Below, in pieces: positions 1 through 64,000 of a stretch of 64,000 bases of DNA (within the stretch, counting starts at the first letter, position 1; each line of letters begins with the position of its first letter). Under the pieces are notes generated by a model that was given only the letters and a program-made list of their open reading frames with translations, was not told the origin of the DNA and did no database searches. Origin of the DNA: Thamnaconus septentrionalis (lineage: Eukaryota > Chordata > Actinopteri > Tetraodontiformes > Monacanthidae); assembly GCA_009823395.1 (NCBI GenBank), contig CM020513.1, positions 1,915,501 through 1,979,500 of the forward strand, in the 5' to 3' direction. The translations under genes and the position numbers were made by a program.

Positions 1-206
1 CAATGGTGCAAATATTAATATCTTTTTCTTCAATCAGTCAATCAATTTTTATTAGTACAGCGCCAAATCACATCCAAAAACGTCTCAAAGTGCTTTGTAC
101 AATCAGAGAAAAAGAACCAACTGGGCCCCCAGAGCAAGCAAAGTGCGACAGTGGGCAGGAAAAACTCCCTGTGGGAAGAAACCTAGAGCAGATCCAGACT
201 CCAGAG
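1..206. repeat. Left part of an old teleost interspersed repeat split by a hAT element
   Basis: The block has the look of a very common fish repeat: a T-rich start with a short 'agcgccaaatcaca'-like motif, then 'caaagtgctttgta', then 'aaaaactccctgt' and 'gaagaaacc'. I recognise it from memory of the family, not from a search. It stops at the 8-bp target duplication of the hAT element and resumes after 3695, where the right half continues in the same frame of similarity. It carries no credible gene; the short open frames here are not supported. Confidence 0.6.
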
Positions 207-497
207 CAGGGGTGGGCAAACTTTTTGGCTCAGGGGCCACATTGACTTTTAAAAATTGACTGATGGGATGGGCCAGCTCCCAATGCATACATATCGAACA
301 TAATTACCATAAATTAACAAACATAAATTCCACAGCTCTTATTCTTGTTTTGATTTCTGTAAACACGTGTCTCCCGTCTAATTACAGCTCCAGCATTGTT
401 TCTCTCAAAAAAAATATGTTGGAAAAATTGCAGAACACTTTGAACAATAAAAAACAAAAATTCAAAAGATTCTTTTGTAACATTGATTTTTGAAATA

Positions 498-3200
498 TTA
501 AAAAAGAGAGTGAAGACCTTTGTAAGTTATTAGCAAGATCTTAAATTCAATTCTAGGTCTAACTGGAAGCCAGTGTAAACATGCTAAAACTGGTGTAATG
601 TGCTGCCTCCTCCTAGTTCCAGTTAGTAGACGTGCAGCAGCATTTTGTGTCAATTGTAATATCCTTAGAGAAGATTTTGGGCATCCTGATAGTAAGGAAT
701 TACAGTAATCTAGTCTAGAAGTAAGAAACGCATGAATGATTTTTTTTTTTTTTTGCTTCTTTGAAAGACAAGAAATTTCTAATTTTAGCAATATTTCTTA
801 AATGGAAAAAAGCTGTCCTTGCTAAGTTCTGAATATGGGAGTTGAATGTCAAGTCCGGATCAAAAATGACTCAAGGTTTCTTACAGCGTCACTCGAGGCA
901 AAAGTGGTATTGTTTAAGCTAATGTGACTATTGGAAATTTTGTCTCTAAGCTCCCTTAAGCCCACAATAATAACTTCAGTTTTGCTGGTATTAAGCATCA
1001 AAACATTTTGTGTTATCCAAGTTTTGATGTCACTTAAGCAAGTTTCTAATTTAGCTAACTGCTGTGCTTCATCGGCTTTGAATGACAGATATAACTGTGT
1101 ATCATCCGCAAAACAGTGGAAACTGATGTTATGCCGTCTAATAATATCACCAAGAAGGTAACATGTGAATGTTAAAGAGGAGCGGTCCAAGAACAGACCC
1201 TTGAGGGACTCCATGTCTAACACTCTTACGTTCTGATGAGTGATTATGGACATACACAAATTGAAAGCGGTCAGACAAATAAGATCTAAACCAATTTAAG
1301 GCTTGATCTTTAATGCCAATAACATCCTCTAGTCTTCTAAGAAGAATGCTGTGGTCAACTGTATCAAATGTATCACTGAGATCTAGTAGAACGAAAACAG
1401 AAAGATCACTGTCAGATGCCATCAAGAGGTCATTACTCACCTTTAGCAATGCAGTCTCAGTGCTGTGATTATTCCTAAAACCTGACTGAAGCACCTCAAA
1501 TAGATTGTTGTCATGTACCGTAATTTCTGGACTATAAGCCGCACCAGCTAAATTTAGGGGGGAAAACAAATGTGTACATATGCAAGCCGCACCGGACTAT
1601 AAGCCGCAGGTGTTTCGTCAGGAAACGGTCCGCGGAGCGGAACGGTTCGGCGGCTGCGAGCCTGCGACTCTGGACTCGGACCGCGGATCCTGTTTACGGG
1701 GTCCCGCTTGTCACCTCGGTTAATTGGTATGGTATATCACTGTTCATCACTTCATCGCTTGAGCACTTCCTGCTAAAGCGCCCCCTGGCGGGTGAAGTAA
1801 AATCCACAGAAAAGCCGCACCTTTGCATAAACCGCATGGTTCAAAGCGTGGGAAAAAAGTAGCGGCTTATAGTCCGGAAAATACGGTTAATGGTCATTGA
1901 CCTGCTGACAAATATTCTCTCAAAAATATTAGACAGAAATGGAAGGTTTGAAATTGGCCTATAATTGGACAGAACACTTGCATCTAGATTTGGTTATTTA
2001 ATAAGGGGTTTAATTACCTTGAAGGATTGAGGCACAAAACCTGTGGATAATGACTCGTTCATTATTCTAAGTATGACACTATTAAGTAATGGTGATACCT
2101 CCTTTAAAAGTTTGGTTGGGATTGGGTCCAACAGGCTAGTGGTCGATTTTGCAGAGGAGATAAGAGAGTGAAGTTCAGAGAGTCCAATTTGCTGAAAACT
2201 CTCAAGATGAATACTAGCGTTGCTATGTTGTAGCTGTTCTTCTATAGGGCCAATGGATGGAGAGGAATGCTGGATCTCACTTCTAGTATTTTCTACTTTG
2301 TGCAGGAATAAAATTTCTGAGGTGATCACGAGACAGACCAATTGGAATACAGAGCTCAACACAATTGTGGCTTCTTCTCAGTTTAGCTATGGTACTGAAA
2401 AGAAATTTGTATTGGCATCAATAAGAGCAGAATAATAGGTAGTTCTACTCATACGCAGGGCCTTTTTGTAGGACCCATAGCTATCCTGCCAAGCTATATA
2501 GGATGCATATAACTCGATAGGGAGCCTCTCTTTCAATTTGGCTATGACGGTGTCTGAAATATTTCTACCTATTATAGATTTATCTTGGGGGCTGGAATCA
2601 GCCAGAATAAAACTAAAAGTGATAAAAAAAAAAAAAAGGTCAGATAAAAGGTCATTTTGGGGAAAAATGGTTATTTGCTTTACACTAAGACCATCGGTTA
2701 GAATGTGATCTAAAGTATGATTATGTGTATGAGTGGGCGCATTGACAACTTGGAGGAAAATTATGGAGTCCAAAATCGATTAAAATTGGAAATTAAGACT
2801 GTCACTCTGAACGTCAACATGAATATTGAAATCACCTATCACTATAATCTTGTCCTTAGTTAATGCCAAACTAGACAAAAATTCTGAAAATTCATCTAAA
2901 AAAAGAAGAATATGGACCAGGGGTTAATATTAACTAGCAGATTGGAATTGTAAATAGCTGCCACGCCACCTCCTCGACCCCTGTCGCGAGCTATATGAGT
3001 ATTAATGTGACTTGAGGGAGTGGCTTTGTTAAGACTAACATTCATCTTGGTGTAGCCATGTTTCTGTTAGACCAAAAAGATCAATATTCTGTTCACTAAT
3101 CAAATCATTAACTTGAACTGCTTTTGATTGTAATGACCTCATCCTATTTTTACAATCTATTCGAATTAAGTTACTGTAATCACTTGGAGCCTTCATAACA
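498..3200 (-). pseudogene. LINE A ORF2: endonuclease-reverse transcriptase, broken
   Basis: Fragments lie in order on the minus strand. Endonuclease pieces are at about 3000-2780, with GDFNIHVD-like and THTHNHTLDHILTDG motifs. The linker and first reverse transcriptase block are at 2770-1994, with LLDPIPTKLLKE and PQSFK. The palm core is at 1569-1147, with AFDTVDH-like DTFDTVDHSILL, NWFRSYLSDR and GVPQGSVLGPLLFN. The catalytic FADDTQLY is near 1110-1090. The C-terminal region is at 791-498, with SRLDYCNSLLSG and HWLPV. Frame changes and stops separate the pieces, and a 371-bp DNA transposon sits between the first block and the palm core. It cannot make a full ORF2 protein. Confidence 0.85.
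1517..1887. mobile_element. Short non-autonomous DNA transposon nested in LINE A
   Basis: The two ends are inverted copies of each other: accgtaatttctggactata at the left and, at the right, tatagtccggaaaatacggt. The following bases 'agccgc' are also mirrored, giving a terminal inverted repeat of about 26 bp with a few mismatches. The interior is GC-rich and non-coding, and repeats the 'ataagccgc' motif several times. The target duplication is at most 2-3 bases (TA-like), so I do not assign the superfamily. It interrupts the LINE reverse transcriptase reading frame. Confidence 0.75.
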
Positions 3201-3380
3201 GATCTAGGTAGTAATATAGATTTGCAGGTACTGGGGACAGAATACTAATAGATTATTAATAGATCACTTATCTATTGGATAAGTAATGCAGGATTTACTA
3301 ATGGCTGGGGACTGCAGTGAGGGAAGCCCAGAGTAGCGTGTAGGACTGCAACTCTGTTGCCTGGTCCCCACCCTGGAGCA

Positions 3381-3500
3381 TCAGTGAGTGGAAGCCAATA
3401 ATTTAACTATATTGCTAGACAAGAGGGCTGCACCATCCTGGGCGGGATGAATGCCATCCCTCCTAACAAGACCAGGCTTGCCCCAGAAAGGCGATCAGTT
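3381..3500 (-). pseudogene. LINE A ORF1 C-terminus: SGNH-esterase end
   Basis: On the minus strand this translates to FWGKPGLVRRDGIHPAQDGA followed by a leucine/serine-rich helix and a stop at 3381-3383. The D-G-I-H unit is block V of SGNH/GDSL hydrolases, where Asp and His complete the catalytic triad; both residues are kept here. Esterase-like ORF1 proteins are known in L2/CR1-type fish LINEs. The N-terminal part is missing because the insertion is 5'-truncated. The same sequence occurs in LINE B at 4143-4260, so the two elements are relatives. Confidence 0.7.
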
Positions 3501-3695
3501 CCGATGACCGTGGTGCTTGTAAATAAGGCAAATGCGCCATCTAGTGGGATGCAAGGCATTGCGGGACAAGTTCAAAGGATGCAGTCATAATTATATTATT
3601 TGTGCAATTCTGTCAATCTTCGACAGGCCGCATTAAGAAGACCAACGAGCCGGATGTGGCCCACGGACCGTAGTTTGCCCACCTCTGCTCTAGAG

Positions 3696-3830
3696 GGCCG
3701 TCATCTGCTTATGAGCAGTTGGGGTGAGAAGGAAATACAAAATAAAAATGTAGAGAGAGATAGAAATAGCCAGAGTGGCAGACAGGCCAGAGTGAGTTGC
3801 AGGGTTAAAGCTCAATAAACAGTAGATTCA
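3696..3830. repeat. Right part of the old teleost repeat split by the hAT
   Basis: It starts after the hAT target duplication and reads 'ggccgtcatctgcttatgag' then 'cagttggggtgag', which is the expected continuation of the repeat at 1-206. The end is not sharp and grades into AT-rich sequence by about 3830. No coding potential. Confidence 0.55.
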
Positions 3831-4142
3831 CATATATAAGAATAAATAATTAAAATATGTATATAAGTGGATGTTTTTGTATCACATACATCAAAACATT
3901 CTAGAATGTAAATAGGCCCAAATGTTGAGTGGTGGGGTGGTACAGCCGCGGTCCATGTAGGATGTGTTGGTCTGTCTTTGCTGTCCGTGTGGAATGCATT
4001 TGTTTATGTTTGGGAGGGCAAGAGTCCATAATGGCCCACGATCCGTTGTTAAATTCGGTCCTCGTCCTGATACTGGTGGCAAAGTTGAAGCGGTGGCACC
4101 AAGACTCCCAGGACTGCACTGCCCGGTCCCCACCCTGGAGCA

Positions 4143-4500
4143 TCAGTGAGTGGAAGCTAATAACTTAACTATATTGCTAGAGAAGAGGGTTGCACCATCC
4201 CAGGTGGGATGAATGCCACCCCTCTTAACAAGACCAGGCTTGCCCCAGAAAGGCTTCCAATTATCTACAAAGCCCACTGAGTTATTGGGACACCACCCTG
4301 ACAGCCAGCAGTGAAAAGATGACATGCGGCTAAACATCTCATCGCTGCTAATATTTGGGATGGGGCCAGAGAAAACTACTTCGTCTGACATGGTCCGAGC
4401 AAATGCGCACACGATGCTATATTTAATTTAGTAATCTCAGACAATTTTAGGCGTGCGTCATTGAAACCACAGTGGATTACAATTTGCCTAAATCTCCGTT
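4143..4500 (-). pseudogene. LINE B ORF1, C-terminal half of SGNH esterase
   Basis: The minus-strand translation contains VIHCGFNDARLK, which is SGNH block III (G-x-N-D), then FSGPIPNISSDEMFSRM and the block V region KRGGIHPTWDGA with a stop at 4143-4145. The block V aspartate that is present in LINE A (D-G-I-H) is glycine here (G-G-I-H), so the catalytic triad is broken. The N-terminal block I is on the far side of LINE C at 6336-6591. Confidence 0.75.
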
Positions 4501-4551
4501 TATCCTTCAAATCAAATCAAATCAAATCAAATTTTATTTGTGCAGCACCTT

Positions 4552-6330
4552 TCATACAAGAAAATGCAACCCAAGCTGCTTAACAACAATTAAAATAAAA
4601 TACGAATAAAGATTAAAAAAAAAAAAAAAAAAGAGCCAATAAAATCCACCAGCCTCCTCCCAAAACACATACAGGTTATCAATCGCATAGGGAGCCAATG
4701 CAGCGATTTTAATGTGATCCCGCCCCCTGGTCCTTGTCAGCACACGAGCGGCTGAGTTCTGGAGTACCTGCAGGTTAGAGATAGTCTTTTTCGGTAGACC
4801 AGAGAGCAGGGCATTGTAATAGTCTATTCAACAAGAAATAAAAGCATGCATCAGCACCTCTGTGTCTGCCTGGGAAAGAAACAGGCGGACTTTGGCTATA
4901 TGTTCTGAAGACGATAAAAACATGTCTTTGTGACATTTTTAATATACGCATTAAAACTAAGCTCAGAGTCAAAAATGACACCCAGGTACTTAACAGATTG
5001 TGTTGGTTTAAAATCGTGAAGTTTTGGTCAAAGTTTCTCTCTCTAGCCTTCAGGACCAATAACTAAAACCTCTGTTTTGTCCTGGTTGAGCTGTAGGAAG
5101 TTTTCTGCCACCCATGACTTAATATCTAATATACATTTCAAAAGGGTGACAATAGGCCCTGTGTCATCAGGAGACACAGCATTGTAAAGCTGTGTATCGT
5201 CAGCATAAGAGTGGAAGGTGACGCCGTGTCTCCTGATGACGTCCCCAAGGGGAAGCATGTAAAGATTAAAAAGTACTGGACCTAAAATTGACCCTTGGGG
5301 CACCCCACACTTAATGTTATGTTTTCCTGGAGGAGCATGCATCCAAACTTATGAAGAAATAGCTGTGAGATAAGAACAAAACCAGTTAAAAAAACAGCAC
5401 CAGAGAGGCCCACCAGGTTTCTGAATATGTTTAATAAAATGTGGTGATCTACTGTATCAAAGGCAGCGCTTGGATCCAGTAGCACCAGGACTGTGAGTTT
5501 ATTTGAGTCTGCATTACACCTGACATCATTTAAAATCTTTACAAGGGCTGTCTCTGTGCTGTGGTTCATCCTAAAACCAGACTGATATTTCTCTAAAATG
5601 TTGTTTGTACTTAAAAAATACTTTAATTGGTTAAAAACGATTTTTTTTTTCTAAAATCTTACTTTGCAAATTGGATAGGATCTGTAATTGTCATGAATGG
5701 TTGGGTCTAAATTGTTCTTCTTCAGAAGGTGCCTCACCACTGCCGTTTTAACGACAGCAGGGAAGACACCCGTCTGAAGAGAGCAATTTGCTACGCATAA
5801 AATCTGTTCCTCAAAGAATCCATAAAATGTCTTCAAACATGATGTGGGAATTGCATCTAAAAGGCAGGTTGTTGGGTTTACCTGGGAGAAAACTCGACCA
5901 AGTGTCCTCGCATCAACCAGGGGCAAAACTCTCCAGTGTTAAAATATACATTCTGATGCACTAAAAGACTGGACCTAGTGCCATCCATTTTAAATGGTAA
6001 AATGGTAAATGGACTGCACTTATATAGTGCTTTTCCAGTACCTTCACGGTACCCCAAGGCGCTTTACAAAGGCCTCTCATTCACTTATTCACACACACAT
6101 TCATACACCAATGGGTGGCTGCTGCCATGCAAGGTGCTGCCAAGCCCCATTGGGAGCAATTTAGGGTTAAGTGTCTTGCCCAAGGTACAATGACAGACTA
6201 GGAAGGAGCAGGATTTGAACCGTCAACCTTTCGGTCATTGGACAACCCAAGCCACAGTCAGTTTACTTCTGAAGTAGCCTGCAAAGTTCTCGCAGAGAGC
6301 ATCAGATGGCATCTCTGGGGATTTTTATAA
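4552..6330 (-). pseudogene. LINE C ORF2: reverse transcriptase, broken
   Basis: In minus-strand order: a pre-palm segment CENFAGYFRSKL at about 6300-6260; after the nested repeat, VDARTLGRVFSQV, LLDAIPTSCLKT and GVFPAVVKTAVV (5926-5651); AAFDTVDHHILL (about 5470-5430); GVPQGSILGPVLFNLYML (about 5310-5250); the catalytic YADDTQLY (about 5210-5185); LNQDKTEVLV (about 5080-5050); and a degenerate C-terminus to 4552. The pieces are in different frames with stops between them. There is no endonuclease. Confidence 0.8.
5980..6250. repeat. High-copy teleost repeat nested in LINE C
   Basis: It contains 'tggtaaatggactgcacttatatagtgctttt', 'ggcgctttacaaa', 'cactcacacattca'-like and 'gagcaggatttgaaccgtca' segments in the order I know from a very abundant fish interspersed repeat. 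It separates two parts of the LINE C reverse transcriptase reading. I do not assign a superfamily; a SINE or a non-autonomous DNA element are both possible. Confidence 0.55.
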
Positions 6331-6335
6331 AATTA

Positions 6336-6591
6336 TTATTAGTTATTAGTCCTTAGCCATTAACTTTAAATACCCTTCAATATCGCCTGCCCTGACCCCA
6401 GGGATGCACTTCACTGTGGCTGATGGCTGTCCTATCTTAACATGCCTCACTATGGATGAGCCAATTACCAGAGTGTTTATCTCAGCCGGCGTGCTGCTGA
6501 GCGGGGCAAACTTGTTAGAGACATGGACAGAGGGGGCCTGGTGCTGAGAGTAGTGGTGGTGTCCGATGGACTTTTTGGTGCTATGCTTCAT
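6336..6591 (-). pseudogene. LINE B ORF1, N-terminal half of SGNH esterase
   Basis: The minus-strand frame reads [20 protein letters not shown], where GSSIVRH is the SGNH block I with the nucleophile serine, then [22 protein letters not shown]. It stops at the LINE C junction. The next residues expected in the family continue at 4500 on the other side of LINE C. Confidence 0.7.
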
Positions 6592-6934
6592 TCAATAAGT
6601 GGATACAGATCTGGTGGCAGTAGCAAATATTGTTGCTTGGGATATTTGTGTTTTGATTTTGCTTGTTCATTTTTGGTTTTGTTTTGACCATACTATTTTA
6701 AGAATTTTAGTGAACATTTTCACCCACTATGAGTTGTAATTATTGTCATTTCTTGTCTGTTTTTATGTGGACCTCAGGACCAATATTCTTCACATGGTGA
6801 AAAATATCTGGGATCCTTCAATAAAAAATAAAATTCAATAAAACATAAACAAACAACTGCCAACACTCACACAATCACTGTGTCATAAAATGGAAAAGAA
6901 AAAGTCATTTCATACTTTCAGGTTTTCTTAATAT

Positions 6935-6940
6935 TTTATT
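6935..6940 (-). promoter_or_regulatory. Poly(A) signal of lectin copy A
   Basis: AATAAA on the minus strand, about 160 bp after the stop codon. It is mirrored by AATAAA at 17265-17270 in the other arm. Confidence 0.6.
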
Positions 6941-7100
6941 CCATATTTTTTGCTAAATAGTTCTTCTCTTAGGTATCATCTTAAACCCCAGCAAAAAAGT
7001 ATGAAAATACAAAAGCACATTCTTGCAGAAAATACAGAGACCCAGTGACTAAAATAAGGACACTGTCGCTGTGAGAGTGGCCAAACGTTCAGCGTGGACA

Positions 7101-8431
7101 TTAACAGGAAAAGGGGTCCTTGGAGCAGATGTAGCGAAGTTTCCAGGTGCACGGGTAGTTGCGCCATCCATCTGAAATGTGTGGAGGATGGAAACATTAA
7201 CAGCAAGCCATATTTTGTACGTTCAAACTTCACTTCAGAAATCCAGCTTCAAGGTGCATGAAAAGCAAATTGTCTAAATTCTGAAGTTAAATCAGCAGGT
7301 ACAGTGCAAGGTCGACTCACTTGTGCTTTGAAGGTACAAACAGGGGTTGGAGCTGGCGGTGCTCTGCGTGTGCCAGTTTGTGTAGTAGAACCCTTGATGG
7401 TCAATCCACAGCCACTGACCCTGAGACACAAAAGCAGCAGTGACAGGAAGCAGCTTAGCTGCAGGAAGTCCAGAAGCTGGTTTGGACCTGATGTGGACCT
7501 AATGCAGTGTTTCATGAGTTCAGACCTGCAGGTTGAAGCCTCCCAGCCAAAGTGAGCTCTGACCAGCTGTCAAAGCCATTTCCTGCAGGAAGCTGTAGAC
7601 ACTTTTGTTAGGCACAGAAGCCAGGCTGCCTCCAAGACTGTTACAGTGCTCCTGTTGGACACAACAGGTCTTCAGAAGGACTGACCAGGAACCAAATGCA
7701 TAGTGAGTGCACATAGTGTGACGTGGCAGTACCTCCGCCTTTAACCAGGTTGTGGCAGTACTGACATACTTGTAGCATCGAAGACTGTAGCCAAACCATC
7801 CAGTTGGACAGTAGTCAATAAGAGCTGCAGATAAAAATAGGGGTTCACGTTTACTGTAACACTCAGTTACTTCTCTTATGACACCACCCTCATCATCTGC
7901 AAAGTCTGATGGACTACGGGGAACAGTTAGCAGGGCCTCTCAAATACATCCATGAATTGAGAGTGATAACCACCTTTGGGAGCATCTTCCTCCTTAACCT
8001 CTGCCACCGTTCTGGACTCCTTCTCTGAAAAGTCAGAACTTTTTCAGCTGACATTCACAAGTTGAAGACAAGCTTTGTCAATGATGGTCACTTTTGGCCT
8101 TGTTGCCATATTAATGTTCTTCTAACACACAAACCAGATTCAGCAGCTAGCTCTTCATTCACAGCTTCCAACACCGGCTCTGTGGACGAAACACATTGAT
8201 GTTGGTGTCGGTAGATAAGAGTGCATGTGCAAGTGAGAAAGAGAGATACAGACCTGGAGCCGCTTCATTGACTTCAGCTGGAGCTGCAGACACAAACACA
8301 ACACAAGTCAGTTACTCCTCTGTCTCTTCCTGCACTTTGTCTCAGGTTGTCATTCTTGTATGTGGGTCAGAGTCAGAGGCACCTGCATATGCAGCACAGA
8401 GCAGAAAGCAAAGGACCAGGACAGTCTTCAT
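7101..8431 (-). CDS. Secreted C-type lectin, copy A (ladderlectin / type II antifreeze-like)
   Basis: Eight coding exons give a 187-residue protein: 8431-8383, 8283-8254, 8179-8135, 8024-7974, 7824-7733, 7651-7526, 7420-7321 and 7171-7101 (stop TAA). Every intron has GT..AG ends and all phases join. Exon 1 encodes a signal peptide (MKTVLVLCFLLCAAYA). Three tiny exons encode an acidic, Ala/Glu/Val-rich propeptide. Exons 5-8 encode one long-form C-type lectin domain beginning CPTGW at residue 64, with cysteines at 64, 75, 92, 158, 172 and 180 and an extra C-terminal Cys 187. The LWLGG core motif is present, but there is no EPN or QPD sugar-specificity motif: the site reads TNWHTQSTASSN. The calcium-site WND is replaced by WRN. 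This exon plan is that of the fish ladderlectin / type II antifreeze group. The ligand is unknown; secretion and a role in surface defence or ice binding are family-based guesses. Copy B lies in the other arm, transcribed away from it. Confidence 0.9.
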
Positions 8432-8616
8432 GGTAATCAACAGCAATCTGGATTCTCCCTGAGGACAGAAAACTGTTGCTGTTGAATGAAGAGAGGGCAG
8501 AGTCACCAGAAGGTCAGGGCCAGCGAGGCGTCTTACCTGTTCAAGTATCTGTGAGCAAAGGGTGATGTTCAGGTGTGGCCTGAGCGATGAAGTGATGACA
8601 GAGGGCTGCGCTCCTC

Positions 8617-8624
8617 TTTTTATA
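8617..8624 (-). promoter_or_regulatory. TATA box of lectin copy A
   Basis: TATAAAAA on the minus strand. About 30 bp downstream the conserved leader begins; it ends at a donor site (ttgaacag|gtaaga) near 8535, and a short intron then leads to the exon holding the start codon at 8431. The same arrangement is seen in copy B. Confidence 0.65.
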
Positions 8625-9897
8625 CACGGCTGAACCACAGCGAGTCCTGCTGGTGGGCGTGTCCTTGTTGGTGTGCACGTCAGCATCAAGTGCAGCAAGG
8701 TGTGAAGGTGAAGGTGAAGGTGACCTCTAATGTGGTTCATGACATGAACACAGGAGCAGTTGGCACACAAGCCTGTCTTTTTTGCTTTTGTGCTTTGAAA
8801 AGTTCATGTAAATGGGTTCAAAACTTGTTGAATGATACTGTAGGATATGTACACACAGAAGCAGCAGAATAACAACATTTTCTGCAGCTTTAACAACACC
8901 CCCAACACACATTGCAGTTTCCTGAAATCTTCCAGATGGGTGGAAAAGTCTATGCTACTTCAGGGCCATCGCAGCAACGGCATGCTGAACGTGACATTTT
9001 AAAGAATTTGCAACCACTGGTTCGAGATGTAAAAGGGCTGGGGAGATAAACTGTAAGAGACAGTATTGTAGACCTTTGGGTCAGATAGAACACTTTAAAC
9101 ATCTACACCCCAGTAAGATGCTGTCAATTACATTTGACAGTTGATGTGACCCTTTTGGGAGAAACCCACAACATCCATAGTCAGTTGGTATAGTTGGTCA
9201 TGACTAATCCCAAGGTTTTCCTCCAGGGAGTTCTGGGTCTGTGGTGGGACCCTACTCCCAGTTACACTTGCCTGGAGAACCTCTCATATAGGGTGTCCTG
9301 CATTCAGGAGGTTCAACCCCTTCAGTTGGACCCTTGAAGAGCAGAGAGTTTTTGGGGCTACGCTGAGCAGCTGAGTGGACGTGATTTACTTGAGTGCACT
9401 TTAAAAGAAAAATTTGTGAGAGGTTATACAACTCTTTGCATATTGCGTAACATGCAATTGTATTTCTTACGGCATTTCCCCGCATCTGACTAATTTGAGG
9501 TTAATATACAACAGAATGAGTGCACTTTGTACGCTCAATAAAAATTTCACTCACATCATAAGGAAAAAGATCCACAAATAGTTTATGAAGGGCAAGAAAA
9601 AAATGATATCTTTATTGTATCTATCTATTGTTGGTTTGTGTGAGAAGAAAATGTCTTCCCACCAAGACAAATAGCCAAACAAAAGCTGCAAGACACCAAT
9701 TTCCTGTGACCATTTGGTCCGTGGTTCATATTAATAGCTAAAGTAATGCTTTGTCAATAGCTCCAGACCAGCTGCCACAGTGCCTTTTTCTGTCCTTTCC
9801 AAGAAAAACCTAAATCAAATGCAATTTCATTACTATAAACACCTTATGGTCATGGAAGAAATGGTGTTAGTGAAAGAAACCAATTGGAGACCTGTAT

Positions 9898-10188
9898 TAA
9901 TTTATCCACCCATCCATTTTCAATAACTGCTTGTCCTGCACTCAGGTTCACAAGGGGCTTTTGGAGTCATTGGGCAACAACAGGCAGGGTACACCCTGGA
10001 CAAGTGCCCAGTTTATTGCAAGGCCACCTAGAAAGACAAAACAACCAAATACAGTAGCACTCACTGTAACAGCCAATTTGGAGTTCCCAATTCACCTCAC
10101 ATGCATGTTTTTGGACCATGGGAGAAACCCGGAGAACCTCTAAAGAACCTAGAGAAACAGGGAGAACATGCAAACGCCACACTGAGGC
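9898..10188 (-). mobile_element. SINE body, headless copy at the inner end of the left arm
   Basis: On the minus strand this is the same SINE-like repeat as 13975-14350: 'gtgtggcgtttgcatgttct', 'tgcatgtgaggtgaattggg', 'cttgtccagggtgtaccctg' and a tail 'aatggatgggtgg'. The tRNA-like head is absent because the arm ends inside the element. Confidence 0.65.
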
Positions 10189-11100
10189 CTAAATAAAAGA
10201 AAAGTCCGTCATTTAGTTTTATATGTGTGTGTGTGAGAGAGAGCGCAAGCATCTCTATGTTTAACTCAGCCCACCTGAACGTACAGAGTATATAGTCATG
10301 ATGTCACGCCCAATCACGTTGTAATGTGCGCACAGCCTCCTGGGACAGAGACAGATGCGAGTTCACATCGACTCCACAAATCCACAGAGTTGTGTGTTTG
10401 TTTCCTGCACTGTGGTGAGTTTATTTTCTGTTTCGAAGCAACTTAAAGCGAGTTGCCGTGGTGTTAACTTAGCTGCTGATTGCTCGTGTACTGTCACGTG
10501 TATATGAGCCATTAGTAATTAGGCTAGTAGTTAACATTGTGAGTTAGCCAAAGACAAAATGTTTAGCTACTGTGATATAACGCGTTAATGTGTGTGGGCG
10601 TACATGCGCCACGTGTGTGTGCAATGTGTGTGTGAAAAAATGTCCTGTCAAAGAGAATGTGACCTGTTTCTTAGGTCAAGTTTTTGTGGAGTTTGAGTTG
10701 GTGCTGATTGGTGTGGGAGCGAGAACACCATCGAGGCCAGTGGTGAGAGGAGACCAGCAGTGGAAGGCCGCGAGGCTTCGTGGACACCACCTGGAGGAGT
10801 GGATCCACGGATTTTGAAGTCGAGTTGAGGACAACGGAATTTACCTTCGCTGTCGGCGGTGTGGTAGGAGAGTGAACAAACAAGAAAAATTAAAGGGCTC
10901 CAATGAAACTAAAACAAATTGCTTGTTAATGTGACAGTGGCGATCCTGTCACTATGCCTCCAATTGATCATGCGCCCTGGCTACTTGGCCAAGGGGATAT
11001 CCTTTTGGCCGAATTCTTAAGCACACATGACTATTACCCGGGAGTCTGGGGTTTGAAGCCCGCCGGGCCCTCTGTACCTTGTCACATTAAGTTACAAGTA
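10189..11100. other. Spacer sequence upstream of the gypsy coding region, partly unassigned
   Basis: No gene is supported. A (TG)/(AG) run lies near 10220-10250. The stretch 10870-10940 ends in 'gttaatgtgaca' followed by 'gtggcgatcctgtcac'. A terminal ..CA followed by TGGCGA.. looks like the end of a 5' LTR followed by a primer-binding site, but I cannot align it with the 3' LTR candidate by eye. A near-palindrome, ggccaaggggatatcctttt + ggcc, is at about 10988-11011. Confidence 0.35.
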
Positions 11101-11300
11101 GAGCAGGGCAAGAAACTTGCATTTACGTGATGGGGAAGGATCTTTCGGATCAATCTTAAGATCTTTCATCTTTCCGGCTGCTACGGAGGCAATCCCTGAG
11201 CCGAAGTTTGACGTTAATGTCATAATGGAGAAATTTGACTTTGCTGTGACTGAACAGGAGGCATCTGTCATTGATGAGCCAGGCATAGACACTGACTGGG

Positions 11301-11639
11301 ATGTTGAGTTTAGTTGAGGGCAGCCTGGTGGATTTTAAGATCGATACTGGAGCTGACACTACGGTTGTGACGGAGGCGACGTTCAGCGGGCTGCAGCGGA
11401 GGCCCAGGCTGACCCATTCCAGGCCAATGCTATACAGCCTAGGTGGAAAGGTGAGGTGTGTCGACAAATTCCTCGCCAACACCATTTACAAGGGGCAAAA
11501 ATATAGGCACTGGATTACTGTCAAAATATGTCAGCAACCTACTGGGAAAACAGTGGCGAACAGTATGGGACTTGTCACAAGAGTAAATGAGATTAACAAT
11601 GACTCAACAGGAGATGTGTTTGGAGAGATCGGGCTGTAA
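11301..11639 (+). pseudogene. Gypsy aspartic protease region
   Basis: The frame contains VDFKIDTGADTTVVTEATF; the D-T-G-A unit is the catalytic motif of retroelement aspartic proteases. It continues to a stop at 11639, just before the reverse transcriptase start. As an isolated fragment it is not a host gene. Confidence 0.75.
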
Positions 11640-11690
11640 AACTGTGAGCCGGCGAAGATAGAACTGTCTGATGACGCCGGATGCTACAGT

Positions 11691-12041
11691 GTGAATACAC
11701 CATGGATAGTCCCTTTCCCCCTCTTCCCAAAGGTGGAAAAAGAGTTGAAGCACATGCTCAATATTGGCATTATAGAGGAGGTCACTACGCCAACAGACTG
11801 GTTCTGGCAAATTCCACTGGACCCCAGCAGCCAGAAACTCACCACGTTCATCACTCCCATGGGCAGGATCTGTTTTAAACGCCTGCCATTCAGGATCACC
11901 TCGGCACCTGAGATTTTTCAACAGCTGATGAGCAACCTGCTCCAGGGCCTGGAGGGACAGTGGTGGTGATGGACGACATTCTTGTCTTCGGGGCCAACAA
12001 AGAAGAGCACGACCGCCGCCTGGACGTGGTGCTGTAAACAA
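11691..12041 (+). pseudogene. Gypsy reverse transcriptase with internal deletion and frameshift
   Basis: The frame begins with PWIVPFPLFPKVEKELKHML and IIEEVTTPTDW, then jumps directly to FWQIPLDPSSQKLTTFITP. The usual stretch between these motifs (about 60 residues, with the first catalytic Asp region) is missing. FKRLPFRITSAPEIFQQLM follows. The catalytic MDDILVFG at about 11969-11992 is in another frame after a shift near 11965. Confidence 0.75.
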
Positions 12042-12075
12042 TCAAAACATCGGGCCTTAAACTCAACAGGGCCAA

Positions 12076-12500
12076 GTGTCACTTCAGGAAAACAACTGCA
12101 GTTCTTCGGGCACCAAACTGGACAACAGCAAAGTGGAAAGCATCGCTAAAATGCCAAGCCCCACAAATGTGGAGGAACTTTGTCAGGTGCTGGGTTTGAT
12201 AAACTTCGTGGGCAAATTCCTGCCAGGTCTGTCCACTGTGCTGCACCCGGTGAAAAACCTTCTCAAAAGGGACAGTGCGTGGGTCTGGGGTGAACCGCTG
12301 CTTATGACCGCACCAGCACTCTACTACGACGCAGGCCGGCCTACTGTGGTTAGTGCAGACGCCAGCAGCTAAGGTCTGGGTGCTGTACTGTTGCAGGACC
12401 ACGACGGGGAGCTGAGGCCTGTCGCTTTCTGTTCCAGAACTCTAACGGACACTGAAAAGAGATACTCGCAGATTGAGAAAGAGTTCTTGGCGAGTGTGTG
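12076..12500 (+). pseudogene. Gypsy RNase H region, one in-frame stop
   Basis: The connection motif VLGLINFVGKFLPGLS is followed by TVVSADASS, a TAA stop at about 12370, then [20 protein letters not shown] and [13 protein letters not shown]. These are the usual RNase H motifs of Ty3/gypsy polyproteins, with the active-site Asp in SADAS. Confidence 0.75.
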
Positions 12501-12625
12501 GGCGCTTTGCTCGATACATCCAAGGGATGGGCTGTGTCCGTCTGCAAACAGACCAAAAGCCTTTAGTGCCATTAATCAACAGATACGACCTCGACAAGGC
12601 TCCACTGAGGTGTCAGAGATAGCTT

Positions 12626-13503
12626 GTGCACCTCATGCAATTCAACGTCACTGCCGAGCACATTCCAGGCAAACAGCCCACAGTCGTGGCTAGCAAGCCC
12701 ATCAAATCACCTAAGCTTGAAGAAATCTGCAGGGCCACACAGTGCAACGCAGAACTTCAAAAAGTGGCTACCTTCATCAGAAAAGGGTGGCCTCAAAGAA
12801 TGTCAGAGTTTTCACCTCTGCGAGCATTCCATGCAGCCAGAGCTCACCTTTCCGAATTAGACGGCCTAGTGCTGTACCAAGATCGCATTGTCATCCCTGC
12901 AGCACTCAGATCTGACGTCCTAAACCAGCTGCACGAAGGCCACCAGGGATTAACAAAGTGTCGCCAGCGAGCAAGGTCAACAGTCTGGTGGCCCAGCATA
13001 GGCGCCCAACTCACCAAGAAAGTTAAGTTGTGCGACTTCTGTGCAGTGCATAAACCAACACAGAAATGTGAGCCACTGCTCACAACTCCCCTTCCCGGTG
13101 GACCCTGGCAAAGGATCGCAGCTGACCTGTGCGAATTAGAGGGTAAGAGTTACCTCATTGTGGTGAATAATGTTTTCAGAGACATTGAAATTGCTCCCCT
13201 CACTGGTATCACAAGCAGGAATGTCATGGCAAGCTGAAAAACATGTTCGCGAGATGGAGAATCCCAATAAAACTGGTCAGTGATAATGCAACACAGTTTT
13301 CTTCAGCGGAGTTCCAGGACTTCAAACAGAGGTATGGTTTCTTACACTACCCACAGGCAAATGGGGCTGGGGAGAGAGCAGTTCAGACAGCCGAACATAT
13401 CCTCAAACAACCTGACCCCTGCTTAGTCTTGATGAGACCAATTGCAGCCACTGGTGCAAGCCAGTTTATTTTGAAGTTTAGTACTGGGCAATGTTTACGC
13501 TGA
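12626..13503 (+). pseudogene. Gypsy integrase, zinc-binding and core domains, broken
   Basis: The zinc-binding part reads HEGHQGLTKCRQRAR, WWPSIGAQL and CDFC (H-H-C-C type). The core continues with WQRIAADLCELEGKSYLIVV. A stop at 13235-13237 and missing sequence precede the second half, which reads [16 protein letters not shown] and [13 protein letters not shown]. The first core catalytic Asp is D-L (IAADLC) and the second is the D-N-A-T-Q motif. Confidence 0.8.
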
Positions 13504-13729
13504 TGTGATATGCCTGTCTGTGTTTCTTTATTTTAGGGGGCAGATGTTGTGCGATTGTACTTATTGGCCTTTTTGAGTTGCCGTAGTTGAGAGTTAAGTG
13601 GAAGACAACTGGGGCCGAGAGTGCATGTGACATTATATGAGAGCCGTGAATAGCATTTCTATACTGAGTGTGCATTCCAAATTAAAAAGCACTTGAACAT
13701 TAAAAGTGTCTTCCCTTCGTAACATGACA

Positions 13730-13974
13730 ATGTGCAGATTCAATTTTTTAGTAATACCCAATAAAATAAATTTTAAATACTTATAATTATAAAGTTATAA
13801 TTCATTAAAATACTCATAATTTTTGTTATTGCACAAGACAGTTTGTTGTCCTGGCTTTTTAACAACTTGGCTGTAATAAACAGCATTGCTTTATACTTAA
13901 CACATATGCATTTACATGATGAAATGTTACCATGTTTACATACATTGACTTTAACTGTATTTAAGTACATTAGT
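13730..13974. other. AT-rich spacer remainder
   Basis: The stretch between the gypsy 3' end and the SINE head is AT-rich with no gene or clear element. Confidence 0.4.
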
Positions 13975-14350
13975 GATACAGTGGTTAGCACTGTCGCCTT
14001 CAAGCGAGAAGGTTATGGGCTTGATCCCGGGCCTGGGGCCTCAGTGTGGCGTTTGCATGTTCTCCCTGTTTCTCTAGGTTCGTTAGAGGTTCTCCGGGTT
14101 TCTCCCATGGTCCAAAAACATGCATGTGAGGTGAATTGGGAACTCCAAATTGGCCGTGACAGTGAGTGCTACTGTATTTGGTTGTTTTGTCTTTCTAGGT
14201 GTCCTTGCAATAAACTGGGGACTTGTCCAGGGTGTACCCTGCCTGTTGTTGCCCAATGACAACTGGGATAGACTCCAAAAGCCCCTTGTGAACCTGAGTG
14301 CAGGACAAGCAGTTATAGAAAATGGATGGGTGGATAAAATAATGCAGGTC
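13975..14350 (+). mobile_element. tRNA-related SINE, full-length, crossing the inner end of the right arm
   Basis: The head has an A-box-like GTGGTTAGCACTG and a B-box-like GGGCTTGATCCC, spaced as in RNA polymerase III promoters. The body then matches the headless copy in the left arm from about 14036 on. The tail reads 'aaaatggatgggtggataaa'. The duplication breakpoint thus falls inside this SINE. Confidence 0.7.
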
Positions 14351-15612
14351 TCCAATTGGTTTCTTTCACTAACACCATTTCTTCCATGACCATGAGGTGT
14401 TTATAGTAATGAAATTGCATTTGATTTAGTTTTTTCTTGGAGAGGACAGAAAAAGGCACTGTGGCAGCTGGTCTGGAGCTATTGACAAAGCATTACTTTA
14501 GCTATTAATATGAACCACGGACCAAATGGTCACAGGAAATTGGTGTCTTGCAGCTTTTGTTTGGCTATTTGTCTTGGTGGGAAGACTTTTTCTTCTCACA
14601 CAAACCAACAATAGATAGATACAATAAAGATATCATTTTTTTCTTGCCCTTCATAAACTATTTGTGGATCTTTTTCCTTATGATGTGAGTGAAATTTTTA
14701 TTGAGCGTACAAAGTGCACTCATTTTGTTGTATATTAACCTCAAATTAGTCAGATGCGGGGAAATGCCGTAAGAAATACAATTGCATGTTACGCAATATG
14801 CAAAGAGTTGTATAACCTCTCACAAATTTTTCTTTTAAAGTGCACTCATGTAAATCACGTCCACTCAGCTGCTCAGCGTAGCCCCAAAAACTCTCTGCTC
14901 TTCAAGGGTCCAACTGAAGGGGTTGAACCTTCTGAATGCAGGACACCCTATATGAGAGGTTCTCCAGGCAAGTGTAACTGGGAGTAGGGTCCCACCACAG
15001 ACCCAGAACTCCCTGGAGGAAAACCTTGGGATTAGTCATGACCAACTATACCAACTGACTATGGATGTTGTGGGTTTCTCCCAAAAGGGTCACATCAACT
15101 GTCAAATGTAATCGACAGCATCTTACTGGGGTGTAGATGTTTAAAGTGTTCTATCTGACCCAAATGTCTACAATACTGTCTCTTACAGTTTATCTCCCCA
15201 GCCCTTTTACATCTCGAACCAGTGGTTGCAAATTCTTTAAAATGTCACGTTCAGCATGCCGTTGCTGCGATGGCCCTGAAGTAGCATAGACTTTTCCACC
15301 CATCTGGAAGATTTCAGGAAACTGCAATGTGTGTTGGGGGTGTTGTTAAAGCTGCAGAAAATGTTGTTATTCTGCTGCTTCTGTGTGCACATATCCTACA
15401 GTATCATTCAACAAGTTTTGAACCCATTAACATGAACTTTTCAAAGCACAAAAGCAAAAAAGACAGGCTTGTGTGCCAACTGCTCCTGTGTTCATGTCAT
15501 GAACCACATTAGAGGTCACCTTCACCTTCACCTTTACACCTTGCTGCACTTGATGCTGACGTGCACACCAACAAGGACACGCCCACCAGCAGGACTCGCT
15601 GTGGTTCAGCCG

Positions 15613-15620
15613 TATAAAAG
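15613..15620 (+). promoter_or_regulatory. TATA box of lectin copy B
   Basis: TATAAAAG. The leader that follows ends at a donor (ttgaacag|gtaaga) after 15698, and the next exon begins at 15777, giving a 5' untranslated exon and a 78-bp intron before the start codon. Confidence 0.7.
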
Positions 15621-15803
15621 AGGGCGCAGCCCTCTGTCATCACTTCATCGCTCAGGCCACACCTGAACATCACCCTTTGCTCACAGATACTTGAACAGGT
15701 AAGACGCCTCGCTGGCCCTGACCTCCTGGTGACTCTGCCCTCTCTTCATTCAACAGCAACAGTTTTCTGTCCTCAGGGAGAATCCAGATTGCTGTTGATT
15801 ACC

Positions 15804-17110
15804 ATGAAGACTGTCCTGGTCCTTTGCTTTCTGCTCTGTGCTGCATATGCAGGTGCCTCTGACTCTTCACACCCTCATACAAGAATGACAACCTGAGACA
15901 AAGTGCAGGAAGAGACAGAGGAGTAACTGACTTGTGTTATGTTTGTGTCTGCAGCTCCAGCTGAAGTCAATGAAGCGGCTCCAGGTCTGTATCTCTCTTT
16001 CTCACTTGCACATGCACTCTTATCTACCGACACCAACATCAATGTGTTTCGTCCACAGAGCCGGTGTTGGAAGCTGTGAATGAAGAGCTCGCTGCTGAAT
16101 CTGGTTTGTGTGTTAGAAGAACATTAATATGGCAACAAGGCCAAAAGTGACCATCATTGACAAAGCTTGTCTTCAACTTGTGAATGTCAGCTGAAAAAGT
16201 TCTGACTTTTCAGGGAAGGAGTCCAGAACGGTGGCAGAGGTTAAGGAGGAAGATGCTCCCAAAGGTGGTTATCACTCTCAATTCATGGATGTATTTGAGA
16301 GACCCTGCTAACTGTTCCCCGCAGTCCATCACACTTTGCAGATGATGAGGGTGGTGTAAACGTGAACCCCTTGTTTTATCTGCAGCTCTCACTGACTACT
16401 GTCCAACTGGATGGTTCAGCCATAGTCTTCGATGCTACAAGTATGTCAGAACTGCTGCGACCTGGTTCAAAGCCAAGGTACTGCCGCTGTCACACTATGT
16501 GCACTCACTATGCATTTGGTTCCTGGTCAGTCCTTCTGAAGACCTGTTGTGTCCAACAGGAGCACTGTAACGATCTTGGAGGCAGCCTGGCTTCTGTGCC
16601 TAACCCAAGAGTCTACAGCTTCCTGCAGCAGATTGCTGGGACAGCCGGTCAGAGCTCACTGTGGCTGGGAGGCTTCTACCTGCAGGTCTGAACTCATGAA
16701 ACACTGCATTAGGTCCACATCAGGTCCAAACCAGCTTCTGGACTTCCTGCAGCTAAGCTGCTTCCTGTCACTGCTGCTTTTGTGTCTCAGGGTCAGTGGC
16801 TGTGGACTGACCGTGAAGGGTTCTACTACACAAACTGGCACATGCAGAGCACCGCCAGCTCCAACTCCTGTTTGTACCTTCAAAGCACAAGTGAGTCGAC
16901 CTTGCACTGTACTTGCTGATTTAACTTCAGAATTGAGAGAATTTGCTTTTCATGCACCGTGAAGCTGGATTTCTGAAGTGAAGTGTGAACGTACAAAATA
17001 TGGCTTGCTGTTAATGTTTCCATCCTCCACACATTTCAGATGGATGGCGCAACTACCCGTGCACCTGGAAACTTCGCTACATCTGTGCCAGGAACTCCTT
17101 TTCTTGTTAA
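15804..17110 (+). CDS. Secreted C-type lectin, copy B (ladderlectin / type II antifreeze-like)
   Basis: Coding exons are 15804-15852, 15955-15984, 16059-16103, 16214-16264, 16386-16477, 16560-16685, 16791-16890 and 17040-17110 (TAA): 564 bp, 187 residues, all introns GT..AG with consistent phases. Residues 1-16 form the signal peptide, 17-58 an acidic propeptide from three small exons, and 64-187 one C-type lectin domain with the six long-form cysteines plus a terminal Cys 187. The specificity region reads YTNWHMQSTASSN instead of EPN/QPD, and GWRNYPC replaces the usual WND..C, so classic calcium-dependent sugar binding is doubtful. Compared with copy A, the signal exon and exon 2 are identical and exons 3-4 differ at one base each, whereas exons 5-8 differ at about 39 of 389 bases, mostly replacement changes. 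The function is probably that of a soluble recognition or ice-binding lectin; the ligand is not deducible. Confidence 0.92.
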
Positions 17111-17264
17111 TGTCCACGCTGAACGTTTGGCCATTCTCACAGCGACAGTGTCCTTATTTCACTGATTCTGTGTATTTTTTGCAAGAATGCGCTTTCATAT
17201 TTTACCACTGCTGCTGGGGTTTGAGATGATGACTAAGAGAATAACTATTTAGCAAAAAATATGG

Positions 17265-17270
17265 AATAAA
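17265..17270 (+). promoter_or_regulatory. Poly(A) signal of lectin copy B
   Basis: AATAAA 155 bp after the stop codon; mirror of the signal at 6935-6940. Confidence 0.6.
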
Positions 17271-17611
17271 ATATTAAGAAAACCTGAAAGTATGAAATGA
17301 CTTTTTCTTTTCCATTTTGTGACACAGTGATTGTGTGAGGGATGGCAGTTGTTTGTTTATGTTTTATTGAATTTTATGATTTATTGAAGGATCCCAGTTA
17401 TTTTTCACCACGTGAAGAATATTGGTCCTGAGGTCCACATGAAAAAAGACAAGATATGACAATAATTACAAATCATAGTGGGTAAAAATTTTCACTAAAA
17501 TTCTTAAAATAGTAAGGCCAAAACAAAACCAAAAAATGAACAAGCAACCACAAAACACAAATATCCCAAGCAACAATATTTGTTACGGCCACCAGATCTG
17601 TATCCACTTAT

Positions 17612-19267
17612 AAACTAATTATCCATAATAATGTTCTGAACGCAGCCATTTTTGTTTTTAGCTTGGCTGCTATGTGTGTACGCTGTGGGTTTTTTTTTTT
17701 CTGTTTTCTGTTTCCACCAATTTTGTATGTAGAATAGGCGTGCCATTGAGACACCGTGTTAGGTGGAAAGTTACACGCCCTGACCCATGATTGGCTGCAG
17801 CTGAAGATGAGCCATTCCAGACGCCTGTAGGACAGCAATGGAAGGACACACAAGTGGAACTCCCTTTATTGTTGGTGTGTTGAGTCGACAGTTCTTTGAG
17901 GAGCATTGTTTTGTCATGTAAACACTTGCGATGTTCCTCATTGTCCTATGAATGAGTAATGTTGCATTGTTCATCCATTTTTAGGGTGCCAGACCTGAAC
18001 TGTGTACTTTCAAACAGTGAACCCAGCAGTTGTGCCCTCTGTTTGTATGTCTGCTGAGACACTCCCTCAGTTGTGATGGCTTTTACCAAATGAAGTAGTT
18101 GGTTGTCGGTTTCCTCACCATCAACCAGGTTTTGGAAATTAAGACCGTCACAGTAAGTACAACACAAGTGTAGCAAGGGTGATAAACTGGTTTTTTTTTT
18201 TTGCTCTACCCAGTTGCCCCAGGAATTATCTAATCATATGGTCACATGGGTCGAGGTGGCCAATGGGTGTCAACTCTTTTGTGATGACATCGGGGCACAT
18301 GTGTGGAGCTGGCCAAACAATGGCCAGCCCGCGTGTGATGTCATGTGGTCAGGTGGGTTGGTGTAACCAATCACCACCAGCGGGTGGGTATATCAGGCCA
18401 CTGTGGCTCACTCTCAATCAAGCAATGGGGGAAGCCACATGAGAGATGAGCTACAGGAGCCTTCCACTGCGCCAACCTGACCTGAACTGAACAAGGCTGA
18501 GTGTTGTCTTGCCTGTGACCTGGCCAGGTCCATGAAAGATGGCGAGCTAAAGAAGCAGGACTAGAACGAGCCTACAGCAGAAACGCCCCCCACCTGCCAG
18601 GCCGGTAGGGGGCTCCTTGGAGCTCAATTAAAATCTCTCACCCACTTGCTTAGCCCGTGGCCCCCTTCCATCCACATACATACATACTGACATACATTTA
18701 CACTCATTTATATACACCCCCCCTTCTACTGAACTTTCATTCCTTCTCATATTTCATTCTGACTGTTGTATTTGATCCCCAACCCAGACGTGGGTTTTTG
18801 TCATGAACTGTGGGTGGGCTGAAGGGTTGCGGTTGGGGTGGCTGCATTAATGCTTTGCTATGGTACAGTTGATAATTTTGTTTGATGGTTTTTGTTGAAA
18901 TTGTTGTCCTGTGTTATTTGTTTAAATGGCCATTTCATTTTTCTTTTGCGGTTTTGTTAAACTTATTTTTGCTCACTGTATATAATTTCACCTTGTTTAT
19001 CACCACTATTAATATATAAATATATGAAAATACAAACCTGTCTCTGGTCTCGTCTCCACTCCCTCCTTGAGCGAACTCTAGAGTCTTCTGAGTATTACGG
19101 GCGCCTCACATTGGCCTCGTTTTGTTTATATGCAAGTGTAGCATAATTGTGGAAAAACACTGTTCCTGCTTTGGTGGTGGTTTGTGGTGTGTGAGAGTGA
19201 TCGGTGAGCAGGGTGCAGTTACCCACTTCTACCAGTGGAGGTCGCGTTCGCCCCGGGGAATAACGCT
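17612..19267. other. Unassigned non-coding sequence, possible solo-LTR-like block
   Basis: No gene is supported. From about 18190 to 19110 the sequence has a G/C-rich promoter-like first half with repeated 'tgatgtcatgtggtc'-type words and a 'gggtatatcagg' element. An AT-rich second half follows with several poly(A)-like signals near 19010-19030. That layout resembles an LTR, but I found no partner or target duplication, so this is only a suggestion. Confidence 0.3.
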
Positions 19268-19359
19268 AGAGAGGAAGTCTCTCAAGTGGCTCGTGAGAGC
19301 TATGTGGAGCGAACCGTAATAGCGGACGTTAACATGTGTTGTCTGTTGGGCTTCCACAG
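19268..19359 (+). repeat. 92-bp direct repeat, copy 1
   Basis: It begins agagaggaagtctctcaag and ends gcttccacag. It matches 19716-19807 with a single difference (g/t near the 3' end). It is followed by GTGAGAAGG, which together with the preceding CAG looks like a splice donor. Confidence 0.85.
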
Positions 19360-19715
19360 GTGAGAAGGGGAAAATGGTTGACAATAAGAGTGAATGTATG
19401 TGTAACTGTTTCGTAATTGAAGTCTGAGATCGAGGGTATGTGAGTTAAATTTACGTTTTGAATGTATCGTCTCCGAGTGATTACCTAGCGAAGAGGAAAC
19501 AACGGCTAGCCCGTTGCTAGGTTACCAGGAGGCGGGGTTGACGCTCGAGTCCGTTCGGTTACGTTAGTGTTCGTTTGACGTTATGGGATGTTTATTTAAT
19601 AGAAATGTGAATATTTAAATGTACACCAGTAAGATTGAATGTGGGAAACAACATGTTTAATAAGTTCAAATCGAAGTCGTGTATGGATCTGTATTTCTAA
19701 TTGTAAAATAAGTGG

Positions 19716-19807
19716 AGAGAGGAAGTCTCTCAAGTGGCTCGTGAGAGCTATGTGGAGCGAACCGTAATAGCGGACGTTAACATGTGTTGTCTGTTGTGCT
19801 TCCACAG
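19716..19807 (+). repeat. 92-bp direct repeat, copy 2, followed by an A-rich tail
   Basis: Second copy, 448 bp after the first. Immediately after it come 'aaaaccaaaataaaagc', containing AATAAA, and an (AAAT)-rich tract to 19855, as at the 3' end of a retroposed transcript. Confidence 0.85.
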
Positions 19808-20026
19808 AAAACCAAAATAAAAGCTTCTCAAGAAACAAAAAATAAATAAATAAATGTGTAGTGCGGGTGTCTTCGCAACATTGCCACGCTACACAAGTGC
19901 TACACAAGCACTGACAAAAGGCATCAAATGCACATGTGTTTTGTACAGAGACTATTGCGTTGTTGAGGCGAACAGGCTGCTGAAGATTTCCATTCTTTAA
20001 CAACCCCACATTTTCCTTCTTTGTTC

Positions 20027-20420
20027 TCACAGATGGATCAGCATGTAACCACTCCAGGCAAGGACAGAGGTGGGAAATCCTTTTCCTTTTCTTGAATGGA
20101 ATGGCGAGACCTCTCCAGTTCTCAATGTCATCGGCTGGAGCTTCAATTGTCTGCCTTCCTCACCTTGGATGGGCTTGGAAACCGGATTGACATCTGTGGC
20201 CTCTTTGGCAATCGGTAATCTTGTGGCCTTCTCTTCCTTCTCTGAAGTTTTTTGTATTGAAGAGTAAATCTGCATGTTGCCCTCAATATACAAGAGGTGG
20301 CGACCAATAAATTGATCTACCCGGATGGGCAAGTTATCATATTTAAATATGCCATGTTTGATATTTCGAAACTCTGCCTCCACAGTTGCTGAACTTGCAG
20401 TGACACTTGCACTTCTGAAT
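20027..20420 (-). pseudogene. Transposase-like coding fragment split by an 11.3-kb insertion
   Basis: On the minus strand the frame reads SATVEAEFRNIKHGIFKYDN, then LPIRVDQFIGRHLLYIEG, and continues to a stop at 20027. The pattern V-E-x-x-F-x-x-I-K-x-x-x-F with R-x-D-x-F reminds me of the C-terminal region of MULE-like or zinc-finger transposases, from memory only. Upstream codons (CCKKCSF..) lie across the insertion at 31739-31800, in the same frame when the insertion and one target duplication are removed. A TAA lies further upstream, so it is probably an old relic. Host-gene origin is not excluded. Confidence 0.4.
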
Positions 20421-20729
20421 AGGGTTGCCAACCGTCCCGTATTGGCCGGGACGCCAAAAGAGGCGCATCCCGTACAGGACGTTGTTTGTCCCGGCCTCCC
20501 GGGTAAACGGAACATGCATATATTTTTTCGTTTGGTTCGCCATGCAATGTGTGTCTGTCTGCTTGCCTTGGTGTTTGTGTGCTGTATGCGAAGGACATTA
20601 GTAAGGCACAACAGTACTAGCGTGTGAGTGTGTACGTGCGTCCCTGTGCTGTGTTATGTTATGACTTGTTATTACAACATGTTACAGAAAGTGTAATGCA
20701 GTAGCCTAATGCATGTGTTTGTATTGTTT

Positions 20730-20730
<1 letters not shown>

Positions 20731-20767
<37 letters not shown>

Positions 20768-20768
20768 T
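20731..20768. repeat. (TAA)n microsatellite at the left edge of the array
   Basis: About 12 copies of the trinucleotide. The same AAT/TAA words separate every unit of the array and reappear at its right edge (31528-31540), so the array appears to be anchored in this microsatellite. Confidence 0.9.
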
Positions 20769-22650
20769 AAAGCTGCAAGCAGCGTTTGCGGGACTGAGCC
20801 GCCGTGGCCGACGCGCGACCCCGATGACCCACGATGACCCCGACCCCTGCCGACGCCAGCAATTGACCCCCGTCCTCTGCCGGCTCGGTGACATCTGCTG
20901 AAAGAAGTCTATGGAAATGATGCAGATTTTTCAAAGTTTTTTTTTTTTTTTTTTGGAAGATGTTGTCAAATCTAAATCATAGGCCTTAATGAGACAAACA
21001 CGTGGGTGTTTGAATGACGTGTGTATGACTTCCCTAAAGGAAACTGCAGCCATTTGTGTCTTGAAAAAGCTGGACAAGAGGTCTAATCATCATAAGCCTG
21101 TATATGCAAATGAGGCATATTTTTTACCTGCAGGCTTTTTTGAAGTAGCTGTCAAATGTAAATTATAGGCCTTGATGAGACAAACACGTGGATGTTTGAA
21201 TGACGTCTGTAGGACTTTTGTAAAGGAAACTGCAGCCATTTACAGTATATGCCTGTTGAATAAGAGGGAGAGAAAGAGACAGGCGTGAGGGGCTCCCAAC
21301 CTGCAGGAGCAGAGATAGCGCCGCTAGCTCCGTTAGCTCCGCTTTTGGAAGCATGGACATCTAAGCTCAGAACTCCGCCATTTCGGCGTCTACAGGAAAG
21401 ATATTGGTATCTTCTTTTAGCTAAGAGCTTCAGCTATCTAACTATGTATAGGTATCCGGGGTGTGAGTAACGTTGTAGGCGTGGTGGTGAAAATACGAAC
21501 TTCGTTTTTTTTTCGTTCAGGCGATCTCAAACAACTCGAAATATTTAACTTCCTGTTTGTCGGATGCCAAAATTAGAGCGTACGCGACGTAGAGCTTGAC
21601 GAGACGAACGCGTGGATATGTGTTGCACCAATGTTCGACGTTCCTAGAGGGCGCTAGGTGCATTTTAGCTTTCTGGTGTGTTTTTGGATTTTGGACAGTT
21701 TAGACATGCATCGACTTTAAAGGGTTCTAAAATGAAAACGGTGCAACGTATCCGGACCATTATTTTTACGTTGACCTTCTGAGAGTGTAGTCTGTGCAAT
21801 ACAAAAGGTTTGAAACTTGCAGCATTGACGGTTAGTTGAGTACTGTCACTGTGGATGATTTCAAAGAAGTGGAAATAGCTAACTTCCGGTTTGTCAGGGG
21901 TCAAAGGTCATCATTTCAGAATGTAGGTCTGTATCCAAGGAACGCGTGGGTTTTCGTCCCATGTCGTTTCGACCTTCCTAGAGGGCGCTAGAGGCATTTT
22001 AATTTTTTGAGGGGGATTTTGAGCGATTTTTGGTCAATTTTCAATGTGCGTCGACTTTGGAGGGGCGTTGCGAAAACGGTTTGAAAATTGAACGTTTTTT
22101 TTGATGATTCCGTGGATTGAAGGTACAGTCTATGTCATACTGAATTTTCAAGCCCGTCGGACTTGCGCTTTCTGAGCCTTGTGTTTTCACTCTTTTCCAA
22201 AGAAGGGACGATAGCTCACTTCCGGTTTGTGTGGGGTCAAAGGTCAGCATATCAGCAAATAGGTCTGGATTGCCCGCACGCGTGGGTGTTGGCCGCATGT
22301 CTCTACGACCTTCCTAGAAGAAGTTAGTTTTTAACGTGAAATCAAAAAAGTGGAAATAACTCACTTCCTGTATGTCGGACGATATAAGTTAGAGCGTACG
22401 AAATGTCGGGCTTGAAGAGACGAACGCATGGAATTTTTCCCCATATTTTTTCGACCTTCCTAGTGGAAACTAGTTCCATTTCAATTTTTTGGACGCCTCT
22501 AGGGGCGCTAGAGAGTGGAATTTTGCCTTTTCTCTTAATTTTATCAAATTTTCGCCAGTTTCTACCTATGTGGCGGATTTAATTCGCATATTTTATATGG
22601 TAAGGGGTCAAAATGGGGAAAGAAGCAGCGGGAATTTGTAAATAATAATA
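20769..22650 (+). repeat. Array unit 0 (most diverged, 1.88 kb)
   Basis: The head is 'aagctgcaagcagcg' followed by gggactgagcc and a GC-rich stretch. After this come two copies of an 'agacaaacacgtgg..ctgcagccattt' block (20990, 21175), then several modules of about 300-330 bp. Each module has 'gagacgaacgcgtgg' and 'cgaccttcctagagggcgct' words (near 21640, 21975, 22310, 22455). No coding potential: short open frames differ between modules and do not persist. I recognise this as a family that is common in teleosts, but I cannot name it. Confidence 0.6.
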
Positions 22651-25600
22651 ACTAGCCCTGCAAGCAGGATTGAGCGGGACTGAGCCGCCGCGGCCGACGC
22701 GACCCCGATGACCCCCCCGACCGCCTGCAATTGCCCCGTCCTCTGCCGACGCCCGGCGACTGATGAGACAAACACGTGGATGTTTGAATGACGTCTGTAC
22801 GATTTCCCTAGAAACTGCAGCCATTTATGTGTGTTAAAAAGAGGAGAGATAGAGAAAGGCGTTAAGCCTCCAAACGAGCAGGAGCAACCTAAGCTTAGAA
22901 CTCAGCCATTCGGCGTCTACATGAAAGATACTGGTATCATCTTTTAGCTAGGCTGTGCTGCAGTTAAATGTCTGTTGTTATGGGCGTTGTTCAATCACAA
23001 GCCAGCATTTATGACTGACATGTTTTAATAGCCTTCGATCATGTTCTGCCTGCCAGTTGAGGAAAAAAAAAAGAAAAAGAATGTTACGCAATCAGTGTCC
23101 TTTATAGTGGATCTTGCATTGTCAAAGCCGATCCAACGTTCTAACTATATCCACAAATATGAAGAGTTATGGCTTAGAGTCTGGTTGGGGGGCGTTGCTA
23201 AAAGCGGTTGGAAAAAGCAAAAATGTTTTGATGATTCTTTGTAATGAAGGTCCAGACTATGTCTTACTGAATTTTCAAGCCCGTTGGACTTGGCGCTTTC
23301 TGAGCGTTATGATTTTAATTTGAAAACCAAAAACGTGGGAATAACTCACTTCCTGTTTGTCGGGGACAAAGGTTAGAGGTGCAAAATGTCGGGCTTGAAG
23401 AGACGAACGCGTGGGTGTTTTCCCCATCTTTTTGGACCTTCCTAGTGGAAGCTAGGGCCATTTGTAATTTGTGGTCAATTGTAGTTGGACGCCTTTTGGG
23501 GGCGTACGAAAATGGTTGGAAGCATCCCTTTTTTTTTTGATGATTCTTTGTAATGAAGGTCCAGTCTATGTCATACTGAATTTTCAAGCCCGTCGGACTT
23601 GCGCTTTCTGAGCTGTATGCTTTTAACGTGAAAACGAAAGTGGGAATAATTCACTCCCTGTTTGTCGGGCGACATAGGTTAGAGCGTCTGAAATGTCGGG
23701 CTTGAAGAGACGAGCAGCGTGGGTGTTTCCCCATCTTTTTCGACCTTCCTAGTGGAAGCTAGGGCCATTTGTAGTTTTTGGACAATTGTAGTTGGACCCC
23801 TCTAGGGGCGCTAGAAGTGGAATTTTGCCTTTTGTCTTCATTTTCTTTCATTGTGTACCAGTTTCTACCTCCGTGCCGAATTTGGTGGGTTTTGGAGCAT
23901 GTTTTGTAAATAATAATAATAATAACTAGCCCTGCAAGCAGGATTAAACGGGACTGAGCCGCCACGGCCGACGCGACTTCCCGATGACCCCGACCTCTGC
24001 CAACGCCCGGCGACTGATGAGACAAACACGTGGATGTTTGAATGGCGTCTGTACGACTTCCCTAAAGGAAACTGCAGCCATTTATGTGTGTTAAAAAGAG
24101 GAGAGATAGAGAAAGGCGTTAGGGCTCCAACCGAGCAGGAGCAACCTAAGCTTGGAACTCAGCCATTTCGGCGTCTACATGAAAGATACTGGTATCATCT
24201 TTTAGCTAGGCTGTGCTGCAGTTAAATGTCTGTTGTTATGGGGCGTTGTTCAATCACAAGCCAGCATTTATGACTGACATGTTTTAATAGCCTTTGAGCA
24301 CGTTCTGCCTGCCAGTTGAGGCAAAAAAGGAAAAAGAATGTTATGCAGTCAGTGTCCTTTATAGTGGATCTTGCATTGTCAAAGCCGATCCAACGTTCTA
24401 ACTATATCCATAAATATGAAGAGTTATGAGTTAGAGTCTGGTTGGAGGGCCGTTGCTGTACCTAAAACGGTTGGAAAAAGCAAAATTAATACACACAGGC
24501 TCACAAATCCACATAAAAACATTAGTGGCACGAGTTAGTGCGGAGGATGCTCTGGTAGCTTTGCTGAAAAGTTACTTCAGCATAACAGTGAGGCTGAAAA
24601 AGGTTCAGGCCCTAACCTGATCGTAGAGGTGTTACGCATTTATTGAATCATGTAAAATCAGCTTTACACTGTTGAAAAGCATTAGCTTACACGTTAACAC
24701 ACATTGACAAGTGTAGTGGAAATAATTATTTTCCTGACAGTTTATAGGTACAAGAAGGAATTCAGTGCACTTACCTTGCAGAGGTTAGACAATGGCTGTC
24801 CGTCGAGTTGCTCACCGTAAGAGGGGACAATTCTAAGAGCCTTTGTCTGACAGGATATTTATATGTCACAATTTGGACATTCTGATGTGGACATTCTGTT
24901 CCCCACCTTAAGTCTTTACGATCCAGCCCATCAGCAAAGTGACTCCATTCTTCTTGCCCGCTTTGATCTGACTGGTTAGTTACAGTTGTGGTCAGAAGTT
25001 TACATACACTTCATGTTCCTACACTAAATCTCATGCTAGGTCCTGAAGCTACGTTGGTGCACTTGTCAGTGATGGTGTGCTTCATTAATTGTAGGCATGC
25101 TTCGTGGCCGACGCAGCACTTTCAGAAAAGATGTCTAAACCAGTATATAAGTCTAACGCCCGGTTCACACTGGACGCGGAAGTGCCGCGAAGCGCCAGCG
25201 CTTCCATTCGGCGCCCATGTTAATCAATGTAGTAGTTCACACCAGAGCTCCACTCATCTTTTAGCTAGGCTGTGCTGCAGTTAAATGTCTGTTGTTATGG
25301 GGCGTTGTTCAATCACAAGCCAGCATTTATGACTGACATTTTTTAATAGCCTTTGAGCATGTTCTGCCTGCCAGTTGAGGAAAAAAAAGGAAAAAGAATG
25401 TTATGCAGTCAGTGTCCTTTATAGTGGATCTTGCATTGTCAAAGCCGATCCAACGTTCTAACTATATCCACAAATATGAAGAGTTATGGCTTAGAGTCTG
25501 GTTGGGGCCGTTGCACGAAAACAGTTGGAAAAAGCAAAAATGTTTTTGATGATTCTTTGTAATGAAGGTCCAGACTATGTCTTACTGAATTTTCAAGCCC

Positions 25601-26241
25601 GTTGGACTTGCGCTTTCTGAGCCTTATGATTTTAATGTGAAAACCAAACAAGTGGGAATAACTCACTCCCTGTTTGTCGGGGACAAAGGTTAGAGGTGCA
25701 AAATGCCGGGCTTGAAGAGACGAACGCGTGGGTGTTTTCCCCATCTTTTTGGACCTTCCTAGTGGACGCTAGGGGCATTTGTAATTTGTGGTCAATTGTA
25801 GTTGGGCGCCTCTTGGGGGCGCACTGAAAACAGTTGGAAAAATCCCTTTTTTTTTGATGATTCTTTGTAATGAAGGTCCAGTCTATGTCATACTGAATTT
25901 TCAAGCCCGTCGGACTTGCGCTTTCTGAGCCTTATGCTTTTAACGTGAAAACGAAAAGTGGGAATAATTCACTCCCTGTTTTTGGGCGATATAGGTTAGA
26001 GCGTACGAAATGTCGGTCTTGAAGAGACTGACGCGTGGGTGTTTCCCCATCTTTTTCGACCTTCCTAGTGGAAGCTAGGGCCATTTGTAGTTTTTGGACA
26101 ATTGTAGTTGGATGCCTCTAGGGGCGCTAGAAGTGGAATTTTGCCTTTTTGTCTTCATTTTCTTTCATTGTGTACCAGTTTCTACCTCCGTGCCGAATTT
26201 GGTGAGTTTTGGAGCATGTTTTGTAAATAATAATAATAAGA
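22651..26241 (+). repeat. Copy 1 of a 3.59-kb tandem duplication
   Basis: It begins 'actagccctgcaagcagg' after an AAT run. It contains one complete unit (22651-23924), a second unit starting at 23925, and an embedded foreign block (24483-25251) after which unit sequence resumes at an earlier point ('catcttttagctagg'). It ends in 'ttttgtaaataataataata'. Copy 2 starts at 26242 with the same landmarks in the same order. Confidence 0.85.
24483..25251. mobile_element. Foreign block in copy 1 with a Tc1-type end
   Basis: The block is unlike the array. It includes 'cagttgtggtcagaagttta' + catacact near 24982-25010, which I recognise as a Tc1/mariner-type inverted-repeat end. A separate segment from 'cgcccggttcacactggacg' (25157) to 'gttcacaccagagct' (25235) looks like a very short inverted-repeat element. 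The same block is present in copy 2, so it predates the tandem duplication. Confidence 0.55.
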
Positions 26242-29200
26242 ACTAGCCCTGCAAGCAGGATTGAGCGGGACTGAGCCGCCTTGCCGACGCGACCCCGATG
26301 ACCCCCGACCGCCTGCAATTGCCCCCGCCCTCTGCCGACGCCCGGCGACTGATGAGACAAACACGTGGATGTTTGAATGACGTCTGTACGATTTCCTAGA
26401 GAAACTGCAGCCATTTATGTGTGTTAAAAAGAGGAGAGATAGAGAAAGGCGTTAAGCCTCCAAACGAGCAGGAGCAACCTAAGCTTAGAACTCAGCCATT
26501 TCGGCGTCTACATGAAAGATACTGGTATCATCTTTTAGCTAGGCTGTGCTGCAGTTAAATGTCTGTTGTTATGGGGCGTTGTTCAATCACAAGCCAGCAT
26601 TTATGACTGACATGTTTTAATAGCCTTCGATCATGTTCTGCCTGCCAGTTGAGGAAAAAAAAAAGAAAAAGAATGTTACGCAATCAGTGTCCTTTATAGT
26701 GGATCTTGCATTGTCAAAGCCGATCCAACGTTCTAACTATATCCACAAATATGAAGAGTTATGGCTTAGAGTCTGGTTGGGGGCCGTTACTGAAAACGGT
26801 TGGAAAAAGCAAAAATGTTTTTGATGATTCTTTGTAATGAAGGTCCAGACTATGTCTTACTGAATTTTCAAGCCCGTTGGACTTGCGCTTTCTGAGCGTT
26901 ATGATTTTAATTTGAAAACCAAAAACGTGGGAATAACTCACTTCCTGTTTGTCGGGGACAAAGGTTAGAGGTGCAAAATGTCGGGCTTGAAGAGACGCGA
27001 GCGTGGGTGTTTTCCCCATCTTTTTGGACCTTCCTAGTGGAAGCTAGGGCCATTTGTAATTTGTGGTCAATTGTAGTTGGACGCCTTTTGAGGCGCACGA
27101 AAATGGTTGGAAGCATCCCTTTTTTTTTTGATGATTCTTTGTAATGAAGGTCCAGTCTATGTCATACTGAATTTTCAAGCCCGTCGGACTTGCGCTTTCT
27201 GAGCTGTATGCTTTTAACGTGAAAACGAAAAGTGGGAATAATTCACTTCCTGTTTGTCGGGCGACATAGGTTAGAGCATACGAAATGTCGGGCTTGAAGA
27301 GACGAACGCGTGGGTGTTTCCCCCATCTTTTTTCGACCTTCCTAGTGGAAGCTAGGGCCATTTGTAGTTTTTGGACAATTGTAGTTGGACCCCTCTAGGG
27401 GGCGCTAGAAGTGGAATTTTGCCTTTTTGTCTTCATTTCCTTTCATTGTGTACCAGTTTCTACCTCCGTGCCGAATTTGGTGGGTTTTGGAGCATGTTTT
27501 GTAAATAATAATAATAATAACTAGCCCTGCAAGCAGGATTAAACGGGACTGAGCCGCCACGGCCGACGCGACCCCCGATGACCCCCGACCTCTGCCAACG
27601 CCCAGCGACTGATGAGACAAATACGTGGATGTTTGAATGACGTCTGTACGACTTCCCTAAAGGAAACTGCAGCCATTTATGTGTGTTAAAAAGAGGAGAG
27701 ATAGAGAAAGGCGTTAGGGCTCCAACCGAGCAGGAGCAACCTAAGCTTGGAACTCAGCCATTTCGGCGTCTACATGAAAGATACTGGTATCATCTTTTAG
27801 CTAGGCTGTGCTGCAGTTAAATGTCTGTTGTTATGGGCGTTGTTCAATCACAAGCCAGCATTTATGACTGACATGTTTTAATAGCCTTTGAGCACGTTCT
27901 GCCTGCCATTTGAGGCAAAAAAAAGGAAAAAGAATGTTATGCAGTCAGTGTCCTTTATAGTGGATCTTGCATTGTCAAAAGCCGATCCAACGTTCTAACT
28001 ATATCCATAAATATGAAGAGTTATGAGTTAGAGTCTGGTTGGAGGGCGTTGCACGAAAGCAGTTGGAAAAAGCAAAATTAATACACACAGGCTCACAAAT
28101 CCACATAAAAACATTAGTGGCACGAGTTAGTGCGGAGGATGCTCTGGTAGCTTTGCTGAAAAGTTACTTCAGCATAACAGTGAGGCTGAAAAAGGTTCAG
28201 GCCCTAACCTGATCGTAGAGGTGTTACGCATTTATTGAATCATGTAAAAATCAGCTTTACACTGTTGAAAAGCATTAGCTTACACGTTAACACACATTGA
28301 CAAGTGTAGTGGAAATAATTATTTTCCTGACAGTTTATAGGTACAAGAAGGAATTCAGTGCACTTACCTTGCAGAGGTTAGACAATGGCTGTCCGTCGAG
28401 TTGCTCACCGTAAGAGGGGACAATTCTAAGAGCCTTTGTCTGACAGGATATTTATATGTCACAATTTGGACATTCTGATGTGGACATTCTGTTCCCCACC
28501 TTAAGTCTTTACGATCCAGCCCATCAGCAAAGTGACTCCATTCTTCTTGCCCGCTTTGATCTGACTGGTTAGTTACAGTTGTGGTCAGAAGTTTACATAC
28601 ACTTCATGTTCCTACACTAAATCTCATGCTAGGTCCTGAAGCTACGTTGGTGCACTTGTCAGTGATGGTGTGCTTCATTAATTGTAGGCATGCTTCGTGG
28701 CCGACGCAGCACTTTCAGAAAAGATGTCTAAACCAGTATATAAGTCTAACGCCGGTTCACACTGGACGCGGAAGTGCCATGACGCCGGCGCTTCCATTCG
28801 GCGCCCATGTTAATCAATGTAGTAGTTCACACCAGAGCTCCACTCATCTTTTAGCTAGGCTGTGCTGCAGTTAAATGTCTGTTGTTATGGGGCGTTGTTC
28901 AATCACAAGCCAGCATTTATGACTGACATTTTTAATAGCCTTTGAGCATGTTCTGCCTGCCAGTTGAGGAAAAAAAAGGAAAAAGAATGTTATGCAGTCA
29001 GTGTCCTTTATAGTGGATCTTGCATTGTCAAAGCCGATCCAACGTTCTAACTATATCCACAAATATGAAGAGTTATGGCTTAGAGTCTGGTTGGGGCGTA
29101 ACGAAAAACGGTTGGAAAAAGCAAAAATGTTTTGATGATTCTTTGTAATGAAGGTCCAGACTATGTCTTACTGAATTTTCAAGCCCGTTGGACTTGCGCT

Positions 29201-29820
29201 TTCTGAGCCTTATGATTTTAATGTGAAAACCAAACAAGTGGGAATAACTCACTCCCTGTTTGTCGGGGACAAAGGTTAGAGGTGCAAAATGCCGGGCTTG
29301 AAGAGACGAGCAGCGTGGGTGTTTTCCCCATCTTTTTGGACCTTCCTAGTGGACGCTTAGGGCATTTGTAATTTGGCCAATTGTAGTTGGGCGCCTCTTG
29401 GGGCGCACGAAAACAGTTGGAAAAATCCTTTTTTTTTGATGATTCTTTGTAATGAAGGTCCAGTCTATGTCATACTGAATTTTCAAGCCCGTCGGACTTG
29501 CGCTTTCTGAGCCTTATGCTTTTAACGTGAAAACGAAAAGTGGGAATAATTCACTCCCTGTTTTTGGGCGATATAGGTTAGAGCGTACGAAATGTCGGGC
29601 TTGAAGAGACGAACAGCGTGGGTGTTTCCCCATCTTTTTCGACCTTCCTAGTGGAAGCTAGGGCCATTTGTAGTTTTGGACAATTGTAGTTGGATGCCTC
29701 TAGGGGCGCTAGAAGTGGAATTTTGCCTTTTTGTCTTCATTTTCTTTCATTGTGTACCAGTTTCTACCGCCGTGCCGAATTTGGTGAGTTTTGGAGCATG
29801 TTTTGTAAATAATAATAATA
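26242..29820 (+). repeat. Copy 2 of the 3.59-kb tandem duplication
   Basis: Landmarks fall about 3,590 bp after those of copy 1: unit heads at 26242 and 27519 (against 22651 and 23925) and the foreign block from 28073 (against 24483). Differences are few and cluster at the same short CpG-containing words. It ends in an AAT run that leads into the hairpin modules. Confidence 0.85.
28070..28842. mobile_element. Foreign block in copy 2 with a Tc1-type end
   Basis: Near-identical duplicate of 24483-25251, carried along by the tandem duplication. The Tc1-like end lies near 28575-28603. Confidence 0.55.
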
Positions 29821-30001
29821 AGAATAAACATAGCAAATACAATAGGGTCTTTCGCCATTGCGAAAGACCAGTTCGTTTCGAACTGGTCTTCCGCTGGCTC
29901 AGTCCCTAATAATAAGAATAAACATAGCAAATACAATAGGGTCTTTCGCCATTGCGAAAGACCAGTTCGTTTCGAACTGGTCTTTCACTGGCTCAGTCCC
30001 T
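29821..30001 (+). repeat. Two double-hairpin modules
   Basis: Each module of about 90 bp reads (AAT)n, gaataaacatagcaaatacaa, then two overlapping perfect stems. Stem 1 in the first module is GGTCTTTCGC (29846-29855), loop catt, GCGAAAGACC (29860-29869). Stem 2 is GACCAGTTCG (29866-29875), loop ttt, CGAACTGGTC (29879-29888). The stems share GACC. The tail is GGCTCAGTCCC (29896-29906 and 29990-30000), which is the exact complement of GGGACTGAGCC in the unit head (for example 30028-30038). Confidence 0.85.
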
Positions 30002-31260
30002 AACTAGCCCTGCAAGCAGGATTGAGCGGGACTGAGCCGCGCCGACGACGCGACCCCGATGACCCCGACCGCCTGCAATTGCCCCCGTCCTCTGCCGGCG
30101 CCCGGCGACTGATGAGACAAACACGTGGATGTTTGAATGACGTCTGTACGACTTCCTAAAGGAAACTGCAGCCATTTATGTGTGTTAAAAAGAGGAGAGA
30201 TAGAAAGGCGTTTTTGCAACCTTGGACACCTAAGCTTAGAACTCAGCCATTTCGGCGTCTACATGAAAGATACTAGTATCATCTTTTAGCTAGGCTGTGC
30301 TGCAGTTAAATGTCTGTTGTTATGGGGCGTTGTTCAATCACAAGCCAGCATTTATGACTGACATGTTTTAATAGCCTTTGATCATGTTCTGTCTGCCAGT
30401 TGAGGAAGAAAAAAAAAAAAAAAAGAATGTTACGCAATCAGTGTCCTTTATAGTGGATCTTGCATTGTCAAAGCTGATCCAATGTTCTAACTATATCCAT
30501 AAATATGAAGAGTTATGAGTTAGAGTCTGGTTGGAGGGCCGTTACCTAAAAGCAGTTGGAAAAAGCAAAAATGTTTTTGATGATTCTTTGTAATGAAGGT
30601 CCAGACTATGTCTTACTGAATTTTCAAGCCCGTTGGACTTGCGCTTTCTGAGCCTTATGATTTTAATTTGAAAACCAAACAAGTGGGAATAACTCACTTC
30701 TTGTTTGTCGGGGACAAAGGTTAGAGGTGCAAAATGTCGGGCTTGAAGAGATTTAACAGCGATGGGTGTTTCCCCATCTTTTTCAACCTTCCTAGTGGAT
30801 GCTAGGGCCATTTTTAATTAGTGGCCAATTGTAGTTGGACGCCTCTTGAGAGCGCGAAAGCAGTTGGAAAAATCACTTTTTTTTTGATGATTCTTTGTAA
30901 TGGACGTCCAGTCTATGTCATACTGAATTTTCAAGCCCGTCGGACTTGCGCTTTCTGAGCCTTGTGCTTTTAATGTGAAAACGAAAAGTGGGAATAACTC
31001 ACTCCCTGTTTGTCGGGCGACATAGGTTAGAGCGTACGAAATGTCGGGCTTGAAGAGACGAACGCGTGGGTGTTTCCCCATCTTTTTCGACCTTCCTAGT
31101 GGTAGCTAGGGCCTTTTGTAATTTTTGGACAATTGTAGTTGGACCCCTCTAGGGGGCGCTAGAAGTGGAATTTTGCCTTTTTGTCTTCATTTTCTTTCAT
31201 TGTGTACCAGTTTCTACCTCCATACCGAATTTGGTGAGTTTTGGAGCATGTTTTGTAAAT
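30002..31260 (+). repeat. Array unit following the first hairpins
   Basis: A single unit with head at 30002 ('ctagccctgcaagcagg', gggactgagcc at 30028-30038) and the usual module order. It ends in 'ttttgtaaataataagaat' at about 31260. A longer A-run replaces the AAAG-rich tract at 30406-30424. Confidence 0.75.
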
Positions 31261-31530
31261 AATAAGAATAAACATATAAAACAATAGGGTCTTTCGCCAT
31301 TGCGAAAGACCAGTTCATTCGAACTGGTCTTCCGCTGGCTCAGTCCTAATAATAAGAATAAACATAGCAAATACAATAGGGTCTTTCGCCATTGCGAAAG
31401 ACCAGTTCGTTTCGAACTGGTCTTTCACTGGCTCAGTCCCTAATAAACCTTACAAAAATACAATCGAGTCTTCGCCTTGCGAAGACCTGCTCTGATATGA
31501 GCAGGCCTTCGCTGAGGCTCAGTCCCGAAT
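31261..31530 (+). repeat. Three double-hairpin modules, the last strongly diverged
   Basis: Modules one and two resemble those at 29821-30001; the first has a shorter stem 2 (GACCAGTTC/GAACTGGTC). The third keeps the architecture with other bases: stem 1 GTCTTCGC (31468-31475) / GCGAAGAC (31479-31486), and stem 2 CCTGCTC (31486-31492) / GAGCAGG (31499-31505). It then has the unchanged tail GGCTCAGTCCC (31516-31526). Both strands of each stem change together. Confidence 0.85.
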
Positions 31531-31738
31531 AATAATAATAACAGCTCAAATTTATATTGCGCTTTTCTAAGTACCCCGTTGCTTTACAACTGGGTACAAC
31601 TGCTTTATAATTTAATAGGTATAACTGTGCCAAAATGCAGTTTTCCATGTGGTTTTGACAGCCCAAAAACCCTATTTTTTTGGCCGATGAGGTGTCCCAT
31701 ATTTCAATTTCTGGGAGTTGGCAACCCTACTTCTGAAT

Positions 31739-32200
31739 GAACATTTTTTGCAGCACAAACGATTAATAGTGTTTTATTGTGGGTGGGGGCCAACTTCACA
31801 CAGGTGATTGTCCATCCCCTGATGTCTGAAACGGTTTACCCCACAATACATAACTGTTTGGCATCGCCCTGGACTGAGCATTAAGAGAGGTGTCCGAGCT
31901 GAGTGTCAATGGTTGATTTCCCCCATTCAGGTATGTGATTTTGAGAATTGATGCCCTTAAACTTAAAATAACATCTGCTGATTCCTTGTGTGAAAGTTAT
32001 TGTGAAAGGTATTTGGAGTATTTCGTGAACAAGATGTGTTCATTAGACTAACTAAACATATAATACCACAGTAGCCAGCTACTAGCTTAACTTTTCCCTC
32101 CGAGCTAGCCAGGGTGACCAGACATCCTTGACTTTACACCTTTTTGCGATAGCGATGTGCCTTGCGATAAATACAGCATTAGAACAAATACATAAGTACA
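31739..32200. other. Flank of the insertion, unassigned
   Basis: The first 60-100 bp continue, on the minus strand, the coding fragment of 20027-20420. The remainder has no gene. A fragment reading 'cagggtgaccagacatcc' at about 32110 looks like one end of another DNA transposon. Confidence 0.35.
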
Positions 32201-32214
32201 CAGTGTTCATGTCT

Positions 32215-33136
32215 GTGGATTGCATGTCCTTTATTATTTTGTTTTGCAAATACAATATTCAAGAGCCTACAAGTGTTGTGAAAGGCTTGTCTATTTAGGA
32301 CAAAACCATTTTGGTCATAATTGATTATGCTTGGAAGAAGAGTTTCTACTCTTTTTTTGCCAGAGCTTTGCATCGAATTTTGGTGTCACACGGCATTAGG
32401 GATATGGGACGATAAGATGTTCTTTCTGAGGGCGACTTTTTCCTGCTTTAACAACAGAGAAATTGTTGCAGCTCTGTTGGAGGGAGAATTCCTTATATAT
32501 CTCTACCGGTAACCATCAGATCCAGGGGCCCTTCCACTTTTCATGCTCATCAAAGCTTGTAATAATTCCTCAATTTTTTATTTGTTTATTTATTTATTTA
32601 TTTTCCAGATTTAGTTTAGTCTCTTCTGTAATGGTTGGAAAATTAAGCCTATCCAGAAATTTGTTTTGGTCATCTAATCCATGTGGGCACTCAGATTTGT
32701 AGAGATTTTTAAATAATAATAATTTGCAAAGGATGTTTTTATTTAATCTGGATCAATTAACTGTTTTCCATCTTCAGATGTTACCATATTGATAGCTTTC
32801 ACTAGTTTGCATTTTTTTTAATCTCCATTCCAACGACTTTCCCACCTTTTCTCCCTGATCATAATATGACTGTTTTAACCACAATTCATTAGAAGCTATC
32901 TTGTTCGTAGTAATTTCACTACATTGGGCTTTCAGCTGAAGCAGCTCTTGTTGTTTATCTGTAATATTTTTATGATAGAGTTGCCTTTCTAAATCCTTTA
33001 CTTTCTGTTCAATGTTTTTCAATTGCTCATGATATTTTCTGGATTTATATTTAGTGTACCTTATTATTTCTCCTCTTAAAAACACTTTATGGACGCACTG
33101 GTTTGATTTGTATTTATGGAGAAATATAAAGCACAT
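32215..33136 (-). mobile_element. L1-clade LINE fragment, sense part
   Basis: The minus-strand frame 33136-32774 reads FLRGEIIRYTKYKSRKYHEQ, then a Lys/Glu-rich coiled-coil-like stretch and SYYDQGEKVGKSLEWRLKK. This is the linker between endonuclease and reverse transcriptase in L1 ORF2. Further on (32340-32225) LPSIINYDQNGFVLNRQAFH is a reverse transcriptase motif. It is truncated there and carries stops. Confidence 0.75.
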
Positions 33137-33159
33137 ATAAGCACATATAAAACATACTA

Positions 33160-33400
33160 GAGGATAGATTATCTGCTGATCTCAAGCATGCTACTATCAA
33201 AAATTGAGAAGTACTGGTATGATGGTATATTATTGTTGGACCATGCCCCAATCTCAATGACTATACAACTACCTAAAATATTCTCTGCTCCACCCAGATT
33301 TCGTTTTCAATCCAAGTGGCTTCAATACTCTGACTTTGTGAAATTTCTCGACCAGAAAATAGATGGCTCATGTCCAAACTCATGAACCTCATTATTTGAC
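33160..33400 (+). mobile_element. L1-clade LINE fragment, inverted 5' part
   Basis: The plus-strand frame reads SKIEKYWYDGILLLDHAPIS and PRFRFQSKWLQYSDFVKFLD. This is the end of the L1 endonuclease (catalytic D-H-A-P) and the residues that normally precede the linker found on the minus strand at 33136. The two pieces are adjacent and in opposite orientation, as in 5'-inverted L1 insertions. Confidence 0.75.
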
Positions 33401-33414
33401 GATTTTGCATAGTT

Positions 33415-33485
33415 TGACAGTACTATTCAAAATTGTAACAGTATTTAGAGCTCAGAAAAGTGGAAAAGCATAATCGGTGCCCTTT
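33415..33485 (-). repeat. Partial relative of the TTAA element at 34079
   Basis: On the minus strand 'gcttttccacttttctgagc' + tctaaatactgttacaa matches the left end region of the 34079-35167 element, in inverted orientation. Only about 70 bp is recognisable. Confidence 0.6.
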
Positions 33486-34078
33486 TATCATGAGAACACC
33501 ATACACTTCCCCAAACAAAGTATATGTAAAAACCCCACAATTAAAGTGAACTCTGGTTATGCAGAATGTTTGATCCTCTCCAGAAGGAGCAACATGATGT
33601 GAACACTGACACATAATATAACAGGCCCACCAAATTAAAGACAAATAACCACACACTCGAATCAGCAGTAACGCAGCGAAGAACATGTTAAGGGATGGAA
33701 TTGTACACTCATTCCCCACATATTACTTACAGTCTCTGAAATACTGGTAACACTTGAGCCCACCCTTCACGCACAGACTCACACATTCACCCATACCCAC
33801 ACATAATAAAGGAAGAAAAAAAGCCCCTAGTTAAATATCTATGAAAATGTACTTGTAAAAAGATGTATGAAGACTATATCAATCTCCTTTTGCTTCTTTA
33901 AATACAGACAGAAACTTCACTGGAGTCAATATAATGCGGGTTTTTTATATATATATATATTATTGATAACTCTGTGACGTAATGAAATAAAATGAGATTT
34001 GGAGGCATCGAACAAGACTATTTGTAAAATAAAAATATTGTATCTGTTAATGAAACAAAATTAACTCTATTAAACATG
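33486..34078. other. Unassigned AT-rich sequence
   Basis: No gene. A short (TA)n run lies at about 33943-33960. Confidence 0.4.
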
Positions 34079-35167
34079 TTAAAGGGGACCTTTGATGCTT
34101 TTCCACTTTTCTGAGCTCTAAATACTGTTACAATGTTGAATACTAGTGTCAAAAGATGCCAAAGCGTCAAATAATGAGTTTGGACCTGAGCCCTGCAAGT
34201 TGTTGGGCATGGTTCTGAACACTCTGTTTCACAGAGTTTTTTTGACGATTGCATTGACGTCAATGCATGCCGGATTTCCCTACATGGCCATGCTCAGGCA
34301 TACTTTCGGACTGGTTCTGCCCAAAGTACAACCTCTGAATCGCGTTGATAAACTGTTAGCCACCACCGCTAACTCCCGTGCTCTGCTTGTTATGTGTGTT
34401 GTGTTCGCTGGCAGCGAAACTGAAGAGGCAGCTATTCTGACTCGCAGGTTTCGCTCCTTATAGCAATTTTCACACTGCTAGCATGTTAACATCGGTTGTA
34501 TAGAGCTCTTCCTCCTTTGTTCTTTGTGTGGACTTAAGTTGTGCAGATATTCTTGTCCAATAATTAACGACTCTATGACTCAAGTGATCATTTCAGCGTC
34601 CATATTTTCTCTGCTAGGACAGTGTTTTGATTCAAGTCAACAGCATGAAACAAAATCATTCCAAGTCCTATTAAAATGTTTCACAAAAATCCAAAACAAA
34701 AACATGGTCAGTACAAAACACTGAAGGCACAAAAAACGTCCGGGGACCTTCGGTCCGGCTTGCGGCCGTAACTCAGCCCACGCTGGGTTAGCACAAAGCT
34801 GGATTAGCCGGTAAACTGCTGCTGAAGGGTGAAGCCTTCCCGACGGTACGTGTTTAAATTGTGACGCTTTTGTAAAGTTTGCTGTTTACTCTCAACTCCA
34901 GCACCAGCAAACTGGAAGTGTGGCCAGGCAGCGACCAAGGGTGTGACCAATCACAGCGGAGTGGGCTGGGCGAGAGGCGTACACAAAGGAGGAGGGTGGA
35001 GTGAAGTCAAACGGGCCGTTTTCACGGGGTGCAGGAAATATGAGGAAGTGATGCAGCGACAGACAAAGATCTACAAAGCTGTCAGTGCGGGTAATCGTGT
35101 GTCGCTGCTCTGGAGGGGCCAGAAATCAAATACAGGCCCGAAAATTAGTATAATAGGTCCCCTTTAA
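34079..35167. mobile_element. TTAA-flanked non-autonomous DNA transposon (Kolobok/piggyBac-like)
   Basis: It begins TTAA then AAGGGGACCT and ends AGGTCCCC then TTTAA, giving an 11-bp perfect inverted repeat (AAAGGGGACCT) bordered by TTAA at both ends. TTAA targets are used by the piggyBac and Kolobok superfamilies. The interior is non-coding. The end lies 301 bp before the gxylt1 start codon. Confidence 0.75.
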
Positions 35168-35335
35168 CGACACTGGTAACGCGGATTTGCGGTTCTCAAC
35201 CAGCTGGGGGTACAAATGAGTCCAAGTCCAAACAGGACACCTTTTTTTTTTTTCCACTTTACGACACCGGTAATGAGTATTTGCGGTTCTTAACCAGTGG
35301 GGGGTAGTAATGAGTCCAAGTTACCTTGTATCACT
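35168..35335 (+). repeat. Two diverged direct repeats upstream of gxylt1
   Basis: Two versions of 'acgacactggtaacgcggat' then ttgcggttctcaaccagctgg (about 35167-35230 and 35260-35320) are separated by a poly(T) run. They differ at several positions. Confidence 0.6.
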
Positions 35336-35426
35336 TTAAGGCGGAGGTGGAGCGACAGGTTTCAAATGTGGTCAAAAAAGCCCCTTCTTCCTTTTAGCTT
35401 CACTCTCCGACCTGCTGGTTCTGTGG

Positions 35427-35453
35427 ATGTCAGCAAAAATGTCCAGCACATGA
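35427..35453 (+). promoter_or_regulatory. Upstream ATGs before gxylt1
   Basis: ATGs at 35427 and 35439 open a nine-codon frame including its stop (MSAKMSST). A third ATG at 35450 opens a longer frame that overlaps the gxylt1 start in another register. They matter only if transcription starts upstream of 35427, which I cannot see. Confidence 0.35.
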
Positions 35454-35468
35454 AGCCTGAAACGCAAG

Positions 35469-38400
35469 ATGCGATGCTATCTCCACGCATTTCTCCTGTG
35501 CATTTTCTTCACTTTCCTCTCGCTGCTGTACGTGTACAGCCAGTTGGCCTCCACAGAAGACTGGGGGGTGAACGGACGAAGGATACCCGACAGAGGCGGT
35601 CATGACACCGGCAGCATTCTCAGGAAAAAGCCTGGACTCGCAGGCCGCCGACACCGAGACGTGCTGGACAGGTACTTGACATTGCTGGTTTAATCTGTCA
35701 CCCTGCCTTTCCCCTGGTTCATCCTTATAATTGCCTGTAATTTAGCTAGGTAACACAAGTTTTAGTGTTTGCAGTATGTTGAACCAAGGTAAACGTCTCG
35801 TCACTGGAAAGTTAATTAGCTTGCTAATGCTAATGTCGATAGAAAATAATATGAAGCTTTGCTAATTTTAGTAATTTGTGCTTCTCCACTGGTCAAATAG
35901 TGGTTCGATCGTGTTTGAGATGCATTTTGCAAACAGTATTTGTTAAACTGATGCATGCATTTTGGGGGGAAATCCATGCAAATCTCCAAAACTCCCCCTT
36001 AGTTTCAAACTAGTTAGCTCAATCCGATTAGCGATTTTGTTTTAGACTTTTACGTCGTGACAATACAAGTGTGTATTGATTTTTGACTAGCTACTAACCT
36101 CATGTAGTTTGCGTCAAATCTAGCCTTTTAATCCCGTAACATGTAGCATTGTTGTTCAACAGATGAACATAAAACGTTGAGGTTCCCAAAGGTCATGTTT
36201 TTATTCTGTCAGGTGTAAATCAGTGTCAGTTTCTTACTGGAGTCCATATTGGAGACAGCCTGCTGATGTTTGCGGAGAGAAGTGCTTTTTGGAATCGCCT
36301 CGTAGGTATGATTATTTTTTGTGCATCTGTATGTAAAGATAAAGCTGTTCTCAGAGTGGACTTTGCTTGATGACTTTCTCCTCCTTCATCCCTTCTTTCT
36401 CTCCCCCACTAGATCCACACTTCAGACAAGACATTTAGTGGCATTCACTTTATTTCTGACCTATATTTTCCTTTCCTTTTTGTTTTTAGAAGAAATGATT
36501 TTCAAATTTGCATTCTGACACCTAATAATGCTTTTCAGTGTTTGACTTACGATGTCATTTTCCTCAGAAATAGCGGGATTTCATTTATGACATTTCTTGT
36601 CCTAAAAATATTTTCCGCCCAGCAGTAAAAGCTTGTGGCTTTTTGGAAATTTGTCCCGGTGCATTAAAACTGTGCTGACCTAACTTCCTCATATGTGTAC
36701 AGACATATAATTGAAATGATGTTAAGCTTTTATGTTTATGCTTTTCCAAATTTTCCTAAGTAATCTACAATAAATGTGTGCCTGCAATGCATGGTTTTCG
36801 GTTACACATTTCCTCTAAACTTTTATAACAGTTCCAAACCTACAGCACGGACTTCCAGACAGCTAACCTAACCTTGTCATCATCAATCATGCTGTTCCCT
36901 GAGTATCAGTGCGGCTTGACGGCTAATTTGTTTTTTCTTGCTTCCTAGAGCGAGGTCAGGTGCAGCAGAGGGGGAGTGCAGTGATGGTGGAAGCCACCTG
37001 GCTGTGGTGGCCTGCGGCCCTCGGCTTGAAGAGACTCTCACCATGTTAAAGTCGGCTATTCTTCTCAGTAACAAGCCGCTCAACTTCCACATCTTTGCTG
37101 AAGACGATCTACAGCACAGTTTCAGAGATGCTGTGAGTGTGCTGCCCAGAAGCACGACAGATTTGACGTGCTTGTGCACTGTGTATTTTGCATTTTGACA
37201 TTTGACTGAAAGGCATTCACATGAGAACACATGACGTCAACATTTTTTTTTTTTTTTTTGGTGTGATGGTAATCTATTTCTTTTTCCTCTATGCGACTTG
37301 TCTTGCAGCTGAGGTCCTGGCCCAAGATGGTTCAAATCAAATTCAACTTCACCATCTATCCCATCACTTTCCCCAAGGACAATGCAAAGGAGTGGAAGAA
37401 GCTCTTCAAGCCATGTGCCTCCCAGAGACTCTTCCTGCCGGTTGGTCAACACTGGTTTCTCCATGACACGCCACGATACACTTTCAATCATTGCCAGTGT
37501 GTTTTGACCACGGTGTGTTTTGTGACCCGCTGTCCAGCTGATCCTGAAGGAGGTGGACTCTTTGCTTTACGTCGACACAGACATCATTTTCCTGCAGCCG
37601 GTAGAGGAGATCTGGAACCTCCTCTCTCACTTCAACTCCACCCAGCTGGCTGCAATGGCACCTGAACACGAGGAGCCACGCATCGGCTGGTACAACCGTT
37701 TTGCACGCCACCCGTACTACGGCAAAACTGGGGTCAACTCAGGGGTCATGCTCATGAACATGACGCGGCTCAGGGAAAAATATTTTCAGGTATGGTGTGG
37801 CAATTTCTTCACATGTACTAAGTGGAAAAAAAAAAAAAAAGAGTGAAAGTAATTGGTTGACATTAAAAGCGCTCAGGACGAGAGTGTAAGTGTACTTCCA
37901 ATACCAACCAGCTGAGGTCGCTGTTGTCATTCTTTTAAATTCTCACAAGTACGAACGGATAAACTGAAGGATTCTTTGTGTTTCAAGGTATTAATGCAGT
38001 AATCCGCTTGTTTCCGTCCAGAATGACATGACTGCAGCTGGACTGCGCTGGGAGGAAATCCTGTTGCCACTCCTCCAGAAGTACAAACTGAATATTACAT
38101 GGGGGGACCAGGACCTTCTTAATATCATATTTTACCATAATCCAGGCACGTGCAGCCACATTCACACTGGTGCTGTTTGATAGTGATAATGTACATAGAA
38201 ATAGCTAATAATCTTTCTGCGTCTAGTTCTAATCCATCAGCCTAAATGTGTGCGTGTCATTCATCTCGACTCAGCTTCGCTTGTCGATGTGTTCCAGAGA
38301 GCCTGTATGTGTTCCCCTGCCAGTGGAACTACCGTCCAGACCACTGTATCTATGGCAGCAACTGTAAAGAGGCGGAACAAACCGGTGTCTTCATTCTCCA

Positions 38401-41400
38401 TGGTAACAGAGGAGTTTTCCACGATCACAAGCAGCCAGCTTTTCGAGCCGTCTACGAGGCCATCCAGAAGGTAGAGTTGGTAAAAAAGAGCTTATTAGTT
38501 ATCAGCGTGGCTCGCGCAAAAGTCTCTCAGTGGCTGTGACAGTATTTCTTCTTACAAAGTTTGCTTCAGTGCAACACGACACACAGTTGCCTGAAAAAAC
38601 AAATGCAAGACGTAACACTGAATAACTTTGTTTGTCTACGGAACATATTTAAGGAATCGTTGCCATTTAGTCAGCAGACCAGACTGTTTGGAGAACCATT
38701 TACCTGTCATTATGTCATCAATAGGCCCTCTGGGCCATTTCTTTTTCATTATGGATGCTTTCGTCAACCGTCACTTAATCAATAGCCTGTTGAAAATTTC
38801 TATCATTTTGCCTCAGCAGAAATGACTGAAACTGCTGCCTGAAAACTAAATTCTACAGCTTTCATGTTGCAATATTGGCGTCTTCATACAACTTAAGGTG
38901 TCCGTTGTTGAACAAAAAGGATTCAAGAGTTAAAAAGACTAATACGTTTGGATAGGTTGGACATGGTTTTAAATGATAAAAAAAAGTGCTGTTGCACATT
39001 TATATGGAAAGATGTATTTCCAGCTTCTGCAGACATTACTCACATGCAAGGATGTAATAAATTTTAGGGTACTGGTCAAACACTGTGTCTGAGATATTAG
39101 TGCAAAACTGAATTTGGGACTTCATTGATTATTTACTATTGCACAATAGTGGATGATAGGTTGGTGAGTCTAAATTTGTGTGAAGACATTTATTGTGCTC
39201 GCTGTCCTCATAGCTTTTGGTGACATTGGAAAAGCAAAAGGGTGTAAAACTGGGATGGAAATACTTCCCTTATGTTACGTACTTATTCTTTGTTGGTCTT
39301 TCTTATTTTAATGGATCTGTTGACAAAAAGGGAAAAGAAAGAGAAGCACTTTCCTCATCCGTCATCTTTCTTCCTCTTGAGCTCATCTGTCTGCCTGATT
39401 TCACTTTGTTGCAACAGCTGTCAGATTCCGTCTGCCACTTATGTCTTCTTTGAGAGATCTGAGCGCCGTTATTGAAACGCTCTCGACTTGGTTCGGCACC
39501 TTTTCAGGTCTCGCCGTTGCATGACTTTGCACCTGAGCATGAAGAGAGAACTCTGGTTTTTAAAAAAGTATGACATCTGTCCAGTTTTCACCGCCGGAGC
39601 CTTTCAGCTTTTCACGATCGCTGCGCGTCTGTCACGGGCGAGCGAGCAGATCACGACGTCTCTCGGCTGGCGGCTCTCCTTTCGATCCGCTCTCGTCGAG
39701 TCTGCCACCGCCGGCGGGCCGTCGTGCTGGAGGCTTCATTAGCCGTCTCCATCCATTACAGCCGTGGGGCTCGGCCCGGCTGCTATCAGTGCGGTCAGTG
39801 TTCTCAGCCATTAGGTAAACGAGCCGGCTTCATTATGGGGCACTCGGCCCTTGTGGCTCCATCAGTCTCCCTGACAGCATGGACACACCAACAGAATTCA
39901 AGTAAACGCACAGATCGGCCTCTGCCGTTGTATTTCTAGGGGCTACAGTGTTGAGTTTGCTTGTTAACATGGCCATTAGCCAATCACATGGCAGAAATTT
40001 GATGTATTAACGCATGAAGACGTGGCGAAGACAATTTGACGACGTCGAAAACGAGCATCTGAATGAGGAAGAAAGGGGATTTAAAGTGACGTTGGACCGC
40101 GCTCGTCATGGTTGTTGTTGGTTAGACGGGCTGCTGGTCTGAGCGTTTCACAAACTGCTGCTGACCTGCCAGGATTTTCTCCACATCACAGCTATCTCCG
40201 GGATTAGCAGAGAATTATCCCCAGTGAGCAGCAGTTGTGTGGAGGGGTCAGAGGTCACAGTAGGAAGACTGGTTGGAGACCATAGGAAGGCAACAAGACC
40301 TCAAAATAAAACAATTAGTCAGTAGCCACTTTATTGGTTTCCAGGCATCCGTGAGGTTGCACCTAAAGGAAGTGGCTGTTGAGTGTGTAGTAGATCATAT
40401 ATTGGACTTCAGAGCACAGTCGGCTAATGAGAGAAAATAGCCTGGTCAGAGCTTTCATCGGTGCTTCCTGTTGTGTTGTGGCATCCTTCTCCCCTCCAGA
40501 AGGTCAGTCTGCAGCCTGCAGCCTGCAGCAGGCGGTTGTGGAGGAAAGTCTCCTTTCCATCCCACCAAGAGCTCCTTAGTCAGCGCCGCCTCCGCGGCAG
40601 GCTTCCCTCAGCCTGAACGACAGCCGGCAATAAAAGGCACGGCCGTAACCTGGCCGAATCCACTGACGAGCCGTAAAAGTTTTAGTGCTGATTGTAGTTT
40701 GAGACATCATGACGGCTTGCGTGGACAACGCTGGCGGCAGCGCGCCGCACCATAAAGATCGATAGGAGGCCGCTAATGATGCTTTATCACCTGCTGCGGC
40801 GTATGAAGAATCATAAAGGAAGCGTCCGCTAAGGGATCTGAGACTCGGCCAAAGTGAAGTCAGATGGGGACGCAGTCGCTTTGTCTCGTTTACTGAATGC
40901 GTTGAAGGTGGAAGGATGCACTCCTTTGGATGCAGCATGTACCAATCTCAGCACAAAAGGCTTTTTTAATACAGCATTTTTGGATGGTTCAGCAGGGATT
41001 GCTATGATGGAGATTGCACACCTCCCCCCAACACACACACACACACACCCACACCTCCTCAAAGGCCTGAACTGTTTCAGACTTTGACCTGAAGATGGAA
41101 GATCTCCAACACTATCACACTGCATGAACAGGATCCCTGTGTAATCCCTCTAATGGACATACATCATAGAAACGGGCACATCTGACGGATATGAATCACC
41201 CGCTGAGCGGCTGCGTTAAACTGACAGTGACAAATGTGGCACTTAATCCATGTGAGCAGAATGCAGCTCGTGAAGCAGAGCGGCAAGTGTGGAAAACAAA
41301 CAAACGCAAGTTATTAATAAATTCCACTCCTGTTTTTTAAACGTGGAGAAGGTGCTGTTCAAGTGGTGGGTTGTGTGGTTGTCGTGATGTTTTTTGCGAT

Positions 41401-42123
41401 AAAGCGTCTCCCTGCACGTCCTCGTCCGCCTCTAGTGGGCAGCACTGAGCCTCCGCCGAGGAAACGGACATAACAAGACGGTCACTGCTTTTTTGGTAAA
41501 GTCAACTGATGAAGTAGGAAGGTTTTCCTGTAAATGACCAGTTGTTTATCAGTTAGGTGCAACTTGGGCTGCTACTCTTAGCCGGCTGCACTATCGTTAG
41601 CATTAGCGTCGTTAGCCACTGTTTGCTGTTACTGTGCTAGCAGGAGGGGGAGTGATGGTTCTGAAAGCAGCGAGGAGAACAGTGATTTAGATTCAAATAA
41701 ACAACCTCGCATGCCCAGCCAATAAGCAGGTAGCAGGACAACAGCACAGACAGAGGGCGCTGTGGCGTCTGACACTAAAAGAAGAGATTTTTTTTATTTA
41801 TTTTTTATCCCTGATATCTAATCAGTGTAATATTGTATAAAGCTATTTTCTAAGACACTGACAGTGCAACCAGGTTGAAAGTGCTGCTGTTAATTTGCTG
41901 TTAACAGCCGACACACTGTCGCTCTTCTGCCCCCCTGCTGCAGTACCAGTTTGGAGAGGACCTGGAGGCCTCGCTGCTGCAGCCACTGGAAGCCTCGCTG
42001 CAGAAAACCACAAACAGCTACTGTGGGAGAACCAGTCACCTGTTTACCAAGAGGTTGGAGCAGAGCATCAGGTCTGTCCAGCGGGAAGGACGACCGGGAC
42101 AGCGGCCCCATGTTCTTCCATGA
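35469..42123 (+). CDS. gxylt1: Glucoside xylosyltransferase 1 (type II Golgi/ER glycosyltransferase)
   Basis: Seven coding exons, 415 residues: 35469-35671, 36949-37132, 37309-37440, 37538-37789, 38022-38145, 38298-38470 and 41944-42123 (stop TGA). GXYLT enzymes add xylose to O-linked glucose on EGF repeats of Notch-type proteins. The N-terminus ([20 protein letters not shown]) is a short cytoplasmic tail plus signal anchor. The GT8-type domain begins with [20 protein letters not shown] and holds the metal-binding DTD at residues 186-188 ([13 protein letters not shown]), [23 protein letters not shown] and ILHGNRGVF. The last exon encodes a Cys-containing tail ([15 protein letters not shown]). 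Phases agree at all joins. Intron 5 has a GC donor (ccag|gcacgt) instead of GT. Intron 6 is 3.47 kb and holds a Tc1-like remnant. The M-R-x-Y-L start favours gxylt1 over gxylt2. Confidence 0.93.
39965..40350 (+). mobile_element. Tc1/mariner-type transposon remnant in gxylt1 intron 6
   Basis: The sequence 'agccaatcacatggcagaaa', the run through 'gagcatctgaatgaggaaga', and 'gacgggctgctggtctgagc' follow the order of the N-terminal DNA-binding region of a Tc1-like fish transposon known to me. A terminal-like 'agtagccactttattggttt' lies at 40321-40341. Stops break the frame and the catalytic part is absent. The remnant is spliced out with the intron. Confidence 0.6.
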
Positions 42124-43250
42124 CCTGGTTGCAGACGCTCCAATGCGGGCGGGAACAAAAAAAGTTGGGTCGCGCCACCAGTTTACACATTTGGTTCTAA
42201 GACTGTGGAAAAGGTGGAATCTGTGGATGTCCATTTAAGTGAATGTTTTATTTCATATCCATCCCTGAAACACACAATGGGGTCTGACTGTGGTGGCACG
42301 TGCACTATTAACACTTTGCCTTGCAGAGATTTTACACTCCCGAGAACAGAGTCCAGACAATCAGGCCGTATTTCGCTGTTATTGTTTTTGTTTGGAGGCT
42401 CAGCTTACAGTCACTTGGTACAATCCATCCTTCAGTTCAAACAAGAAATACACTGATTTGTTAAATAGTTTTAAATATTTTTTACTAATATTTTGAATGT
42501 TTTATAAGAGTTTTTTTTTCTCGTGTTGTTATTTTGCAGTCTTACTTTGTCTGTCCAACACATTGCATCTGGAGATTGTCATTTTGTTTCAGGTACGTGT
42601 TAGCGACAGGATTTCTTTTCCTGTTTTTATTGAATATGAAACCAGCGCTGTTAACTCTCAGTATTTATTTTTGGGAACATCACATTTCTTCGAAAAATGT
42701 GTTGAAGGGAGGCACCTTGATTTCCTCTTTTTTTTTTTAAATGTTTGATGAAATGCTGCAAATATTTTTGCTCTCGGCGAGCATTTTATTTTGGCAACAT
42801 CAACCTGGAATGTCACAGGAAACTTTGGAAGGTTTATTTCATTCCAACCTTGAATCTTGCACACAGGTCATGGTTATCAAGAGAATAGCACCATTAATGT
42901 CAGGGATGCTCCGATTGATCGACCTTCTGTCATGATGTAGGGATCAGTGATGGGCTTCAGTTCTCAAAGAAGCCAGTTGAGAAGGCAGCTCTAATCACTT
43001 GCTAGTAATATCAATATTATTATGTGTCCTTGTCTCTGGTATCATCTGTTTGTCCTGATCCTGCTTCATGTGGTTCTGATCAACGATTGGCCCTAGAAAA
43101 TCCTGGACCGGAGTGTCTGACTGGTTTTACACACTGTCAGAGAGCGGAAACGCAAAATCATATGTATGTTTGTTTCACGTGTTATTTTGAAGATCCAGCA
43201 TGGACTTTTACGTTGATGAGGAAATAAATATTTTATTAATAAACATTCCT
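42124..43250 (+). other. Probable 3' untranslated region of gxylt1
   Basis: No other coding frame is supported downstream of the stop until two closely spaced AATAAA signals at 43223-43228 and 43238-43243. The segment near 42901 ('cagggatgctccgattgatc') resembles the terminus of a hAT-like element and may be a small insertion. Confidence 0.5.
43223..43243 (+). promoter_or_regulatory. Two candidate poly(A) signals for gxylt1
   Basis: AATAAA at 43223 and again at 43238, 1.1 kb after the stop codon. Confidence 0.5.
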
Positions 43251-43992
43251 GAACGTGTCGGCGATTCTGATTGGCGCACTGTGTTATTCACGTTGAGAAC
43301 TTTATCGCCACCAACTCCTGCGAGGTGCATTTAGGAAAAAAAAAAAAAAAAAAAAGATCATTTAACAGCTGAGACACCACTGACATAAAAAATATTGACT
43401 TGGAATGTTCATTCAACAAGAAGCAAAAATTGTACAAAACACTTATGCGTGTTAAGAATCCCGAAAATGTTTTTAGAGCGGGGAAACCAAACCGAGCTGC
43501 TGTGTTCAGGGTCAGTAGCCTCTGCCTCCGTCTCAGCGACAGCCTGTCAGCCACTCAGGCTACAGATGATGAATTTAAAGTGGTCTCAGCCGACGAACTC
43601 GCAGTTTTATATGTAGCTACTTATTTTCCTTGCACGGCTACCAAGGAAGGTGCTGGCTGTGTTTTAAGAAAGGTATAGTTCCATTCGCAGGTTGCTTTCA
43701 CTGCTCCATTAACCTGTAATAGCACAGCTATGAACTGTAAAAACATGCATATTATAAAAAAAAAAAAAAGACTGATTGTTTGGACTCACGCGAGTAAGCA
43801 ATGGCAGAGTTTAAGAATTTGTTTTGTGAGGTTTTATCCCTTTAAACCTTAAGCAATTTTCTCTTGCCAAGGTTTGGGCTGATGAACGGGCCGTTAAGGA
43901 GACTTTAATGGAGGACGTGTGTGATAAGAGGCAGGCAGAAGTGCTCCCATTTACCACTGTGTCTTTAAGGACTCCAAGCTAATTTATACTTG

Positions 43993-43996
<4 letters not shown>

Positions 43997-44048
<52 letters not shown>
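43997..44048. repeat. (TG)n microsatellite
   Basis: About 26 uninterrupted TG dinucleotides. Confidence 0.95.
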
Positions 44049-44050
<2 letters not shown>

Positions 44051-44180
44051 GAAAGAGGTCAGTGCATTTCGATGCCAAGGGAATCATACATGCATACGCA
44101 AAGACATTCTCAATTATGATGCTGTTTTATAATAACTCCCCTAACAACCTAATGGATCGCATTTAGTTTCAGGGACGGGA

Positions 44181-44214
<34 letters not shown>
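44181..44214. repeat. (GCT)n trinucleotide repeat
   Basis: About 11 copies of GCT. On the minus strand it produces an alanine run in an otherwise unsupported open frame. Confidence 0.95.
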
Positions 44215-44216
<2 letters not shown>

Positions 44217-47200
44217 TGGTTTCCCTCCTCCTTTGTGAAAAAGGAGACCGCAGCTCTTTCACTTCCTATTGCGCCAGCAGGAAGTGCCACTGGATTATTC
44301 ATGTCACAGCTCGCACCACTTGGCCCCGCTAATGTCCGATCGCGAGTGGAAAGCGCGGGCATAAATTAGAACGGTTTCAGACAAATGGCCCAGCGCGCAG
44401 TCGCAAAGGTCAGGGAGCGAGAACCAGGCGGTATTAATTGGGGAACCATCCAGTTGAGGTGGGCGGTGTCTCTCTTTGCACAGCTAGCAAACAGAGACGT
44501 CGGAGGTTACAGATCCAGGGTTGGGATCAAATCCAGTCAGGGACCTTGGACAAATGCACTGAGGAAGATCTGGAAAATGTAACTACATCACTTAGAGGTG
44601 AGCTATGAAGTATCTCCTGATTTTCACAATTCCAGGATCAAGGATCAATTTGTGAGCGGAAAAACATTTTGGGCTGGGTAGAGAAAGAAGACAATTGAAA
44701 TCTAAAGTCGAGTTAAAGAGTCTAAATAGCCTAAGACTGGGGGTATTTGGAAGGTGTCAGTGACACAGTTCAGTGTCTTCAGCATGTGACATCAGCAAGG
44801 CAATCAAGATTAAATGAAGTAGCTATTAAATCTGTATAATGTGATCCCCACAGTGTTCGACCTCGGACGTGTCTCGCACATCAGCTGTCCTACTGACTAC
44901 CTGGTTTATTCTTATCTGCTCACTTTCAAAGGCGTCACTTTTGGATGAGGCTCCGCTTCTCGGAGACGTGGGCCTGACCACGTGCACCTGTTCTGTCAGA
45001 GTGATGAATTAAAAGTGGAGTAGCAGAGGCGCCCGGGGCTTGGAGAGAAGTTTGCCTCGCACCTCTGCCGCAGCAGATGGCTCTCATTTATCTAAGGTAC
45101 ATATAGGGTACAGTGCTGTACTGCTGAGACAGGCTAAATTCTGCTGATGTGTCAGGGCTCAAAACAATTAATGCAATTTACTGCAGGCAGTAAGCTACGG
45201 GTGGATGTATATGCGTCATGCCTCGAGGTAGATTTTCCACCAGAAGCAGAACAGGGTGAGGATTATGCATGGAGAGATATAATCATCTTTCTAGTGTCCG
45301 AACAGTAGGAAAGTATCATTAAACACTTAAAGACTCCCTTTGAATGGAATTGTGCTTTGTTGGAATATGAAGATTTCTGCCATAACGTGGCAGGACGGGC
45401 TGCTCAGAGTGACGATTTTTAGCATCACATTGTCGAGCAGCGTTTAGGTTTTGATCCTCGATATTGATAAACAGTGTTTGCTCCCATTGTAGAGAATACG
45501 GTGTATTGTGGTGTATTTTTAGAATTTTAAAGTTCACCACTAGGGGTGGCCAAGATCGTAGCTTTATGTGTCGTCAAAAGCGGATTTCGCACTTCAAGTC
45601 TGATCAGAAAAAAAAAAAAATCTACATCAGCAGGATGGTCAAAATTGCGAAAAAATTTTGTTGAGTCCAAAAGAAGTCATTAACACAACACAAAAATGAA
45701 AAGGCTTTTCACGCTGACCTCAAGACAACTTTGCCAGGGGTGTACAGATAAAGAAATAAGTTAAAAAGTCCTGAGAGGACACCGCAAAGGTTTTCACTGT
45801 GGAGGAAGACAAAGAGTCTCAGCTTGTTCAGGAGTCAAAAAAATTGATTTCTGGGAGACAGCTCGACGACAGCGAGGAAACAGTTTGAGGCTTCATCTGA
45901 GAAGCTCAAGTGATTGGCTATTGTTTGTCGCCAGTTGACTTCAGGATGATATGCATCTAGTTTTTTATCCAATGGTACATGGTGCTGAGAGCACATTAGG
46001 AGCTGTTGCCCCCTGATGTCTGCTCTTCAGTTTGTGATTGGATGATTTATGTGTTGGCACTTTGAAAGTTTGGAAAACTTAAACTCATCCTGAGAAACAG
46101 ATGTTGTGTTTTAGCTGTTGGATATTTGTGGGGCTGGGAGGGAGGTTTGTGTGTGCAAGTACTACGCTCCAATCAGCTGTTTCCAGGCCTTTCTGTCCTT
46201 TCAGGATGTCGTGCAAACTGATTTTCAGTCTAACAGAGACATCAGTCTTGCTGTCTGGCCCCCAGCTGGCCTCTTGACAATCCTCACACCTGGATCGACA
46301 TTTTTAAATCCTGTCTCAGTAAACCTTGTAACTGCTCCCCCAGGCGGATGTAGGTTAATGTAGCCATACTGGCCTGATTTATGTTTTCCGGCAAATAATC
46401 CATGCCCCCCAACGCAAGAGTGGCGGCTCCATAAACAACAGCTCAAAGAGCCTCCACGTGGACCTCGGGGGCGCTTGTCTCTGTTGTCGCGTGTTTTATA
46501 GATGCAAATGTGCTAGAAAACAACAATGTCATCGCTCTGTCTCGCTCTGTTATTGAGTTTTCCAAGAACTTAATGTCCCTGAGATTGAGCATTTAAAATG
46601 CACAGGTAATACTATTGCAACTTATGAAAGAAGGTATCAATCACTTAAACTAACCTTTTTTTTTTTTTTTTCTTTTAATACCCCCTTCTCCAATTGTGTC
46701 TCATCAATCGGCAACATCATGGTGCCCGAGGGGCCCCTGTCCTGTGGGTGGAAATCGATGCCATGCAAAGTATTGTTGGGGAACAATGTGCCCCGTGATT
46801 CAACAGCCGGCACTTTCCTGATTGCATTATAGACACCGCTGACAAGCAGCTCTAGCGGCGTGATTCACGGCGCCGTGATTGATGAAGCGCACTTACAGGC
46901 GGCCACTTTTCCTGCATCGGCTTTCTGGTTTGTTTTGGACAGGAGTGTTTTTTTTTGTGTGTGCTAATACTTGTAGTTCCAGTAGTCAAAGTCGAGTGGT
47001 CTTTGTGTGTGTTAGTGTTTACCTATTGTCGACAACCTCGCTGGCGGGTCAGTTGGCTGGCTCGCTCCTGGCTTCACCCTCCGGTGGAAATGGATTTTTA
47101 CAATCGGCCCCTAAAATTTTATTGTACCAATTAGCTTCCTGCTTAGCGGCGATGAATCCAGGAGGCAACTGTTGCCGCACTACTGCCGTTTAGCGCCCTC

Positions 47201-50200
47201 AGGTGCAAGGTAGCGAAGCAGCTCAGGCAGTGACTGTGAGGTTAGCATGGATGCTACGCTGTGCAGTAGTTTTATTAGAACTCAGTGGCGTTTCACACTA
47301 AACGATGAACACAACATTGTTTTAGTTTTTTTTGCATATTTTTTTGTTACATTTTTTTCAAGAGCCATATGGTGCAGAACATGTGGGTCTATAAAGCTTC
47401 TCACGGTCTCTTTGGCGGATGGATACGTAAAATAAAGGCAACAACAGGCGTGCCGGGGCAGCATTTTGGAGTCTCTCTGCTATTTCTACTACTTTTCAAT
47501 TCTGCCCTTTTGCTCTTTTGTCTTTTCGCTCCTGCTCGGCAATCACAGTGAAGTTTGTCCAGTCTTCCTGCTTTTCCTCTCGCCCTCACCTCTCTCTCTC
47601 CCCCCTCAAACCCTCAACCTCACACGCCGCCGGTCATTTAATGGTCTTCCCACACGCATCCGTCCTCCGCTGGCATTTCCCTAATTAATCTATTGTCCTA
47701 AGGCCCACACTCAGTGGGCGATTCATTGACTATTGGAGCTGCTCGACCTGTGTGCGGAACCTTTAATTGTTTTTTTGTTGCGCCGCCTGACAGCCTGGGA
47801 TGGATGATGGATTTGCCACAGCATTTATCTCTGATGTGCAAGAGGACAGTCCGGGGAGGGACTTGGCTTTTTTCTCTTCCTGTTTTTTTAAGCTGGAGGG
47901 GTGCTTTTATTGGGAGGTGAATGCACATTAAAGGCAATCCCAACGGGCTCAACGGGCGGTGCTGTTCCGCCAACTCCCGCCGTCTGCCACACAAACCTTT
48001 CTACCCGTGTCTTCGTTGGCTGTGATGGAAGGAACAATCAGTTTTTTCTTCTTCTTCTTCTTTCAGGGGCGAAACAAAAACAACTTTGACACGCATCCAT
48101 TGAGAAAGCTATTATGAAAAGCTAATCTCAAGCTAATTCAGCCGTCGACTTATTAACAATGCAATTTCGGGTTACCAGCTGCAAAGTGCATAATGAGCCT
48201 GGTGGTTTTAGAGGAATGTGAGCAGGGGGAGGAAAAAATTGCTACATATCATAATTTCTTTTCACATATCTTCAAGGGCACAGAGAGGGTTCCTCATCGC
48301 CAGCATCTGTGAGCCATTATAATTATTTATTCATGCATGTGGGTTTGGGGGTGTGGGGGAGTGGTGGCGGTTGTAATCTCTCAGTGATGTGACTGATAGC
48401 AGGTGAGTAGATCACATTAAGATACGGCGGCGCGCTTTCAACAGAAACCCTTCGAGGCTTCAAGCCCACAGCGGTCTTAAGGTGAACCACGTCACCGTTA
48501 CAAAGGGAATTTTCTCACCGAGGCTTTGGCAATGATGTGACACGTTCTGTAGTTCTATAGGAAGCAGCAGAGAAAATGAAACACCTGAAAGTTCAAACAG
48601 CATCTTGTTCAAGATGAAACGGGACCTGGCAGCCAGAGAGTTCTGTGGTGTCAGCCGTCACCAAAACATCTTCTGCTCCGTGACAGTTTTGTCTTCGGGA
48701 GCATTTTGCCCAAGTGATAGTAATACGAGAAGGTTTGTGTGGTTCTGTCTGGCTTCTGCACAAAGAATGTGAAAGGAAGACGTTTGCAGCAACCGCTGCG
48801 ATTTTATTGAAAACAAGATCATGTTTTTAGGGGTGAAGTATCGATCCAGTATCTTCTCACTCTTTCTCCAAGCCCTCCTGCGTTCTTCTTGACCACATCC
48901 ACCTGCACCTGGTGTTTGAACCTATGCCTCCCGTGTCGACCCCTTCTGTAGCATCTTCTCACACGTGCACTTTTTTTGTTCTAATTGCGCTGCAATGTTG
49001 TTGTTGTATTATTCTAAAGTGGCTAGAAGCAATGTCATGTCACTGCTCAATTTTGTGCTGCATGTGCACCAAAACAAACCGGCTCCCTGCACGTCCTCAG
49101 CAGCTTCCAGTGTAGCCAGCAGATATAGCGATGTCTGTAGATGTCTTGCCACTTGCAGCCGGTGGACCTCTATTTTGTTTTCCTAGAAAATACATTTAGG
49201 CTTTCGTTAGCGTGGAGGAGCGTCTCTTCGCTAATATTTCTTACTGATGTGGCGTCGAGGGCAGGAGGTGGGGTTTGAGTTTTGCAGCCCTTCAAGGAGG
49301 AGGAGGGGGAGGGAGAGGAGGTGGAGAAGGAGAAGGAGAAGGAGATAGACAGAGGGCGCTGTGGCATCACTTTCTACTGCTGATCTCACGGCGCTGTAAG
49401 TTCTGCACACAGCAGTACTTGTTTTTCCTGAGTCCAATCAGCTCAATTTTGCAAGACTGGAGGCCGCAGAGCCAACCTGGACCTGGAAATTCTACTTTCT
49501 GCAGCCCAGTCAGCCACCGTAAACCTTCTATTTTCGCCCCCATCATGCTGCATTCTCCCACTTCACCAAACTAATGAACCGCAGTGTTAGGGACGGTCAT
49601 TCCTGTTTCGCACAAATTAACGGGGAGAAGCGAGACACGGCCTTTATTTAAATAGTTGTCTATCATGGCTGGAGACGAGCCCAGTTTCAATTAAGGAGAA
49701 AATCTTTATTGTCATGGGACCCAGAGCCAGTCGCCAACATGCGCCTTAAGGGTCTGACTTCATTCTATTTCATTATCTCCCCGCTGCATGCATGGATTTC
49801 CTTTACCTTTACCCAGCAGCCATCCACTCAATATTCTGCCTATAAAGAGAAATCAATTGAGGGCTTGTGATGTGAGGTCGATTCTAAATTGTTACAACCA
49901 GGGAAACATTTGCACCTGCTGACATTTAAGAGGTTGATAAAATAAAATATAGCCCACGGATGCGCCGAGAGCAGGTAACATTTGACATTTCTAATAAAGA
50001 TTTACCTAGCGGAGCGGCTGCCACTTGATACAACCTCGGAATGACAATTTAGTGAGAAGATTAAGTTCTAATCCTGTTTGCAGGTCGCTGAGATGCACGC
50101 AGGGGTAATCCTGGAGGTTTCTCTAATGATCGTGTTACCGTCGCACACGCTTTTAGCTCATAATAACTAAACATAGCAAATTCCAATAGCTTTTAGCTGA

Positions 50201-51058
50201 TGGTGGGCAGCTTTCTATTGTATCGATCAGAAACAGGGTGGCATTTGAGGAAAGTGGGAAGCAAAATCTTGGACAGCCCTTTGGAGGATTGGCACCTGTT
50301 GGCAGCTGCGCCGAAGATGTAGTTGTAACACTGAGCTCAACCAGTCCCTCAGTTTCCACACCTGATTCCAACTAATCGAATCAATCCTCCGGCTCGGCTG
50401 CAAATGGGCTGAAATTATGGCAAAACTTTTTATTTCCATCTGGGGTTCCAGCAACAATCTGATAGGAAAAGCGTTGAAAGGATCTTTTGGTTGTGAAATA
50501 CTGCCAGTGAAACGTGGAATTGTTGCAGTAACAGGAGATTTATTGAGGTTTCTGCAGAATTAATTGCAAAAGATGTTTCACTTGAGCTCTGGATTTATTT
50601 AAAAAAAAAAAAAATCACCTTAAGATTTAAGATGGATTTACTATGGGACCTTAAAAAAAATGACATTTTCAGACCATTATTCCACTGTGTCTGGTTAAAG
50701 ATTCAACCTGTTTTATCAACCAACAAATTTGTGTCATTTTCATTCTGAGACTTAAAAAAAAACAAAGAAATTATGGCAACATAATCATAAACGTGAAAAA
50801 GTTTGATCCGCCCCCTTGATGAGAGAAGATTTCTCTTGATGGTGAACTTCCAACTGTGCCTCTGTGAACACTCACGCTCTTTAAGCGTGAATCCGGCGGA
50901 GGATTCATGATAAAATATCCGGTCTGTGTTTAGGGCTTGTGGGACTTCAGAGACCTCTCACCCCTGCAACGCCTCACCTCCTCCCCCTCTCCTGCAAAGC
51001 TTCTAGAGAACAGCATTATTTTGGTCCGTGTTGTGACAGCCTCGCTCTACACAAACCG
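44215..51058. other. Non-coding stretch, no gene supported
   Basis: Open frames are all short, random in composition and without splice-linked partners. AT-rich segments with many ATTA/TAAT words (for example 47630-47960, 48110-48200, 49640-50060) look like the dense, low-repeat sequence often seen in conserved non-coding elements, but this can only be judged by comparison. A short (TTC)n is near 48048, a GGA-rich run near 49297-49345 and a CCT-rich run near 47580-47610. Confidence 0.4.
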
Positions 51059-51097
51059 CTCCTCTCCTCTCCTCTCCTCTCCTCTCCTCTCCTCTCA
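51059..51097. repeat. (CCTCT)n minisatellite
   Basis: About 7-8 perfect copies of the pentanucleotide. Confidence 0.95.
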
Positions 51098-54000
51098 GCC
51101 GTTGTTATCCAGAGGTCGGGCTCTCGGGGGAAATCCACCCATCGGAGGCTGCGTCTCCTGTTTTTTTTGCCTGCATCCTTCTCCATTATTCTGAGTAGAC
51201 AAATAAACACTCACCCCCTCTGCTTTTGTTCCCGGTCTCCCTCGCAGTCTGTGACGGCAACATGCACGCTGCCTCCTGAATACCATCCTTTGTTACCGTG
51301 TAGTAACAAGTATTTGCTGTATATGAGATAAGTTGCGCAAAGTGTGTGTTGCAACACAAAGTCGTTGGCGAAAGTCGTTGAAAACCTGCTGTCTTATGTT
51401 GTTATTTAGGCACTAACACAGTAAGGGTGTGTGTGGCGGCAGTGCAGTAATGCAACATGACAGATTGTGTTGATGCTTCGTCTCACTGTTGTTGCAGTAA
51501 TGTGCGGACGAAGAGGCAAAAGGATGAGCACAAACTCACAGCGCTCCAGCTTATATTGACAAGCGGCATCGTGCTGCCGTCGTGTTTTTAAAGGAAAAGA
51601 TTTTTAAAAATTGCTGCAAAATCCTCCAAGTATTGAGTTCGATTTTTTTTTCACCCCAGAGAAGTTGTAGTTTGCAAATGGCAACCCTGCCTCCTAGATA
51701 AGAGCAGGGAAATATTCTCACAATCCTCCTTGCTCTCTTGACCAAACAGCTTTCTCCGTCAAATGAATACACTCATCTTTCTTTGTTGTATTCTCCACTG
51801 CAAAAAAAAAGTCAAATCCAGCAAACCTCAGCATGCATGCTCATCGAGGGAGTTTGCAGAAGGAAGCTGTGTGTTTTGTCAATCCTCTCTGTTTGAAAAG
51901 AGAAAAGGGCAACAAATAAAAAAAAGAAAGAACTTGGAAGGTTATTGGATAAACATTGCTATCTTAAATTTTAAGATTGTTCAGACAGCTCGAGGTTTCC
52001 TAAGTGTGCAGACGGGTGGCATTCAAGGTGCGCAGCTGCTGAGAACACTTTTGATGCATGAAACTCTGTGAGATGGATGCAAGCTCGCGCCGAGAAACTC
52101 AACGGCTCACGGCACAAACGCCAAAGTCGAGCCTTGAAGTTTTTGAGGTTTGTGCCGCAGGAACTCGGAGGACGATCCTCACACGGATGCCTGCGGGCTT
52201 CTTATTGGTCGGTACTCTCTGACTGTCCCCCTCTCAGTCACGCTCCGACGAAGGCAGCGGTGCGGTGAGAGCCTTTTTAAACAATCTCACCGGAGACTGA
52301 ACTGTCGCACTCAAGGCAAAACCATTTAACAGCTGCGCCGAGACTCCGGGGAGGCAAAGCGTGAACAATGAAGCAGCGAGCAAAGGAAAAAAAAAAAATC
52401 ACAAAAAACATCCACATCAAGTTCACTTGGGCATAAGAGACCTGCTCATGCTGTACAAAAAAACCTCCTCTTCAATATTTAAGATACAACGCCGGCTTGA
52501 TGAAGGCCCTTGGAACACTTAGCTGGAAATCTCGCAGATCTTCTGAGTTCTCAGTGGAGGAGAGAGGAAGAGCAGGAGCATGATCCTCATTTTTTAAGCA
52601 GATTTTCATGCTATTTAATGTGAAATAATTATTCTTGCTTCAGGACAGAATTCAGAAAGATTGACTCTCTCATATCTGCACAAAAGCCTTTGCTCCAGGC
52701 TGGACTGTGAATTAAAAAAAACCTTTTCTTTTGTTTGTTCTGTTTCCTTTTTTTTTTTTTCCCCGAAGCGAATGTACAAGGTGCTAGTCTGATACATAAA
52801 TAACAGTGCAATGTATTAAATTAATGGAAACATTTTTCTCCAGCCAAGGAAGTCATTTGCTTGCAATCCACTCCATTCAGTTGAGTTAATTAAACTCGCC
52901 CCCTCTAAAAGTATATTTGCCCACTGGGTGTTAAAGTGCGCAACAAATGTGCCTCTTGACTCACATTTAAATTCTTTCTTCAGTTTGGTTAAAAAAAATG
53001 TGCAAAAACTTTTTTCCCTTCAACTCAAACAAAGACTTGCAGGGAGGACTTCTGATATGCGACCCGTACTTCAACCTTCCTGTATTTCTTAAGACCGTAC
53101 AGCATTTAACTTTTGAGCAGAGCTGTTTTTATTTTTAATCAACGAAAATATACTGTTCAGTTGAGGATAAAGCTCTATATTTTTTTCCTCCCAATAACAA
53201 ATAAATTTGCTAATTGCTCATTTCCTCAGCAGTAATTACTCTTCCTCACTGAGTAAGTTTATATTCCCTGGAGTTAAACTTTAATTTAATCACCATGGGG
53301 TCACCAAAGGTTAAAGCATCATATTGATTCCAGAAGTAATTAACTGGACTCGACTGCCAGGGTGCTCTCTAACCAACAGACAAGCACAGATGAAACTGGT
53401 TAGAATTCAGTAAACTTCAGACACAGGACACAGTCTGCTCAAACACTTCCATCCTAATATGCTGAACGGGTTTTTTTTTTTCTCTCTCTCCCCGACTCCG
53501 ATGGCTGGTCCTTTGAACAATTTTACCATCTGAGGTTCAAAGATGGGCTCAAACATCGTCACAGTGAAATTCATCTCAGTGGAAAATTGTCTGTTTCCTT
53601 TTTTCCTTTTCTTTTTTCAGATTTAGCTGTAACGTTACTCAGTATTTTCTGTGCTCGGTGACTCCGTAGCGGTGTTTCCTTCCTTCAGCAGGTTGTCAAG
53701 TCCTCCAAGAGAGAAAAAAAACAAAGTCTTAGGTGAACTTTTAACTGGTGGCACCCTCAAGGCAGTGGCCAAGATTCAAACAAGCTTAACTTTAAATACC
53801 AAAACAGAAATGAATTGATTCTAAATTTGACAAATTCTTTATTTTGCCTGCCATTTTTAAATAATTTGCACTAAAGTTGCTTTTGGTTTGGGATTCTGCA
53901 GCGCTCAGTGACATCACGGCTCCATGATCAGACAGATCTTCTGCTTCTGACTCGGTCAACAACATGCTGGACTCCAGATAGTAGGAAGAAAAAACAACTG

Positions 54001-55975
54001 CTGACCTGTTACGCCACATCGTAGCACCCCGGGACACACTTGCCACAAAATCAGCCGGAAATTAGCATTTAGATTGTGCCTGCATAGTGAAATACGTGAA
54101 TGAAGTGGCTGCAGAAGGAGCTAATCCAGCTCCTCTGAAGTCAAATCTCAGTCGAAGGCCGTGGAAGACGCCTCCTCTGCTGGCAAGACCCTCCGGTTGC
54201 AAAACACTTGTGCAAATATTCGGCAGATCAAAGGCCCGAGCAAGTTGATTGGAATATTTTGCCGGTGGGTTGAATAGACACTATTTCTTTTAAATTAATG
54301 GGATGAATATTTATCGGGTTCCGCTTCTGGACGTAAATTAAAAAGAACTATTAATGAAGGTAATTGCAGTGTTTTTCAGTGCAATTGAGAGATTAAATGC
54401 AGTTCGGTGGCAAATTAAAAAAAAGTTGAGCTCCTTTAAAATATTTTCCCCGAGTTTAGGACGTCTGATTGGTGGATTCTATGGCGGTCCAGTAGGAGCC
54501 GTCGTGCTTTCAGTCGAGGCTGTTGTTGAGAAACTAACCAACTCCGCCTGTCGCTACATCTCACCTTCGTCTCGTCCCACCAGAGCCAGCGTCTCCATTT
54601 ATGTATTTATGAAAGCAGCCGGCCATTCATTTCCATTAAGTGCTCATAAGTCTTGAGCGAAGCGGGGGCCGTCTGCGAGGCTGAAATGGTCGGGGAGGAT
54701 TCCTGACCGCCGCCTCCCTACTTTCTGCTTTCATTTCCTTCAGCGCACGTCTCTTTATATCCATATCAGAGGCACAGAAGTTTGTTTTTTTCCCCCCCCG
54801 CAAATCTCTGATTATATTACCAGGTCCCCCCCCGCTTCTGACGTCCACCTGTATGTCACACTCGTCTCTCCTCTTATTGTCTGAGCTTTATTGCGCTGCT
54901 TATCTGCCTCATAACACTCTGATATCAAAGTAATTTGACGGAGAATGCATTTGGAAGAGGGGCTGAAAGGAAAAAGACTGACAGACAATGGTGCTCCTGC
55001 ATATTTGGCTCCATACACATGTTCCCTGCTTTCCCCCCCCTATCTCATGATGAATATGAATGGACAGGTTAAATGAAATGATGACAATATCTTTGATAAC
55101 ACCTGTGTCTGAGGGGCTGCGGCTGACGATAATAACAATAATAAAAAAAAAAATCATTTTCTCTCCATCAAAAGGCTCTTTATTCCACACAATTTCTGCC
55201 CGTCCATTACTTGCAGTGGCTCCTCATCCTTCTCATTATTCCCTGTATGAGGGATTTGGTTTGGTTCCCCACAGCCTGTTAAAATGGTGTCAGATGTGTT
55301 TCATTGGGCTGTGATGTTTCTCTCTGTACCACAGCCAACCGTGCTCGTACCATCCATGATGCATGACACTTTTGACAGAATACTAACAGGAACCCATTGC
55401 AGAATCTTTATCAACCGCTTAATATGCATTTAAACTGAGGAGGTGTTGCAGCACATTTCACTGGCGCATTGACCCAACCTCAGACGTCGCTCAGATCTGT
55501 GGGATGGAAAGTGGAGTCCCTGTCAACCTGGAAACCAGTAGAATGGAGCGCTGAGGCAAGTGTAAGAGTGACACCTACTGGCTGGGAGGTCTAAAGTTGT
55601 CTGTATTGACATGACTATTAGATAAAGTGCACCCATAGGGCCAGATCCACAAAGAGATTGCCCGGCTTTTGCGCCAGAAGATCCGTGTTTATTTATTAAG
55701 AACGCGAAACATTGATTAGTTACAAGTTCACTTACACTTGTTAGCAATGCAATACAAATCAATTATTTTCTAAAAACAAAGATTTGATACACACAGGCCA
55801 CATTTTCTCCATCTGCAGCTTTTTTTTTCTTTTTTTTTTTTTTCCTAGAGCAAAGCTGCCTGCTGTACAATTCTGACAGGTGCCCTTCTCCATCCCACAT
55901 GCAGCTGCCAATAAGTCTGTCGGCAAACACAAAAACTGAGTTGGCATATAAGAAGAGAACAGCTGGTGAGAGCTA

Positions 55976-55976
<1 letters not shown>
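51098..55976. other. Non-coding stretch, no gene supported
   Basis: Only scattered short open frames. Homopolymer runs (A or T of 10-14) occur at about 52387, 52750, 53471 and 55143. I see no transposon ends or RNA genes. Confidence 0.4.

Positions 55977-56029
<53 letters not shown>
55977..56029. repeat. (CA)n microsatellite
   Basis: About 26 CA dinucleotides; on the minus strand it gives a spurious Cys-Val run. Confidence 0.95.
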
Positions 56030-56031
<2 letters not shown>

Positions 56032-56747
56032 CTCGTGAACAGCCAAGGTCTCTGTTTTAGGCACGCAACCTCCCGGGAACTCGCTCAACTTCAGATTCAG
56101 GCCCCTCAGGACCCCCAGGCAGCCCTGCTGTCTCAATCCTAAGCCCGGGTTTATAGCGCCGCCACCTGTGTTGCCGCGCTCTCATCCAAGAGTGATTTAG
56201 GCAAAACATACAGCCAGAAGTAATTGGATATTGATGTGCGCATGAGGTAATGTTCTTTCTCCAGCAGCCAAATTTGCTGGCAGCTGTGGTTGAGACACGG
56301 AGAGAAAAGGACACAAGTGGGTCCTCGTCTTCTGCTTCTCACACCAACAGACAAGGACAGGAGAGGGTCCTCGATGTTTTATACCATTTCTTCAGAAGTG
56401 TAGAATTTGCTGAGCACAACAATTAGCTGCTATCAAACCCACCAGCGCAGTGACAGGGATTTCTTTGGAAGTTTCACACTGTTGCAAAGAGGTTTCGATG
56501 TTGCTTCACATAGTCACTCGTTCATACTCATACTGGGTGTGGTTCCCTCTGCACAACAGTGATTATTTTTCTAACTCATGCGAATATATATGCATGCACA
56601 TATACATATTTGCTTAATATGGAGGGCTTGATGTATATTGAGTCTCACCAGTGGTTTTGAGCAGGTAAACAAAGCTGTGATGCTAGAATTAACGTTTCTG
56701 TCGTCCAGGGAGCAACAATGAGTGAGAGCCAGAATTATCCTCAAGAG

Positions 56748-56834
<87 letters not shown>
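56748..56834. repeat. Compound (TC)n(CA)n microsatellite
   Basis: About 10 TC followed directly by about 34 CA dinucleotides. Confidence 0.95.
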
Positions 56835-56836
<2 letters not shown>

Positions 56837-58825
56837 GCGAGCCGGTCTGAGCCATTTTACAAAGTGGTAGAAAAAAGAAGAGCACAACCGCTAAACAAGA
56901 ATGAAATGTCGGGTGAGGCTCGGAGGCTGCCGATGTGAAATTTCTGCTCCCTGAGATGAATAATGAAGGAGATTACAAGCACCTCAATGGGATGTGCGCG
57001 AGTGAGACGTAAACCAACAAAGATTATTACAAAGATGACAAATAATGACGGGCCGCAGACAGCTGTTCCTAGATGAATATTTGATGTCCTTCCATCACGA
57101 ACAACAAAGAAAGATTTTCCCTCCTTCTCCTTCTCACTTTAAATCAGGAAAAGTGGGGTCGCCGCCTGTCGAGGACTAGATTTCCTGATGCTGTTTGAAT
57201 TGCCAGTAGGGACACGGTGACATTAGCACGGATGGAGAAAAATGTTTATTTCCACGATTTGGAGGGTGTAATGTTTGTGTTTACCTCGCTTCCTTTCAGC
57301 ATATTGTGCAGTAAATAAAAACGTCTCAGATGCTTATGAGATTTAGAAGGGGGCAACTGGAGGTGAAGAGCAACTTCTGCGGCAATAAAGATATTTTTAG
57401 ATTTATAATGACACACTCAGGAAGTTGTCTTTGGGCAACAGGAAACAATAGAGGCGAATTGGTTTCCCTTCCATTTGCTGCGCGCTGCAGACAAACTCAC
57501 GGGCCGGAACATAAAAATTGTTAACATGTGCCTTTTACCGCCTTTGAATGGCGCTGCCGCGAGGAATCTTGCTGTACACGGACAGCCAGAGAGCTCCAAA
57601 CAGATCTGGATTGATGAATGAATTTCATTTGCAAGTCCCACCAATTCCTGAAACCTGATCCTGAAAGCTGATGAGTCTGACAGGCTCATTTTCCTTAGTA
57701 TCACCACAGATACCACCTGCCTCATTATGGTAAAGACTTGATCGCTGATGGACATGACGTAGACTTGCAACCCTGCCTGCCGTTTTGCTAATTTGCTTAA
57801 GCAATATGATATTTAGCCTTTAAGGGTAACAGCTGCACTGCAGGAGAACATCCCTGCAACCTCCTCCACTGTCCCAACAGGAAGAAACTACCCTATGCAA
57901 TTCCAATTTGACCCTCTTCACATCTGCTGGTTCACTACAGCTGCAAGGACCCTTGTGGGATGAACAAATATTTTATTGTGGAAGGAGCATTAAATCTGTC
58001 CGTCACTCTGTGCGAATAAAAATCTGAGTGGCACATGATGACGTACTCGTACCCTGAGAGAATTGAGCCGGCACACCAGATGGAGCTGTTTCCTTTGGAT
58101 TTATCTCACATACCCATCTGGGAAAGAGCTAATCAAAAGCCCTCATCGGAGAGAGTCAGATCTTGGAAGATAATGACACAAGACTGGACCAAACAGATGT
58201 ATTGCTTTAGTTTGTTTGTTTTTTCCCCTCTTGTAGCACACCTCCACTCTGCAGAAGCCTTCAGACCTGTTATCTCTTCTTTGAATGTGAATTCCATCCA
58301 GTTATGATGGAACCGCTGCTGCAGCATCCACGTTGCGTCGTAGCTTACTGGCAGTGGGCAGTGTTTGCAACTTGTAGCGCCGTCTCCTTGGTGGTCTCTA
58401 TAAAGAAAACTAGCTGAATTGAAATTTAAGACTGACTAAAAATGTTTTCCTTTGGAAGTCGGCAAGATGGATTTTAATGCCCGGCTGATTTTGATCATGT
58501 GAACCCCAGCGGTACTGGACATTTTCCAATAATGATGCTGGAGGATATACAGGATGTCACAGTATCTATACAAACCATCAGCTCTTCTCTTTCCCCAACA
58601 CATTACACCGATGGGCTTGATCTTTTGAAGCCTAATGGGTAAATTTCATTTTGGTGTTGAAAGCTACTACGTGGAAAGCCCTTCCCCATTATGTGTGCTT
58701 TGCAATAATGCAGCAATGATACAGTGGTGATTACCGTACGGCTGCCAGGTTGTTTGTTGTTGTTATTATTCGAGACGTCTGGGCTTTTTCTTGCTGTGGG
58801 AAGTAAAAAACAACAACAACAAAAA
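56835..58825. other. Non-coding stretch, no gene supported
   Basis: Moderately AT-rich and free of obvious repeats. The open frames near 57417-57770 (minus) and 58035-58307 (plus) have no recognisable domain. Confidence 0.4.
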
Positions 58826-58853
58826 AACACACACACACACACACACACACACA
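58826..58853. repeat. (AC)n microsatellite
   Basis: About 13 AC dinucleotides following a short A run. Confidence 0.95.
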
Positions 58854-60904
58854 ACAGGTCTGTTTTTCTCCAGCTACTTCTTATTCCCTTTGTGGAAGTG
58901 CATTTGCCGTCATTATGGCCCATTACGCAGCTGTTACATTTTATAAACATGGGAAACCGACGTTGCGTCCATTAGACACCCCGCAAAGCCGACACTCTAT
59001 GAAGTGCAGACCTGCAGACTGCAGACATCTGGGCATTTATTACATCTCTATTTCTCATTTCTCTCCGACTGCAACATTAAAATGCCGTCCACCTTTATGA
59101 TTCGCGGGAATTTATTTCAACATATTCGGTTCTTCAACACGTCTGTCGAAAAATGCCACAGATGGTAAATGAAAATGGATTGTTCCCATTCTGAAGAAAT
59201 ATCCAGCCGCTGATAAAAATCAATGCCGCGCATTAGCCCCTCAAATACACATGAATAGCAATCCCTATTTCTGATCACCAGGACCGTTATTCGCCAAGCT
59301 TTTCAGTCTCAACTGAATGGAATATAATTTCAAATGTGCATGAAGGAACTTCATGTCATAATAAGAAGAGAGCCTGAGCATGTCAAGGAGATGCAAATAA
59401 ATAGAATGAGAAAATATCTGGAAGTCCTCCAGATCATGAACACCATAGGGTGACGTTCAGTTGCATATTTGTGTATAACGCAGTGAATAATAGTCTTTGA
59501 TTGGACAGCAGAGCATTCTCCCATTTCATGTCATTGCCTTGCAAGAACATAAATAACAGAATCCGTAGCAAAGTATTGTGGGACAATGGGCCAAATGTAA
59601 ACAGGAAGTCATGTCTGCAGTCTGATAGTACACAAATTGTAGTATGCAGTACTTCCAAGGGAACTCATTTCAAAACCAACAACAAAAAAAAGGGCATAAA
59701 GAGAATTTGAATATTGACTTTGGCAACGAGACTCGTCAGCAATATCAAACACAATAATATGGGTTATTGGTATCGACCAGAAAAATATTGTGCACCCCTG
59801 ATGAACTCTTTCAGAAATCGATGTGACTGAAGTGCAACAGATTTGGGCAACATTAGTTCAGATCTCTGCCATGTGGAAAAAATGCAATCAAGAACATAGA
59901 ATTTAAACACGTCATGAGACAGCTCACTAATTCTTCCAGCTGGACAGCTACGCCTCAATGCAAGTCTGCCCTCCGCTGGACTTAATGCCGTGGCATGTGG
60001 GGCAAGTCTGGAGTCCCCTTAAAAAATGCTGCCCTTGACAAAATCATGCTCACTGAAGATAATGAAACTCAGCCCCCTCCTCCTCTCCTCCTCTCCCCTC
60101 CCCTGCACTCTCCACCCCTGCCCCTCCCCGTCTGGCCGTCCCGTGTGCACCCACCTTCTCAAAAACCACGAGGACTAATGCTGTTCTCCAGAAGGAATTT
60201 TAATTGATTGCACTGCAGCACGGCTGTGGCGCTCGTAACTTAGCATACTTTATGAGACGTCTTTGTTCTTGCTGCGCTCATACCTCCAGGTGTCTGAGGA
60301 GCACGGGGCACACCTGAGGAGTGTGCAGCTCCGGGGGGAGGCATGCAATTATTCTCTGAGCCGGAGCTGAGCCAGCGCAGATAGAAGAAGGAATATCGCC
60401 CCTGCTCCTTTCATCTCTTGAACAATAAAGGGAGTATATACGTTTTAATCTAAACTTTGGCTTAACTTTATTTTAGTGCTGTCAGATAATAAAGATATTA
60501 AAATAATGCCACAAAATGGAGGATATTAAAAAAAAAAAAGAAAAGGGAATGAGGCTAACGGTGATTTATAGCCGACCTGCTATTGGGGGCATTATTAAAT
60601 TTAGTAAAGCATTTTGCTCCCTATGAGTATTCTGCTGCTCTACTTTTCAAAGATCTGTGGTACAAGAGTTGCGATTTAGGCTCAGTCCCATTTCCTATTT
60701 ATATCCCTGACCCTCCTGATAAGTCACCGGTGTGACTGGAGTGCAAAGTAATAAGTTAGTTAAAAAAAAAAAAAAAAAAAAAAACAATACGACAATTTAG
60801 TTACATTTCTTCTTCTTGTTCTAGTTCTTGCTCAATCAGCTAAATGGTCATTTCAGCCCATCATTTTTGTCTCATTTCTTGGAAACTTTGAAATGCATTT
60901 TGTT
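58854..60904. other. Non-coding stretch, no gene supported
   Basis: No coding signal. A C/T-rich run lies at about 60075-60130, and poly(A) runs at 60528-60540 and 60762-60784. Confidence 0.4.
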
Positions 60905-61108
60905 TATCTAACAACGGGGTTCCGTTGGAGTCCATCCCAGTTGTCATAGGGCTAAGGCAGGGTGACACTCTGGACAAGTTGCCAATCCATCACCACACAC
61001 ACACACACACACAAACACACGCAATTTAGAGCTCCCAATTCAGCACACCCAGGATTGAACCCACAACCTTCTTGCTGTGAGGCAGCAGTGTTAACCACTG
61101 TGCCACAT
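60905..61108 (-). mobile_element. tRNA-related SINE, same family as the one at 13975
   Basis: On the minus strand the head reads TGGCACAGTGGTTAACACTG with a B-box-like GTGGGTTCAATCC, then 'gctgaattgggagctctaaa' and 'acttgtccagagtgtcaccc'. A (CA)n run of about 13 copies sits inside it (60986-61012). Confidence 0.7.
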
Positions 61109-62565
61109 TCTAACATTACGGCAGGTAATTGTAGGGTCACTGTTTCCTTACTGGAAGGAACAAAAGTATATCATATTTTTAATTATTGGAAAAGTGTATG
61201 AGGGAAATGAGGTTGCACCGGAAGGCTTTCCCTGCCTCACAATGGGCCTTTGGGGTGCAACTAGGCACAACAATTGAACTGATTAGCACATGCATAGTTA
61301 ATGCAGCTCGGTGGGGGAAAAACTGAACAAATTAAACATTTTCTGCTTGTTCAACAGTTTTTTTCTTAATAATTCTCACTGATATATCTAAAGATAATTT
61401 AAATGACTTTCAACATTATTAATTTCATTTATCATTTTACCACTGCTTAATTCCCTCAGAGGGTTGCTGGTGGGGGAAGCCGGTTATTCGGCGAGATTTA
61501 CGCCTCAGCCTCCATCTTAATATAAATATAAAAGACAGTTGCAAGTTAGCTCACAGCGCTGTGTTAACGTGACGCATTGCCGGTGATTGGACAGATAAAT
61601 GTTATTGTCGCGTCTTCTCGTTCAGCTAGTTTGTTCATTGTAAATACAATATTGTTATTGCAGATGTTTTGTCATATTTTCCCTATAATTGAATGCAGCC
61701 CTCAGGAAGCGCGTGTTGTGTGCACAGTTGCCAGATATACCCGCCACTGTGGGAATTAGGGCTAGTGCAACTGCCATTAAGATGAACAAATCAGACTGGT
61801 GGTGGAGAGGTTGTGTCTCAGCTGGGTTGCGTGTCTTGTTTTAATGTGGTACGTTGGTTATGGCAACTAATGTGGGGTCTGCAGTTAGTCCATTTTTCCA
61901 ATTAAAAACCAATCACTGTTGCAAAGTGGAATTTTATTGTCGCTGAAACAAAACAAAAAAAAAACAACAAAAATTAATTAAACACTGAAAGACCACCTGA
62001 GATCACTGATAACTGTGACGCAGCAGTGAGTGAGTGAACGAGCAGAACTGATGACCAATGGACAGGAGGACTGTGTTCAGGCACCGTGCAGAAGCTCCAA
62101 CATGGCGAGAAAGTGGCTGTTCAGTCTGCCTCATAAATGTGCAACAGACGACCAGGACTATTTATTAATTCCCATGCTGAGCAAGGCAACCGCTGGCTGA
62201 TATGAGTAATTTTGTCAGGCCACAGACTCTGACCCACCTTCATGAATAAAAACAGACTGAAACTTTAGATGAATCTTAATTGAGCAAGAACGAAGGGAGG
62301 TTTGCCTGCTTGACTGAACACGTCAATTCACTGCACTGCACTGTGAAAATAATAGGACTGGGAGAAAATGTTACTCCTCCGGGGATGAACAAAACGTTTA
62401 AACCTCATTTGACCAGCATGCCACAAACAAACGGGTGGATGGGGTACGGTAATGCGAAACCCACTATGACGACGCCAAAGTTCTGCCCCGTCACTTTCCA
62501 ACCCGCCTCCATTGGTTCTTCATTCAGTGTGTGGTCTGAGTGCTGCAAAACCCCAAACCCAACAC
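61109..62565. other. Non-coding stretch, no gene supported
   Basis: Short open frames only. No repeats other than small A-runs. Confidence 0.4.
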
Positions 62566-62660
62566 CACCCTTAACCTTAAAAGCCAACCACAACCTTAGG
62601 CTCAACACCAACCTTAACCTCAACCCTAACTCCAAAACCAACCCTAACCCTAATTCATAA
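62566..62660. repeat. Degenerate telomere-like hexamer tract
   Basis: Variants of CCCTAA / CCTTAA / CCTCAA recur in a ragged hexamer rhythm for about 95 bp and end in two perfect units, ccctaaccctaa. On the minus strand this is TTAGGG-like. Confidence 0.75.
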
Positions 62661-62880
62661 GCATTTCAAACTTCCGACATTTGGATCAAGAGGAAACAGC
62701 AAACAGGTGCGTGGAGCTAGCAGGCTAGCTAGCTCCCTTTTTCTTCTTTTGAAGTTCTGATTGAATTTAATTTAAAAGAGGGAAGAGAATTTTTTTTCTG
62801 TACAAACTGGACATGAAACGCTTCAACACCACTTGTTTTGTCCCATTGTGTCACCTCCAAAATCCTTAGTCAGCTGGGCA

Positions 62881-62950
62881 GGTTGGCTCAGCAGCTCAGA
62901 CTGCTGAACTACAGTGTGGGAGACCAGGGTTCGAATCCTGGTCTCCACCA
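62881..62950 (+). mobile_element. tRNA-like SINE head
   Basis: TGGCTCAGCAG (A-box-like) and GGTTCGAATCC (B-box) with a terminal CCA-like 'tctccacca'. The T-arm stem CCAGG/CCTGG has an 8-nt loop instead of 7, and no convincing anticodon arm forms, so I call it a SINE head and not a tRNA gene. Confidence 0.55.
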
Positions 62951-63269
62951 GCTGAAATGTATCTATCTGTCTTTTCAAGTCAAGGTCAGAGAGAGGAGGG
63001 GGTCAAGGAAGCAGCTGACTGTGGTGCACAAGGTAGTGGATTCAATTTCCCGATAACTTGTTTTTTTTTTTTTTTTAACTCCCCAGAGACAATGCCACAA
63101 CACAAACAAGACAAAATAATTAATAAAAAAAAATAAATAAATTTATTAAATTATAAATTATAAATTGAATAATATTTTTAAAAAAAAATAATTTTGATCG
63201 CTCACTTTCTTAACATTTTGCTGCTTTAGGAAACCATTCAGTGCTTTCGCCCCTGAAACTTGCCCCAAC

Positions 63270-63560
63270 TTCATGACTGTCCAAACATAGCTATAATGAC
63301 GAAGTGGCACAATGCAACATGTCAGAAAATTGAAAAAATACTAAACCCCCTTAAATGACTCTCCTATTATAGTTTACCATAAGACAGAGTGTTAGAATGC
63401 AAAATCTCAATATGTGCAAACCCACAGCCCCTGAAAAACGACATAATGTTGTTTTTTACAGAGACAAGAAAAAAAACTCTTGAATCAGCCCAAAACTCAT
63501 CCAAATGACTGTGCTATCATAGTTTAGCATGAGACAGAGTGCTAGAATGCAAATTCTGAA
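63270..63560 (+). repeat. Diverged tandem repeat near the window end
   Basis: The words 'aatgactctcctattatagt' + ttaccataagacagagtgttagaatgc (from 63354) recur from about 63504 as 'aatgactgtgctatcatagt' + ttagcatgagacagagtgctagaatgc. A weaker third version is at about 63272. Confidence 0.65.
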
Positions 63561-63574
63561 AATTGGAAAAGAAA

Positions 63575-63640
63575 AATGAATTGAACCCATATCTCCTCCT
63601 GTCTCAGCCAATGAGCTACCCTGTCTGCCTCAAAGTAAAG
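63575..63640 (-). mobile_element. tRNA-like SINE head, reverse strand
   Basis: On the minus strand 'ggtagctcattggctgagac' and a degenerate B-box 'atatgggttcaattc' are spaced like the head at 62881. Confidence 0.4.
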
Positions 63641-63849
63641 GGTTTTGAAGTTTACAAGTACCTCTTAAAAAAATCACACCATAAAACCTTTAGGACAAGT
63701 TCTGACGCCAGGGGCAGGAACCAAACCTTGTTTGGTTCTCACTAATAGTTTCACATTATCCACTCCTCTAAACACTGGACTACAGAGCTATAAAAGTACC
63801 TCTAGCATGCATAGATGGGAATAAAGTCTTGCTGAAATTTCAGTTGCCT

Positions 63850-63920
63850 CAAGCAGGAAATGAAGCCAGGTCTCCCACACCACAGTCAGCCATCTAGCCC
63901 AGTTAGCTAGCCTGTCTTGT
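63850..63920 (-). mobile_element. tRNA-like SINE head, reverse strand, second copy
   Basis: On the minus strand 'ctagctaactgggctagatg', then 'tgtggtgtgggagacctggc' + ttcatttcc. The 'tgtgggagacc' word is shared with the copy at 62881. Confidence 0.4.
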
Positions 63921-64000
63921 TCATTGCAAAGGGTATACAAGTATTGTTACAATAAGTAACAAGTATTGAACCCATGCTTTCCAACATGACAGTCTCTCTC

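Follow-up and report, generated by a model that had tools for sequence, protein, structure and literature searches.

Near-identical introns 5 and 6 between diverged lectin-domain exons in an inverted pair of fish ladderlectin-like genes: intron conversion as the probable cause

According to excerpts of a report on the L/M opsins of gibbons, the exons of these paralogues were more diverged than their introns at both silent and replacement sites while dN was not above dS, and the authors attributed this to conversion of introns combined with selection against conversion of exons (PMC3213168). The homogenisation of L/M opsin introns in primates has also been reviewed, and excerpts of that review were considered here (PMC3924837). 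In snake three-finger toxin genes, the excerpted account of ASSET describes exon segments that were switched for others of 12.5–50% identity (PMC2474615). In the present study, a duplicated lectin gene of a fish was compared with these systems, and the nucleotide comparisons were made within one genome.

The window, namely, the whole 64,000-nucleotide stretch of DNA analyzed, contains an inverted duplicate with 95.35% identity over 3613 columns, and its arms, A and B, lie in opposite orientation 3.8 kb apart (Table 1). Each arm carries one gene of eight exons that splice to an open 187-codon frame, and the seven introns were GT-AG in both arms by eye. The translation of exons 1–4 of gene A was read by eye as a signal-like leader and an acidic pro-segment. 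The retroelement in the spacer, judged by eye to be of the Ty3/gypsy-like type, had broken open frames and 79–83% matches within C8:269008-271059.

Table 1. Positions of the inverted arms, the two lectin genes, and their flanks in the window, with differences between the arms
Feature	Position	Strand	Remark
Arm A	6595..10189	-	lectin gene A reads on -; self-BLAST, base alignment
Gene A coding exons 1-4	8431-8383, 8283-8254, 8179-8135, 8024-7974 (span 7974..8431)	-	2/175 differ vs gene B
Gene A exon 5	7733..7824	-	14/92 differ vs gene B
Gene A intron 5	7652..7732	-	1/81 differ + one gap vs gene B
Gene A exon 6	7526..7651	-	13/126 differ vs gene B
Gene A intron 6	7421..7525	-	0/105 differ vs gene B
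Gene A exon 7	7321..7420	-	5/100 differ vs gene B, all replacement
Gene A exon 8 with stop	7101..7171	-	6/71 differ vs gene B
Spacer between arms	10190..14036	.	decayed Ty3/gypsy-like retroelement inside
Arm B	14037..17611	+	lectin gene B reads on +; self-BLAST, base alignment
Distal 5' flank, arm B	14037..15600	.	20/1551 differ vs arm A side 10189-8639
Gene B coding exons 1-4	15804-15852, 15955-15984, 16059-16103, 16214-16264 (span 15804..16264)	+	
Gene B exon 5	16386..16477	+	
Gene B intron 5	16478..16559	+	putative homogenised island; HMM low tract B 16492-16568, 0/77 differ
Gene B exon 6	16560..16685	+	
Gene B intron 6	16686..16790	+	putative homogenised island; HMM low tract B 16679-16804, 0/126 differ
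Gene B exon 7	16791..16890	+	
Gene B exon 8 with stop	17040..17110	+	
3' flank, arm B	17111..17611	.	37/500 differ vs arm A side 7100-6595

Residues 82–181 of the spliced protein B matched Pfam Lectin_C, and the scores of A and B (62.9 and 64.8 bits) exceeded the curated cut-off of 22.6 for a C-type lectin-like domain (CTLD). Calcium-dependent sugar-binding CRDs are marked by EPN or QPD in the long loop and by a WND motif. The loop held neither EPN nor QPD in the window pair or in any of the 29 protein hits, and the expected WND position read WRN in A and B and W-x-N in 24 of the 29 hits, while five hits matched no such pattern. Judged from these motifs, A and B appear to be without the marks of such a CRD. 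All 29 hits, with 38–60% identity, carried Lectin_C; 17 were named ladderlectin or ladderlectin-like and 2 were nameless, these names being database labels. The leader, the pro-segment, and the C-terminal Cys were common to most hits and the window pair, and this Cys was invariant among the 22 of 29 hits that were aligned. By homology, by their leader, pro-segment, and single CTLD, and by the C-terminal Cys, A and B would belong with the ladderlectin-like C-type lectins of teleosts. They differed from the other members in forming a separate branch (support 100/99), with 61–62% identity to the C1c gene of an unlinked cluster in the compared domain part. Ladderlectins form a disulfide-linked ladder of oligomers, and the odd number of Cys (seven) in the CTLD of A and B is compatible with disulfide-linked oligomers. 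Type II antifreeze proteins have the fold in common with A and B (sequence matches 6jk4, 2afp, 2zib, and 2py2, E 8.7e-14 to 1.7e-11). However, the identity was low (26–31% for the modelled relative), and the resemblance was one of sequence and fold; these matches ranked behind multi-domain receptors, e.g., lymphocyte antigen 75. When the differences between A and B were placed on the modelled relative by residue number, without coordinates, no clustering in the classical long loop was seen, as 8 of the 23 lectin-domain differences lay on two helices and 2 before the loop cysteine.

The base alignment of the arms agreed with much of the original prediction. Exons 1 and 2 were identical, exons 3 and 4 differed at one base each, the 105-bp intron 6 was identical, and intron 5, predicted to differ at about two bases, showed one mismatch and a 1-base gap. 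The counts predicted for exons 5, 7, and 8 were reproduced (Table 1), while that for exon 6 was 13 rather than 14. Moreover, the predicted inequality of exon and intron divergence was borne out, with 38/389 differences in exons 5–8, which aligned without gaps at 5–15% difference, and 6/335 in introns 5–7 (P=3.2e-6); introns 5 and 6 together differed at 1 of 186 aligned bases and intron 7 at 5 of 149. However, change was not confined to the lectin domain as had been claimed, since intron 7, intron 4 (5/121 and a 28-base indel), and the 3' flank differed too. The 3' flank (7.4%) was indistinguishable from exons 5–8 (P=0.22) and exceeded the 5' flank (P=6e-11), which points to an older background in the 3' flank; positions ~17346-17611 are a dispersed repeat, in which 36 of the 45 matches of the genome DNA search landed. 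The HMM also called a 'high' tract (A 8630-8606, B 15609-15629) where the TATA region lies, which was rejected as an alignment effect, only about 4 bases of small deletions being seen by eye; its 5 mismatches, the divergence of 3.0% for that stretch, and the 5'-flank polarisation were disregarded. Nor did change stop at the splice sites, as the exon-5 block reached 14 bases into intron 4 on one side and 9 bases into intron 5 on the other. Exon repair from an RNA or cDNA template had been considered, since its tracts should end at the splice sites, and it was rejected because this block crosses into both introns and because the C1a and C1c genes differ near both ends of exon 5.

The exon changes were not limited to amino-acid replacements. 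By the Nei-Gojobori method, exons 5–8 held 26 replacement and 12 silent changes, in place of the predicted ratio of about 30 to 9 (dS 0.167, dN 0.091, dN/dS 0.54). Silent sites in exons 5–6 differed at 10/48 against 1/186 bases in introns 5–6 (P=5e-7), and those in exons 5–8 at 12/80 against 6/335 in introns 5–7 (P=8.7e-6). As silent and replacement sites were both raised, the exons look older than the introns as entire blocks, and selection acting on individual amino-acid changes is not enough to explain the contrast. Thus, positive selection as the sole cause was ruled out, and the strong diversifying selection proposed originally was not supported, dN/dS also staying below 1 in exons 5–7 of the C1a-C1c pair (0.68). 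When 24 replacement differences were compared with 24 outgroup proteins, 13 were A-like and 11 B-like; therefore, derived residues occur in both arms, which speaks against the plain transfer of a foreign block into one of them.

The contrast recurred in part in the C1 cluster, which is unlinked in the same genome and holds the copies C1a, C1b, and C1c in direct orientation. Between C1a and C1c, exons 5–6 differed at 22/218 bases and introns 5–6 at 2/146 (P=8e-4), while the raw contrast of exons 5–8 (63/458) with introns 5–7 (23/229) was not significant (P=0.18). Of C1b, nothing is left but exon 5, intron 5, and a piece of exon 6; its comparison with C1a was not significant (exon 18/152, intron 5/73, P=0.35), and that with C1c ran in the opposite direction (exon 1/152, intron 3/73, P=0.10). 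Between clusters, introns 5–6 differed at 35–37 of 145–146 bases (24–25%) and exons 5–6 at 59–71 of 218 (27–33%). Given this ordinary divergence, constraint does not hold the introns constant, and the between-cluster values argue against slow introns as an explanation. Exon 5–6 silent sites were 2.1–3.5x more diverged between clusters than aligned intron bases; hence, some of the contrast comes from saturation or from a difference that exons and introns show in general.

Differences within a pair were also set against those fixed between clusters. For A-B, the ratio was 32:66 in exons 5–7 and 0:35 in introns 5–6 (P=1.5e-5), and for C1a-C1c, it was 30:63 and 1:35 (P=1.7e-4). When the exons were counted at third codon positions only, the ratio was 14:27 for A-B (P=5.5e-5) and 11:26 for C1a-C1c (P=0.003). 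Merging neighbouring changes <=3 bases apart weakened P to 0.006 and 0.047. In the control, exons 1–4 against introns 1, 3, and 4, no contrast was found in either pair (P=1.0 in both). When intron 7 was added, the contrast became stronger in A-B and was gone in C1 (30:63 vs 22:56, P=0.62). Within C1, introns 5 and 6 gave 1:16 and 0:19, exons 5 and 6 gave 13:19 and 9:23, intron 7 gave 21:21, and exon 8 gave 11:10, so that C1 introns 5–6 look younger than most of their neighbours. The C1 3' UTR count was left out, since little of the 3' flank can be aligned from one cluster to the other. In the protein tree, C1a fell outside a group of C1c with Nelusetta, with weak support (89/3).

A Sawyer-type run test for conversion tracts over three spans was weak, which weighs against conversion (A-B, P 0.10, 0.02, and 0.18; C1a-C1c, P 0.05, 0.04, and 0.06). 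In the stretch bounded by exons 5 and 7, the two longest runs that the copies share spanned introns 6 and 5 in both pairs. We cautiously favor conversion between the copies that homogenises introns, together with selection against conversions reaching the lectin-domain exons, as the cause of the contrast. The inverted arms, 3.8 kb apart, would pair and repair each other, and neutral stretches (the 5' flank, introns 2, 3, 5, and 6, and most of 7) would repeatedly be reset to near identity. Exons 5–8 would keep an older divergence if A and B served different functions and selection removed individuals whose lectin domain had been converted. The conversion tracts that survive would then be short islands between protected exons, as in the HMM low tracts of 77 and 126 aligned bases. 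The original prediction had also named exon-sized conversion with a third paralogue; conversion is the best explanation, but it would probably act in the opposite place, evening out introns instead of importing exons.

The import of exons after a young duplication (~1.3%), in which short conversion events would have brought sequence from a divergent allele, or from a third paralogue now lost or unsampled, into the lectin exons of one or both arms, is unlikely but has points in its favor. The changes cluster block-like, the 5' flank and introns 5–6 fall into one low divergence class (~1.3%), and silent divergence in exon 5 (7 of 18.8 sites, dS 0.51) exceeds the 7.4% of the 3' flank. However, the 3' flank and exon 8 would need importing as well, and the C1 stretches on either side of introns 5–6 look older than those introns. 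Moreover, the close kin found genome-wide by protein search (30 matches, 90/90 candidates scored) and by DNA search (45 matches, 40/43 candidates scored) were this pair and the C1 genes only. No third-paralogue donor came up among these scored matches, in the C1 cluster, or in the DNA around the window (50 kb on its upstream side, 20 kb on its downstream side), and a donor from this set was rejected. The C1 genes, 24–40% diverged from the window pair in exons 5–8, are too far to supply blocks differing by 5–15%; decayed fragments between C1a and C1b (~C1:22656678-22657171 and from 22660719) were 73–85% similar in pieces >60 bases.

Random short tracts between the arms that happened to fall on introns 5 and 6 and missed the exons, without selection, are quite improbable. 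In their favor, intron 7 lies mostly within HMM low tracts, which also take in some of exon 7 and the beginning of exon 8, intron 7 of C1 matches the exons in divergence, and the difference pattern slid along the gene gave P=0.005 but P=0.04 when only exon 5 to exon 8 was used. Against them, the low stretches of the unlinked pair C1a-C1c fall in much the same places, on introns 5 and 6, and exons 1–4 show no contrast in either pair. Diversifying selection or a locally raised mutation rate in the lectin exons after duplication, without conversion, is very unlikely: a lasting exon mutation bias predicts far more divergence in exons than in introns between clusters, where the raw counts were similar, and silent sites were raised too, with dN/dS of 0.21 in exon 5. 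It would fit exon 7 (five replacement and 0 silent changes, ratio undefined), exon 6 (dN/dS 1.02), and the values within pairs for exons 5–7 (0.56 for A-B, 0.68 for C1a-C1c), which lie above all four between-cluster values (0.30–0.51). Near-identical inverted arms are hard to assemble, but collapsed or chimeric haplotypes are barely credible given 112 mismatches and several indels (28 and 13 bases among them) scattered along the arms and a like pattern at a second locus with copies in direct orientation.

If introns are homogenised while selection holds the exons apart, A and B might even be obligate partner subunits of one hetero-oligomeric lectin, whose complex would be destroyed by a conversion making the twins alike; this is distinctly unlikely. 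Snaclecs of snakes are hetero-oligomers of this kind, with an alpha and a beta chain as partners. The charges of A and B are unlike (about +2 versus +6), and the 23 differing lectin-domain residues could, with these charges, form a matched interface, the contrast marking the parts that must differ.

Dated from these introns alone, the duplications would come out too young, and the signal would escape notice if only dN/dS were used. The genome offers two unlinked clusters that can be compared; should orthologous introns bear out conversion, the protected exons would show, without any assay, where the duplicate lectins differ in function. As in the excerpted account of snake three-finger toxins (PMC2474615), introns are highly similar and differences lie in the exons of a secreted cysteine-rich family. 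Unlike in ASSET, exons 5–8 differ by 5–15% without switched segments. The likeness to primate L/M opsins, as excerpts describe them, is closer: functional exons exceed introns in paralogue divergence at silent and replacement sites, dN is not above dS, and peripheral exons are unspared. This signature was found in A-B and, for introns 5–6, in C1a-C1c, where it was lost with intron 7. The present case differs in that a secreted lectin-like protein takes the place of a photopigment, the islands measure ~80–130 bases, and one pair is inverted and one direct. A fish lectin family would join the gene pairs, such as primate opsins, whose exon/intron contrast points to the parts that must differ.

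Self-comparison of the window showed that arms A and B were inverted and 95.35% identical, with a 3.8-kb spacer containing a decayed retroelement between them. Each arm carried one gene (A or B) of eight exons, whose 187-codon open frame encodes a signal-like leader followed by an acidic pro-segment and a single C-type lectin-like domain (Pfam Lectin_C). Among the 29 protein relatives found, 27 bore teleost names, and 17 of the 29 were called ladderlectin or ladderlectin-like. About four bases of arm A were missing from arm B in the TATA-box region, making an expression difference possible. The dispersed repeats at the arm ends may have mediated the duplication.

Location of the genes, arms and other features
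Feature	Location	Strand	Remark
Window	C13:1915501-1979500		genome of 474 Mb, 132 contigs
Arm A	window 10189-6595	-	inverted duplication with arm B
Arm B	window 14037-17611	+	inverted duplication with arm A
Third copy, incomplete, of the inner end of the arms	C13:1914774-1915504	as arm B	just upstream, ending at window position 4
Tandem ladderlectin-like cluster C1a, C1b, C1c	C1:22653000-22678000		22.653-22.678 Mb; genome DNA search
TATA-box region	window 15609-15629 (B), 8630-8606 (A)		by eye
Dispersed repeats at both arm ends	window 17346-17611, 13979-14335		many genomic places
LINE-like reverse-transcriptase frame fragments	window 500-6590	-	adjoin arm A; by eye
Large tandem/nested direct-repeat array	window 22026-31532		3.6-kb repeat at 97.6%; many ~300-base matches, roughly 80-96%
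Exon-like open frames	window 35454-38474	+	glycosyltransferase resemblance (xylosyltransferase-like by eye)
Dinucleotide repeat tracts, CA/TG type	window 43990-44057, 55976-56029, 56757-56836	opposite orientations	

Divergence within each gene pair (differing/compared bases)
Region	A vs B	A vs B replacement:silent (ratio)	C1a vs C1c	C1a-C1c discordant:fixed
Distal 5' flank	20/1551			
Exons 1-4	2/175			
Introns 1-4	8/404			
Exon 5	14/92	7:7 (0.21)	13/92	13:19
Intron 5	1/81		2/73	1:16
Exon 6	13/126	10:3 (1.02)	9/126	9:23
Intron 6	0/105		0/73	0:19
Exon 7	5/100	5:0	8/103	8:21
Intron 7	5/149		21/83	21:21
Exon 8	6/71	4:2 (0.47)		11:10
Exons 5-8		26:12 (0.54)		
3' flank	37/500			

A two-state HMM divided the A-B comparison into 1.3% and 10.3% stretches (log-likelihood -482.2; one-state model, -514.6). 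Two of its low tracts, 77 and 126 bases long and free of differences, lay over introns 5 and 6; others took in exon 7 in part, intron 7 for the most part and the beginning of exon 8. When the difference pattern was slid along the gene, its match to the exons had P=0.005, and P=0.04 within exon 5 to exon 8. The base counts of the original prediction were borne out within a base or so; its roughly 30 replacement and 9 silent changes were recounted as 26 and 12 in exons 5-8 (dN 0.091, dS 0.167). Change was not confined to the lectin domain, as had been claimed, the 3' flank being indistinguishable from the exons (P=0.22), nor did it stop exactly at the splice sites, the exon-5 block running 14 and 9 bases into the flanking introns.

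The genome-wide DNA search returned 45 matches, 36 in the outermost part of the arm, a dispersed repeat, and 9 in lectin genes, the window's own included. In the second, unlinked cluster, C1b, in which the sequence between points inside exon 6 and inside exon 8 was missing, resembles a pseudogene; it was 97.7% alike to C1c over 946 bases. The compared part of the C1c lectin domain was 97.1% identical to a protein of Nelusetta ayraudi (Monacanthidae). The A-B exon/intron pattern was repeated in part by C1a-C1c, with P=8e-4 for exons 5-6 against introns 5-6 and P=0.18 for exons 5-8 against introns 5-7. With intron 5 as the only intron, C1a-C1b gave 18/152 in exons and 5/73 in the intron (P=0.35), and the near copies C1b-C1c gave 1/152 and 3/73. 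Between the clusters, introns 5 and 6 were 22-26% divergent and exons 5-7 24-40%. Thus, introns 5-6 are free to change, and their near identity is found only within a cluster.

To allow for site variability, sites where the two copies of a pair disagree (discordant) were compared with sites where they agree yet differ from both other-cluster genes (fixed). For A-B, exons 5-7 gave 32:66 and introns 5-6 gave 0:35 (P=1.5e-5), and third codon positions alone gave 14:27 (P=5.5e-5). The corresponding values for C1a-C1c were 30:63 and 1:35 (P=1.7e-4), with 11:26 at third positions (P=0.003). Exons 1-4 showed no contrast with introns 1, 3 and 4 in either A-B (2:43 vs 5:93, P=1.0) or C1a-C1c (10:44 vs 19:89, P=1.0). 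Adding intron 7 strengthened the A-B result (introns 1:60, P=4e-7) and removed the contrast in C1a-C1c (introns 22:56, P=0.62). When neighbouring changes were merged as one event, P weakened to 0.006 (A-B) and 0.047 (C1a-C1c) at the widest merge, and a Sawyer-type run test was marginal at best (P 0.02-0.18).

Two accounts remain, namely homogenised introns and imported exons. In the second cluster, the stretches flanking introns 5-6 on both sides look older than those introns; accordingly, young intron islands within an older background fit better than imported exons. The A-B 3' flank gives the same older background. For import from elsewhere, including the conversion with a third paralogue originally proposed, no donor was found among the close relatives detected in genome-wide searches. 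Derived residues occurred on both arms, outgroup proteins being A-like at 13 and B-like at 11 of the 24 replacement differences. The third, partial copy differed by 7.6% from A and 6.8% from B, where A and B differed by 2.1%; it shared the end of the A-B spacer with B (11.7% different) and not with A, and lectin exons were not found in it. This copy fits an old copy family with later A-B homogenisation, and also a later A-B duplication. Strong diversifying selection, also proposed originally, is disfavoured in its plain form because it does not by itself raise silent divergence, and silent sites differed at 10/48 in exons 5-6 against 1/186 in introns 5-6 (P=5e-7); the exon blocks as wholes look older than the introns.

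If introns are homogenised, neutral stretches would be reset by conversion between the neighbouring genes, and selection would eliminate conversions into the lectin-domain exons, since A and B would have different functions. Since the contrast was missing from the leader and pro-segment exons, the results suggest that the fence is set by the lectin domain and not by splicing. Between A and B, 23 of 129 lectin-domain residues differed, with net charges of about +2 and +6. Of the motifs sought, EPN or QPD in the loop was absent from A, B and all 29 of the 29 hits, and WRN stood at the expected WND position in both genes; thus, judged from these motifs, 'lectin' here is the name of a fold. The structural model of a relative (P0001; mean pLDDT 70, below 50 outside the domain) matched CTLD structures, including type II antifreeze proteins.

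No paper combining 'ladderlectin' and 'gene conversion' was found in open-licence PubMed Central. A study of gibbon L/M opsins describes all of these signs and interprets them in the same way (PMC3213168), and in a review, selection is read from a peak of divergence between duplicates that undergo conversion (PMC3924837). Exon segment switching in snake toxins looks alike, yet dissimilar segments are swapped there (PMC2474615). By analogy with the opsins, the kind of pattern is already known and the lectin pair would be a further case, one that recurs once inside this genome.
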